DNA from: Hirudinaria manillensis
Taxonomy: Eukaryota; Annelida; Clitellata; Hirudinida; Hirudinidae
DNA length: 64,000 bases
Direction: 5' to 3'
Assembly (NCBI GenBank): GCA_034509925.1
Contig: CM067535.1
Span: 1,742,501-1,806,500 of the forward strand
Within the stretch, counting starts at the first letter, position 1; each line of letters opens with the position of its first letter. The translations under genes and the position numbers were made by a program. Positions 1-64,000 of this stretch are shown one piece after another. The notes under the pieces are model-generated. The model did no database searches, was not told where the DNA came from, and was given only the letters and a program-made list of their open reading frames with translations.

Positions 1-3223
<3,223 letters not shown>

Positions 3224-3431
3224 GCTAGGTTCCGACTCTTTTCGCGTTTCGAAAAAAAAAATGGACAGCAACAGCAGCAACAACCACAGCCGCAAACTAT
3301 AGACAGCTTCAGTAGCGTCGACTACACCGACTGCTCCTACCACAGCCGCCAGTGCAGCCAGCACTTCGATGGCTCTCGGCATTCGATGCTCGAGGCTCTC
3401 ATTAAGGATTCGAAATGGAAAACTGACACCT
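3224..3431 (+). CDS. orphan candidate coding exon, unknown product
   Basis: A plus-strand frame runs from a possible acceptor (CAG ending at 3223) to a strong GTGAGT donor at 3432. It encodes a glutamine-rich start followed by a normal-looking Ser/Tyr/Cys/His-containing stretch (TIDSFSSVDYTDCSYHSRQC and onward, ending in WKTDT). GC content is clearly above the surrounding sequence. I do not recognise the protein and could not connect it to other exons. The antisense frame is hydrophobic and lacks an acceptor, so it is a poorer reading. The exon may belong to a gene nested in the Smad intron. Confidence 0.3.
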
Positions 3432-3499
3432 GTGAGTGGTTCCTCTCAACGTCACCTGCACAGCGTTCACACCTCCACTACCGAGGAGTGAAAATATCC

Positions 3500-3745
3500 A
3501 CTTCCGACCATCCATCCAACCATCCATCCATCCATCCGTCCGTCCGTCCGTCCATACATCGTTGATTCATTCGTTCATTTGAACACAGATACTCCCATCT
3601 ATTCGTTTGTCCATCCATCCGTCCGTCCATCCATACATCGTTGATTCATTCGTTCATTTGAACACAGACACTCCCATCTGTTAGTTTGTCCATCCATCCG
3701 TTCGTACATCTGTCCATTCATCTGTCCATCCACTGTTTCTTCCAT
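3500..3745. repeat. degenerate CCAT/CCGT repeat with a 79-bp tandem duplication
   Basis: Imperfect (CCAT)n and (CCGT)n sequence. Inside it a segment beginning TACATCGTTGATTCATTCG at 3555 recurs at 3634, giving a 79-bp tandem duplication with few differences. Confidence 0.8.
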
Positions 3746-4043
3746 TCAGAGTAGGAGAGTACGTGTTATTTATTGAGCTCAGAAACTGCTTTGAAGGTGC
3801 ATCTAGCGACACCTCCTCAGTTGTACACCTCCTCTGAGCTCGTGCGAGCGCCAGATTCGCGCCGTCAACGATTGAAAGTGCAGCAAGCGAGACAGGTGCA
3901 CCGGATGACCTTCGACATCAATTCCACCGAGCGGTGGCGAGTGGGGTGTGGGATTATCCGTGGCCTGCGTCGTATTATTAAGCAATTGTTTTCCTTTCTT
4001 CTCAGCTTCCATCAGTCAGTGCCTAAACTGACGAGACCCTTTT

Positions 4044-4142
4044 ATCCATCCAATCATCCATTCATCCATCCATCTATCTATCCATCTATCCATCTATCCA
4101 TACGTCCATCTATCCATCCATCCATACGTCCATCTATCCATT
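4044..4142. repeat. degenerate (CCAT/CTAT)n microsatellite
   Basis: A run of CCATCCAT and CTATCCAT units with a few CGTC interruptions. It makes an artificial HPSI/YPSI peptide in one plus frame. Confidence 0.85.
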
Positions 4143-4143
4143 A

Positions 4144-4898
4144 GCTCATTCCATGGGGACAAGGTAGTCATCAGTTGGGCTAATTAACTGCCACTAATCA
4201 GAAGCTGTATTAGCATGCACCTCCTCAGTTGTACTCCTCTCCTTTCTCTTTCTGTCGATCTCTCGTGATAAACGTCTTTCACTCTTGGTCGACAGCTGAT
4301 AAGACGATAAAATTTACGGACCAAAGGGTTAGGAACTGGTCTGAGGTCAAATCCCATTGGTGGCTAAAAATAACCCGCGTCAAAGACCCGACGAGCCGCT
4401 GTCAACAAAAATGCGTGCACTTTGTGTAAACAAGCTCCTATTTCTGCTAGGAGGCCAACTGAAGAGAAAGGAAAAAGGCACACATACACATACACACACG
4501 CACACATATATAGCCACACACACACACAAACATAAATACATACACAAATACAAACACACGTTCTCACGTCAGAAGGAGGCCTATGCAGACGGAGAAATTA
4601 TTTATGATCATCCCCACCTCCATCTGATGAATCCGAACGTACGTTCGTGTCACGCTGATTGATGTTCAACAATAACAACAACAACAACAACAGCAGCAAC
4701 AATAACATCAACAACGACTGCAGCGACCACAGCGACCACCACTACTACAGCAACGACTAAAGTCATAGCGTCACTGAATATCATTTAGAGCCAATGTTGA
4801 TGCTGCTGATGATGATGATGATGATCAAATTACACTCGTAAACAAGCACTTCAGGAAGTTTAAATCCAGCATCCACTTACAATGGATCATCAAATAAA

Positions 4899-4967
<69 letters not shown>

Positions 4968-5602
4968 GATTATTATTATTGTTATTATAACAATGAATAA
5001 TTATTACATATTCTTGTTTATAATTACCCAATTATAATTAACGACACCTTCCCGTTTCGAAATCGTTTCGATTTCCGAAACTCAAAAAGAAAACTAATCC
5101 AAAAATATTTTCCAGCCTCTCGGCTGTAGAGGCAGCTACTAAATATTCAGCTAATTAATTAATAATCAATGAGCATTCCACTGGAAATCCCTTGCAATCG
5201 GCCGAATATCAATGAATTACTTGGAATTGTTTCAAAACAGGGAAATCCCAACGAACGTAAACAAACCAAAAACAGTAAATTAATGGAGCCACACGTATGC
5301 ACCTACGTGTACGAGCGTGCACACGAGCACATACACACACATACACATTGAATGAAGGCCTTATGAATATTCATCAGTAGGAGGTGAATAAATCTCAGGC
5401 AAATCAGGTCAAATAATATTCAGCTACAGCCAATCGCTGCAGGCCCGGTAGTTGTATGAGTGAAATTGTTTTGAAACGTGTAAAACGAGGTCGCGCCGAC
5501 CTAATTAGAAGGTAAACTACTACAACCAGCGCCGGGGGTGGCGGAGGCGGGAGAGGGAATGGGGTGAAGATTCCAAATCGAAAGTAGAAGCATCTTTCTA
5601 AC
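4144..5602. other. simple-repeat-rich intergenic or intronic DNA
   Basis: Contains an imperfect (CA)n tract at about 4479-4560, (CAA/CAG)n at about 4665-4760, a short (GAT)n at about 4801-4826, and a (AAT)n array at about 4903-4963. No coding exon could be supported on either strand. It is most simply the intron following the Smad first exon. Confidence 0.6.
4903..4963. repeat. (AAT)n microsatellite
   Basis: About 20 copies of AAT/ATT, uninterrupted, in AT-rich sequence. Confidence 0.9.
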
Positions 5603-6257
5603 CTGTGCCCAGTAATACTCTGCTCCAATGGTAAGGATTGCAACAGGCATGTCTTACGCCGTGATTATGTACAAGACCGTCGTAGGATGCGATCGTCTTT
5701 CCATCCTTTACACTATCCGCGCTATCTACAATCTCTTGAAAATCTTTACAAAATGGCAAAGGCCGTAATACTAGGTGACGCAGTGTCGCATCTGGCCATC
5801 TGTACAGGTGGCAACTGATACGAGAGAGAGGTAGTTTCGGATCAGAAAGATGAGCTTCGTCAGTCCAGAGGATGCAGACGCCGGACTCTTTCTTTACGCT
5901 TTTTACAACTTCCAGGAGCTCTTCCAGCTGTTCCAGGCTCAGCTGCTCGTAGAAGTCGTTCGCCTCTGACTTTTTAAAATCTCCAGAAGTCGGGCCATCG
6001 TCGACCTCTTCGAGATCCTCCGAGACTGAGAAGTGGTTGAGGATGCTTTCGAAAGCCCTGACCGTGACCGAAGAACTCTGCTGAGCTCCCTGAACATGCC
6101 CTTGAACGTTCTTGTCCGTATGTTTGTCCGTATTCTTACAGTTCTCTGCCTGCTGATCCTCTGGAAAAGTGCCGGCGTTGTAGGACTGCGTTACGGCGTT
6201 CTTTAGTCTCAGATGCCAAAGCCTTTTTATGACAACACTTCGACGCGAGCGAAACAT
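5603..6257 (-). CDS. inhibitory Smad (SMAD6/7, Dad-like), first coding exon, MH1 part
   Basis: Inhibitory Smads block TGF-beta/BMP signalling by binding activated receptors and receptor Smads. The frame starts at ATG 6257 with MFRSRRSVVIKRLW, the characteristic N-terminus of vertebrate SMAD6/7 (MFR[ST][KR]RS...RRLW). It ends with RWPDATLRHLVL and CCNPYHWSRV, the end of the degenerate inhibitory-Smad MH1 region. About 218 residues are present. The linker between the two motifs is Glu/Ser-rich and unconserved. A donor (CACAG|GTTAGA) follows at 5602, phase 1. The MH2 domain, which carries the receptor-binding function, is not visible in 1-5602 on the minus strand, so the next exon presumably lies outside the window. 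Start choice rests on the family-typical MFRS. Sequence upstream, with CT/AG microsatellites, is probably 5' UTR or promoter. Confidence 0.87.
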
Positions 6258-8877
6258 AAATCCAAAGCAAGACTGAGAGCATGGGTAGTGCGGACTAGTT
6301 GAAAATCCCGTCGTCTTTGGTTGAGCCGGACCAGATTCTGAGGACTTGAAACTAATTCCCGAACTTGGACTCGCTCGACGGCCGACGACGCTTCTCTGTT
6401 TTGAAGCTGTTGTTGTTGATGCTGATACTGCTGCTGCTGCTGCTGGTGGTCGTGGTGGTGAAGAAAACTCAGAAATAAATCGTCGACAAGTACCTTGAGG
6501 GCCTGATCAGAGAGTCGAAAAGATCCGAAAATCGAACAACAATGCATCGCACGGCACCGACCGCCAATCTGTCCACTACTGTGTGTTCTCGAATCTTCTT
6601 GAGGGAGTTTGAAACCACATGCGAACTAACAGCGTACGAAACTAACCGTGTTTTCTCTTCGCTTTGAAATCCAAAAAACAAAAACGTTAAACGTAGAAAA
6701 GTCGTAGACGAGTCGACCGAGAACTCGCTTTAGCTTCGAGTTCCTCTCGAGAAGGGCAGTGACGACCGAATAAAAATCGAGGACCTAGTCCGGAAAATAT
6801 CTGATCGCAACTGGCCGGCAGAGAGAGAGAGAGAGAGAGATGGGGAGCGAGAGAGAGAGAGAGAGATGGTGGTGTTGTGGCGATGGTGGTGTGGTATGGT
6901 GTGGTGGTGGTAAAATAACAAACGAATGAGCAAGCAACAGTTGAACTGGAGAGCGACCGGTGCCAGCCTGACTGGCACCACTCACTCTCGTTCGACCGCT
7001 CTCACGTCCCCGTCGACGCCAGAACAGTCTGCCTCCGCCCGTTCGTTCTATACTCGGTCTCTCTTCTCTTTTTTTTTGCTTTTTCTTTTCTTTCTTTTTC
7101 ACGTCGATTTTCAAGTAATTATCTCAACAAAAAAAAACGATGAAAATATTATTCAAAGGAGTCTCCCTTTCCTGTACCGTGGGTCGGCAGGGCTACGAAC
7201 GAGGTGTTCTTCGACGGTGCAGAGTCTAGTCCCCTTCCTTCCATGGACGACTTCTTATAGAGAGACTAAACCGAGTCCTATCTATCTCGAGTGGCACACT
7301 TAAAACTGCCGAGAAAACGTTAACTTGCCAAACGATGTTTAGTCTAGCGCCCGCGACGACGGCCGCGTTCCGATTCGAAGTTCGGTATGAAATGCGAACG
7401 GTCGCTGGTGCAGCAGTACGTAGAAGATCCGAGCATCGCCACCACATAAGAGTTTGGCGGCGGTCAGACTGAGCGTTAAATAGCATTGAATGATTGTTGT
7501 TGGCGCTCGCTGTGCCTGACTTGTATACGGCGCTTCTCCGTTTCGTTGTTCTCTTTCCTTTTGCTCACCATCTCTCCATATCTTTATTTCTCTTTTTCTT
7601 TCTATCTATCTCTCTATCTCTCCCTATCTCTCTCTCTCTCTATCTTTCTCTATCTCTCGTTTTTCAGAGCCATCGTAAAGTAAACTAAAGTAAACTTTTA
7701 TTTTTTGATAGCTTCCTTCCTTTGCCACGCCTACCATTTTCTCATTCGAGGATGTCGTCTATGGATCTGTGAGTAAATAAAAATATTTATTCTCTCAAAT
7801 GATCACAAATGTTTGCGTATTTATCTCCTAGAGAGCGCGCGCAGAATCAAGAAACGCGTTGTTGTTATTATTGTTGTTGTTGTTGCTGTTATTGTTGTTA
7901 TTGTTTTCAGTCGGCCAGAGAAAGTCTACTGTCCGTCTGAACAAGAGACGTAGAGAGGAATTCGTCTCTGTGTCGTGAATGAAAATTCGAGTTTTATCTT
8001 CTAGTTATAGACTCATTGTCGTTCGGCCGGTCTCGTAATTGAGGTATTTTCGAGAGAATCAACCCAATTAAAGTCGTATTCTATTGAGGACTTTCTGAGC
8101 AGGAAAGATTGTCGGCGCCCGTCGTAAAAACAGGCGGAGTCAAAGGCTGGCGTCGGGAGGACCGAGATGCACTTCTGTTACACTGCGCTGTCATTGCGTG
8201 TGGAGACTTTTGAAAGAATAAGTTTTCGAATGAATTCTTAATTTCGTCATCCATTCTCTCTCTCTCTCTAGCTCTCATGCTCGAAGTTCAGAATATTTCT
8301 CCTACTCAAACTCTAGCGCCCATTGATCTCCGGTCTACAATTGAGATTCTCTGCCTTTCGAATTGAACTCTCTGATGTTTATTGCCTGGCGATGAATCGA
8401 AACGAATAGTGAAAAGATGGCCAACCGTCGAAGCAGATGCCGCCATCATCGGTCCCAAATGTTACTATTCGTTCTAATAACAGAAATAGCAACAAGATGA
8501 GAGACCATGATGTACTGCTGATGTTGATGACAATACGAGGTTAAAAGTAGAATTCTATATCGACTTCAAGTCTGGAGGGGATTGCAATCAATTCTCATCC
8601 GAAATTTATGTCGTCAGACGTTTCGACTTTTTCATTCAACAGATCACCTACTTGGCTCCCGATCACCTGGCTACAACATGCCGACGACATTTCATCGATT
8701 TTTTTTTTTAAAGAAGTCTGTTTTATATCCGGTTCTATGAATAAAAATCAACATTCCCAATAAATATTTTACATCTGGAAAAGTCCCATGAAAACAATGC
8801 TCCATCCATTCGCTGACAGACGTTCCTTGATTTATTGGAAAGAAATTAAACTAAAAGTGAATTAGATAATTACACTC
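6258..8877. other. upstream region of the Smad gene, with CT/AG tracts, no other gene seen
   Basis: Moderately GC-rich DNA just upstream of the Smad start, a likely 5' UTR and promoter. It contains (GA)n at about 6820-6865, GGT-rich sequence at about 6866-6910 and (CT)n at about 7565-7660. Several open frames here are low complexity. No domain or exon could be supported. Confidence 0.5.
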
Positions 8878-9240
8878 ATGGGATGCTCAGTCATCAACTC
8901 ATCATCGGCACCGAACGGCAATCGTCGAGGCGATGATGGCGAAGACAATAGCAATAAAATATATAAGAAAAACAGTCATGCCTCGACGGGAAAACTAATA
9001 AATAATAAAAATAATAATGGATGCTTGCACTCCATGACCCATTGCGGACGAGACAAGAGCAGCACAGGAAACGTCAATTTGTCTCGAAATGACAGACATC
9101 GAGGAGCGCAAAAAAAGAATTTACGAATAGAAATTCGCTTTTATCCATTATTTTATTTTCATATAATTGTGGCGCACTATTTTATTATCTATTATTTTAT
9201 TTTATTATTTATTTATGAACTGAAATTAGTTGATTACTAA
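8878..9240 (+). CDS. doubtful ORF with an N-myristoylation-like start
   Basis: A frame of 120 codons opens with ATG at 8878 and begins MGCSVINSSSAPNGNRRGDD. This fits an N-terminal Gly2 myristoylation plus Cys3 palmitoylation pattern and continues Asn/Ser/Lys-rich. The last 30 residues are hydrophobic and AT-driven, so any real exon would stop earlier, but I see no good donor. I recognise no family. It could be a first exon of a membrane-anchored protein or chance. Confidence 0.18.
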   Translation: MGCSVINSSSAPNGNRRGDDGEDNSNKIYKKNSHASTGKLINNKNNNGCLHSMTHCGRDKSSTGNVNLSRNDRHRGAQKKNLRIEIRFYPLFYFHIIVAHYFIIYYFILLFIYELKLVDY

Positions 9241-11509
9241 TAATTTGTCGTCCAGAAATAGATTTTTTTACGACTAACTTTGAGTCAAACTTTGAATTGA
9301 AACATTATTAACACAAATGCAAACATACATTGTTATCCAAATTGACAAAATTCTCTTTTGTATCTTTCTTTATAATTCTTTGAATCACATTTAAACCGCC
9401 TCGAGCAAGATTGTGCTAGAAATTTTGACTGCGCAACGCCCGAAATCACTATTTCCTGTTCAATTAAAGAGCTTAAATTCTTTTTTAAATTAAATTTTCT
9501 TTGTAATAACATTTCTTTTTTGTTCACATTACAATTTGATCAAAAAAGCTCCGGCGTTTGTACAAAATGATAGCTCTCACATCGTAGAGTATCAGATAAC
9601 GCGGATGGAAATGAGACCCGTGCCACTGAAAGACTGAATCGATTCGGCGGATATGACAAAAAACCCTCCAGGAACAAAATTTCTGAATTTCAAATTTTCA
9701 AATAAAAATTTTGTTTAATCGATACAAATTTTCAAAACTGAGGCCATTAGACGAGCCATTTTGAGCACCATGTTTCTTTTGATCGATCGTCGTGTCTCGC
9801 TGTTTTCGTCGGGTTCGATTGTGCTCGAAAATTATTAAACAAATCAAAATATTGAACTCAATATCTCTACAAAGCATCAGATGAAATAGCCACAAACTTC
9901 GATGGAAATCTCAGAGAGCAATGAACTTTACCGTTCGTTTATTGATGAAAAGAAAACTTAAATACTAATCTCCTAAAAGATAAATATGGAAAAACAACAC
10001 AGCTATGGACGGTGACACGAGGCGACGACGGAATTTGACAGCTTCGTCTGACCCGGAGGCGCCACTCGTAGCGCAGACGAGTAATTCTTCTTACGATGGA
10101 AACATCCCATCTGAATCATGTCCGCCATTCGGTATGGATTTCGAATAAATATGAACAACAAGAATTATAAGTGCTGGAGTGATAGCATAATTGCATAACC
10201 GGAGGTGGAGAAATCTTATGGATGATTTTCCAGAGTTAATTGCACTTCGTCCAGGCAGGAAATTGGCTTCGACGCATTCGATTAAGTTTCACCTTTATTG
10301 AATTTTCCTGGAACTCAAAGCTTTATTCCCGGAAAGAGGCTTTATTTCCTACAAATGGATTAAATTGAAAATGGCAACGATGCGGATTGGATCAGTCCTA
10401 GAAACTATCTTTTCTAATTTCAGGTGGCTTTAGCATCTCAATTTGAACAAATTAGTTGCAGCATTTCACTGATTAATCATCATTTGACGTCTCGTGTCTA
10501 TGAGGAGGACGGCTTGCAATAATTCGAATATTTTTTTTTAAGGGGCCATTTTTAACTGAATGATGAAATCGTTCCTACATTGAAATTTTCTGGGCGGCGT
10601 TGGCTATTTTTCAAAATAGAAAGTCTTTCTCATTTAATTAGGCGATGCTCTGCTATAAGCATGATTTCTGATTCAATAGTCCAATCTCGTAATCAAACCA
10701 AAAAAATTTTTCTAATTTTTAAGTGCGGCAGGCCAATTTTTGCATTTAGCCCAGGGGGTCTGTCCCTCAGATTCTCTTTTGAGGAATAGATAAATAAATT
10801 CCTGGGGCTTAAAAAGATGGGATTGGATAAAGGAAAGGGAAGAAAATTTGATTTAAAATCGATGTCCACCATAAGACTCACTACAAGATCAGAGTTTGAA
10901 ACAGATTTTTGAAGCCTCAAGCGAATCTTGACCGAAATTTGGAATTGACACGCACGTTTATTTCTATCCACTTTTAATTATCCACAAATCAGAATTCGTT
11001 TCCACTTCAATTCTTCACACCTTGAGATAATCTCTATTAGGTTTAACAGGTCGGCATTGATTAGGGATCAGTACCTGCTCATCCAAATAAGTCGGATGAT
11101 GGCAATGGAAATCATTTGTGAAGTCATTCGAGGACTACGGGCGAAAATTGTGACACGAAACTTGATACTTGCGATTTGACGGGGTGACAGTCTCCACCGA
11201 AAACTGAACAACGACTTGTTTTTCGGTGCTGCAATGGGTTTCATCTTTTCTAGAGTTTGGCTAGGAAAAAGCTCTAGGTTTGGGTAATGATTTCTCCACG
11301 ACGAGATAAAAACGTAGTCAGAAATGACAGATATATTCGGAGGGACGAAAATGGGTTAGAAGGGCGTAGCTTCATTCGGTTTGAACTTCCTGGAGATAAC
11401 TGAAGAGGAGATATTTCAGTCTAGACCTGACTAGGCGCCGATGTTGTGGCTGTCTTTCCGCCGTTCTCCATTAGTCCAACCTTTCTCCTGTCTTATTCTT
11501 TATCTTACG
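9241..11509. other. gene-free stretch, nothing recognisable
   Basis: AT-rich sequence without long frames, arrays or clear splice-bounded exons on either strand. I see nothing to annotate. Confidence 0.5.
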
Positions 11510-12253
11510 TTATGACAGTTGGCAATTCTTAAGACTCCCGAGGAAGTTTTGGAGGGGGTCGATCCATAGAGACTGTCGTTCGCAGCGTGGATGGCTTAGA
11601 CGTGTCGTTTTGTAAATACTGTTATCATAGATGTGATAAGGTAATGCCGTCTTGTTTGCGTACGCTTCACTTAAACAGTTATTAGATCTGTTTAATTTAT
11701 GAGATGTGCCACTGATAATTTGTTTCACGTAGATATAGTTCGGCGCTAAAATCAGCGCCATTTTTTTTTCGTTACTGTCGGGATGGTTTCTTGAGATAAT
11801 GATTCTTGTGAAACTTTGCAGATTGTGTCTAACAAGATTAGCCATCTCCTTGCAAACATGTACGTGTTCATTAGGGAGATAAAAAGTTAAAAGGGAGGAG
11901 CAGGAATGACATCCAATGACGGATCTGAAACGCTTTGGCGGGGAAATGCATGCCGGATAAAGTGCATGTACAAATTCATTTCGAGAGTGGATTCTACTTC
12001 CCCGATCGCCAGGCGTAAAAGATTGGATTTTTCTATATCCCCGGGGGCATGTAGACCCCCCTCCAGATTTGTCCGTGGTTCCATTAACGTTCAGTGCAAC
12101 GTAAGAGTTCTCCATTTTCGATCGCATTTCAGGATTCATTTTCTTTCTAATGCGGTGGCAATCATGCGTTCCGAGGGGTAAAAACTCATCCGAAGAACCG
12201 GAACACCTGGAGATCTTTTTCTCACACCTCGCAAAGGTGTGGATGGAGTACAA
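11510..12253 (-). CDS. long unassigned frame, possibly decayed element or gene
   Basis: This minus-strand frame is open for 247 codons, long for the local composition, and ends at a stop at 11510. The first ATG in frame comes about 38 codons in. The peptide has no recognisable domain; it contains scattered Cys/His and an ordinary amino-acid mix (for example LTFYLPNEHVHVCKEMANLV). A second short frame on the same strand at about 11887-12084 is also protein-like, which may mean a frameshifted relic. It could be a degraded transposable element, a pseudogene or chance; I cannot decide. Confidence 0.2.
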   Translation of the reverse strand: MYSIHTFARCEKKISRCSGSSDEFLPLGTHDCHRIRKKMNPEMRSKMENSYVALNVNGTTDKSGGGSTCPRGYRKIQSFTPGDRGSRIHSRNEFVHALYPACISPPKRFRSVIGCHSCSSLLTFYLPNEHVHVCKEMANLVRHNLQSFTRIIISRNHPDSNEKKMALILAPNYIYVKQIISGTSHKLNRSNNCLSEAYANKTALPYHIYDNSIYKTTRLSHPRCERQSLWIDPLQNFLGSLKNCQLS

Positions 12254-12474
12254 TGAAGATATTAATTAGAGGGCAGGTATCGGTGGGAGGGAGACGGTCT
12301 TGCACCTGCTCTTGTACAAAGATAATTTTCCAGGTGACAGGCAGCGCATAAATCATCCATAAGTGGAGCATTGGCATGTCGTCTGAAAGGGTTTGCTCTT
12401 CTTAAGACTGTCAAATTACAGCACAACAACCAAAGAAGAATGATTGATATGTTTGCTCCTCCAATTAGGTTCAA

Positions 12475-13887
12475 GCAATGGGTAGCTAAAGCTGCTTTTA
12501 ACGAGAATTTTCTGACTTATTAACTGCGTTGTCATATTTGTCAACACAAATTATCTTAGTTCAATGTAAAACAAAAAGCAGGTAAATTTATTATAATTAT
12601 TGTGCGATATATTATTGAAGCTAACATGCTTTAATATCAACGAACAAATATCTGTAATTTTAAATTTAGTTTTTTTCTTTTTGCATTCACGGAGCAATTG
12701 TTCCGACCGACCATGCCCAGAAACCCATCACTCAAAAAAAATCATTTCGTGATTAAAAGTGCTGATAATTTCCTAAATCGTAATAAATTTTAAATTGGAA
12801 GTATTAATTACAGCACTTCAAAGAAAGGTAATCACAAATACAAACCGTCTCCGCCGAAGCAATCCATCAAAATTTTTTCGGGAGACGTCGCACGTCCCAA
12901 GGGATTTGAGTGCTCCTAAGATATCTGAGTAGTTCCATTAAGGTGGCAGGATCTGCGCAAATACTTGGAGGGGCTGATCATCCCAGCACGTTCAGCGACG
13001 CTTTGATAGCAAAGGTATTATCGCTAACCAAGCCCTATGCCGATCCCTACCAACTAAAGCCACAAGCCACACTCAGAAACGATACGACCTACGATCGAGA
13101 CGACCTCACCTGTTTCTTCCATGTCTCCTTAGGAGAAGTCACTAAGTGCGCTGAGTGTTAAAAACATACGTTCGTGGCACGAAACACATGTGGCAAAACC
13201 ACAAGACCAGTCGGGCAGTACTGGCTCAGCTGACATTGAAGGGTGAAGCCAATTATCCATTTTCCAGGTCACAATGTTTTAACTTGACCTGACCTTGTGC
13301 AACGTCCATAGCCTCTGCAGCCAGGGCATCCGAATCAACCACGTAGTCTAAATTTAGGTTTTCATTTTTCCAAAACTCGCGGGCAATCGGACCACAAAAG
13401 AAAACCACGTGCCATCGCGTCTCGCTATCGAAAAATCTTCATTCTCCAAAAGAAACTACCAGACAACTGAAAGCATCGATTTGACAAACACCACTAAAAC
13501 GACAAAACATTAAGACAACGATGCGAAGGAGCGACCCGACCACTTCCGTGCGGTGAAATCTTTCCAGCAGCAAAATGGAAACCAGAAACTAAAATCCGAA
13601 CTTCCTCCTCGTCGACTTAGTCCGCCCGCTTGCACAGCTTAGACTCGACATTGATTAGAAGTCTGTACAAATGGTATAAATGTACAGATGCAAGAGGCAT
13701 GTAAAAATAAACTCATGTTTAACAAGTGGAGAATTTAGTGAGATTTTTTTTTTCATGAAATCATAACAAAACGTTCGTGCAACAGAACTTCAATCGCGCA
13801 CACGTCCCGACGGCTTATAGCAGCAAAAGTCAGAGGAACCTGAAATGGGCGCGTGTGTCGTACTGCTATTGTTCATGGTAAAATAAT
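12475..13887. other. intergenic or 3' flank of PABPN1, no gene supported
   Basis: A plus frame at 12910-13161 is open for 83 codons but has no recognisable content. The rest is AT-rich on the left and probably includes the PABPN1 3' UTR next to 13888. No RNA gene was seen. Confidence 0.45.
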
Positions 13888-14706
13888 CTAATAAGGTGAA
13901 TAATGAAATGATTTCCTTGGCCTAAACCTTCCCCTGAATCTGGGCACGTGATTGGCATAAATCGGGGCATAACCGTAACGGGGTCTCATGTAGCGAGCCC
14001 TCGGCGGCCTGTTTGTGGTGGAGATGCCCGGACGATTAGTGCGCTTGCAAGTGACCTTTATTTGTCGGCCTCTGAACAGGGACTCGTCTAGAGCCATGGC
14101 GGTGTTCACCGCATCTTTGTCCGCAAACTCGACGTAGGCGAAACCTTTCGGATGACCAGTGTACTTGTCGCACATGATGGTGACTCTGTTTACCGAACCG
14201 CAACCGTGGAAGTGAGCTTCCAATTCTTCTGCGGTCGCTCCATAATCGACGTTGCCTATCCAGACGGACCTCGTGTCGGCATCCAACTTCTCTTCGACGG
14301 ACAGGGCAGGAGGGCTGCCCTTCCTCGACGGTCCCATATTTCCGTACTGTTTTTCGACTTCGTTCTGCATCTCCTTGATCTTTTCCGCCTCTTCTTCCAT
14401 TTCCTTGACTCTGGCTTTGATCACCTCCAACTCCTGAAATAATTTGTGAAGCAAATGTCAAAAAGGGAAAAAAATGTCACCTAAATGTCAACAGCCATGG
14501 AATAAATATGCCCATTAGTTCTAAGGATGGAACACAAACATTAAAGACAATGTAAATAATCTTGAAAATCTCACAGGGTCATCTTGCATGCTCTCATCTC
14601 CGAGTGCATCGACATCGCCCGCGTCTTTAGAACTGATTCCACTCAGGTCCACATCTTCTGCACTTTCATCAAATTGATAGCTCTGGTCCTCTCCATTTAA
14701 TGACAT
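13888..14706 (-). CDS. PABPN1: nuclear poly(A)-binding protein 1 (PABPN1/PABP2), two coding exons
   Basis: PABPN1 binds growing poly(A) tails in the nucleus and makes poly(A) polymerase processive while setting tail length. Exon 1 is 14706-14575 (44 codons, acidic, starting [10 protein letters not shown]), with a GTGAGA donor. Exon 2 is 14433-13888, after a TTATTTCAG acceptor. The joined frame is 225 residues, close to insect Pabp2. Exon 2 shows, in order, a Glu/Lys coiled coil ([20 protein letters not shown]), a single RRM with RNP2 VWIGNVDY and RNP1 KGFAYVEF, and an Arg/Pro/Tyr-rich tail ([20 protein letters not shown]), the usual PABPN1 order. The GDESMQDDP at the exon 1 end also matches the family. 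The vertebrate N-terminal polyalanine is absent, as is typical of invertebrates. Confidence 0.96.
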
Positions 14707-15723
14707 CCTGGCATGGAAATGAATGACTTTATCTTAACATCAGCACAATAATTATGTAAATGCAAGGCAAATGTCAAACTTTTAACTTGTAAAACACTGT
14801 AAAAAAAACTCCACTTTTGGAGCCTTTATGCATGAATAAGGTTTATGCTCTAATTGCAAAATAAACTTACTGAGCCCTATACAACATGTAAACAGAAACA
14901 CATGTAATTGCTATCAAACTGTCCCAAATAATGAAGCAGAACAAGTTTTACAAAGTAGTGGTGTTTTAAGAGATGCCTATAAGTACCTTGGCAGCATTAT
15001 GTAACTTTTTACCGGTTACCAAAATGCAAGTGAGAGCAGAACAAATGTGGAGGATAAATAGGCAAAAATGGTCTGAACCTAACTGGGCTTAGTTTGTTGA
15101 CCACAAATTTAATAAAGCCAACTCCTTTCTAAAAGCATTAACGTGATGTGGTAAATTGCCACAATTGAACACTTGAGATAGTAAGAGTCGTGAAAATAAA
15201 TTCGACATTAAGTTTCAGTTAAGGTACAAATATTTTGAGGAAAATTATCCTTAAAAGCACCTCGCTCTAACATGCTCATAAATACAAATTCCGAGCCGGC
15301 AGCAATGGACCTAAAATGCGCTGAACAATTCCATGGAGTTATCAATCCACAATTTAACAATGTGAATACATTATTTTAATGATGACTTACGTTGCAATAT
15401 TTTCGTTAAAAGTACGTTATTAAGAGCCACCATCCAAAACACGAATGCAACGTTATAATAAAACTTCCGGTAATACAACATAGATAGAAAATTTGCATAG
15501 CAGTCCTTAATTTTAAACTTTATACAAATAAAATTTTATTTTTAATAGTTAAATGTGTTTCTTATTTAAAATAAGATAATTGGTTCACGGGTCCGAATGC
15601 AATAAAATGCCGTGCTACATTATTCAAGAACTAAACTTTGGATTGGGCGCGAGACCGATAAACACATACACACGGACATATATGAGGTTTCTGTAGAGCT
15701 CACTTAATATCTTGATGATAAAT
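14707..15723. other. PABPN1 upstream region, no gene seen
   Basis: AT-rich sequence between the PABPN1 start and the HECT-associated rearranged block. It presumably contains the PABPN1 promoter and 5' UTR. No open frame of interest. Confidence 0.45.
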
Positions 15724-16234
15724 TCCGATATGGTTTGCGAATCCCATAAATTAACACGTCGCCGCTGAGAACTTGCAACCACAAGGGATCGTTTCTGTCA
15801 GATGTCAGCTGCTTAAACCGTTCCATAAATACTCTGGCACAGTCCCAGTCTGACCATCTGATCTTCAGAGCTCTTTTGCTGCCTCTTCCTTCATTCAATA
15901 GATGTAAGCCTTCGTTTTCTATCTGTCTGTAATCAGTCGAATATGTGACAGGTTCTGCCCAGAGAGTCAGCCCAGTGTCTCGTTGGGCTATGACAATCGT
16001 TAGTTTCCTTGGCTTTCTTTTATCATTTCCCACGTTGAAAACAAGAACAGGCACTCCGACCCAAACCTGCACCCAACGGCACCCACTTTCGTAATACAAG
16101 CAGTCACCACCTCTCATGCTGGCCAATACGTCCACCACGCAACCTGCAGCGTAAGTCTGGCAGCCCAAACTGGAGTAGAAGAAGTCAATCCTCTCTGTTT
16201 CGTCTTGAGAAAGAATGAGCGATTGTGGTTGATC
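15724..16234 (-). pseudogene. third, internally deleted copy of the 493-aa gene and HECT flank
   Basis: On the minus strand, 16234-15773 is nearly identical to the middle of the 493-residue gene (30530-30070), from about QPQSLILSQ to NDPLWLQ, with a few replacements (for example YAAGC for YVAGC, YYESG for YSETG). It is then joined directly to 15777-15724, which matches sequence upstream of the HECT genes (22869-22923 and 29145-29199). Everything between these two pieces in the complete locus is missing. The junction shares the 5 bases CTTGC with both parents. The frame continues across the joint for 22 foreign residues to a stop near 15704. A possible acceptor (TTGTTCAG) precedes the piece at 16234, so it could be spliced as an exon, but no upstream partner is evident. 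I call it a pseudogene fragment. Confidence 0.75.
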
Positions 16235-16460
16235 TGAACAATGAAAACAAACACAAAAAAACATGGAATGATAGATTTATTTATATAAATGAACACTAAA
16301 TAACTGAATGAACACTTAACTAAGGTGAAAAAAAAATAATAATAATAAAAATTATGATAATAAGATTCAAACACAAACCAGAAATTGAACAAGTGCATTC
16401 TATTCCAATGTTGTATAGTAACAGAGTTTAGGACAATCCATCGCAAACACAATCCAGCAA

Positions 16461-17318
16461 TTAAACTGGCGTTCCGTACTCTACTTCAAGAGTTGGTCGT
16501 ACATGTCGATTCCACACATACTGGATTCTAAAGGCTGCCGGATAAACGAAAAGGACAAAAGGGAGATGCAGAACACGTATAACACACAAGAGAAAGAGCC
16601 TAACCCCCCCGACAGTAAGCCACATAAAAATTGAATCAAACATATCACCAAGCATTGCACGGAGAACATATCTCATTCCATCCGATATTTCGGTGCCTTG
16701 GCTTAGAACAAATGCGTAATCGTTCGCATACAATTCACGAGCATATCTTTCATCATCACATCTCAATCTATTTAAGAACCATCCTCTGTATATATTCAGT
16801 ATTAACCTAACGACATATGGTTCAAGGCTATTATGAATTCTTGAAATTATCACATGAAAGAAGCAATCTGAGAAGAAACGAATTGGGATGCATATCTGAT
16901 CTTTGTGAGCTGAGAGCCAGCTCGTGACTCTGGTGATCAAAAGGTTTGTGTGGCGGACGTACAAGTCTGTGTAGTCGGGCTCCCGGGAGGCAGGTGGACG
17001 AGGTTGTCTCGAAAGAGCACTTGGTTCGTTCCCATTGTGTTCCTGGTCTCCCTGTGAAGCAATGGATCTCTGGGGCCGAGCGTATGTCTGAGGCCAACTG
17101 TGTCTGTAGAACCTGTAGCTTTCTCTCTCGTGGTGAATGCGCACTCCTTCTTCATCTCTATTGAACCAACTTTCTCTGTGGTATTCTTCTTCATGGAGAG
17201 TGCGCACTCCTTCTTCATCTCTATTGAACCAACTTTCTCTGTGGTATTCTTCTTCATGGTGAGTGCGTACTCCTTGCTCGTCTTCCGCGTCCGCTGTACT
17301 TCTTCTAGTCTCGTTAGG
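16461..17318 (-). CDS. putative membrane protein exon with 21-residue tandem repeats
   Basis: The minus frame is open from a possible TTAG acceptor (exon start 17318) to a TAA at 16461, about 285 residues. There is no usable ATG near its start, so an upstream exon is expected. It begins with two perfectly phased 63-bp repeats (about 17139-17264) encoding a charged 21-residue unit, core HEEEYHRESWFNRDEEG, followed by an Arg/Ser/Pro-rich linker. A compact C-terminal half has a long hydrophobic stretch (SIFMWLTVGGVRLFLLCVIR and onward), likely one or two membrane helices. Because 63 is divisible by three, another frame starting with ATG at 17350 is also open for 137 codons through the repeats, but its composition is less protein-like. 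I do not recognise the family. Confidence 0.5.
   Translation of the reverse strand, partial: PNETRRSTADAEDEQGVRTHHEEEYHRESWFNRDEEGVRTLHEEEYHRESWFNRDEEGVRIHHERESYRFYRHSWPQTYARPQRSIASQGDQEHNGNEPSALSRQPRPPASREPDYTDLYVRHTNLLITRVTSWLSAHKDQICIPIRFFSDCFFHVIISRIHNSLEPYVVRLILNIYRGWFLNRLRCDDERYARELYANDYAFVLSQGTEISDGMRYVLRAMLGDMFDSIFMWLTVGGVRLFLLCVIRVLHLPFVLFVYPAAFRIQYVWNRHVRPTLEVEYGTPV
17139..17264. repeat. 63-bp tandem repeat (two units) in coding sequence
   Basis: Two adjacent 63-bp units differing at a single base near the end, followed by a short diverged third start at 17265. In the minus coding frame each encodes 21 residues. Confidence 0.9.
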
Positions 17319-17654
17319 CTAATCGGGCCTCCGAAAGAATCCCCTAGCATACAAGTGGGATTAATTGTAAAATATGATATCTTTTTATAGTGCTTCTAGT
17401 AATACTTGTAATTATTTGTAAGTAATGCGTTAGAAACTAAAATGTTTTTTCTACGCTTACAGTAGTACCTAAAACTACTAAAAAAAAAGGGTAAAAAATC
17501 TAGAAATTAGACGGTTTTTTACCAAAAAAAGTACCTAAAACGTTGGCGACTGTCCATGTCAAGTAAACTGCAACTTTTGCTCACGTATCAACCGGGAATT
17601 CCAATTATTTCGAAATTACGAAAAACAATTGCGTTACCATAATGATAAAAACAT

Positions 17655-17924
17655 CGGAGCAAGCATAGCTCCACCCCCGTGCATATAATTAATAAATATG
17701 GCTAATTTGTTAAATAAATTGAATGATATGTTTTAAGAATGCATAATATTTTAAAAAATACGTTAAATATTTAAAAAATACTCAGTCAAACAAAACCCTA
17801 TCCCTAACCATATCCATAACCCTAACCTTATCCCTAACCGTTTTTCATTTAAAAGGCAATTAATCTTCGTTGTTCCCACCAACAATTTAATAATGATATG
17901 GGGTTGGAGCTATGCTTGCTCCGG
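17655..17924. mobile_element. MITE-like inverted-repeat element holding telomere-like repeats
   Basis: The left end at 17655-17677 (CGGAGCAAGCATAGCTCCAC...) is repeated in inverted orientation at 17900-17924 with almost no mismatch. Weaker symmetry continues inward for about 20 more bases (ATATAATTAATAAAT against ATATCATTATTAAAT). The element is about 270 bp with no coding capacity, as in a miniature inverted-repeat element or a foldback. No clear target-site duplication was seen. Its centre holds degenerate CCCTAACC repeats. Confidence 0.6.
17795..17840. repeat. degenerate interstitial telomere-like (CCCTAA) array
   Basis: Reads ACCCTATCCCTAACC, then ATATCCATAACCCTAACC, then TTATCCCTAACCG, so at least three CCCTAACC cores at 6-bp-related spacing with interruptions. 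It resembles the general metazoan TTAGGG telomere motif on the minus strand. Confidence 0.65.
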
Positions 17925-18505
17925 TTTTGAGCGAAAATAAGGGGTGCGTATCGATCGGGTTGCAGTATTCTTCATCAAAATCCCTTAAATTCTATGTTCG
18001 ATTACGAGAGTTTTTTTTGAGCAACTTGGTTACATAACCGCATATTTGCATAAAAATACTTTGATGAATGTTTTTATTTAAAAATGAACTTGTTAATTTG
18101 TCATTCTTATTTTGTATTGTCAATCGTTCTATAAATTACTGAAGTGTCACTGAAAGAGGCCTAGTCATCCAAGCTGTAATGCAGCTACATGAGGAATTTC
18201 AAAAACAGATAAAATTGAAGAGCAAAAGATACAAAAGCAAAAACATATTAGTTCCACTCAAACGGCTGTTAAAAGAATTTATTGCTATAAACATATTCAT
18301 AGTAGACGTAGGTATTTATTTACCTTGACGGAAGTCCACCCAAAATTTACTGGCGCTTTCCTCACGTACGCACCTTTTACTCTCAAAGCGAAACAAACAA
18401 GTAGAAGATTAGGTGTACAATTTTCAAATCAAATTTTTAACGTAATTTTGATATAATGAGGTCAAACAGCTAATTTTTTGTACATATTGGAGCGGTGCAC
18501 AGAGA

Positions 18506-18733
18506 TCATCTCAATAGCTGATCCATTTGTTTGTCACGAATAATTTCTGCATTAACCATATGCAACCAAAAATCCTCCCGCTTTCGTCCAACAGGCATGG
18601 TCTGTTCCTGATTTCTATCCACGTCATCGATTTGAAATATCCATGACATCATTTTGTCGATTTTGACCAGCTGGCATGATCCTCCTCTTGGTCTCAACTC
18701 CCATTTTTTACATATTCCTATAAAGGTAGCCAA
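18506..18733 (-). CDS. 75-codon ORF downstream of HECT copy A, unknown
   Basis: An open minus-strand frame without a good initiator at its start (it would begin with TTG). It may be a terminal exon, with a possible TTTATAG acceptor just inside its left end. The peptide is Lys/Trp/Asp-rich (KKWELRPRGGSCQLVKIDKM, ending DKQMDQLLR). It is identical in amino acids to the copy B frame, and the two nucleotide differences within it are both silent, which hints at, but does not prove, constraint. No family recognised. Confidence 0.35.
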   Translation of the reverse strand: MATFIGICKKWELRPRGGSCQLVKIDKMMSWIFQIDDVDRNQEQTMPVGRKREDFWLHMVNAEIIRDKQMDQLLR

Positions 18734-19559
18734 GGCCCAAGTTGGCTGTCACATTTGTTTAATGAATATTGAATTTAATTACGCTATTTAAACTAAATTT
18801 ATGTTTACCATTTAAATAACTAAATTGTTTATTTAAGAGTAATTCTTTAATGAATTCCGGTCCAGATGTTATTGATATCTGGGTTACGATTCAAATTAAG
18901 TCAATGGACATAAAGAGCATCTCGAACGACGAATTAACTAGATTTCGAATTTCTATAGCATGCCATAGTGGATCAGTCAATTGCTCCAATTAATATCGAT
19001 TGATCGTAGATTGATATCCACCTCAATTTGGAAAAAAGGAACAGACCTCAGCATCGAAAAAGTTTGAAATACCAATGTCTTCAACCACTTTTGTATAAAC
19101 ATATATTTCAACACTTATCCAAGGGTTAACCTCTTGGTCAATCAAGCCCGTCAGTTCAGACGCGCGCAGGAATTATGTTAGGCTTGGCTAGCCATCTAAC
19201 GAGTAAAAAAAACATTATAAACAAAATGTAACTTTGGTGAGCCTAAAATTTTTGCAAAGGCGTGGCATTCGCTGGAATTTTAGTTTTTACACAGTTACCA
19301 CCCCAAGACATGAAATGAAATTAAACTCATATTGATCATAGATTTAGTATTGTTTGGCTGGTGATTGGACCCATCCTAATATACAGTGAACAATATCTTA
19401 TTAGCTATTTATTGCTATAAACGTTCATGTGTCAGACACTACTATTTATTCGAAACTAATAATTGTTTGGAAAATGTAATTTATAATGCCGTTAATATCG
19501 CACAAAATTAATGGACGCATTCATAACGATTTACTTTAGCTGTCAGTAGCAATCACTTG
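18734..19559. other. spacer downstream of HECT copy A
   Basis: AT-rich DNA, nearly identical to 25010-25835. No exon, RNA or array recognised; probably HECT 3' UTR plus spacer. Confidence 0.5.
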
Positions 19560-22433
19560 TTAGTAAAAGTTAAACTCTTTTCTTCCCTCTCTAATGGCCA
19601 GAAGAAGTTTAACTTCTAGAGCCTTTTTACAGCTGTAATTTGTAATGAATAACGTATTATGGCAGGTGAGCGATGTAGGTAAGTTATCGTCAGGATTTCC
19701 GTTAGATAATTTGCGTACGATTTTCAGCTTTGGAAAAAGGTTAGCCCAACCTCCAAGGGGCAATCTTGGACTGCCGGTAACGAATTCCAAGAAATGCCTC
19801 TGGTCGAGGGCTGATAACTGCGAAAGTACTTCAAACAAATGAATAATCACAGGCGATGTTCTGCCAAAACCTTCGAGGACACAATTACATTTCAGAATGT
19901 GAACTGTCCAGTCACATTTGGTCGGACCACAGAATATTTCACTGTATTCGTGTTGAAAGAAGTATCGCATATGTATTGGATCTAGAACTTTCGCGAATCC
20001 CTTTCTTACTTCCTTCATACTCTTCTGTGGATTATTATACAGCAACCACCAAACTAACAACTTCAGGTAATATTCGACATTATCGATGCTCAAAAATGTT
20101 TCCCTTCCTTTCTCCATCATCTCGATATCTGGTGACCCCGGAAGGGTAAAGTTCACGCAAAGGTCTTCGAAGGAACATCCATCACAATTGATTTTTGATA
20201 TGGCTTCATTCATTTTTTTTAAAGATGATGATTTATCATTCATTACGCACCATTTTTCTCTTAGGGCATCCACAAGACTTTGAACAAATTTGAATATTGA
20301 TGGATTTACATCTTTTATGTCTATGAGTGAGAGTTGCTGGGCATCAAGGTCGCCCCTGAACAAACATTTGTAGAAGGCGCACGAGAAGTTTATGTCTAAC
20401 CTGTACCGTTCTATGAGAGCTTTCGCCATTACCACGCCTATAGCATTTAGGTACGACTTTCCAACTGGATTGCGAGACAATTTTGGGGTCGGAAACAATC
20501 CAGACTGAGATGTTACATATGAAATTCCATCGATAACCTCTCCAGTCTCCCCTGACCACAATTCATGCTTAAATGCCTGGCAATCTCTAGAAAATTCCGA
20601 ATAAAACTCTTTAATTGATCCCATGGGCGCACCGAGTTCTCCAGCAAATTGAAATTGCCACGATCGATGAGACATTTCGACTTCCGAGTTCAACTTTTTT
20701 GTGAAATCATGGAGTATATTATTTCTAGGAATGACAATTTCTATGTCTGAACGGTTATAGGTACTTCGATATTCAAAGTCTATGTCTGATATTAACAGAT
20801 CACGACGGTGTTCCATCGTCAACAGAAAAGGATAACTTCGGGATAGTTCGAACACGAAATTTGGGGTCATTCCATAATGATTTATAAATCTGTTTGTTCT
20901 ACTAATTCCAAAAACTACCCTTAATACTTCACTGACGAAGCAGTCCCTATTAATTATCATCTCTGTTGATAGACTGCCGAATAATATTCCCCAGTTTTCA
21001 TTCACTTCGTAAAGGATTGACAGCAGCCTCAAAACTCTTGCCATCGGGTTTTCTCTCGTTTTATCGGATTTTGAAGGTCCAAGTACTCTGTCGAAGGAAA
21101 CCGAATTGCATAACTCCAACGTGACCTCCATTGGACTTTTTGGAGCCGGTAGATCTTCGATTTCGTAAAGGTCAAGTGGAACGTTAACGAAACCGTTTCG
21201 AATTAATAAGACGTCAAGGGTTCTGACAATCGATGTAACTAAATCTTGAAACTCTTTGGTTCCGGTTGCACTTGCATTCAGCTTTCCCTTAAAATCCGAT
21301 GTTTGTGGCAGATCAAGAATGTTTGCTACCAACTCTCTGAGATTACTGTAGTTAATTTGCATTGTCATTTGAGAAGGCCTCCAGGTGCTTATGTCTGGCA
21401 TGATAGTATTTAAAGTGGAATTAACTTTTTCAATCCTATCGTTAAATTTGCGATCGTTAATTTGATACTTATATACACTATGTTCATTCATCCAATACGT
21501 TGTCACTTCAAGATACACGTAGTGAATAACTTCAAAGCGTCCCTTTAGATGGAAATAATTCGAAATAATAGGCTTTTTATCAATCAAAAATTCACCTATC
21601 CTTTCATTTATTAAATGCTCCTTGTGGAAAACAATCAGTAATTCGAAAAATGCAAAACCCACGAAGAAATCGTCGTCTTGAAGTGTATTGGTGTCTATGA
21701 GATTCTTCGCATATTTGATAAGTTCCTCTATATTCAGTAAATTTTCTATATACTCAGCCTCACAGCGAAACCATTTTAATAGAAGGACTTTGTAAGAGGT
21801 CGGACATGGTTTCTGACAGACTCTGAAGAAATTGTACAGAGAACGCCCGATTTGATCTCTGGTTATTAATGATGATTCGGGTCCCGTGCTTAAAATTTTA
21901 TTTGAATTTTTTGTCAAATCAGGAAAATCCGAGGTCTTTGGTAATAATACGGAAAAAAGTTCAACGAGAGTTAGAGATTTATCGGTTTTGTTGGAGGAAC
22001 GATAGCTTGCCTGCTTTTCAGATTCCCTCGCCAAAATGTCAGTAAGGACATCCAAAATCCCCATTTCGACAAGTATGCCCACTTCCTGACTATAATTCTG
22101 AGTTTCAAGCATGAGTTTCAAATTCTTAGATGATTCATATATGAGCTCAGCTTCACCAGTTTTACTGTATCTTTTCAATATGTACACAATTGCGAAGAGA
22201 ATGCCACGATGCAATGGTTCGGAATTTCGAATCAACTTATTTCTTAAGTCTTGGAGGATTGCCGTCAATAAACAAACGGATGCATTGTCGATCATCACTT
22301 TTACATCAGACTCGGAACCACGAAGCTTCAATAATAAATTTTCACTAAATAATTTTGAGCTCCGGATCCAGTCTAAAAGTGCCGCCGTATAAACCAAAGC
22401 GAATCCTGCAATCCAATATTTTAATTCGGGCAT
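19560..22433 (-). CDS. HECT-domain E3 ubiquitin ligase, TRIP12/UFD4-like, intronless, copy A
   Basis: A single uninterrupted frame of 957 residues from ATG 22433 (MPELKYWIAG) to the stop at 19560. HECT ligases take ubiquitin onto a catalytic cysteine and pass it to lysines of substrates. The C-terminal third (about residues 590-957) is a HECT domain: WQFQFAGELGAPMGSIKEFY, then FVTGSPRLPLGG, then DDNLPTSLTCHNTL, with the catalytic Cys at residue 924 (codon 19662-19664), then a LLLAIREGRKEFNFY tail. The closing motifs most resemble TRIP12/UFD4. The N-terminal half is helical and Leu-rich, possibly armadillo-like, and the first 25 residues are hydrophobic, so a membrane anchor is possible. TRIP12-type genes normally have many introns; this one has none, suggesting a retrocopy origin. 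The gene is duplicated at 25836-28709. Confidence 0.9.
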   Translation of the reverse strand: MPELKYWIAGFALVYTAALLDWIRSSKLFSENLLLKLRGSESDVKVMIDNASVCLLTAILQDLRNKLIRNSEPLHRGILFAIVYILKRYSKTGEAELIYESSKNLKLMLETQNYSQEVGILVEMGILDVLTDILARESEKQASYRSSNKTDKSLTLVELFSVLLPKTSDFPDLTKNSNKILSTGPESSLITRDQIGRSLYNFFRVCQKPCPTSYKVLLLKWFRCEAEYIENLLNIEELIKYAKNLIDTNTLQDDDFFVGFAFFELLIVFHKEHLINERIGEFLIDKKPIISNYFHLKGRFEVIHYVYLEVTTYWMNEHSVYKYQINDRKFNDRIEKVNSTLNTIMPDISTWRPSQMTMQINYSNLRELVANILDLPQTSDFKGKLNASATGTKEFQDLVTSIVRTLDVLLIRNGFVNVPLDLYEIEDLPAPKSPMEVTLELCNSVSFDRVLGPSKSDKTRENPMARVLRLLSILYEVNENWGILFGSLSTEMIINRDCFVSEVLRVVFGISRTNRFINHYGMTPNFVFELSRSYPFLLTMEHRRDLLISDIDFEYRSTYNRSDIEIVIPRNNILHDFTKKLNSEVEMSHRSWQFQFAGELGAPMGSIKEFYSEFSRDCQAFKHELWSGETGEVIDGISYVTSQSGLFPTPKLSRNPVGKSYLNAIGVVMAKALIERYRLDINFSCAFYKCLFRGDLDAQQLSLIDIKDVNPSIFKFVQSLVDALREKWCVMNDKSSSLKKMNEAISKINCDGCSFEDLCVNFTLPGSPDIEMMEKGRETFLSIDNVEYYLKLLVWWLLYNNPQKSMKEVRKGFAKVLDPIHMRYFFQHEYSEIFCGPTKCDWTVHILKCNCVLEGFGRTSPVIIHLFEVLSQLSALDQRHFLEFVTGSPRLPLGGWANLFPKLKIVRKLSNGNPDDNLPTSLTCHNTLFITNYSCKKALEVKLLLAIREGRKEFNFY

Positions 22434-23446
22434 TATACGTTCACGGATTTGTACTTTGCTGTGCTTCGATGAAAGTGCAATCTCTATATTTTGTTTCGTT
22501 CGAATTCGATCAATGAATACAATTCTTGCCGAAATAAAAGATTAATTTTCAATTTATTACAATTTAACAATTTTAACAATATTGTTTTAAAAGTTTATTA
22601 TTTCCCCTGTTTATTATAAAAGTTTATTATTATTACCTTTGCCTTTATCACTCCATATTGTCCAAAACTTGGTTAAATATCATCGAGAGCCCATCCGACG
22701 TCGTTTCGTAATCACTGTCGAAAGTTAACTCGGTGCGTCGGGTTCAAACGCCCCTACTTAACCTGTCATTATCATCACGTGGATGTTTAACTCGACTCGT
22801 TGCCTTTGTCGCTCCAATCACAGACAACTACAAGCGTCGTCCAATGGCTTCGAAGATGAACAACTTTGATTCCGATATGGTTTGCGAATCCCATAAATTA
22901 ACACGTCGCCGCTGAGAACTTGCGATTTCTGTAAACAGTTTGATAATCAAAAATTGTAAAAAGCTTTGGTTGATTCGTATCCCGCCACTTAGAAGCTTCT
23001 TTGTTTCACTTCTTTTCTAATAATCAGAGGGCGGGTAACCAAAGTGTTGTTCCGTAGTTATTTGCTTATTCTTTTCCCTATCATCACAATCAAGCAAATG
23101 AAAAGGAAAGTTTAACAACTTTTCTTGGTCATTTATGCTTACATAAATGGAATTAGTGATTTCGGTTTGACAAAAAAGTTAAACATGCTTTTCGCATTCG
23201 TCGTGAAATTATGACGTGTTATCAAAATCAAACACTTTGTTCACCATATTTCACCTAACAACTATTACAAAGACCACATATTTAAATACATATAAACACA
23301 TATCTGTCAAAAAAAAAAAAAACAGAAGCCTTTTAGGAAAATTTAAATCTCAACAATTTCACCAAGCTTTAAGATGCCATGATCTATGTCGAAAATCTCA
23401 TATTGCTAGAATAATTAAAAAAAAAATTAAGCGGCAAAGTTTAGGT
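22434..23446. other. spacer upstream of HECT copy A
   Basis: Probably the HECT promoter and 5' UTR and the end of the neighbouring gene copy. It carries a 60-codon plus-strand frame (22733-22915) preserved in copy B but lacking an ATG start. The piece 22869-22923 is also found fused to a gene fragment at 15724-15777. No confident gene. Confidence 0.5.
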
Positions 23447-23932
23447 TTAATTGGTTGGGAGTCTGGGTCGAAATTCTTCATCTTGAAGAGAAGCAAACCA
23501 ACTTTTTGCCCTTAGTGGCACGGGCAGTAGACCGGCGAAAGTAGTCCTGAAGTTGACGTCCCTTGAGTCTACCCTCGTCATAACCCTGACATTGATAGGA
23601 AGGGAGATGTCTTTCTTCTCTATGTATTCTGACGGACTGAATTTATCTGATGAACTAGCTTCCAAGGGCGATAATTTTTGGCACTCTAAATTTCTGCTGA
23701 GAGATTCTCTCGTGTGTTTTTTAACGTCACGCTTTTTAAAAATTGCTCTAGATTTTTTCCTAACTATTTTTGGGCTTGAAATTCCTGATTCAGGGTGATA
23801 TTTCTTATCAATGGTGCTAGTGATGATGGTATTACCAGGGAAATTATAAACGTCAAAGTTTTGAAGCAGAACAATCGAATAAATACATAACGAAAAAGGA
23901 TTGAACATCGTGACTATCTCGCACCAAAACAT
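23447..23932 (-). pseudogene. C-terminal fragment of the 493-aa gene, copy A
   Basis: The minus frame from about 23774 to 23447 matches the last third of the 493-residue gene (PKIVRKKSRAIFKK to FRPRLPTN), with one extra Ser and few replacements. Upstream of 23774 homology stops abruptly and the frame continues into unrelated sequence with an ATG at 23932, so a chimeric 161-residue product is conceivable. The N-terminal two thirds of the gene are absent. It was most simply created when the duplication endpoint fell inside the gene. Confidence 0.75.
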
Positions 23933-24571
23933 TTCCGAAATGCTGGGCTAACTCAGAAACGCTGCCATTGTTTGTATTGTGACAGTCTTTGAGCTTATGA
24001 GTGTGTTCTCTTTCAACTTTTTAGACCTTTAACCTGACCACCCGTTTATTCCCATGATTAATCGGAAACGTCATTTAAGCAGAAATTGGTTAACAGGAAC
24101 TCCTGACAAAACACGAAGTATTTTTTACTCTTGGTTTCAATTTCTTCAAGTTAATCCGACCACAAATTACCAAACTAATCAATTATTCGGTGAATAATAC
24201 CAGCAAGTTGGTTTTTCAAAAGAATTATTTCCAACAGCTAGACGTAAGAGAAGGGAATAGCTTGGGCAAAGAGCAAGATCGAGCCATTCCACAGGCATAG
24301 CAGGATAAGTGGATATTCTTGGGATGCAGCGATATCTTTCAATATTGAAATTTCACTAATGTTATTAGATGCATTAGAAACTCAAAGATTCACATGTGAA
24401 TCAATGACCTGAAATCACAATTAGGTTCGCATTCTTAGGTGGAATGCTTTGAGCAACTAAAATTCTTGTAAAAGCGGGGCATACGCATATGCTTCATTCT
24501 AGCCGTCAGGTTGCTCTGCTTCATTCTGGTCGTCAGGCTGCTGCACATCTACTCTACTCCCTTCCGCCACC
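23933..24571. other. unique DNA between the two duplication copies
   Basis: About 800 bp (from 23775) not shared between copies. It contains a 27-bp imperfect tandem repeat pair at about 24490-24543 (TGCTTCATTCTAGCCGTCAG and TGCTTCATTCTGGTCGTCAG), close to the right copy's left boundary. No gene seen. Confidence 0.5.
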
Positions 24572-24781
24572 TTCATAGTAGACGTAGGTATTTATTTACC
24601 TTGACGGAAGTCCACCCAAAATTTACTGGCGCTTTCCTCACGTACGCACCTTTTACTCTCAAAGCGAAACAAACAAGTAGAAGATTAGGTGTACAATTTT
24701 CAAATCAAATTTTTAACGTAATTTTGATATAATGAGGTCAAACAGCTAATTGTTTGTACATATTGGAGCGGTGCACAGAGA

Positions 24782-25009
24782 TCATCTCAATAGCTGGTCC
24801 ATTTGTTTGTCACGAATAATTTCTGCATTAACCATATGCAACCAAAAATCCTCCCGCTTTCGTCCAACAGGCATGGTCTGTTCCTGATTTCTATCCACGT
24901 CATCGATTTGAAATATCCATGACATCATTTTGTCGATTTTGACCAGCTGGCATGACCCTCCTCTTGGTCTCAACTCCCATTTTTTACATATTCCTATAAA
25001 GGTAGCCAA
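24782..25009 (-). CDS. 75-codon ORF downstream of HECT copy B, unknown
   Basis: Same predicted peptide as the frame at 18506-18733; the two copies differ only at two silent positions. There is no ATG at the 5' end, so it is either a terminal exon or a fragment. Function unknown. Confidence 0.35.
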   Translation of the reverse strand: MATFIGICKKWELRPRGGSCQLVKIDKMMSWIFQIDDVDRNQEQTMPVGRKREDFWLHMVNAEIIRDKQMDQLLR

Positions 25010-25835
25010 GGCCCAAGTTGGCTGTCACATTTGTTTAATGAATATTGAATTTAATTACGCTATTTAAACTAAATTTATGTTTACTATTTAAATAACTAAA
25101 TTGTTTATTTAAGAGTAATTCTTTAATGAATTCCGGTCCAGATGTTATTGATATCTGGGTTACGATTCAAATTAAGTCAATGGACATAAAGAGCATCTCG
25201 AACGACGAATTAACTAGATTTCGAATTTCTATAGCATGCCATAGTGGATCAGTCAATTGCTCCAATTAATATCGATTGATCGTAGATTGATATCCACCTC
25301 AATTTGGAAAAAAGGAACAGACCTCAGCATCGAAAAAGTTTGAAATACCAATGTCTTCAAACACTTTTGTATAAACATATATTTCAACACTTATCCAAGG
25401 GTTAACCTCTTGGTCAATCAAGCCCGTCAGTTCAGACGCGCGCAGGAATTATGTTAGGCTTGGCTAGCCATCTAACGAGTAAAAAAAACATTATAAACAA
25501 AATGTAACTTTGGTGAGCCTAAAATTTTTGCAAAGGCGTGGCATTCGCTGGAATTTTAGTTTTTACACAGTTACCACCCCAAGACATGAAATGAAATTAA
25601 ACTCATATTGATCATAGATTTAGTATTGTTTGGCTGGTGATTGGACCCATCCTAATATACAGTGAACAATATCTTATTAGCTATTTATTGCTATAAACGT
25701 TCATGTGTCAGACACTACTATTTATTCGAAACAAATAATTGTTTGGAAAATGTAATTTATAATGCCGTTAATATCGCACAAAATTAATGGACGTATTCAT
25801 AACGATTTACTTTAGCTGTCAGTAGCAATCACTTG
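25010..25835. other. spacer downstream of HECT copy B
   Basis: Near-identical to 18734-19559. I see only a handful of substitutions and no feature of its own. Confidence 0.5.
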
Positions 25836-28709
25836 TTAGTAAAAGTTAAACTCTTTTCTTCCCTCTCTAATGGCCAGAAGAAGTTTAACTTCTAGAGCCT
25901 TTTTACAGCTGTAATTTGTAATGAATAACGTATTATGGCAGGTGAGCGATGTAGGTAAGTTATCGTCAGGATTTCCGTTAGATAATATGCGTACGATTTT
26001 CAGCTTTGGAAAAAGGTTAGCCCAACCTCCAAGGGGCAATCTTGGACTGCCAGTAACGAATTCCAAGAAATGCCTCTGGTCGAGGGCTGATAACTGCGAA
26101 AGTACTTCAAACAAATGAATAATCACAGGCGATGTTCTGCCAAAACCTTCGAGGACATAATTACATTTCAGAATGTGAACTGTCCAGTCACATTTGGTCG
26201 GACCACAGAATAGTTCACTGTATTCGTGTTGAAAGAGGTATCGCATATGTATTGGATCTAGAATTTTCGCGAATCCCTTTCTTACTTCTTTCATACTCTT
26301 CTGTGGATTATTATACAACAACCACCAAACTAACAACTTCAGGTAATATTCGACATTATCGATGCTCAAAAATGTTTCCCTTCCTCCCTCCATCATCTCG
26401 ATATCTGGTGACCCCGGAAGGGTAAAGTTCACGCAAAGGTCTTCGAAGGAACATCCATCACAATTGATTTTTGATATGGCTTCATTCATTTTTTTTAAAG
26501 ATAATGATTTATCATTCATTACGCACCATTTTTCTCTTAGGGCATCCACAAGACTTTGAACAAATTTGAATATTGATGGATTTACATCTTTTATGTCTAT
26601 GAGTGAGAGTTGCTGGGCATCAAGGTCGCCCCTGAACAAACATTTGTAGAAGGCGCACGAGAAGTTGATGTCTAACTCGTACATTTCTATGAGAGCTTTC
26701 GCCATTACCACGCCTATAGCATTTAGGTACGACTTTTCGAATGGATTGCGAGACAATTTTGGGGTCGGAAACAATCCAGACTGAGATGTTACATATGAAA
26801 TTCCATCGATAACCTCTCCAGTCTCCCCTGACCACAATTCATGCTTAAATGCCTGGCAATCTCTAGAAAATTCCGAATAAAACTCTTTAATTGATCCCAT
26901 GGGCGCACCGAGTTCTCCAGCAAATTGAAATTGCCACGTTCGATGAGACATTTCGACTTCCGAGTTCAACTTTTTTGTGAAATCATGGAGTATATTATTT
27001 CTAGGAATGATAATTTCTATGTCTGAACGGTTATAGGTACTTCCATATTTCAAGTATATGTCTGACATTAACAGATGACGACGGTGTTTCATCGTCAACA
27101 GAAAAGGATAACTTCGGGATAGTTCGAACACGAAATTTGGGATCATTTCATAATGATTTCGAAATCTGTCTGTTCTTCTAATTCCAAAAACTACCCTTAA
27201 TACTTCACTTACGAAGCAGTCCCTATTAATTATCATCTCTGTTGATAGACTGCCGAATAATATTCCCCAGTTTTCATTCACTTCGTAAAGGATTGACAGC
27301 AGCCTCAAAACTCTTGCCATCGGGTTTTCTCTCGTTTTCTCGGATTTTGAAGGTCCAAGTACTCTGTCGAAGGAAGCCGAATTGTATAACTCCAACGTGA
27401 CCTCCATTGGACTTTTTGGAGCCGGTAGATCTTCGATTTCGTAAAGGTCAAGTGGAACGTTAACGAAACCGTTTCGAATTAATAAGACGTCAAGGGTTCT
27501 GACAATCGATGTAACTAAATCTTGAAACTCTTTGGTTCCGGTTGCACTTGCATTCAGCTTTCCCTTAAAATCCGATGTTTCTGGCAGATCAAGAATGTTT
27601 GCTACCAACTCTCTGAGATTACTGTAGTTAATTTGCATTGTCATTTGAGAAGGCCTCCAGGTGCTTATGTCTGGCATGATAGTATTTAAAGTGGAATTAA
27701 CTTTTTCAATCCTATCGTTAAATTTGCGATCGTTAATTTGATACTTATATACACTATGTTCATTCATCCAATACGTTGTCACTTCAAGATACACCCAGTG
27801 AATAACTTCAAAGCGTCCATTTAGATGGAAATAATTCGAAATAATAGGCTTTTTATCAATCAAAAATTCACCTATCCTTTCATTTATTAAATGCTCCTTG
27901 TGGTAAACAATCAGTAAATCGAAAAATGCAAAACCCACGAAGAAATCGTCGTCTTGAAGTGTATTGGTGTCTATGAGATTCTTCGCATATTTGATAAGTT
28001 CCTCTATATTCAGTAAATTTTCTATATACTCAGCCTCACAGCGAAACCATTTTAATAGTAGAACTTTGTAAGAGGTCGGACATGGTTTCTGACAGACTCT
28101 GAAGAAATTGTACAGAGAACGCCCGATTTTATCTCTGGTTATTAATGATGATTCGGGTCCCGTCCTTAAAATTTTATTTGAATTTTTTGTCAAATCAGGA
28201 AAATCCGAGGTCTTTGGTAATAATACGGAAAAAAGTTCAACGAGAGTTAGAGATTTATCGGTTTTGTTGGAGGAACGATAGCTTGCCTGCTTTTCAGATT
28301 CCCTCGCCAAAATGTCAGTAAGGACATCCAAAATCCCCATTTCGACAAGTATGCCCACTTCCTGACTATAATTCTGAGTTTCAAGCATGAGTTTCAAATT
28401 CTTAGATGATTCATATATGAGCTCAGCTTCACCAGTTTTACTGTATCTTTTCAATATGTACACAATTGCGAAGAGAATGCCACGATGCAATGGTTCGGAA
28501 TTTCGAATCAACTTATTTCTTAAGTCTTGGAGGATTGCCGTCAATAAACAAACGGATGCATTGTCGATCATCACTTTTACATCAGACTCGGAACCACGAA
28601 GCTTCAATAATAAATTTTCACTAAATAATTTTGAGCTCCGGATCCAGTCTAAAAGTGCCGCCGTATAAACCAAAGCGAATCCTGCAATCCAATATTTTAA
28701 TTCGGGCAT
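25836..28709 (-). CDS. HECT-domain E3 ubiquitin ligase, TRIP12/UFD4-like, intronless, copy B
   Basis: Paralogue of the ligase at 19560-22433: also 957 residues, intronless, with the same start (ATG 28709) and an intact catalytic Cys at residue 924. By hand alignment about 35 residues differ (around 96% identity), from about 41 replacement nucleotide changes against about 7 silent ones. Thirteen of the replaced residues fall between about residues 500 and 560, just ahead of the HECT domain, for example ISRTNRFINHYGMTP in A against IRRTDRFRNHYEMIP in B. HECT core motifs (FVTGSPRLPLGG, LPTSLTC) are unchanged, so both are probably active enzymes with diverging substrate or partner surfaces. Confidence 0.9.
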   Translation of the reverse strand: MPELKYWIAGFALVYTAALLDWIRSSKLFSENLLLKLRGSESDVKVMIDNASVCLLTAILQDLRNKLIRNSEPLHRGILFAIVYILKRYSKTGEAELIYESSKNLKLMLETQNYSQEVGILVEMGILDVLTDILARESEKQASYRSSNKTDKSLTLVELFSVLLPKTSDFPDLTKNSNKILRTGPESSLITRDKIGRSLYNFFRVCQKPCPTSYKVLLLKWFRCEAEYIENLLNIEELIKYAKNLIDTNTLQDDDFFVGFAFFDLLIVYHKEHLINERIGEFLIDKKPIISNYFHLNGRFEVIHWVYLEVTTYWMNEHSVYKYQINDRKFNDRIEKVNSTLNTIMPDISTWRPSQMTMQINYSNLRELVANILDLPETSDFKGKLNASATGTKEFQDLVTSIVRTLDVLLIRNGFVNVPLDLYEIEDLPAPKSPMEVTLELYNSASFDRVLGPSKSEKTRENPMARVLRLLSILYEVNENWGILFGSLSTEMIINRDCFVSEVLRVVFGIRRTDRFRNHYEMIPNFVFELSRSYPFLLTMKHRRHLLMSDIYLKYGSTYNRSDIEIIIPRNNILHDFTKKLNSEVEMSHRTWQFQFAGELGAPMGSIKEFYSEFSRDCQAFKHELWSGETGEVIDGISYVTSQSGLFPTPKLSRNPFEKSYLNAIGVVMAKALIEMYELDINFSCAFYKCLFRGDLDAQQLSLIDIKDVNPSIFKFVQSLVDALREKWCVMNDKSLSLKKMNEAISKINCDGCSFEDLCVNFTLPGSPDIEMMEGGRETFLSIDNVEYYLKLLVWWLLYNNPQKSMKEVRKGFAKILDPIHMRYLFQHEYSELFCGPTKCDWTVHILKCNYVLEGFGRTSPVIIHLFEVLSQLSALDQRHFLEFVTGSPRLPLGGWANLFPKLKIVRILSNGNPDDNLPTSLTCHNTLFITNYSCKKALEVKLLLAIREGRKEFNFY

Positions 28710-29721
28710 TATACGTTCACGGATTTGTACTTTGCTGTGCTTCGATGAAAGTGCAACCTCTATATTTTGTTTCGTTCGAATTCGATCAATGAATACAATT
28801 CTTGCCGAAATAAAAGATTAATTTTCAATTTATTACAATTTAACAATTTTAACAATATTGTTTTAAAAGTTTATTATTTCCCCTGTTTATTATAAAAGTT
28901 TCTTATTATTACCTTTGCCTTTATCACTCCATATTGTCCAAAACTTGGTTAAATATCATCGAGAGCCCATCCGACGTCGTTTCGTAATCACTGTCGAAAG
29001 TTAACTCGGTGCGTCGGGTTCAAACGCCCCTACTTAACCTGTCATTATCATCACGTGGATGTTTAACTCGACTCGTTGCCTTTGTCGCTCCAATCACAGA
29101 CAACTACAAGCGTCGTCCAATGGCTTCGAAGATGAACAACTTTGATTCCGATATGGTTTGCGAATCCCATAAATTAACACGTCGCCGCTGAGAACTTGCG
29201 ATTTCTGTAAACAGTTTGATAATCAAAAATTGTAAAAAGCTTTGGTTGATTCGTATCCCGCCACTTAGAAGCTTCTTTGTTTCACTTCTTTTCTAATAAT
29301 CAGAGGGCGGGTAACCAAAGTGTTGTTCCGTAGTTATTTGCTTATTCTTTTCCCTATCATCACAATCAAGCAAATGAAAAGGAAAGTTTAACAACTTTTC
29401 TTGGTCATTTATGCTTACATAAATGGAATTAGTGATTTCGGTTTGACAAAAAAGTTAAACATGCTTTTCGCATTCGTCGTGAAATTATGACGTGTTATCA
29501 AAATCAAACACTTTGTTCACCATATTTCACCTAACAACCATTACAAAGACCACATATTTAAATACATATAAACATATATCTGTCAAAAAAAAAATAACAA
29601 AAGCCTTTTAGAAAAATTTAAATCTCAACAACTTCACCAAGCTTTAAGATGTCATGATCTATGTCGAAAATCTCATATTGCTAGAATAATTTAAAAAAAA
29701 ATTAAGCGGAAAAGTTTAGGT
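28710..29721. other. spacer between HECT copy B and the 493-aa gene
   Basis: Nearly identical to 22434-23446. Probably HECT-B promoter plus the 3' UTR of the 493-residue gene. A 60-codon plus frame (29009-29191) without ATG is conserved with copy A but is not convincing as a gene. Confidence 0.5.
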
Positions 29722-31203
29722 TTAATTGGTTGGGAGTCTGGGCCGAAATTCTTCATCTTGAAGAGAAGCAAACCAACTTTTTGCCCTTAGTGGCACGGGC
29801 AGTAGACCGGCGAAAGTAGTCCTGAAGTTGACGTCCCTTGAGTCTACCCTCGTCATAACCCTGACATTGATAGGAAGGGAGATGTCTTTCTTCTCTATGT
29901 ATTCTGACGGACTGAATTTATCTGATGAAGCTTCCAAGGGTGATAATTTTTGGCACTCTAAATTTTTGCTGAGAGATTCTCTCGTGTGTTTTTTAACGTC
30001 ACGCTTTTTAAAAATTGCTCTAGATTTTTTCCTAACTATTTTTGGGTCTACCGATTGCTGCGAATTACCTTGCAACCACAAAGGATCGTTTCTGTCAGAT
30101 GTCAGCTGCTTAAACCGTTCCATAAATACTCTGGCACAGTCCCAGTCTGACCATCTGATCTTCAGAGCTCGTTTGCTGCCTCTTCCTTCATTCAATAGAT
30201 GTAAGCCTTCGTTTTCTATCTGTCTGTAATCAGTCGAATATGTGACAGGTTCTGCCCAGAGAGTCAGCCCAGTGTCTCGTTGGGCTATGACAATCGTTAG
30301 TTTCCTTGGCTTTCTTTTATCATTTCCCACGTTGAAAACAAGAACAGGCACTCCGACCCAAACCTGCACCCAACGACACCCAGTTTCGGAATACAAGCAG
30401 TCACCACCTCTCATGCTGGCCAATACGTCCACCACGCAACCTGCAACGTAAGTCTGGCAGCCCAAACTGGAGTAGAAGAAGTCAATCCTCTCTGCTTCTT
30501 CTTGAGAAAGAATGAGCGATTGTGGTTGAACGTCTGGAGAATGCGCTTTTCCATCAGATGCTATTTTCTTTCTAAGATGTATTTCATGAATTGCTGAGAG
30601 ATTTTTATTGGCTTCCTGACTCTTCATATCGTGATCGACTTTTTCAGGCTTCTTATCTTCAGTTTTTACTTCGGCATCAATACCAGCGTTGAAGCATTTC
30701 GCTCTCAGTTGACGCATTCTAAAAGAATCGAATCTTTTAGTCACACTGTTGAGAGCTTTCAGCGTGTCGGCGTCGTACTCCCAAGTGTACTTCGGTTCAT
30801 GTCGTTTAACCTCCATGTTGTTGCGTGGGCTCTCGTCGCCAACTCCGAAAAAGTTCTTGTAGTCGTTGACGTCTAAGTAGATGTTGTTTGCAATCTGAGC
30901 AGACTCGTCTGACGAGCCATCGACTTTGTAGCGTTGTTTCAGGTTCTCGGCCGATCGACTGTGATGTGTTTTCGGAGGGATCAGGAAGTCGTTTGAAGTC
31001 GTTCTTTTCCCGAATGTTGAAAACATTTCGTTTGTATGAATTCTCTCGATGGTTTGAAGTTTGTCAAGCGGAGGAGGAATGGAAACAAGAGTAACTTCAT
31101 CGTGGTTGACGGCTTTTCCACTTTCATCACTCGACTCAACTCCATCAAGCTGAAGTCTCAGGATAGCACCGACAACCTCTGTATCATTCAAGTTTGACGT
31201 CAT
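29722..31203 (-). CDS. intronless 493-residue protein of unknown function, intact copy
   Basis: The frame runs from ATG 31203 (MTSNLNDTEVVGAILRLQLD) to the stop at 29722. The N-terminal 200 residues are polar and low in order. The middle (about residues 230-365) is compact, beta-rich and Trp-containing (RWVQVWVGVPVLVFNVGNDK, LTIVIAQRDTGLTLWAEPVT, IRWSDWDCARVFMERFKQLT), ending in what looks like a C-terminal amphipathic helix. This pattern suggests a PH- or PTB-like fold, which is my inference. The tail is basic and Ser-rich. I do not recognise the family. It lies about 1 kb upstream of HECT-B in the same direction, and parts of it are duplicated at 23447-23774 and 15773-16234. Codon 1 is chosen as the first ATG in frame. 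Confidence 0.75.
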   Translation of the reverse strand: MTSNLNDTEVVGAILRLQLDGVESSDESGKAVNHDEVTLVSIPPPLDKLQTIERIHTNEMFSTFGKRTTSNDFLIPPKTHHSRSAENLKQRYKVDGSSDESAQIANNIYLDVNDYKNFFGVGDESPRNNMEVKRHEPKYTWEYDADTLKALNSVTKRFDSFRMRQLRAKCFNAGIDAEVKTEDKKPEKVDHDMKSQEANKNLSAIHEIHLRKKIASDGKAHSPDVQPQSLILSQEEAERIDFFYSSLGCQTYVAGCVVDVLASMRGGDCLYSETGCRWVQVWVGVPVLVFNVGNDKRKPRKLTIVIAQRDTGLTLWAEPVTYSTDYRQIENEGLHLLNEGRGSKRALKIRWSDWDCARVFMERFKQLTSDRNDPLWLQGNSQQSVDPKIVRKKSRAIFKKRDVKKHTRESLSKNLECQKLSPLEASSDKFSPSEYIEKKDISLPINVRVMTRVDSRDVNFRTTFAGLLPVPLRAKSWFASLQDEEFRPRLPTN

Positions 31204-32112
31204 GAACTTTCGAATTTTTTTTTTATTAAACTGCAAACTAAATTAATACTCTAGAGTCACAAACCAAATTCAAATTCGTGGAAGTTGCTGTTAAAACATC
31301 TTCGACGTACGAACATAACCCTGGTTTAAACATCCTGTTTAATAATACTGTCAGAAATATGGCAGTAATTAGTATGCGAGTTGAGGCATCTTCTCCCGAC
31401 TCCAATTAAGCTATTAAATAACCTGCAGTCTCGTGCACCTCTCTACAGCTAAAATCTAAGCTGAGTTCTCATTAATTAGGCCAGTTCTTATTTTGATTCA
31501 CATTTTTATGATAAAAGTCTCATATATCGGCTAACCGACATTGTTTCAGTCATTACCATATATTTATACCAACGTTTTTGATTCCGAAACATTTTTTGAC
31601 TAAATCGTTTCAAAAATAAGATAAATTTTGAGAACCTTAAAAGTGGGAAAACCATCCTTTGCGTATCCAACATCTTGGACGCATTTCGTGCGCATGAGGA
31701 AAATGCCAGAAATGAGTTTTTGAAATAAAAAACTTTCACACCAAACTATTAATATTAATTAAATGTATTTTTCTTACAATTCAAATGTCAAATAGGTTTG
31801 TGAAAATATTTAATCAGAGTTATCCCACCTGGAGATTAATCCGATATCTGGACAATTGCAAATAACAGCAAAAAATAAATAAAACTGATTTATACTTATT
31901 TAACAAATTTTTAAATCAAACAAAATATTTAAATCAAAATATAATCGTAAGAAATTATCTTTACTAAAATAACATTTAAGCATCAAAAATAAATTAGCTC
32001 AACCCTACATTTTATAAATATTGTCCCGTCTGTGTTGTTTCTAACGCGCTTAAGTTCTCTCCTTGGATTTAACATCACCTCAGAAAAAAGGCTTTACAAA
32101 GATTTAATAATC
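31204..32112. other. divergent promoter interval
   Basis: AT-rich DNA between the start of the minus-strand 493-residue gene and the plus-strand CP2 gene start at 32113. It should contain both promoters. No motif is strong enough to name. Confidence 0.4.
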
Positions 32113-33832
32113 ATGAATAGCAATCTTTCGAACTGGTTGTCAAACGTAAAGTCAGACGATATCGACGGAGGTCTTGCCGCTGATTTTGACGGTTCTTTGT
32201 CGGGCCTTGGAGTTGAATTAGGGGCTAATACTTATAATATGAGGTTAGCCTTTTGTTTTAGCAAATGCATCGCGAGTTACTGAATGCATTATCAGCTACA
32301 GTTTGCAGTGACTTATAGCTAAATTATATATTAAATCACACTTGATGCTTATGCACAATATTCATAATTGACAGCGAAGCCCTTTTGGCACTTCCATCTG
32401 TTTACAAGCAAGAAAATAACAGGTTCATTAACTCATTAGAAATGAATAAAAAATGATTTAACACGATTAAAACAGTTGTTAATGTTTCATACAACTAATT
32501 TTTTAAAAACTAATTTTTTAGAAATGCTGGAAACTTTTTACTACATCACGATTCACCCTCCACACCAGTTCTCTATTCCATATCTAATGGCACCATAAGT
32601 GACAGCCCAATGACCAGCAGGTCCCTCACATTGCCTCTCTTAAGGACGGTGTCCTTTCCATCCGTTGAATTGGTTGCCTCGAGTCCCCATTCTGCATCAC
32701 TTCCAAGCCTCTCTGACTCTCAGAACCTGACAGGGGAGATGGACGGGACCCTGGTCGACCCAGACAGCATCAACACGGAGTGGGTGAGCCTGATGACCTC
32801 CATGAAACTCGGGGAAGTGGAGGATTACTCGTGCAAGCCCAGGTTTTGCCCGATGCATGTTTAATGTGTTATTGCAAAAATGATGATTGCATGTTGACGA
32901 TAATGATTATAATATCGTATCACTTGTGGAAGACAATTAATTAAATAAATACCAAGGATAAAAAGTGTGACCTACATAATAAATGAAAACACAGGGAGCA
33001 TCTCATGTTATTTATTGTCATTCATTGATCCAATATTGTCTTCCCTAAGGTTTCAGTACATTCTCAATGCTTCCACTTCTCCAGCCACAAGGATGAGTGA
33101 AGAAACGCTAACCTATCTCAACCAAGGTCTTTGTGATGGACATTTTTATGATAAGTTACTCAACATAATTTATATATTTTTGTAATAATTTATTTTTATT
33201 ATAACCTTAATTAGCAATGAATATCTGATAATAGTAGTAGGGGGTTATTTTAACACTAATGTTAACTTTGACACACTTTGTGTACACTTTTAAACCTTAA
33301 TATACTTAATTATTCATGGTTTTAACAATTCAAAAGTGCTTGATAGAGTTTTTTTCTTAAATACCATGTTTATGATGATTGACCCACTTAAAATACAAAT
33401 CCACTTCACTTGCCTTGGTTAACCAGGTCAACCATACGAGATCACTCTGAAACAGCAGAAAGATGGAGCACATGCCGATTTGCCTCTCTTAAAGGTTTGC
33501 ATTTTCTTTAAACAAATATTTTATAATTTGAATTTCATATAGTTTGGATATACTAATCATCATTTTAACCAAAAAAATGTATAATACCTTGCCTATAATA
33601 ACAAGAACCAGAGAACTCGAGATGTTCCCTTATAATATGTTAATTTAATTCGTTAATGTTGTTTGTTAATCCAATTGTTTTATTATTTGCTCCAGAGTAT
33701 CATCCGAGTGGTCTTCCACGAAAAGAAACTTCAATCCACAGAACAGCAACAGCTCGAGATTTGGAAATCCACGAGGCCTGGGGAGAGGATCCTGGATGTC
33801 GGTTGGTTGTTAATTGATAAATCGTTTATTAA

Positions 33833-33867
<35 letters not shown>

Positions 33868-33999
33868 AACTTATAATAAATAATTATGAAAAACAATTAA
33901 TATTAAGATATTCTGACTATTACCATGTGATAAATGATAATTATACTATTTTTTTTTAACTACTTGTTCAACCAAGTTCAATCAGTTGAATTGCTGACT

Positions 34000-34069
<70 letters not shown>

Positions 34070-37000
34070 TATTATTTACTGATAATGTTATTATTGTTAT
34101 TATCTACTGATAACAATTCTCTAATAATGATTACATCATCTCAGACATCGGACCTTCCCACGGAATCATGGACGTCAAAGTCGATCAGATGCAACTCAAC
34201 TCGGTGGAGTTCGTTTGGGATCCGAACTCCATGGAAACGACCTCTGTGTTCGTCAAGGTCAACTGCGTGTCTTCAGAGTTCACGGCCAAGAAGCACGGAG
34301 GAGAAAAGGGGGTTCCCTTCAGGATCAGGGTTGGAATTTCCAGACGTTATTCTGTTTCTAATTATAGTTATTATATTATTGCAATTAATTATAATCCAAA
34401 AACATTGTGATGATGATGATGATCCAATCTCGGATGCAGTCTTTAATGGTCCGAACTGTTGTTAAATTGGAATATGATGAGATACCAGGGAGTATTTTTT
34501 TTTGAAAAAGGGCTTCTCAAAACTTTAAATACTTTGAAAATTTGTTGATTTGTTTTCTGATTTTTGAATTTTGTATATTTTCATATTTTTATTGTAATTG
34601 AACAGATTGAAACATATTCCAACAACTTGGATGAAGACAATGTCCTGCTCCATTATGCTTCGTGCCAGATCAAAGTTTTCAAAGTAAGTATTTTAAAAAA
34701 TGGAGGAGGAGGAGGAGGAGGAAAAGAAGGGGAAGTCATTGATTTTAATGGTTGTTGCCACGAAAGAATACTTCTTCTGTGGCATGATTTCATTTCCAAT
34801 GGATTTAATTTTTCAATAATTTTACCTAAAATTGAATTTTAAAATGACAGCCAAAAGGTGCAGACAGAAAGAACAAGACAGACAAAGAGAAAATAGAAAA
34901 GCAAGCAGAATCAGAAAAAGTAATTATATTTTATATTTGATAAATGATTTTAAATAATTAAGCATCATAAATTGAAGAACATCTTTGATAGTTTTGAGCA
35001 CGTTTTTATTAATAATAAAACTAATGCATTGAAGTATGATTGAGGACAGATGGATGGCTAAGTGAAAGTAGTGATGGATGGATGGACGGACAAATGGAAG
35101 GATAGATGGATGGTCAAATGGAATGACAGATGAACAAATATTTTATTGAAATGAAACCCATTTAAGCATATTTAAGCTATAATTTATTGCCAACTCTTGC
35201 CATTTTCAGGGAAAGTTCCAGCCGGCCTTCAATTGCACAGTTTTGACTGAGGTGGGAATTTTGGATTTATTATTTATTATCACATAAAATACACCATTTA
35301 CTCAAATAAAGATTTTAATGCACGAATTTGTGTTTATTTTTTTTTTACAGTTTATTAATATATAAATATGTATTTTTTTTTAATTCGACACATATTTTGT
35401 ATTTATATTTATAAAACCATTTTAATAAAATGCTAAATTATCTGTAACTTTGCTCATTCTCCAAGTAGACTAAAGAGCAATCACTGACCAATCATATCAT
35501 TCCAAGTGGAGCCTTGCCATGCCTAACAAAGGTGTTTAGTTTTTGCTTCCACATGATTTCAGATTTATTATTCCTAGACTCTCATAAAAATAAATGACTC
35601 ATCAGTTTGTAATCATGTGAGGACAAGCTTAAGTCATGCCTAACTTTGAAGGCTTGGTTTATTATTTATTCATTAACATATTTAATTAACCATTCTGTAT
35701 TCTGAATATAATAATAACATTAGCATAATTTATTGCAACGATCAGTCACCTGGTTCAGTCTCCATCCCACTAACCCTAGCATCTCTTGCTGTGAGTAGTG
35801 TGACTACTTGTGCTTCAACTCAGAGCCCAACTGCCAGGCAAGTCGTACACCCCTCAACTTTCGAGGATGGACCTACCACTAACGACGACACCCCTTCTAA
35901 AAAGACACCAAAGTAACTTAACATCTTTTACATCAATTGCTATCGATGTTTAGTATTTGTGGGTGGTGGTGTGCAATCAATGATGATAATAGTAGTCATC
36001 GTTATGTGATGATTCATTATTTGACAGTAATATAAAATATATCAAAGTTCTGAGAATAATGATAAAATTATATTACATATAATAATAATAATAATAATAA
36101 TAATCATCATCATCATCATTATCAGATCTTCAGCTTCATCCACAAATCAAGTTTGCAGCACCAGTTCTGGAGTCGTTGTGAGTGTTCTATGCATAATTTT
36201 AACATTTTCATTATTCCATCATCTCATTTGATTAGATATAATATAATATAACTTAATATAACACAATAAAATATAACGTAATATAATATAATATAACATA
36301 ATATAATATAAAGTAAATAGTAACTAGAACAAATAATTAATGACAATTGAATAGTTGCCAATAGACCGCTTGTCACTAATATATTTGAAATTAATTTTTT
36401 AAATTAATAATCCATTAATAATTTCCAGCAGTCGAGGAAGCGACCCCTGGAGACCTGTTCCTACCTCTGTTCTCCTCACTCTCCTCCGACTTTCAACGAA
36501 GTGATAAATGTTGTTCACCATCTGCTCTTATAAGATTGCCATGCGACGCCATAGCTTTGCATTAACTGCTAACTCTTATTAATCCACGTAGTTAGTTATT
36601 CGTCAAGCGATTAACACGTCCTTAAGGGTCGAATGCCATTTGATTGCTCTTGTACTGATTGACACCAAAGGTCACCAATTTCTTTTTGAGGGTGCCTTGC
36701 TCTTATCATCTGTTCATCCCAACAAACCATCCTTCCTTCCATCATCTAATATCATCTTCAACTGAGTATTTGAGCAAACAGCCTATCGATATAGTTTTTG
36801 GAATAATTAAGCAATAATAATTGTGTTGTGCCGATAAATGGCCGATGGCAGATCCTATAATCCTACGCATCTCTGTACAAATCTCATAACTCTATGTTGC
36901 ATCTCGATACAGGATACCCTCCTCTCTGCCTCCACCCCGGACGAGGTCACCAGGTGGCTCCTTTCCAATCGATTCCATGATTTCGTGGAAACATTCAGCA

Positions 37001-39085
37001 ACTTCTCCGGTACTTGGATTTACTCTTCGTTGCATTGCTGCTTTTCTTGTTGCATTCTGTTGGCCATTTACTGATAAGAAATTAAGCAAATTAAGATTTA
37101 TATAAGGATTATAGTTATATTGGTATTTTTTATTTATAGCAAAAAATTGAAAGGACAGAAACAACAATAATAATGATAATAAATATAATAATAGTAATAA
37201 TAATAAAAATCATAATGTTATTAAATGGTTATCAAATTTCCAGCATCATCTGCAAACCAATGGACAACAACTTTAACTTTGTTGTTACATTGTCTTTGCA
37301 ATAAATTTTACAATCCGCATGCAATAAAGTTTTTAAATAGAGTTTTTGCACGCTTGACTGAGATTTTTCAAAATGCTTCTCAGGTTCTGATCTTTTGCGT
37401 CTGAGACGCGAGGACCTCATTCAGATTTGTGGCATTGCAAATGGCATCAGGCTTCACAACACTCTACTTGCTAAGTGAGTAAATTGATGATTAATTTTAG
37501 ATTGAGCTTGCATTATCATTTGATAATTTAACATCTTTTATTTTTCTAGGTCTGTGCAGCCAAGACTGACACTTTACGTATGTCAAGGTCCAAGTTGGTA
37601 TTTTTAGCAATTTGTGATAAAATTATCAATAACAAGTTATTAGTTCAAATTTGAACATTGTAATCCATAAACCAATGTTTATTTATTTAAGATTGGCCGA
37701 TCGCAGACCCGATCCCTGCCTCTTCCGATGTCCACCACTCGCCTGAAAGTTCAAAGAGCAGGTCGTCAACGTCCAGCCCAATTCCTCCTTGTCTCAATTC
37801 CCAGGCAACCCAATCGTCTTCGTTTCCATCTCAGCAACAGCCTCAGGAAGCAAACTTGTGCACCGATTCTGATTCTACAAATAATTTCCTTAATGGAGAC
37901 ATGACAGGTTTCAATGACTTCATGCCAGCTTCCTGCAAGGAATCGTTCAAAGTGACGGAAGACTCTCGAGATACAAAAGTGCAGTCGTCGTTTTCCAGCT
38001 TCAGTTTTTTGACTTCAGCTTCTTCGTTCAACGTTTCTTCGAAAATGGGAATTTCTAAAACGAGATCCAAGATGTCTCATTTCTCGCCCGAGACACGAAA
38101 GAAGTTCGATTTCAAATCGGTTATGTCCGGCGAATCCTCGATCGCGAAGTCCGTGCCGGAACCTGCGGAGAAGAATAAAGAGTCCTTCGAAGAAGTTCAA
38201 ACGCAAGGGTCGAACTTACTTCTGTCTTCCTTTTCTGCAAACACTTTTCCATCCATTTACTCCAACAAGAGGTCCATGTCTGACAAGGATGAGGACTCGT
38301 GCAATCAATCTCTGTTCGGTTTTAAGAAGCAGAGGATTCAAAATCCAGAGGTTGTTCCAAAAGAAGGTAGTCATCAAATAAAATTTATGATTTTATTACA
38401 TAATTATAGAAATGCTAAATCAAAAATCAGCCTTCAACTCATTTTGTTCCAATTTAATGGGTACTAACATAGATTTGTTTTCTTAAGAATTTACATAATT
38501 TAGACAATTGAATTTTGCATTGAGTTAATATTATTAATAGGTGATTTCAATTTTTGTCTAGTGTTTCATGCAGTTTATCTAGAGTCCCTAACAGAGAGGC
38601 ACCTTGCTACAAAACTTGCCGGATTCTTCTCCCTGCAGCCCGAAACGATATCCCAGACTTTACTCAGGAATGCGTTGGGCTTTTTTGTTCTCGTTGATGA
38701 CAAGGTACTTCATACCCTTCCAGCTGGGCTGATTATGTCATGGATGAACGTATTGCATATTTATTGATCTTTAATAGGCAATGATTGATGAATTTCTAAT
38801 CATTAATTAAATAACAGTTAATTAACGAGTGGTGGTTGCATTAATAATGGCCTGCACTCAGTTTTTCTTATTATCTGCTGACTGGAATTCTTATTTTCCA
38901 TAGGTGGTTCAGAACATGAGAGATTCTTCAAGTTTTATAATCGATGCAATGGAAGGTTGTTGTATATGCAAAATTCTTTTACGCCAATCGTAACGTAGTT
39001 GTGCCCATAAAGTTTTTGTTTATGTTTTTCAGATGAAGAATTCATCGGCCTCTACAAAATCATCCTGAAACCAATCGAAGCGTAA
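32113..39085 (+). CDS. TFCP2: CP2-family transcription factor, TFCP2/LSF type, 20 coding exons
   Basis: A DNA-binding factor of the LSF/TFCP2 branch. Exons: 32113-32243, 32522-32842, 33050-33126, 33427-33494, 33696-33801, 34145-34329, 34606-34683, 34851-34919, 35210-35251, 35469-35531, 35824-35912, 36126-36177, 36429-36500, 36913-37009, 37384-37474, 37550-37587 (or 37593), 37692-38366, 38562-38704, 38904-38955, 39033-39085. The sum is 2502 nt, 833 residues, all GT-AG. The CP2 domain is clear: [80 protein letters not shown]-like oligomerisation domain follows ([36 protein letters not shown]). The C-terminal dimerisation region is FHAVYLESL to [11 protein letters not shown]. Exon 17 inserts about 225 Ser-rich residues between SAM and the C-terminus, longer than usual. 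A basic RKRPLE suggests a nuclear signal. Confidence 0.93.
34001..34069. repeat. (CAAT)n microsatellite in a CP2 gene intron
   Basis: About 16 copies of TCAA/CAAT, uninterrupted, in the intron between exons 5 and 6. Confidence 0.93.
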
Positions 39086-39712
39086 ATCTGTAATTACCTC
39101 TTAAGCGAATGAGTTTTGACAGTTTAATGGACAGATTTTAAATATTATCTTCCAGATACAGTGTCTTTTTATTATATTTTTTGGTCGCGCCTTTCGACGT
39201 TGTAATGGCGGATATTGCGCCGCAACGGTGCATCGTTCTCTGGTTTTGAGCGGTCAGTTTACGGTATTCGGCTCGCGATTAAAAAAATGCTCTCGCGAGG
39301 TTTTGTGCGATTGTTTGTTTATTTGGCTGTAAAAGGAATTAAGTGTACGAAAAGATGTGAGAACAAACCTTTACCGTACTTCCCCGCGAATGATCTCTCC
39401 AAAATGCCTGGCATAAATAGCTCTTCGCGTTCTCTAGGGAGCGGAGAACGCCCACGTCTTAACAGCGGTTGAGTTTTCGTGTCTCTAGAAATGTTGGTGG
39501 GCTAGAAATCTTTCCCCTAGGATCGACTCACGTGTAATTACGTTTGTGATCTTATCATGGCGCTTCTCAACTCCGCTAAAACCGCCTTCGGTTATATTCC
39601 GTCTTGAAGAGCTGCCAGTTTAAATTTCGAATTTTGCGCGCCTTCTACTGTCTGCACTTTTGGTGTCCTCTGCATCGGATTTTCGGATGACTGGATTATC
39701 TGAGCTGACAAG
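39086..39712. other. interval between CP2 gene end and SH3 gene start
   Basis: About 0.6 kb, moderately GC-rich. It should hold the CP2 3' UTR and the promoter and 5' UTR of the SH3 gene. Short open frames here show no domain. Confidence 0.45.
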
Positions 39713-42700
39713 ATGTGGCCGATGGGTTTTATTTCCTTATCCAGCTCTATGAGAAAGGCCGAAGAAGCCAAAAAGTCGAGCAAAAGTAAGTTAACGATTA
39801 TTTAAACCGCCGTGTTTTTCAAGGTGAATTTTTTTATAGGTGTGTTGTCGAATTTTGTCATTAAACTTTTCACAGAACCGATCAAAGTCTCTCGAACGAA
39901 CATAAGACTATCGCCCAGTTCGAAAACCAACGAACGGAAAGCGCCAAGAACCGGAGAGAAGCCAAACATCGTCAAGAAGAGACTGGAGTTCTACGAAAGC
40001 AACGAATCTGAAGATTCCAGGAACAAGCTGAACCTAAAGTCATTTGCTCAATTCGCCGTCTCTATTCCCGAGAGAAGGAGACAAGTTGGAGATCCACAGA
40101 AGTTCATCTCAAGGTCCTTGTCTCTGCAATCAGACGACGAAGAAAGCATCATCGTACCACAAAAAACTATTCCAGTATTCAAATCATCGACTCAATTCGG
40201 GAAGTACTTCAGCGAGGGCGAAGGTGAAGGGTCAATATTTTCAGGTCATGCAGAATCAGACGTCGAAGGAGCATCGGTGTCTCGTATGTCTCAGGATTCA
40301 CCCATTGGTCAGATATTTTCAGATCAGGAACAATCCTTCTCTGTCAAGAGTTTGCCGACAAGTCCCAAGATAAAAAGAGTTCAGTTTAATCCTTCGCAGA
40401 CCACAGTTTATCCTAATAACGTTTTGGAATCCTGTCCTGGTAAGGTCTTTTCTAAATTATAGATTTATTTTGTATAATATTTAATGTAATAAAGGTTACC
40501 TAGAAGTTGTAATCCTTCTATTAATTATGCTTTTTTTACGTCTCAATGGTTGTCAGGGATATGTTTCACTGGAATTTGTTATTATTGCATTCAAAGTCAA
40601 ACAAAAATTAATAAAGTTTGGCTGACAATTCCGAGACAATCGATTTTTGATTGTGACAATCTTTTGAAACAAAATAAATAAACAAAATTCCAGATGGATC
40701 AAGGGTAAGGAATGCAGAGAAACTCAAGTCTCCCAGATTTAGTGAGGTTAGAGTTGTGCAGGTGGAAAGATTTTAACTTATAAAGAATTTCATGTTGTGA
40801 TAATAATCATTATTTATGGAAAGAATTATTGACGAAGGCAAAGGTGTTATTAGAGATTTTTATTGTTTATTATTTATGTTGACATCAGGACGATTCAGAA
40901 GGAGAGGATATGAGTCAGAAGGAGTGGTACAAGCAGGTATTCAGGGTTGTACACAAGTTGGACAATCTGTACTCGAGTGAGTTTCCTTTACCTGATTAAT
41001 GAAGTCTTTCAATCTGTGGCTTGTCTTTACAAATGCTTGAAGGGAGTTTAGCTTTTCAGCATCTAATAGTATTTAATTTGGTGCCATCAGATACAAGTTA
41101 TTCTGAATATGTATACCAGGCTTGGAGTTTGGATTGTATTGTGAAAGTTTCTGACGGTGAAAAGTGTGTAAAGGAGTATTTATTAATTATTATATTATTA
41201 TTTTATTAATTAAGTAATTATTTAGTAATAAATGTTTCAACCAGTGGTCCTATTATCAAGATGACAGCTTTTCATTATTTCCAAATTATTTAATTACTTG
41301 AAAATTAGAACTTATTTGTGGATAATTTCTTTTTCCCTGGAAAACATTACGAAGATATTCAATTTCTTTTTATCTTTCACTGGTACCTCGAATTACCGAT
41401 CATAATCATAATCATCAACGCCAATAGTAAACAAAGACGATGAAATGAACATGAATAAAATGAATAAAGTGATGATTAACAATACCTCAGCTGTCAGTAG
41501 ATTAATCAATTGGGTCTTGAATTCAGACATGCGGATTTGAATGTTCCCAGAAAGCCATCTTAGCAACTTTCTTACAGAAGGTTCAAACGTGTGTCCTGTT
41601 CTAGACTTTAACATTTCAGCGGCATTTTCGTAAATAATTGTGGTTGGGTTTTCCAGAGGTTATGGTTTTGGAACAGTTGAATCATTTTGAACCATTGATG
41701 GGATTTCCCCTCTCGAAAAGCTCTGCTCGGAATCAGGAAATTCACAACGCTATTTTTAGCATCGCGCCCACGTTTTGAAATGAAAACATGGACAATGTAG
41801 ACAAAAGATGAGGAGCACGATAACGGAATGATAACAGGGATGTAATTCTGATGATGTAATTGGCATTCTGTTTAATTCGAATTTATTTAAAAATTCAATT
41901 TAATCCGACGATGATCATCTGAGAATCGAACTGAACTGAACTGAACATTCACTTCTCTTTCAACCGTTAAATGACTCAAGTGCAGCTCAGTTTTTATGGT
42001 TAATGCTTTTGAGATGTAGTTTTTGTTTTGACTCTTCTTGTTCAAGCTTTCATGATCTTTCCCCTTTCTTTCCTGATCTGGCTTGATGGTGATAGTGATG
42101 ACTGTGGAGCAGGCTATGAGGTGATGGTGATGATGATGATGCTGGCGATGAGTTCAAAGGATCACCGTGGTGATGATGAGTAAGATGATGACGAAGGGAT
42201 CGGTAATGAGTTAAGTGGTGTTTGTGCCCAATAAAAAAGAAACTCGCGTTTGGCTCTGCTCTAGAAGCGGGACGAACAGCAATGTTTAATGAAAGGGTGA
42301 ACCATTGCATACTTGCATGCTTGTTGGTATAAGTTTCATCTCCGTGCTAATGAAATCATCATCATCTTCATCGATCCATCCCCTCCGTCTTGGAAAAGTG
42401 GTGTCGAAGACAAGTCGTTTATTTTTGTTCTTTGTTTATTATTGGTGATGATAACAGTGATGATGACAGTGATGATGACATGATGATGTATGGCCGTACG
42501 ATGAAATGCTGGTGATGATAGTGGATGAAAGTTATTTTTGACTGACCGAGAAGATTCTTTCCAACCGTTCGCTTCAGTGAAGCAGTGATTAAGATGATAA
42601 ATTAGAACCAGGATTTAATTAAATTTTTTCTTCTCATGACACCTGGTGAGAATTTTTGTGGGAGTCAGTTATTTTTGGGAGGCAAAAATGACTTCTGAGG

Positions 42701-45700
42701 AGAAAACAATTGTTCTTTGTACCTGGAATATCGAAGAATATTTAACATTTAAATATTAAAAACATTTAATGCTCGTACCTAATTAAGTAATCAATCAGTC
42801 AGCTTTAAAAAGATGACAAACCAACCTAAGATGAGTGTTCTCATAGAAGGGTCTCGTGAGATGATCTTAAAATAGCCTGGAATTTTTTATTTCTTTCTCT
42901 CACTCCATCTCTCACACTCTTTTCAGGAACAAAGATTCCTACAATTTGAATAACGATAACCACAAGCGCGACTGCAATAACAACAACAATAACAACAACA
43001 ATAACAGCAACAATAACAACAACAATAACAGCAACACCGGCATCAGTTGATGTGGATTAACTTCCTTTTAGTCTACAAAAGCTTGAAGAGTCTTGTTTTA
43101 AATTTCACTCTTCGAGCACTTCCAAAGTCTTGAGTCTTGAGTCTTGAGTCATACCTTCGGAACAGCCCTTGGCAGAATAACTTGTGCCTAATAATAGTAG
43201 AATAACTCGTAAATTATGAACAATTTAGCATTTTATTCATGGGCCATTTGAGCATAGATTCTAAGGCTTAAAGTGTATCGTTGCATTAAATTAGTATTAA
43301 ATTGTATTATTGTATTAAATTAGTATTAAATTGTATTATTGTATTAAATTAGTATTAAATTGTATTATTGTATTAAATTAGTATTAAATTGTATTATTGT
43401 ATTAAATTAGTATTAAATTGTATTATTGTATTAAATTGTATTATTGTATTAAATTGTATTATTATTTCGTATTACTGCCTATCCGTACAAAGAGTACTTC
43501 CTATTGGAAGAAATAGGTAAACAGATGATTGTACTGCAGACGATAAACAATACCGTTCCCTTCCTTTTAGATTATCCGATACCTCAAGTTGATGACAACG
43601 AGAATCTGATACCGCCGAGACCCAGGTGAACCCTAGCTTCTGATTGGCTGTCATTTTTTATGGATCAAGTTGCTGCTAATTTCGGAAACTGTGCCCTTTT
43701 TAAAACTCGGCGCTTTGTTGTTAAGCTGTTGCTTAATTATTTTTCTTTGAATAATAATTAATGATGATAATAATAATAATAGTAATAATATTAATAATAA
43801 TGATAATAATAATAACACCTATTTAGGGTGAGGAAGGACCTCCGAAGCAACAGTCCCAGTACTGTTCTTGCATCTGGCGGGTCCAGCAAAGGTATGTCAA
43901 GAATGTAGTAAACTTAAGCTCTTGAAATTGTCTTCTTCATTTCTCCTTGTTGTTTTTATTTTTATTTTTATTCTCAGTGAATTGAATTGATCGTAGTAAA
44001 GAAATAGGGAGCGGTATAAACACCCGAGCCTTTTGAATTTGTTCTTTTTGTAAATCATTGTTTATTAAATATTATTTAAGATCATCTCCTGGTTCCTGTT
44101 AACAAATGCATCTGACCCTAGTCATATTATAGTCATATTTTAGTCATATTATAGTCACATTATAGTTATATTTTAGTCATATTTTAGTCATATTATAGTC
44201 ATATTATAGTCAGCTTAAGCATTCCAGAGAAACAAATTCGAAGGAAAGGAGATCCTGTGAAATGGCCATGCACTCCAACTATTAAATAATTTTTTGGCTC
44301 TTCATCTTCGACATTAATATTAAGACTTGCTTGTTTGGATCGATGGACATGATTAGTGGACTATTGGACTGGAGACTGGCAATGATTTGACACCCTGATT
44401 GGTCAAACAGACGTCCTTTTCGTAGGCACAAGGTCGAACTCACTGCCCTCTACCGGTGGAACCGAGTACCAACCCATACGTACGAGTTTCAAGAATTCCA
44501 AGAGGCTTGTACTGGTTAGGTCGATAAGAAGTATAATTAGTATTATTATTTCGTATAATTATAATATTGTTATTAATAACTTATTATCATTGTTATTATT
44601 ATTATTATTTATTTATTCATTTATTTATTTATTTATTCATTTATTTACTAATACCTTATTTACCAGTTTATAGTTTCATTCTTATTTATGTTCCTGGTTG
44701 ATATAATATTATTATAATATAATATAATATTATTAGATGTTTTATGTGTCGATTATTATGGGCTGTGTCGAAACTATATTTTATTGGCTGGAATTTAGGT
44801 CATGTTAAATGCACAAAGAACTATGAACCTTGTTGAGAGCTGCTGATGTGGAGTTGTGTTTTTCTTTTCTATTTTTAGACCGGTGATGGCTCTCAAACAA
44901 GGAGGGTAGAAGCAGACGCCAAGGATAGGTTAGGGAGTTGTGGAGGTTGAAATAAAGTACCTATGAAATCGGTGATCCGTGAAGGAAGAATGGATGGATG
45001 GATGGATGGATGGATGGATGGATGGATGGATGGATGGATGGATGGATGGATGGATGGATGGATGGATGGATGGATGGATGGATGGATGGATGGATGGATG
45101 GATGGATGGATGGATGGATGGATGGATGGATGGATGGATGGATGGATGGATGGATGGATGGATGGATGGATGGATGGATGGATGGATGGATGGATTGTCT
45201 GATGTTTGTTGTGGTGATGAAGGTGCCGATGGAAATAATCATTTCGTTCATAGGTTGGTTTTAAAGAAGAACCAAAATCAAGGAGCAGACGAGAAACCAC
45301 TCAGTGAAGACGACTGGCGGCAGTTTCTGAGACCAACAAAATCCAGCATAAAGTATGTTTGTGATTGGTTAGATTATGCAATTATACAAGTCGTGACCTA
45401 CTTTTTCAGCCAATCTCTGTGAGAGAATGTAACTAATGTCAATGTCTGCGTTTGTTTGTATCCCGAAAACAAAAAACAACAATGTTTCGCATCTATGTTA
45501 ACCTTTATGTAACCTTTATCTCTTGGCTGATTTCTCTGTTATCTTGTGATTTATATTCGGATGATTTTAAGAGTTTTTTTGTGTAATTAAAATATATCCT
45601 TTGATGAAAATCTTGGATTAAATTAACTTTAAATACTTAAAAGATTGTTCGAGGAGAAGAATGTAGTGAAACAGGCCACTGCACTCTTCGATTTCTACGC

Positions 45701-46755
45701 TCACTACAGCAAGTTTGTATTCATGCGCCATGTTTTGAGTTTTCTTAACAATTGAGCAGTTCCAAGGATTAAGAATTATCTCCTATTTTGATTATCAAAA
45801 GATGGCAGTCTTAGATCACCCTGTTTTGTCTCTGATGGTTCGAAAGTTATAGATGAAAGTGAAATCTTATTTGTGATCTTTTTTGAGCTTTGATCCGATT
45901 ATCAGTTGTTAAAAATGCTCTTTTGATTCTAATTCTAAGTCATTAATTTGGGTTAATTTCGATACGACTCGAGAGGAAATGAAAGCAATTGCTTCATGTA
46001 AACAAGTCATGTTTCGATGAGCTATATTGTCTCTGATATTGCCGAATGCGATTCAAGAGAGAGTTTTCTATGATTCTGTTAATCATTTATAAATTTTATA
46101 AAATTTAATGAATGAAATAATAATTTATTACTATTAAGTGAGCTGTCATTCAAGCGTGGAGACAACTTGCTTCTGCTACGTAAGGTTGACGATCATTGGT
46201 TCGAAGCCGAGCTGGATGGAAAGAGGGGACTGGTGCCTTCCAACTACCTGGAAGTGAGTTTGAACACCTGTAGAGAATTCTTTGACCTTGAGGTTCATTG
46301 TCGATTCGATGCAGGTTTTGAAGAGTCCGTCCAATGCTTTTCCCGATGCGGACGAGTCTTCTGGTCTCGTATTGACGGATTTCCAGGCTCGTTATCCCTC
46401 AGAAATATCCGCTAAAAAGGCTAGTATTTTGGAAATCCAACTCAGGTACAAGTATTATCGGTTTACCTTGGGTTTCCAGAATCGGGAAGGGTAGCATTAG
46501 CATTAGGGGTTTGGGTAGTGGATGGGTTATAGGTGCTAAAGTTCCCATTCTACGGGTTGCCTGTCACTTATCCAATGTCCGGCATTTCACATAGGGGTTG
46601 TGTCTGATTTGATGACTAATAAATTATTAACATTTAATTTTCAGAACGATGTTGTCAGGGTGATAAGGCGTCTGAGAGGAGATTGGCTCGAGGTTAGACT
46701 TGGATCCAAGTCGGGTCTGTTACCAGCTCATCACGTTTGCTCCTATCTCAGCTGA
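39713..46755 (+). CDS. two-SH3 adaptor, sorbin/CAP/vinexin-like, 13 coding exons
   Basis: Exons: 39713-39785, 39876-40439, 40694-40761, 40889-40976, 43571-43625, 43827-43891, 44426-44514, 44879-44928, 45254-45352, 45644-45712, 46139-46253, 46315-46419, 46645-46755. The sum is 1551 nt, 516 residues. The first SH3 (exons 10-11) reads [51 protein letters not shown], closest to SH3-1 of SORBS proteins. The second (exons 12-13) is [18 protein letters not shown] then [17 protein letters not shown] and GLLPAHH, and ends the protein. Exon 4 has [14 protein letters not shown], like the WYK..F..IHK motif at the end of the SoHo region. Sorbin-family proteins link actin and adhesion sites; that role is inferred. 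The SORBS third SH3 is absent. The intron after 46419 seems to use a GC donor. The start could lie further upstream. Confidence 0.78.
42929..43050 (+). other. possible alternative last exon of the SH3 gene, Asn-codon-rich
   Basis: After a good pyrimidine tract (CTCACACTCTTTTCAG) the sequence could accept the exon ending at 40976; in that phase it adds only RTKIPTI and a stop. Downstream lies an (AAC/AAT)n run. The splice would give a short form lacking both SH3 domains. It may equally be a cryptic acceptor. Confidence 0.25.
43283..43462. repeat. 29-bp minisatellite in an SH3 gene intron
   Basis: About five full copies of a 29-bp unit (GTATTATTGTATTAAATTAG plus TATTAAATT), then shortened units at the right end. 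The copies are nearly identical. Confidence 0.9.
44120..44213. repeat. about 13-bp minisatellite (TATAGTCATATT-like)
   Basis: Eight or so imperfect copies of ATAGTCATATT / TTAGTCATATT in an intron of the SH3 gene. Confidence 0.85.
44990..45195. repeat. (ATGG)n microsatellite, about 51 copies, intronic
   Basis: A perfect ATGG/CCAT array of about 206 bp lying in the intron between 44928 and 45254. It is open in all frames on both strands, giving spurious MDGW and HPSI peptides. Confidence 0.97.
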
Positions 46756-47660
46756 GTTCCATGCAGTTCCAAGACTCAGAATACAATACTTGAAGTATAA
46801 AGGCTTTTCTTGCTAGTTTATTTATTTATTTATTTATCTATTTATTTAAAAATCTCGATTGTAACTGTTGAATTGCCGCAGAAGATGTTCGTATTACTAT
46901 GACCAGCAACTGTTGCTAAGAAGCTCCATTTGTGTTGTTGACTTGATTTGAATTAGATTGTTTAAGTTCGGGACGGGGAAAAAGATCTAATCTCTGAATT
47001 CTTAATATTTAGAATTCGCTTTGGTACTATACTCCGGTTTTTCGGCGTGCAGGAATTACGTATGTAATAGATCGAATACCTAATATGACAAAATATTGAG
47101 TTATCCAGTCCGTTGAGATTCGCGTGAAATTGACGTAAAGACGACGTGCCTAAGTGGTTGGGGGGACGTGTCCAGAGGATCTTAGAACACTAAACCTTCA
47201 GGGTATAGGTTAATTTGGGATGGCAGACCGGTGTAGATCGGGTAGATTGTGATTGGTCGCGAGCGTTCCGGAGTTATTGTCCCACTTTTTTAAAATCTGT
47301 ATTTATTTTCATAAAGAAAATAGCCAAAAAATACTGGGTAATTATTAGGTATTATTCAGTAATTTCAAGTAAAATTTTATTTTCACAACCAATCCCTTGT
47401 TTTGAATTTTCTTTCGACGCGCTCCGTGACATTGAAAAGTTCTTGAGGCTCATGAATATTAATCGACGCCGTTGCATGTGTTAGTATTGCAGCCAGTATT
47501 GAGCTTTAAAGGGAAGTCGGTTGTTAGTGAACGATTAGAATTCGTGCAGTGAAGCAGCTCGAAGGTTTCTCAGTATTTTCCATCTCCTGAAAAATCTTTT
47601 TAGAGTTGAATTTTCACTTTCGGTGCTGATATTCAGGCAAATTTCTCAACGTCTTCGTAA
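46756..47660. other. interval between SH3 gene and pyruvate kinase
   Basis: SH3 gene 3' UTR on the left, pyruvate kinase promoter and 5' UTR on the right. A plus frame at 47215-47484 has no recognisable content. Confidence 0.45.
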
Positions 47661-50192
47661 ATGTCTCGCATGGCTGGAGGCACGGGAATTGGATCGCAGC
47701 CCCACGTGGGTCTTCTGAGCGTCCCCAGTTGGAGCAGTGGAGTGACTTTCATGACCGAAGGTTCTTATGAGCAGCAACTTCAGTCAGCCTACGCCAGTTC
47801 GCACCTGGAGTCCCTGTGCAACTTGGATATAGACTCCCCGCCTAATGTCCGTCGCATGTCCAGCATCATCTGTACCATTGGACCGGCTTGCAGGTCCGTG
47901 GAGATGCTGAAGAAGATGATAGGAGCTGGCATGAACATCGCCCGAATGAACTTTTCTCACGGCTCGCACGAATACCACGAGGAGACGATTAGGAACGTCA
48001 GGGAAGCTTCCCAGAATCTCGTCAGTCCAGTGGCTCTCGCCCTCGACACCAAGGGCCCGGAAATTAGGACTGGCATCGTGAAGACGGGAGTCAACGATGA
48101 AATCGAGTTGGTCGCTGGAAACGAAATCGAGATAACAATTCGTGACGAATTCAAGGAGCTATGCGACGAAAACCGCATATGGGTTGATTACAAGAACATC
48201 ATCCATGTTGTGGAAGTTGGTAAGGTAGGTATCTTCAATAGAAAATAAAATAATAAAATGTTGCATATTACTCTTTTGAAGCTTATTAAGCCTCGAGTTG
48301 GATAAAATAATGAGTCAATAAATATATAGTTTGTAATAAGCATGCAATCCGTAATAAATATAAAATTTTTAAGAAATACATAATTAGTAATTTGATTGTA
48401 ATTTTGACTACTGCTTTGACAGCAAATTTACATCGACGACGGTCTCATATCCGTCGTTGTCTTGCAAAAAGGCGTCGACTACTTGAAATGTAAAATTGAA
48501 AATGGAGGAAGAGTTGGTAGCAAGAAAGGCTGTAACTTGCCTGGAACCCCCGTGGATCTTCCTGCCGTGTCTGAACAGGACATGAAGGATCTTCTCTTTG
48601 GCGTGGAACAGGGCGTAGACATAGTGTTCGCCTCTTTCATCAGAAGCGGGGATGGAATCAGAACCATTAGGGAGGTACTTGGAGAGAAAGGACGCTACAT
48701 CAAAATCATCGCTAAAATTGAAAATCACGAAGGCGTTAAAAGGTTTTTTTATACTCTTTTTATTTTCATTTTTAACGCAAAATCAATTAAGCAAATTCAA
48801 GCGGGCTTGGCTTAAACGAGAATAGATGTTTATTTACTTCACGAATGCTTCTTCACATCTTACGAATAAAATTGTTTGTCGATTTCAGATTTGACGAAAT
48901 CTTGGAAGAGTCTGACGGAATTATGGTCGCCAGGGGTGATCTGGGAATTGAAATTCCAACGGAAAAGATATTCATAGCACAAAAGATGATCATCGGAAGG
49001 TGCAACAGAGCCGGCAAACCGGTCATCTGTGCCACTCAGATGCTGGAGAGTATGGTCAAAAAGCCAAGGCCAACTCGAGCCGAAAGCAGCGATGTTGCCA
49101 ACGCAATTCTTGATGGAGCCGATTGCGTCATGCTGTCAGGAGAGACTGCCAAAGGATCTTACCCTCTCCAGGTAATCGAAGCGATTTACCATGCAATTTC
49201 CATTTTATGAAATTTTAACTGGTATACGAACTTTATTCTAGATTATTCTATGATAAAAGAAAACTTATGAAAACTGAATTATAAGAAAGGATTTTTCCAG
49301 CCCTCAATGATCAATTTGAAATCGCTCAGGCAGTCGAAACGATGCACAAGATCGCAAAGGAAGCAGAAGCTGCGGTATACCACAAGCAGCTATTCGACGA
49401 CCTGCGAATGCTCACTCCGAGACCGACTGACGTCACTCACACCACTGCCCTTGCAGCCGTCGAAGCGGCCATCAACTGCTTGGCAGTGGCCGTCATTACC
49501 GTCACCTCTTCTGGAAGATCAGCCATGTTGATGAGCGCCTACAGACCGAGGTGCCCCATACTTGCTGTGACGAGGAACGACAGGGTAAGTTCTAGTATTT
49601 CCGGTTTAACTTGGAATTTATCAATTATTAAATACAAAAGTCAAAGGCAGAATTTCACATTTAATGATTGCAGGTTGCCAGGCAACTGCACATTTACAGA
49701 GGTGTGATGCCAATCCATTACACGGCAGAGAAGGAATTCAAGTGGACGGATGACATCGACAACCGAATCAACTTTGCCATAAAAATTGGCTTTGAAAGGA
49801 GCATCATCAGAGTTAGTGCCTTACCTTTTAACGATGAAACATTGAGAACATTGCAGAATGAATTCTCTCTGCGCTAATTTAGTCTCCCAATTCCAAAGAA
49901 ATAATTCTTGCTCACGATAGAACCACTCGTTCAAATACTTGACAAAAGTTTTACATAAACATCTCCATAAAATTTTGATCTATTTGCAATCTTAAATTAA
50001 TATCATTTAATGCTACCGCGTCCTTTGAAGGTTGGAACTCCGGTCGTAATCGTGACCGGGTGGAAAGCAGGATCCGGGTACACGAATACCGTCAGAGTTG
50101 TCGTCATCTCCGACAAAGAGTCGAAAATTCTCGGATTTCAAGAGGCATCAGACTGGACTGAAGAACCCGACATCACCATCTCCTTCTCATAA
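47661..50192 (+). CDS. PK: pyruvate kinase, six coding exons
   Basis: Catalyses the last glycolytic step, phosphoenolpyruvate plus ADP to pyruvate plus ATP, in the cytosol. Exons: 47661-48224, 48423-48742, 48889-49171, 49330-49584, 49674-49811, 50031-50192. The sum is 1722 nt, 573 residues. Visible hallmarks are [68 protein letters not shown] (the active-site Lys strand), [44 protein letters not shown] and [15 protein letters not shown]. The protein is about 40 residues longer than vertebrate PKM, owing to an N-terminal extension and about 20 extra residues after the usual end. The exon 4 acceptor (CGCTCAG) has a weak pyrimidine tract, and a better-looking acceptor (TTTTTCCAG, 49301) would break the frame. 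Start ATG 47661 is the first in the long frame. Confidence 0.96.
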
Positions 50193-50891
50193 TCCCATCG
50201 ACTGAGTACATCAACCGAGACATCAGTCGATTGCACAAGTATCGCAATCCAGCAACGCCTTGCGACAACTGTTTGTAACTTTTTGGCCAATTTTGGTTCT
50301 ATTTATATTCGGAGTGTTTTTTAGGACACACTGCATTTTAAATTATTTTTATTTTCAATTTAATCTAATCCAGAGTTTTCCATGGCGCCTTTTAAAAGAT
50401 GTTTAAGTTTGCAAGTGAGATATTTAGGTTTGTAAAATGCTCGCATGACATGAGACTAGATTCGAAGCAAGATATATTTTGCATCTTCGGTTTCACCCCT
50501 TGTGGTTCGGTGTTTGTTTCATTGATTTCTCTTTTCAATAACCATTTTTTCATTTAAGTGACCTTTGCCTCAGATATTGTGTTTTTGGATTTCTAAAGTT
50601 TATACTTTAACTCAGCCTTTTTACTCGGAAATGTTTCGAATCCGATTTTGAGTTTTTTTTTGCTGGAATGAGAAGAGCATTTGGATATAAAACGATGACA
50701 AAACCAGGTGTTTTGATGATAAATTTTTGGGAAAGTTCAACTGGATATAATGTCGATAATCTATAAACAATCCAAAAGTTTTTGCGAAAAGAAACAACAA
50801 CACAGAAACACGTTCCATTAAATTACGTACGTCAGAATGGCGTGTTATTTTATATACAAATAAATAAAACATAAATCAATAAAATAGAGAG
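50193..50891. other. pyruvate kinase 3' region
   Basis: AT-rich DNA with AATAAA-type hexamers at about 50861-50885, either UTR polyadenylation signals or chance. No gene seen on either strand. Confidence 0.4.
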
Positions 50892-51595
50892 ATGGCCGGT
50901 GGATGTTGCAATGACAGCTGCTGTGACAATGTAATCCAAGACAGTTTGGACATGAAGCTGATGTCCATATACGATCACGCAAACGACTTCAACTACGATA
51001 AGAATGTCGTCGTCTATCAATGCCGGACCTTCATGGACCAGAGATTGGCCTGCCCCATGATGCACTTTCGACAGTTGAATTATTTTATTCCTGCATTTAG
51101 AATTAAATAATTGTTTTGCAAACAAAAATTTTAAAAATCTTAGATCCGGAATATGTCCTGAACCTAGGAAGGGCTGTTGGCACAAAAGAGACCATCCAAA
51201 CGAAATCAAAACGAACATATGTAAGAAATAGTTTTGTTTAAGATCTGTTTGGGATTACGTCAATTTTTGTAGACGTTATAGCCATATACAAAGTATTGTT
51301 GGATCCCTGGATCCAGATAATTGAAGAACAATTAAAATTATATTGCTGATTAATTAATTTAGTAATTAATTAATTGATTGGCAATATAATTTGATAATTA
51401 ATTTAATTAATTAATCAGCAATATAATTTTAATTATTCTTCAATTATCTGAATCCAGGGATCCAACATTATATAGACGTAGTTTTATATAAATAATCTAT
51501 TAATAATAGCTAAAATAATTGATTAAATGTTGCAGTGGGACCTCACACGAGGATGTCCAATGATGGTTATGCCAGGAAGACTGAATGTGGAATGA
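50892..51595 (+). CDS. small unrecognised gene, exon joining unresolved
   Basis: Exon 1 starts ATG 50892 (MAGGCCNDSCCDNVIQDSLD) and reads through a CPMMHFR motif to a possible GTTGAA donor at 51074. Exon 2 (51144-51220) reads PEYVLNLGRAVGTKETIQT and has a GTAAGA donor. Exon 3 (51536-51595) reads WDLTRGCPMMVMPGRLNVE and a stop, with AATAAA 26 bases later. Exons 2 and 3 join in phase, but exon 1 to exon 2 as marked is out of phase; the canonical 70-bp intron instead leads to a Cys-rich 29-residue end and a stop in exon 2. Exons 1 and 3 share an RTF/RTY...CPMM pattern. An unseen micro-exon, a different exon 1 end, or two isoforms would all explain this. Family unknown. Confidence 0.5.
51295..51469. 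mobile_element. foldback element with 64-bp inverted arms, intronic
   Basis: Arms 51295-51358 and 51406-51469 are reverse complements with about four mismatches (TTGGATCCCTGGATCCAGAT against its complement ATCTGAATCCAGGGATCCAA). The 47-bp AT-rich spacer contains another partial copy of the arm end. It lies within the second intron of the small gene. It is non-coding, as expected of a MITE or foldback; no target duplication could be fixed. Confidence 0.75.
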
Positions 51596-52808
51596 GATAC
51601 GTAGGCTGAATATTTCTCCAAATAAATGATGTTAACCCAACAACATCTTCTATATGTACAATAGTTTATTGCATAATTGAAAAAAAGTAATTAAATTATT
51701 TCTGGAATAAATGTTAGGATTGAAGAGAAACAATATATAATATATATATAATATATAATATATTATTATATATATATATATGTATAATATTACAAGATAA
51801 CAATACAAATCCCTTAAAAGCACACGTCTAACAAATGAGAATACAATAATACAACGCTTAAATAACTAAATAACAAGTAGATAAATAAATAAATAAATAT
51901 AACATAACTAATAAAAAAGAGTAAAACCAAAACTCTACAAAAAAGAAAACAAAAGAGCTGGGAAAAAAATAAACAAATAAAAAAAATAAACAAACAAATA
52001 AAGAAAAAATTAAAAAAATAGAAAAAGCAGGCGAGCCGCTACACTGGCGGCGCCATACTGGTTGCGTGAAGACATATTACAGAACGACCTCGGAAGGCGG
52101 GTGTGCGGCTGTGCGCCCTGACCTAACTGACCCTTAGGAGTGACGGGTGTGTAGAGTTGCGGGTACAACCTTATATGTCCTCTGATCTGCCCCCGTGCAG
52201 CGTCTTGGACGGCATCGAGAGACCTGTGCGGCTACGTGTCTACCTACGCGGGACACACTTCCTGCAGATCAGCCGGCTGATGCAGCGATCGATACAGGAC
52301 GTGTCGACCTGGACACACGCAACCATTAGTGTTGGTGCTTCGTTCGCTTATGTAGTGCTGTGTGTCTGGGGTTTCTAGTAGAGGTGGTTTAGTTTGAATT
52401 GGGTTTTTGTTGTTTTGTTGGTTGGTCTGCTTGGTGTTTTTATGTTGAGTTGGAAAAGTTTTTTTGATTATTTGTGTACGAATAGATGGATTGTAGTTTT
52501 AGACATTTTTTTAAACAGTAATTTAGCTACGAATTAGCCCTGGCGATTGAAAGGGAACTCTTTTATAGGTTATAGAAACAAGTTGCTCTAAACATTAATT
52601 CCTTTAATTTATCATTAGTTTTTGTAAATTTTGGTTTTATTTGATAATTTATGATATCATACTAATGAATCATTTATGCGCCTTCTTTGCCCAGTCCGTG
52701 ATTATTCAATATTTGTAAACAATGACCAACACGTGTTAATACTATTAATTTGAATTAGAATTTGATCGCGGGATATAATATAAGCATATTTGGGATAATT
52801 TCGCAGAT
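51596..52808. other. AT-rich spacer with a GC-rich island, no gene supported
   Basis: Contains an (AT)n tract at about 51737-51793, an A-rich (AAAT)n stretch at 51830-52020, and a sharply GC-richer segment at 52025-52380 holding an unremarkable 73-codon plus frame. The GC-rich segment could be an unrecognised non-coding RNA, a promoter or an insertion. TRMO's promoter must lie near 52700-52808. Confidence 0.45.
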
Positions 52809-54137
52809 ATGGCGGAGCATGTAGATTTAATGAATCAATGGCCGAAAGCTTTTATCAATAACAAAGAAACTGATCCAAAGTAATGGCTTCATGAATTTCT
52901 TGTTTAACATTTTCCATAGTAAATAACATTGTTGATGAACGAAGTGTTCCAGGCAGTTATCAGTTTTCTCCTATTGGATACATTAAGTCAATGTTCAAAG
53001 ACAAAAATGGGACCCCAAGACAAAGTGGAATTTGCACCGAAACGGCCGCAAGGCTTGAGATTGATTCGAACTTATTCAATAATCCTGATCATACAATTGA
53101 TGGCTTAGAGAATTTTTCACATGTCTGGTTAGTGATAATTAATGCTGATTGATTTATTGATCAGTAACTAATTTGCAGTTCAAATTTTTTATTTATTAAA
53201 GATTAAAAATGTTAGAGAGTAATAAACAACTAGACTGTCACAATGTTTATAGGCTGCTGTTTATCTTTCACAAGAACAACAATAGGTATACCAAGGCAAA
53301 AGTTCGACCTCCAAGACTGAATGGGAAATCTCAGGGTGTCTTTGCGACCAGAAGTCCTTACAGATTCAATCCAGTTGGTCTCACTTTAGCTCAGATCATC
53401 AAAATTGAAGGTAATGTTTTTACCAGAAGTTATAATTCATATTGATGACTGCCTTGTTCTATTTCAATGATTAGTATTGTCTTTAAAAATTGTATTACAA
53501 CTTACCAGGTAAATGAAAATAAACAGATATCTCTTCTGTTTCAGGCCATGTCATATATCTCTCAGGTGTAGATGTAATTGATGGTACTCCGGTTATAGAC
53601 ATCAAACCCTACATTGAAGAGTATGATAATCCGAAAATGCATCGTCTCTCTGTACTTCCTGACAAAGATCTCACCAAAGTCAATCATGAATTAAACGATG
53701 ATTCACGAGTTGATATCCATCTTGATAAGATTGGACCTTCAGTTAAATCTGAAGATGAGAACAAGTTATTCAAAAGCCAAAAGTTTGAAATCAAAGAAGC
53801 TGCTTGGATAAAAAGTGCGGATGTCAACTTACATTTAAATGTGCGTTTTACACCAACAGCCGAAAATCAACTTTCCAATCTTAGGAGATTTCAAAGCCAT
53901 AGTGAAGGCCTTGAAAAAAGGGAAAGTTTTTTGAATGAACTGGAAGAATTTAAAGGTTCTGTTTATCAGATATTATCGGCTGATCCAAGATCTTCATATA
54001 GGAGAAACAAATGTCAAGATAGGCTCTATTTTCTTGTTGTTGACTTTGTAAAACTGACGTGCTGGTTTGATGAAGATACTAACACGGTGGAAGTTCTCAA
54101 AGTTAATGAAGAAATGACGTCTCCAAATATTTTATAG
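52809..54137 (+). CDS. TRMO: tRNA (adenine37-N6)-methyltransferase TRMO, four exons
   Basis: TrmO uses S-adenosylmethionine to methylate t6A37 to m6t6A in threonine tRNAs. Exons: 52809-52879, 52957-53127, 53253-53410, 53545-54137. The sum is 993 nt, 330 residues. The TsaA/UPF0066 core is plain: FSPIGYIKSMFKDKNGTPRQ, GLENFSHVW, KAKVRPPRLNGKSQGVFATR, SPYRFNPVGLTLAQI, GVDVIDGTPVIDIKPYI. A family-typical divergent C-terminal region follows, including ILSADPRSSYRR and LYFLVVDFVKLTCWF, as in the animal homologues. The N-terminal exon is short and not conserved; ATG 52809 is the only good start before the core. Confidence 0.94.
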
Positions 54138-55023
54138 ATGTATATCTGTTGCATTCAGTTTTTCTTATATTGTAATTTAATGAACATGTAAAACGTTTGA
54201 AAGTTTCCTTGGGTTGATACTCGTGCTTTAAGACTTTCTTAAATAGAAAGTAAAGGTAATACGAAATATCAAAATGGTTTTGATATAATTTGAAAGTATT
54301 GGGACATATACAGAATGAATCCCGGTCTTGCAAATCATAAAATTTTTTAAATTTGGCATTTGTGAAGATGGGCTAGTGTATTTTACCAGCACCGGGATCG
54401 ATTTTATTTATTAAGCTTGCAATATGTTGTTTCTTTTGTGAATTTGATGTTTCATATCTTATAATAGAATCCGAATTCACCCTCACTTCATGAGTTTGAC
54501 CAAACCATTAATAACCATTACTAAAGAAATTTTAATCATTTTTAATTACTCAAAATTTTCAGTGGTAAATGTTAAAAAAAATTACCAACATAATTTCTAA
54601 TGTTTTGTTGCGAGAGAAATTTAAACCCCGAGTCTTCTGATATTTCTGACACCAATATAATAATTCGAATATACAACCTTTATATTTGTTATTTAAATTT
54701 AAAAAAATGAATAATTTTTACAATTAGAATGAAATTTTCTAGCACACCATGTTATTAGTATTGTATTTAGGCGGTGCTTTTCGAAGTTTCATAACGTATT
54801 GTTTATTAATGCTTTGTATAAGCGAGGATTATTTCACTTTTGGAGCTTAGCTTTGTTAGGATAGAAACACACTTCATTTTCTAACTAGAATAAAGTGAGT
54901 TTCATCGTTTCATTCAAAAATCACACTGACGAGAGTGCGAAGTGTCATCTCGAACTCAAGTTCAAAACAACCTATATTTTAACCAATTTTTATTTAAGCG
55001 ACTCATTTATTTTTAAAGTATTC
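54138..55023. other. TRMO 3' flank and CENP-E upstream region
   Basis: AT-rich. It contains the TRMO 3' UTR and the CENP-E promoter and 5' UTR. Nothing else recognised. Confidence 0.45.
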
Positions 55024-56366
55024 ATGGCAAGTGACAAATCAGATAATATAAAGGTCGTCGTAAGGATAAGGGGCTTAATTCCAAGGTTGGTGACACCATG
55101 TTATTGCCAAAACAGTAAAATTAATTAATTATGTTGGGTATATACAGAGAAGAGGAGCAGAAATGTGTAGAGGCCTGGTTGAAAGATGGGGAAAATTCCA
55201 TTATAAAGGCAAATTCCAATGAGAAATATTCTTTTAGTAAGAAATTATTTATTTTATCACTCATTTAGATCATTTTTTTATAAATTTACATTTATCTGAA
55301 ACAGATAGAGTTTATGGTGTGAATCAACAAACAACTGAAATATTCAATGATTTGATAAATCCCATAATGGAAGATGTGATGAAAGGAATCAATGGTAAAC
55401 ACATTTTTACAGATTTTAAATAAATCAAAGTTAATCAAATCTTGATTTATGACACAAGCATTATTTACATCAAGGGGCTGTTTTTGCATATGGTCAGACA
55501 TCTTCAGGTAAGACATTCACAATGTTGGGCAAAGAGAGTTCTCCTGGTATCATCCACATGTGTATCAATAGTATCTTCAACAGGATTGAAAATGTAAGTG
55601 CATTCGTGCTTTAGATTTCGTAGTGATGAATGCATTTTGAAAATAATTGAATACTAACAAAATATTAGTGATAAAGATTTCTATAAGTGAGATGCCAACA
55701 ACTGGTAGGCCACTAAAAATAATGCAAATGTTTATCTTTGGATTATTACTTCTAATAGAATTAATTAATTTCTTAAGGTGTGTTTTGCAGTTCTGAAATA
55801 ATTCTGTTATATTGTTTATCATGGCCTTAATTACATCCATCAGTTGTTTCACTCATAAATGTGTTGTTTTTAAATATTTTTCTGATGCGCTCATGGCAGA
55901 CCCCTGATAGAGAGTACCTGGTGAGGGCATCTTACATGGAGATCTACAACGAAAACATTGTGGATCTGCTCGGAGATACGAGGAAACAGTTGAACCTCGG
56001 AGAAACATTGGTTTGTGAATGTATCTAAACTTGTCCATGAATGTATCCAAACTTATCCATGAATCATTCTAATTGATCGCTCTAGTTTGGAGTTTTCAAA
56101 TTTGTATTTCTTTTTTGGAAGACTGAGTTGATTTTTACATATTCAAAATGTCATTGCTGTGAAGATGGCCATCTTTGGTGATAATGCTATTTTGATGATG
56201 GAATTTTTAGGAAGGAGAAGTCATTGTGAAGGACTTGCAAGAAAACACTGTTAAGAACACCGAAGATTGTTTTGAGTGCCTCAAGAAGGGAGAGAGTTGG
56301 TTAATCACTGTTCATATTTAAATATCTTTTGCAGATAATTTTCTAAAATTTATATAACTTTGGTAA

Positions 56367-56447
<81 letters not shown>

Positions 56448-59400
56448 TTCCTCCTTCTAGCTATCAACTTAAATTGTGTTTAAGATCCATAAAATAACAA
56501 GAAATGCATCTTTTTTATATAGAGGCCAGGCATTACGAGCAGACAAACATGAACGACAGAAGTAGCAGATCTCACGTCATATTCAGAGTGGTGAGTGGTT
56601 TTTCTGACCAAAGATATAAGATGCTGTGTTTGTTTTGTTGAATATTGAATATGATTTATTGACTCATACTTAATATTTTTCATCTTAGATCATTGAAAGC
56701 AAATTGAGAGATGAAGTGGAGGATGATGCTTCTTTTTTTGTTTCTCAGCTGGTGAGTTTTGATGATATCTGAACATTTGAACCCTTATGTGACAAATTGG
56801 TAAAGATATGTTGTCTTGTCATGACGAGCATAGGAAGTCTTGGACTGTCATATGATTTATTATTACTTGTAACAGGCAGTGTTGTAAGGTTTGAATGAAA
56901 ATCGATATGTTGTAATGTTTTAACTCTTCCAACTTTCACTTGGTTACTCAATTTCAATTTGCTTCTTGTAAATAGAATCTTTACAATGATAGTTGGTTTG
57001 TAATAAATTATTATTTTATTTATTTATTGAGCAAGAACAAATTGGCCAGAGGACAATGTCAAATTAATTCTGTTGATTTCACCAATTAGAACCTCATCGA
57101 CTTGGCTGGGTCAGAGAAATTGAAGCAGACAGGAAATACGGGCCAGAGAATGGTGGAGGGTTCTTATATCAACAAGAGTCTTCTCACACTCTCTCAAGTT
57201 ATCTCTCAACTCTCATCAAATGCTAGGCAAGCTTTGCATTTAGTTTATAGGACATTTATGTTATTGATATGTTTTGATTTTATTTGGCACTATGTTTTCG
57301 TACTCTCATATTTTTATGCCAAGCGAGGCTCAACTTTGGAATGAAACACATAAATTTTTAGAAATGCTTGATATTATTATGGTTAACTACATCGTTGTTA
57401 TGTGAGATTTATGTGATTTTTGCAGCCACATAAGCTACAGAGATAGCAGATTGACGAGGATATTGCAGAATTCGCTTGGTGGAAACAGTAAAACGGCCTT
57501 CATTTGTGCAGTGACTCCAGTGGCTCTTGATGAAACATTATCAACTCTCAGGGTTAGACTTTTGCTTTTGAAGCTTTAAACCACATTTTTATGTGAATTA
57601 TTATAGAATAAAATTATTTACACTTTAATTTATATATTTTAATATATATTTACATTTAATTTCTAGTTTGCCATGAATGTGAGGAAGATTAAGAATAAAC
57701 CAATAATAAATGAGAAAGTGCCTGAGAGTGCCCAACTTCCAAGACTCACAAAGGTACAAAGATTTAAAAAGCTTGGGTTTCTATAAATGAATGGCAGATC
57801 ATGGCAGCATTTGATTCTTTTTCAGGAACTGGAACAAGTAAAGAAAATGCTTGCCTCTGCAGTTGAGAAAAACATGTCCTTGAACCAAACTGTTCAAGGT
57901 TACAACGTCAAGATTGCCCTTTTGGAAAATCAAATTATAGTTTCTAGCCAAACGAAGAACCTTTCTAGAGATGCTGCAAAGAAAAGGAGAGAAACTTGGT
58001 GTCCTGGAAAGGCAATGAAGCGTTTTGGTGCCTTGGATTTTCAAGCCACTTTACAGGAGGAGGATGATGATGATCTGACAGATAGTAATGATGCAATTGA
58101 GCCGACCAGGAGGTCCTGCGGGATTAACTTTCCATCCCTGAAACTTCCAAAATCAATCTTCGTCCCAATAACTCAGTCTCCGAATACGTCTGATGAAGTC
58201 GAACTGTTGCAACAGAAGTATGACTTTGAGCGTGATTTGAGGGAGAAACAAATTCAGATTCTCGAGACGGAAAATAAAAAAATGAAGAGGCAGCTGGAAA
58301 AGATCGTTGAAAATGCTCCCGGCGTTGTCCTAAAGAATCAGCTGCAGGAAGAGTTGGAGAAACAACTCGAGATTTATTTCTCAAAAGATGAGGAAAAAGT
58401 TTATTCCATGGTGTCTCCAATAAAAAAATCATTGGATGAAAATAAATTGGAATTAGAGGATAAAATATTGCAGACATCAATTCTTGAATGCCAAGAAGAC
58501 ATGTGTTTAAAATCCAAACAAGAAATTGAGTCTAGTGAAAAGAATATTCAAACTTCGTTTGTGTTGTTTGATGATGAATTAATGAAAACAGGAAAAAAGA
58601 GTCAGGAGATGATGATTCAAACTTCCTTCATGGCTGAACCTGAGATTGGTGATGAACCAGAAAAAATTGTCAACTTGGATGAAAAAATAACCCAAACCTC
58701 ATTTTCTGGAGAAGATAACATTATTTCCACAATGTCATGTAAGAACATCGAGACCAATGAAAAATTATTACAAACTTCCTTCACTGAGGGTACTGAAGGT
58801 TATTCCAAAGTGGAAACCTGTGAGACCGTATGTCAGACCTCTTTCGTGCATGATGGAGATGCAGAAGAACAAGATATTGAATCAAGTGAAAAAATGATTC
58901 AGACATCATTCTTTGTAGATGAAAGAGCCATTGAAAAGTCACTTTCCATAGATTTTGAGGAAAACGAAACTCAAACATCTTTTGTAGAGGATGACATGAA
59001 AGAGGTGAACCAACGTCTCGAAGATAAAATAAAGTCATACGAAGAAATTGTGAACGAATATGAAACTAACATAAAGTCTTATAAAGAGAAACTGGATGAT
59101 TGTGAAACAAAGATAAATGACTATGAAAGCAGAATTAGTGATTACGAATGTGAGCACCAGAGCTATGAAGACAAGCTTAGTTTAAGCATTGAAATGATGA
59201 AATCATCTGAAGTTGAGATGGAATCTTTAAAGAAAGAAATTTCAAAACTTGAGGAGAAGGTCAATTCAAAAGATCTTGAAATAGATCGATTCAAATCGCA
59301 AATTAAGGAGACAGAACATAACTTGGAAAACATCTCAGATTTGTTCTCCAACTCTAAGAGTCAAATGGATGATCTTTGCAAAGAAATTCAGACTGCCAAC

Positions 59401-62400
59401 CAGCAGATATTGGAGCTGAAAAGCAAAAATGCTAATGGCCTTGTGATTCAGGAAGATCAAAAGACTTTGATTGAAAGTCTTCAGAAACAATTATCTGAAG
59501 TGCAAGAGGAGAGGTGTGAATTCAAAAATTCCATGGATTCTACTGATGATGCCACATCAACCATTAGGAGCCAATATGAGCTGGTGGTACAAGATTTATT
59601 AGCTACTCACAAAAAAGAATTGGATGACATGAACAAGATGCACTTTGATGTTGTTGATTCTATGGAGAAAGAGAAGACCTTAGCGACAGAAAAGCTAAAT
59701 CAAGAATTGCAATCCTTGAGGAAGGAACTTGCCTATTTAGAAAGCAAATATGAAGCCATGGAGAATCTCCAGGAGGCACATCACCAGGGGGCTGAGTCTA
59801 ATGAAATCACCAAATTGGACACGTCAGTTAAAAGTGATGAAGAATTTGAAAAAATAAAAGAGGACTTTGAAGGAAAGATAAGCCAGCTCACTAGTCAAAT
59901 TGAAAGATTGAAGGAGCAGCATGAGATTGAAATTGCTGGTGCTAACAGCCTAGCATCAGATTTAGAGAAGCAGTTGGAGGAATGCAATAAGCAGTTGTTA
60001 GCCAATAGTACCACTTACAAGAAACAGCTAGAAATCTTAGAAGATGAAAATAGGATTAAGATCCAAGAATTAGAATCTGAATATTTAAAAGAAGTTGAAT
60101 ACCTCAACAAATTGCACTCTGAGGTCATAGAGGAGATCAAGAAAGAATCTATGAATCCAGATAATGAATCTGCATTAAAAGAAATCAATACATTGAGAGA
60201 TTGCCTGGATCTAGCCCAAACCGATGTTGAAAAAGCTAATCTTAGATGTTCTGCTCTTGAAACTGAACTCAACATAAAGACAGATGAATTGAAGACAACC
60301 TCTGTAAAACTCACTGATTTTGACTTAATATTGGAAAGATGCAAGTTAGATCATGAAGATGCTCTAGTATTATTAAACAGTGAGAAAGATGAACTTAAAA
60401 TGCAACTTGAAGATTGTAATAAGAAAATAGAAGAGCTCAAAGAATGTCAAAAACATGAGGCTGAAAACCTTATGGAATTACATGAGAAGGAGCTGGAAAA
60501 GATCAAAAAGGATCACCTGTTGTTTATTGAGGAGCTTGATTCTTTAAAGTCTGAAGAGATGGAGAGGAAGATAGCTGCAGAGAAAGAAAGTTTTACATTA
60601 CAATTGGATACTTTGAACAGCTCCCATAGAGCTGAGATAGAATCTGTTTCAAGACTCCATGCCGAAAAGCTGGCGTCAATTGAAAAAGATTATTTAGTGC
60701 AGATTGAACAAGTTAAAACTTCCTATGCAGAGGAATATAAAGAGAAACTTGGAAACTCTGAAATGAGCATCCAGAAGAGAATTAGTGACTTGCATGAAGA
60801 TTACGAAAGAAAACTTGACGAAAGTAACAGGGCCTACTCAGAGGTCATGGAAGATTTCAAACAAAAAGCTTTGGAACTAGACAGTCTCAGAAATGAGATT
60901 GATGAATTAAAAACCAGCAGAATGGCCACCATTGAACATCTGCAGAAAGAGCATGCACTGGAACTTGAATCAATGAAGAAGCTTCACACTGAGCAGTTGA
61001 AGGCTCTGTCTTCTGAGCACGAAAGTCTCTTAGAAAAATTCAAAAGCATCGAAGTCGATTCTACTGGCAAAGAGAATCAGGTGACAGTCCAATTTGAAAA
61101 GCAGCTTGAACATATGCAGAAAGGACATTCAGAGGAACTCGAATCTGTGAAGAGGCATCATGCTGACAGCATGAAGGCACTCTCTGCTGAGCATGAAAGT
61201 CTCTTACAGAAATTCAAAAGCATGGAAGTTGATTCTGCTAATAAAGAGAGGGAGATGACAGATCAATTTCAAAAGGAGCTTGAACATCTAAGGCAAGACC
61301 ATTCAAAGGAGATTGAATCCATGAAAAAGATTCATGCCGACAACCTGAAGGCACTCTCTGCTGAGCATGAAAGCCTCTTACAGAAATTCAAAAGCATGGA
61401 AGTTGATTCCGCTAACAAAGAAAAGGAGGTGACGGCTCAATTTAAAAAGGAGCTTGAACATCTTGAGCAGGAACATTCAAAGAAGATCGAATCCATGAAG
61501 AAGATTCACGACGACAACGTGAAGGTGCTATCTGCTGAACGTGTCAGTCTCTTAGAAAAATTCAAAAGTATGGAAGTCAATTCAACTAGCAAAGAAAAGG
61601 AAGTCATTTCTCAACTTGAAAAAGAACTAGACAGACTCAAGAAACTGCACTGCGAAGAAATAGAAAAACTGCAAAAGGACCAGAGCCTGGCATCCGACAA
61701 GCTAAGAGCCTCTTATATCAGTCAATTGGAGGAGCTACGCAAGGAAAGGGACGAACAAGAATTGCTCCAAGGTTATATGAAGACTCAATTCCTGCAGCTT
61801 TTAGATTCTTTCCAGATCGATATCGCCAGCGGTTTGGCCGGAAAAATGAATCCGACCAGGGAGATGTTGCTCGATAACCTTTTTGCCGGTCTACATAAGT
61901 TCATAAGTTCTAAGTTGGAGCATGAACAAGAATTGATGGGAGAACTGAAGAAGGTGAACGAGGATTACATGATAGAGATGGAGAAAAGTTCCCAACTTCC
62001 GCTCGAGTTTGTCCAGAGAGAACAGCAACTGAAGGTGGAATTCCTGGAGAAAGAGGCACAGTTGAAAGATGAATTAGAAAAATGCAGGGCTGATCAAGTC
62101 AGGTACAGAGAGGGTGAGTGAACTATTACAGAATTGCAGGAATTGTATTTATATGATGTTGTCACATTCTTTTACAGTATAAACATTGACATTAACATTG
62201 ATCTAAGTTCAAACTGATGCATGTTCTCCTAGCAATTTTTCAGTACAGCAATTTTTTTGTGAATGTATTTTTGCCTGAAATATTTGACAAATTCATTCTT
62301 CTGGAAAATTATCCCTAATTTAAGATCTATAATTTTTCCAGGAAATATTAATGTTTTCATTTTTATCAAACATCGTTATCATGACAGGTCGAGACAAAGC

Positions 62401-63411
62401 AGTGGATTTATACAAAAGTCGGGAGGAAAATTATAAAACGCTCAAGAATAGATACAAAATGTTGGAAATCCAAAATGAGACGTTGAGAATGAGAGAAGAT
62501 CAAGCTCAAAAAAGAGAAAAAGATTTGTTGGCGAGGTTGGAGAAGCTGAAGACGAGTTTGGATTCCCAAAAGGTTGATAAATTGATGGAAGAAAAAATGA
62601 ATCTCATGAAGGAGTTTTCAAAGAAAGATGATGATTGCAAAGCACTCAAGAAAGCCATTGATAAGTTTGAGGTAAATTTTTTATTGTTTATTGTCCATCA
62701 GGAAATATATGTGAATGTTTTAGCTTAATGTAGATATTATCTTTGAATTTATATATATTAATAATATTTATTTATTAGATTTTTAAGGAACCTGTGAGAG
62801 TAAAATTGTTAATCACAATAACTCCAACCTTCTTTATGCATTACCAATAAGACTTCAGTTGAATGCTGGATTATAAATACTAATATTTTAATTTTAATAG
62901 GGAGAAATATTTGTTAAAGATCTGGAGATCAGCAAAAAAGCTCTGCAAATAACAGAGCTAAAATATCAGCTGGAATCTCTGTACTCAGATAGCCAGAATT
63001 TGGCAGCCTCCGTCCCCGATAGGAACGTCGAGTCAACAAGTAGACCCTCTACCTCTTCTGGCCTCCCTAACACTGCCAATTTCACATTGGCCTTTGCAAC
63101 CACGCAGCTCACTGCTAAGAGTGCTGAAATCAAGGACCTTAAGAACGAATTAAAGTGTTACAAATTAAAGTTGAGTAGCAAAACCGTGGAATGTAATAAT
63201 TTAAAATGCGAGGTATGTTTTATAATATTTTTTATTTATTTATTTATTGTAAACCAATTGTTTTACTATCTGCAATGACATCTTACAGTTACATCAAGAG
63301 AGGAGAAAATCGCAACTAAACAAGGAGAATCTCTCCTCAACAGTCGCTGAAAACAAACAAAACCCAGACGATACGGCCGCACTCAACACCCAAAACATTC
63401 AACGATGGTAG
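55024..63411 (+). CDS. CENPE: CENP-E-like kinesin-7, 15 coding exons
   Basis: A plus-end motor that carries chromosomes to the spindle equator at kinetochores. Exons: 55024-55085, 55148-55236, 55305-55394, 55475-55593, 55900-56010, 56211-56295, 56523-56590, 56689-56751, 57090-57226, 57426-57552, 57667-57753, 57826-62113, 62388-62671, 62901-63212, 63289-63411. The sum is 6045 nt, 2014 residues. The motor is N-terminal: [11 protein letters not shown]-loop [27 protein letters not shown], switch I region NDRSSRSH, switch [30 protein letters not shown]. Then come about 1400 residues of coiled coil, almost all in one 4.3-kb exon, as in [18 protein letters not shown] resembles the CENP-E post-motor segment. 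Oddities: a QTSF-motif array (58468-58983), a 58-residue coiled-coil repeat, and a GC-AG intron after 57226. AATAAA occurs at 63600. Confidence 0.94.
56368..56445. repeat. (TTA)n microsatellite in a CENP-E intron
   Basis: About 25 copies of ATT/TTA in the intron between 56295 and 56523. Confidence 0.93.
58468..58983 (+). repeat. eight-copy QTSF motif array in the CENP-E stalk
   Basis: The tetrapeptide QTSF (QTSI in the first copy), preceded by L, I, I, T, L, C, I, T in turn, occurs with its leading residue at nucleotides 58468, 58546, 58615, 58690, 58768, 58831, 58897 and 58969. Gaps are 26, 23, 25, 26, 21, 22 and 24 residues. Between motifs the sequence is acidic, Ser/Glu-rich and not strongly coiled. 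The flanking pattern is often E-K-x-[I/L/T]-Q-T-S-F. DNA conservation between units is low outside the motif. Confidence 0.9.
60955..61640 (+). repeat. 174-bp (58-residue) tandem repeat in the CENP-E coiled coil
   Basis: The unit containing ALS[AS]EHESLL[EQ]KFKSMEV starts at 61000, 61174, 61348 and 61522, so the period is exactly 174 bp (58 residues) over about four units. Later copies are more alike than the first. 58 residues is not a whole number of heptads, so the heptad register is offset between units or is reset by a stutter. Confidence 0.88.
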
Positions 63412-64000
63412 AGATACAACACTGAGATCTCTTTACTATTCCTTTCATTGACTGTATTAAAACCTCAAAGGAACTTTTTAAATTTATAATTCTGATGAAT
63501 GTATATTGCACTGTTTATTTTTTATCTCCTTTTAACTCCTTGACCGTCAACAAGTTCCTCACCAAATTAAAATTTCACACATATTTGCTGCTGCTCAAGA
63601 ATAAATATGTTAGTTTGGATGCATACACAAATTAACTAATCTGCTGGCCCAATGAAAATAATCCTGGTTCTGCATTTTTAAACAACTGATCTTTGCTGTC
63701 CTAATGCACTTTTATGTGTGGTTTGCATTTGCTTCTCTGCAGCAAAAATTTGTGGTTTTAAATTTTAAATGAAATGACTGGGCACAACTACTTAAGCTTC
63801 CCCACCAATTGTATAAATTACTTATTAGTCTAGTTCAGAAAATAATTGAGTGTTTTGGTTGATCCATAATTAAATCAAACTTCAGTTGGAGTTGTTCTAA
63901 ATGAACTAACTGATATTCTGATTGGTCTCTCTAATAAGCGACAATTACTGATAATTAAAGAATTATTGGAACTCAGTTTTTCTAATTGTGGGAATGAATC
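63412..64000. other. CENP-E 3' flank
   Basis: AT-rich, with AATAAA at 63600-63605 as the likely polyadenylation signal. No other gene seen before the window ends. Confidence 0.5.

Follow-up and report, generated by a model that had tools for sequence, protein, structure and literature searches.

Differences shared with other copies in a tandem pair of TRIP12-like HECT ligase genes from an expanded leech family

Our findings suggest that two neighbouring HECT ligase genes in the leech Hirudinaria manillensis are probably a recent tandem duplicate within a TRIP12-like HECT family, and that the pair has exchanged short tracts with diverged relatives, probably mainly with copies in an array. Exchange between paralogues accounts for much of the replacement-rich pattern that separates the two genes, a pattern that an earlier note on this DNA had put down either to strong positive selection or to conversion from a more diverged paralogue. 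The size of the family is more surprising than the pair itself.

Results

The window, the whole stretch of 64,000 nucleotides analyzed here (C10:1742501-1806500), belongs to a genome of 148 Mb in 23 contigs that we searched in full. The mitochondrial contig of this genome has 15,581 bp. Its cox1 frame stays open whether AGA/AGG is translated as Ser or as Gly, Ser being the better fit to cox1 conservation, and the genes recognised by eye (cox1, cox2, cox3, nad6 ... nad1, nad3) follow one another on a single strand, in the annelid order. The genome also contains 63 matches to the antistasin domain and a single partial hirudin match interrupted by a stop, in keeping with a leech. The window contains two single-frame HECT ligase genes on the reverse strand, copy A (19560..22433) and copy B (25836..28709), with ORFs of 2874 bp that align without gaps and translate into 957 amino acids each. 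They lie in a head-to-tail tandem repeat, with the first copy (18296..23774) 98.67% identical to the second (24572..30046) at a spacing of 6276, and with a junction of 797 bp that is not common to both. A Pfam search of the copy A protein (P0001) found HECT as the sole domain, at residues 642-956 (19566..20510, reverse strand; 2.3e-60; PF00632, 205 bits versus a cut-off of 23.9), and a match from a genome-wide HECT profile search (C10:1762066-1763007) falls inside this region. Cys924 of A (codon at 19662..19664, reverse strand), which we take to be the catalytic residue by homology to the HECT C-lobe, is a Cys in all 23 aligned family members, and all 23 also have the Phe at position -4 from the C-terminus. 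With a domain above the curated cut-off and a C-lobe Cys, the protein is assigned by its sequence to the HECT E3 ligases. A hydrophobic N-terminus, spotted by eye in the translation of A, may anchor the protein in a membrane.

A and B differ at 48 nucleotides in 42 codons, of which 35 are replacement codons (41 nucleotides) and 7 are silent (7 nucleotides), exactly as in the earlier note's hand count of about 41 and 7 changes. Transitions and transversions number 24 each. Codons changed at two bases, which had also been pointed out before, are indeed in excess, with six found and 0.8 expected at random (P=5e-5). Along the ORF the differences form clusters, with a variance/mean of 2.5 that none of 5000 random draws attained. 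The first 545 coding bases do not differ between A and B, and 15 of the 48 base changes fall in codons 505-600, a variable stretch just N-terminal to the HECT domain (20634..20921 in A and 26910..27197 in B, both on the reverse strand).

Codon analysis yielded a dN/dS ratio for A versus B that is not significantly different from 1. The Nei-Gojobori method, with pathway averaging, gave 39 replacement and 9 silent changes, a dN of 0.0177 and a dS of 0.0143, and hence a dN/dS of 1.24 (one-sided p=0.35). With transition weighting the ratio was 1.46 (p=0.20) and by maximum likelihood omega was 1.44 (kappa 2.1, LRT 0.89, p=0.35). Nei-Gojobori estimates covered 36 pairs of copies, with transition weighting reported for 11 chosen pairs and maximum likelihood for ten. 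No significant excess was found in the contrast of replacement and silent changes between A and B either (Fisher p=0.40). The proposal that dN/dS lies well above 1 thus does not hold for this pair (1.24-1.46, p 0.20-0.35), and we reject strong pairwise positive selection on A and B as it was stated, with hints of it at the family level. Silent divergence had been put too low as well, at 0.5-1%; site counting gives 1.3-1.4% (9/712 or 9/638 sites).

The ORFs have diverged more (1.67%, 48/2874) than the flanks of the HECT unit (0.53%, 9/1699, p=0.0005) and than all noncoding duplicated DNA (0.81%, 21/2601, p=0.005). The claim that coding DNA is more diverged than its spacers therefore stands for the unit flanks, but the spacers are uneven, and the duplicated stretch outside the unit (22869-23774) reaches 1.33% (12/902), above the unit flanks (p=0.04). 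At silent sites (9/712) divergence is likewise higher than in the unit flanks, without reaching significance (p=0.07), and close to that of the outer stretch, so that low flank divergence is itself a part of the contrast between ORF and flanks. Such low divergence fits either homogenisation of the flanks or import of divergence into the ORF. Sequencing error was judged an unlikely source of the differences, since neither A nor B has a frameshift or stop, the differences cluster in the ORF and half of them are states of other copies.

A genome search for further HECT paralogues, as the earlier note had proposed, revealed seven close copies of A and B: five form an array about 0.3 Mb from the pair (2.07-2.11 Mb on C10, the contig of the window), one is on C8 and one, 86% identical, at C10:1.45 Mb. 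The stretch of copy A found also in the array and on C8 spans 17958..22869 on the reverse strand (96.8% identity to array copy 2 and 97.2% to the C8 copy), and sequence matching places that of copy B at 24572..29145 (reverse strand). The matches of all seven copies begin at one common edge, window position 22869. A 55-bp piece at 22869..22923 (reverse strand), with exact copies at 29145-29199 and 15722-15776, marks this 5' edge of the HECT unit. The C8 copy is an extended duplicate of the array unit. The ORF is intact in five of the seven copies and interrupted by a single in-frame stop in the other two, both from the array; with A and B included, seven of nine are intact over about 957 codons, and indels keep the frame. 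Array copies 3 and 4 differ by 3 replacements and have separate stops; copy 4 was left out of the site models, of the pairwise comparisons of replacement and flank divergence and of all simulated nulls.

At 24 of the 48 differences between A and B, both states occur in the seven other copies (20 in replacement codons and 4 silent), whereas 13 differences are unique to A and 11 to B. The 24 differences that do not have both states elsewhere comprise 21 replacements and 3 silent changes, an excess that is not significant (p=0.12). Of the 48, 21 fall at sites that are polymorphic in the six closest copies, when about 3.6 would be expected from random mutation. In 18 of these 21 the existing state is matched, against a generous expectation of 39% for the case that such sites are hot (p=1.2e-5), and the shared states therefore exceed what parallel mutation predicts. 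A PHI-type test on eight copies found adjacent sites to be more compatible than permuted ones (none of 1000 permutations was as low), and in 9 of the 28 sequence pairs among these copies identical runs reached lengths seen in none of 2000 permutations, in a test that takes sites as exchangeable and that relatedness or clustering of rates could inflate. The shared states, the matches to existing states and the recombination tests together lend support to conversion tracts from diverged paralogues, and the family, with tracts common to non-sister copies beyond chance, appears to be a concerted, gene-converting one.

Matches along the gene form a mosaic, alternating among the array copies, the C8 copy and the 86% copy, and no clean single donor tract for the A/B differences can be named from them. 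Some states are shared by B and the 86% copy alone, namely at codon 548, the first base of codon 676 and the second bases of codons 678 and 775. These states would explain codon 775, half of codon 676 and also codon 678, which the earlier note had listed among its codons changed at two bases. Sharing between B and the 86% copy is only suggestive, however, since A also shares such states with that copy, at codons 305 and 514. Exchange leaves the remaining 24 A/B differences unexplained.

We consider it possible, rather than probable, that the pair and the family are driven to change by diversifying selection, with substrate-binding parts selected to change in host-parasite or genomic conflict. 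Replacement divergence between A and B is 1.99-fold that of silent plus all noncoding sites (p=0.004). With silent sites and unit flanks together as the reference, replacement divergence is the higher at p<0.05 for 18 of the 21 pairings of close copies, which are not independent of one another. Of the seven pairings with the 86% copy, none reached p<0.05 in this comparison (ratio 0.74-1.03). Silent sites too are above the unit flanks in several pairs (2.5% versus 1.1% for A and C8, for example), which speaks against selection as the source of the contrast. Among the ten close pairs fitted by maximum likelihood, omega exceeded 1 at an uncorrected p<0.05 in two (1.91 for B and C8, p=0.019; 1.67 for C8 and array copy 5, p=0.043), but it was below 1 for array copy 2 and C8 (0.36, p=0.045), and over the whole gene it is about 1 (A/B 1.44, p=0.35; M0 0.99). 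A tree-free whole-gene test on the eight close copies was likewise flat, with 214.5 replacement versus 61.5 silent changes (ratio 1.15, p=0.4).

Regional counts hint at selection, and a site model seems decisive at first sight. Replacement to silent changes among the eight close copies number 37:3 in codons 1-120 (22074..22433 of A, reverse strand, a region in which A does not differ from B) and 48:7 in codons 505-600, versus 16:12 in codons 351-504; codons 601-957 have 59:24. The boundaries of these regions were set after inspection of the data, and heterogeneity along the gene is marginal, with permutation p values of 0.03 (8 bins) and 0.08 (16 bins), or 0.06 and 0.13 with the distant copy. 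Model M2a was favored over M1a with an LRT of 115 and a class of 17% of codons at omega 5.2, and significantly so, with LRTs between 14 and 38, in every one of four segments given its own tree. The whole-gene LRT was compared with simulated nulls, 40 of each kind. It lies above all 120 recombining nulls without rate variation, the maxima being 30.6 when trees changed every 60 codons and half of the sites were conserved, and 49 and 58.5 when all sites were neutral and trees changed every 60 or 25 codons, respectively. A neutral null with gamma-distributed rates (60-codon trees, shape assumed to be 0.5 and not fitted) gave a mean LRT of 106, however, and 16 of its 40 simulations reached 114.9. 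We thus rejected the comparison of M2a with M1a as proof of selection, since neutral rate variation reaches similar values and the site-model signal alone is not evidence of it.

Relaxed constraint, under which recent copies would be mostly redundant and drift at an omega near 1, some of them dying, can be entertained with some doubt. Omega is indeed near 1 in most close pairs and two of the five array copies carry a stop, but most close copies have kept their frame over its full length and the presumed catalytic residues are invariant. Replacement changes also fall below the neutral ratio in codons 351-504 (p=0.05) and are lowish in codons 601-957 (0.79, p=0.37). Older pairs, moreover, are clearly constrained. 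In fits to the 10 most similar of 91 family pairs, from 14 ORFs of which 8 are partial, the eight older pairs have an omega of 0.26-0.57, all significantly below 1 (LRT 18-157), and the two young ones have 1.11 (L001 and L002) and 0.53 (L004 and L006, LRT 3.7). Codons 601-840 are the most constrained in three older pairs (0.26-0.46) and codons 241-350 and 505-600 are faster (0.50-1.06), both uncorrected for multiple hits; for A versus the 86% copy, codons 601-840 give 0.43 and 0.74.

We think it unlikely that the pair represents a single locus whose two diverged haplotypes were put in tandem by unequal crossing over or by the assembler, which would make its differences allelic. Flank divergence of about 0.5% would suit ordinary allelic diversity and half of the differences are states common to other copies, but a head-to-tail tandem with an unshared junction is not the product of a simple haplotype split.

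The genome-wide profile search returned 145 HECT matches, counted exon by exon. By hand count, 206 or more of the 306 domain positions are covered by 74 of them, of which about 66 are long open frames (no stop in the match and a frame of at least 596 aa), one of these being array copy 4, with its stop further upstream. At E<=1e-20, a protein search with copy A returned 48 matches. Nine of them, A and B included, have 78-100% identity, another five have 42-44% and the remaining 34 have 30-43%, in some cases over the C-terminal part only. Residues 456-955 of A align with residues 1033-1563 of human TRIP12 (9gkm) at 229 bits, compared with 114 for yeast Ufd4 and 69 for E6AP. TRIP12 was also the best match among solved structures for three other members (44, 30 and 37% identical to A), so that it ranked first in all four members tested, by at least 106 bits over Ufd4. 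With respect to the HEL-UBL region, which precedes the HECT domain in TRIP12, these alignments vary in reach: they start at residue 456 in A and 313 in the L004 fragment, but no earlier than 581 in L024 and 452 in the L008 fragment. With respect to the ARM domain of TRIP12 and its tandem ubiquitin-binding regions, the Pfam match of P0001 was confined to HECT. By sequence match to solved structures only, with no HECTD1 chain among the matches listed, the HECT domain appears nearer to TRIP12 than to other HECT classes, and TRIP12/HECTD1 group is the safer name.

Discussion

We propose that the young members of this family would have originated by segmental and tandem duplication, and that A and B probably exchanged tracts with diverged relatives after, or during, formation of the pair, the copies in the array on the same contig being the probable main partners. 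Such exchange would import differences that had already accumulated, mostly replacements, and could thereby raise ORF divergence above that of the flanks. Constraint may have been lost more in the non-catalytic than in the catalytic part of young members. Recent copies change at replacement sites at about the silent rate, and perhaps at a higher rate in the N-terminal 120 codons and codons 505-600. The variable parts, codons 505-600 among them, may serve in substrate recognition, and selection may favor their diversity; strong selection for change in the pair or family is possible. The A and B proteins are probably functional ligases, since the frame, the presumed catalytic Cys and the C-terminal Phe are kept and older family pairs are under purifying selection.

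An excess of replacements between young duplicates is readily mistaken for positive selection. In the case of A and B, other copies already carry the states of half of the differences, and neutral rate variation equals the signal of a naive site model. The expansion is unusual. Animals normally have a single copy of TRIP12, and the approximately 66 long HECT open frames found here by hand count compare with 28 HECT genes of all kinds in human and 9 in C. elegans, according to the table of a 2010 survey, in which TRIP12 has one human gene and is missing from C. elegans (PMC2837046). If the family diversifies under conflict, the amplified part would be the catalytic E3 itself and not an adapter. 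A more speculative scenario, to which we give rather little credence, is that a housekeeping TRIP12, once single-copy, gave rise in leeches to dozens of ligases with a single frame, among which gene conversion shuffles the recognition segments, while conflict with mobile DNA, parasites or rival alleles maintains their diversity.

Judged by titles and abstract openings, no expansion of HECT or TRIP12 genes in leeches was found among the papers listed, and no expansion of an animal HECT family was found among the titles listed on HECT gene-family expansion. The match for a lineage-specific HECT expansion with positive selection was from plants only (title and abstract opening), and in one further set of listed matches HERC6 was the only HECT case by title.

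Three known systems bear comparison with the leech family. The nearest solved relatives by sequence of A are the TRIP12 and Ufd4 ligases (PDB 9gkm, 9ken and 8j1p). A passage of one TRIP12 paper describes the C-terminal residues F2037-S2040 as part of the active-site assembly (PMC12440805), and the leech family resembles TRIP12 in the context of the catalytic Cys and in the Phe at -4. It differs in that its copies are shorter (957 aa), occupy one open frame and exist by the dozen, and in that the only Pfam domain of copy A is HECT. Mammalian HERC5 and HERC6 combine RCC1-like and HECT domains and are few in number, unlike the leech genes. They too are HECT ligases for which two studies report rapid evolution or positive selection (PMC4021598, PMC7775381), and one HERC study, by its abstract opening, compares orthologues. 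The expanded F-box and MATH families of nematodes likewise belong to the ubiquitin system, are large and show marked turnover in copy number. Their proteins are adapters of cullin ligases, with substrate domains whose evolution is read as adaptive. In nematodes, then, it is adapters that have multiplied, whereas in the leech it is a whole catalytic E3 that has been amplified.

Sequence around the tandem HECT ligase genes

The 797 bp that separate the two tandem HECT ligase units (23775-24571) were found by genome search to have similar sequence elsewhere, in pieces: approximately 145 bp match the downstream part of a unit from the array of five close HECT copies on contig C10, and approximately 654 bp match C10:5707436-5708084 at 95%. 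Judged from these matches, the history of the junction is composite.

Upstream of the ATG of the first of the two ligase frames (A; 22434-22541), the reading frame is open for 36 codons in A, in its tandem partner B, in the single close copy on contig C8 and in the array copies, whereas only a few codons are open in the most distant of the seven close copies (86%; C10:1.45 Mb). This stretch is thus probably not coding.

Other features of the window

A 504-aa ORF on the minus strand (29722-31236) had no domain match in a Pfam search. Genome search placed matches to it at four sites, its own locus included and the last one weak. Within-window comparison revealed a partial duplicate, 98% identical at 15772-16232, in a minus-strand region spanning 15704-16264. 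Read by eye, the coding piece in this copy directly abuts the 55-bp piece that marks the 5' edge of the HECT unit, with no gap; near 30069 the two are parted by approximately 870 bp with GCAAG on both sides, which looks like an intron, or else like inserted DNA flanked by a duplication of 5 bp.

Short-period tandem repeats lie at 2250-2363 (with an exact match in opposite orientation at 34 kb, 34000-34069), 43268-43461 and 44981-45195. A 1444-aa open frame (57787-62121) has an internal repeat (60932-61449 versus 61106-61624, 81%) and a sub-threshold Pfam match to intermediate filament.

Separately, a cox1 match at C9:3026446-3027786 scored equal to the mitochondrial contig (C23), and both carry an identical set of nine in-frame TGA codons. 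By its sequence, the C9 match would be either mitochondrial DNA that recently entered the nuclear genome or an assembly error.
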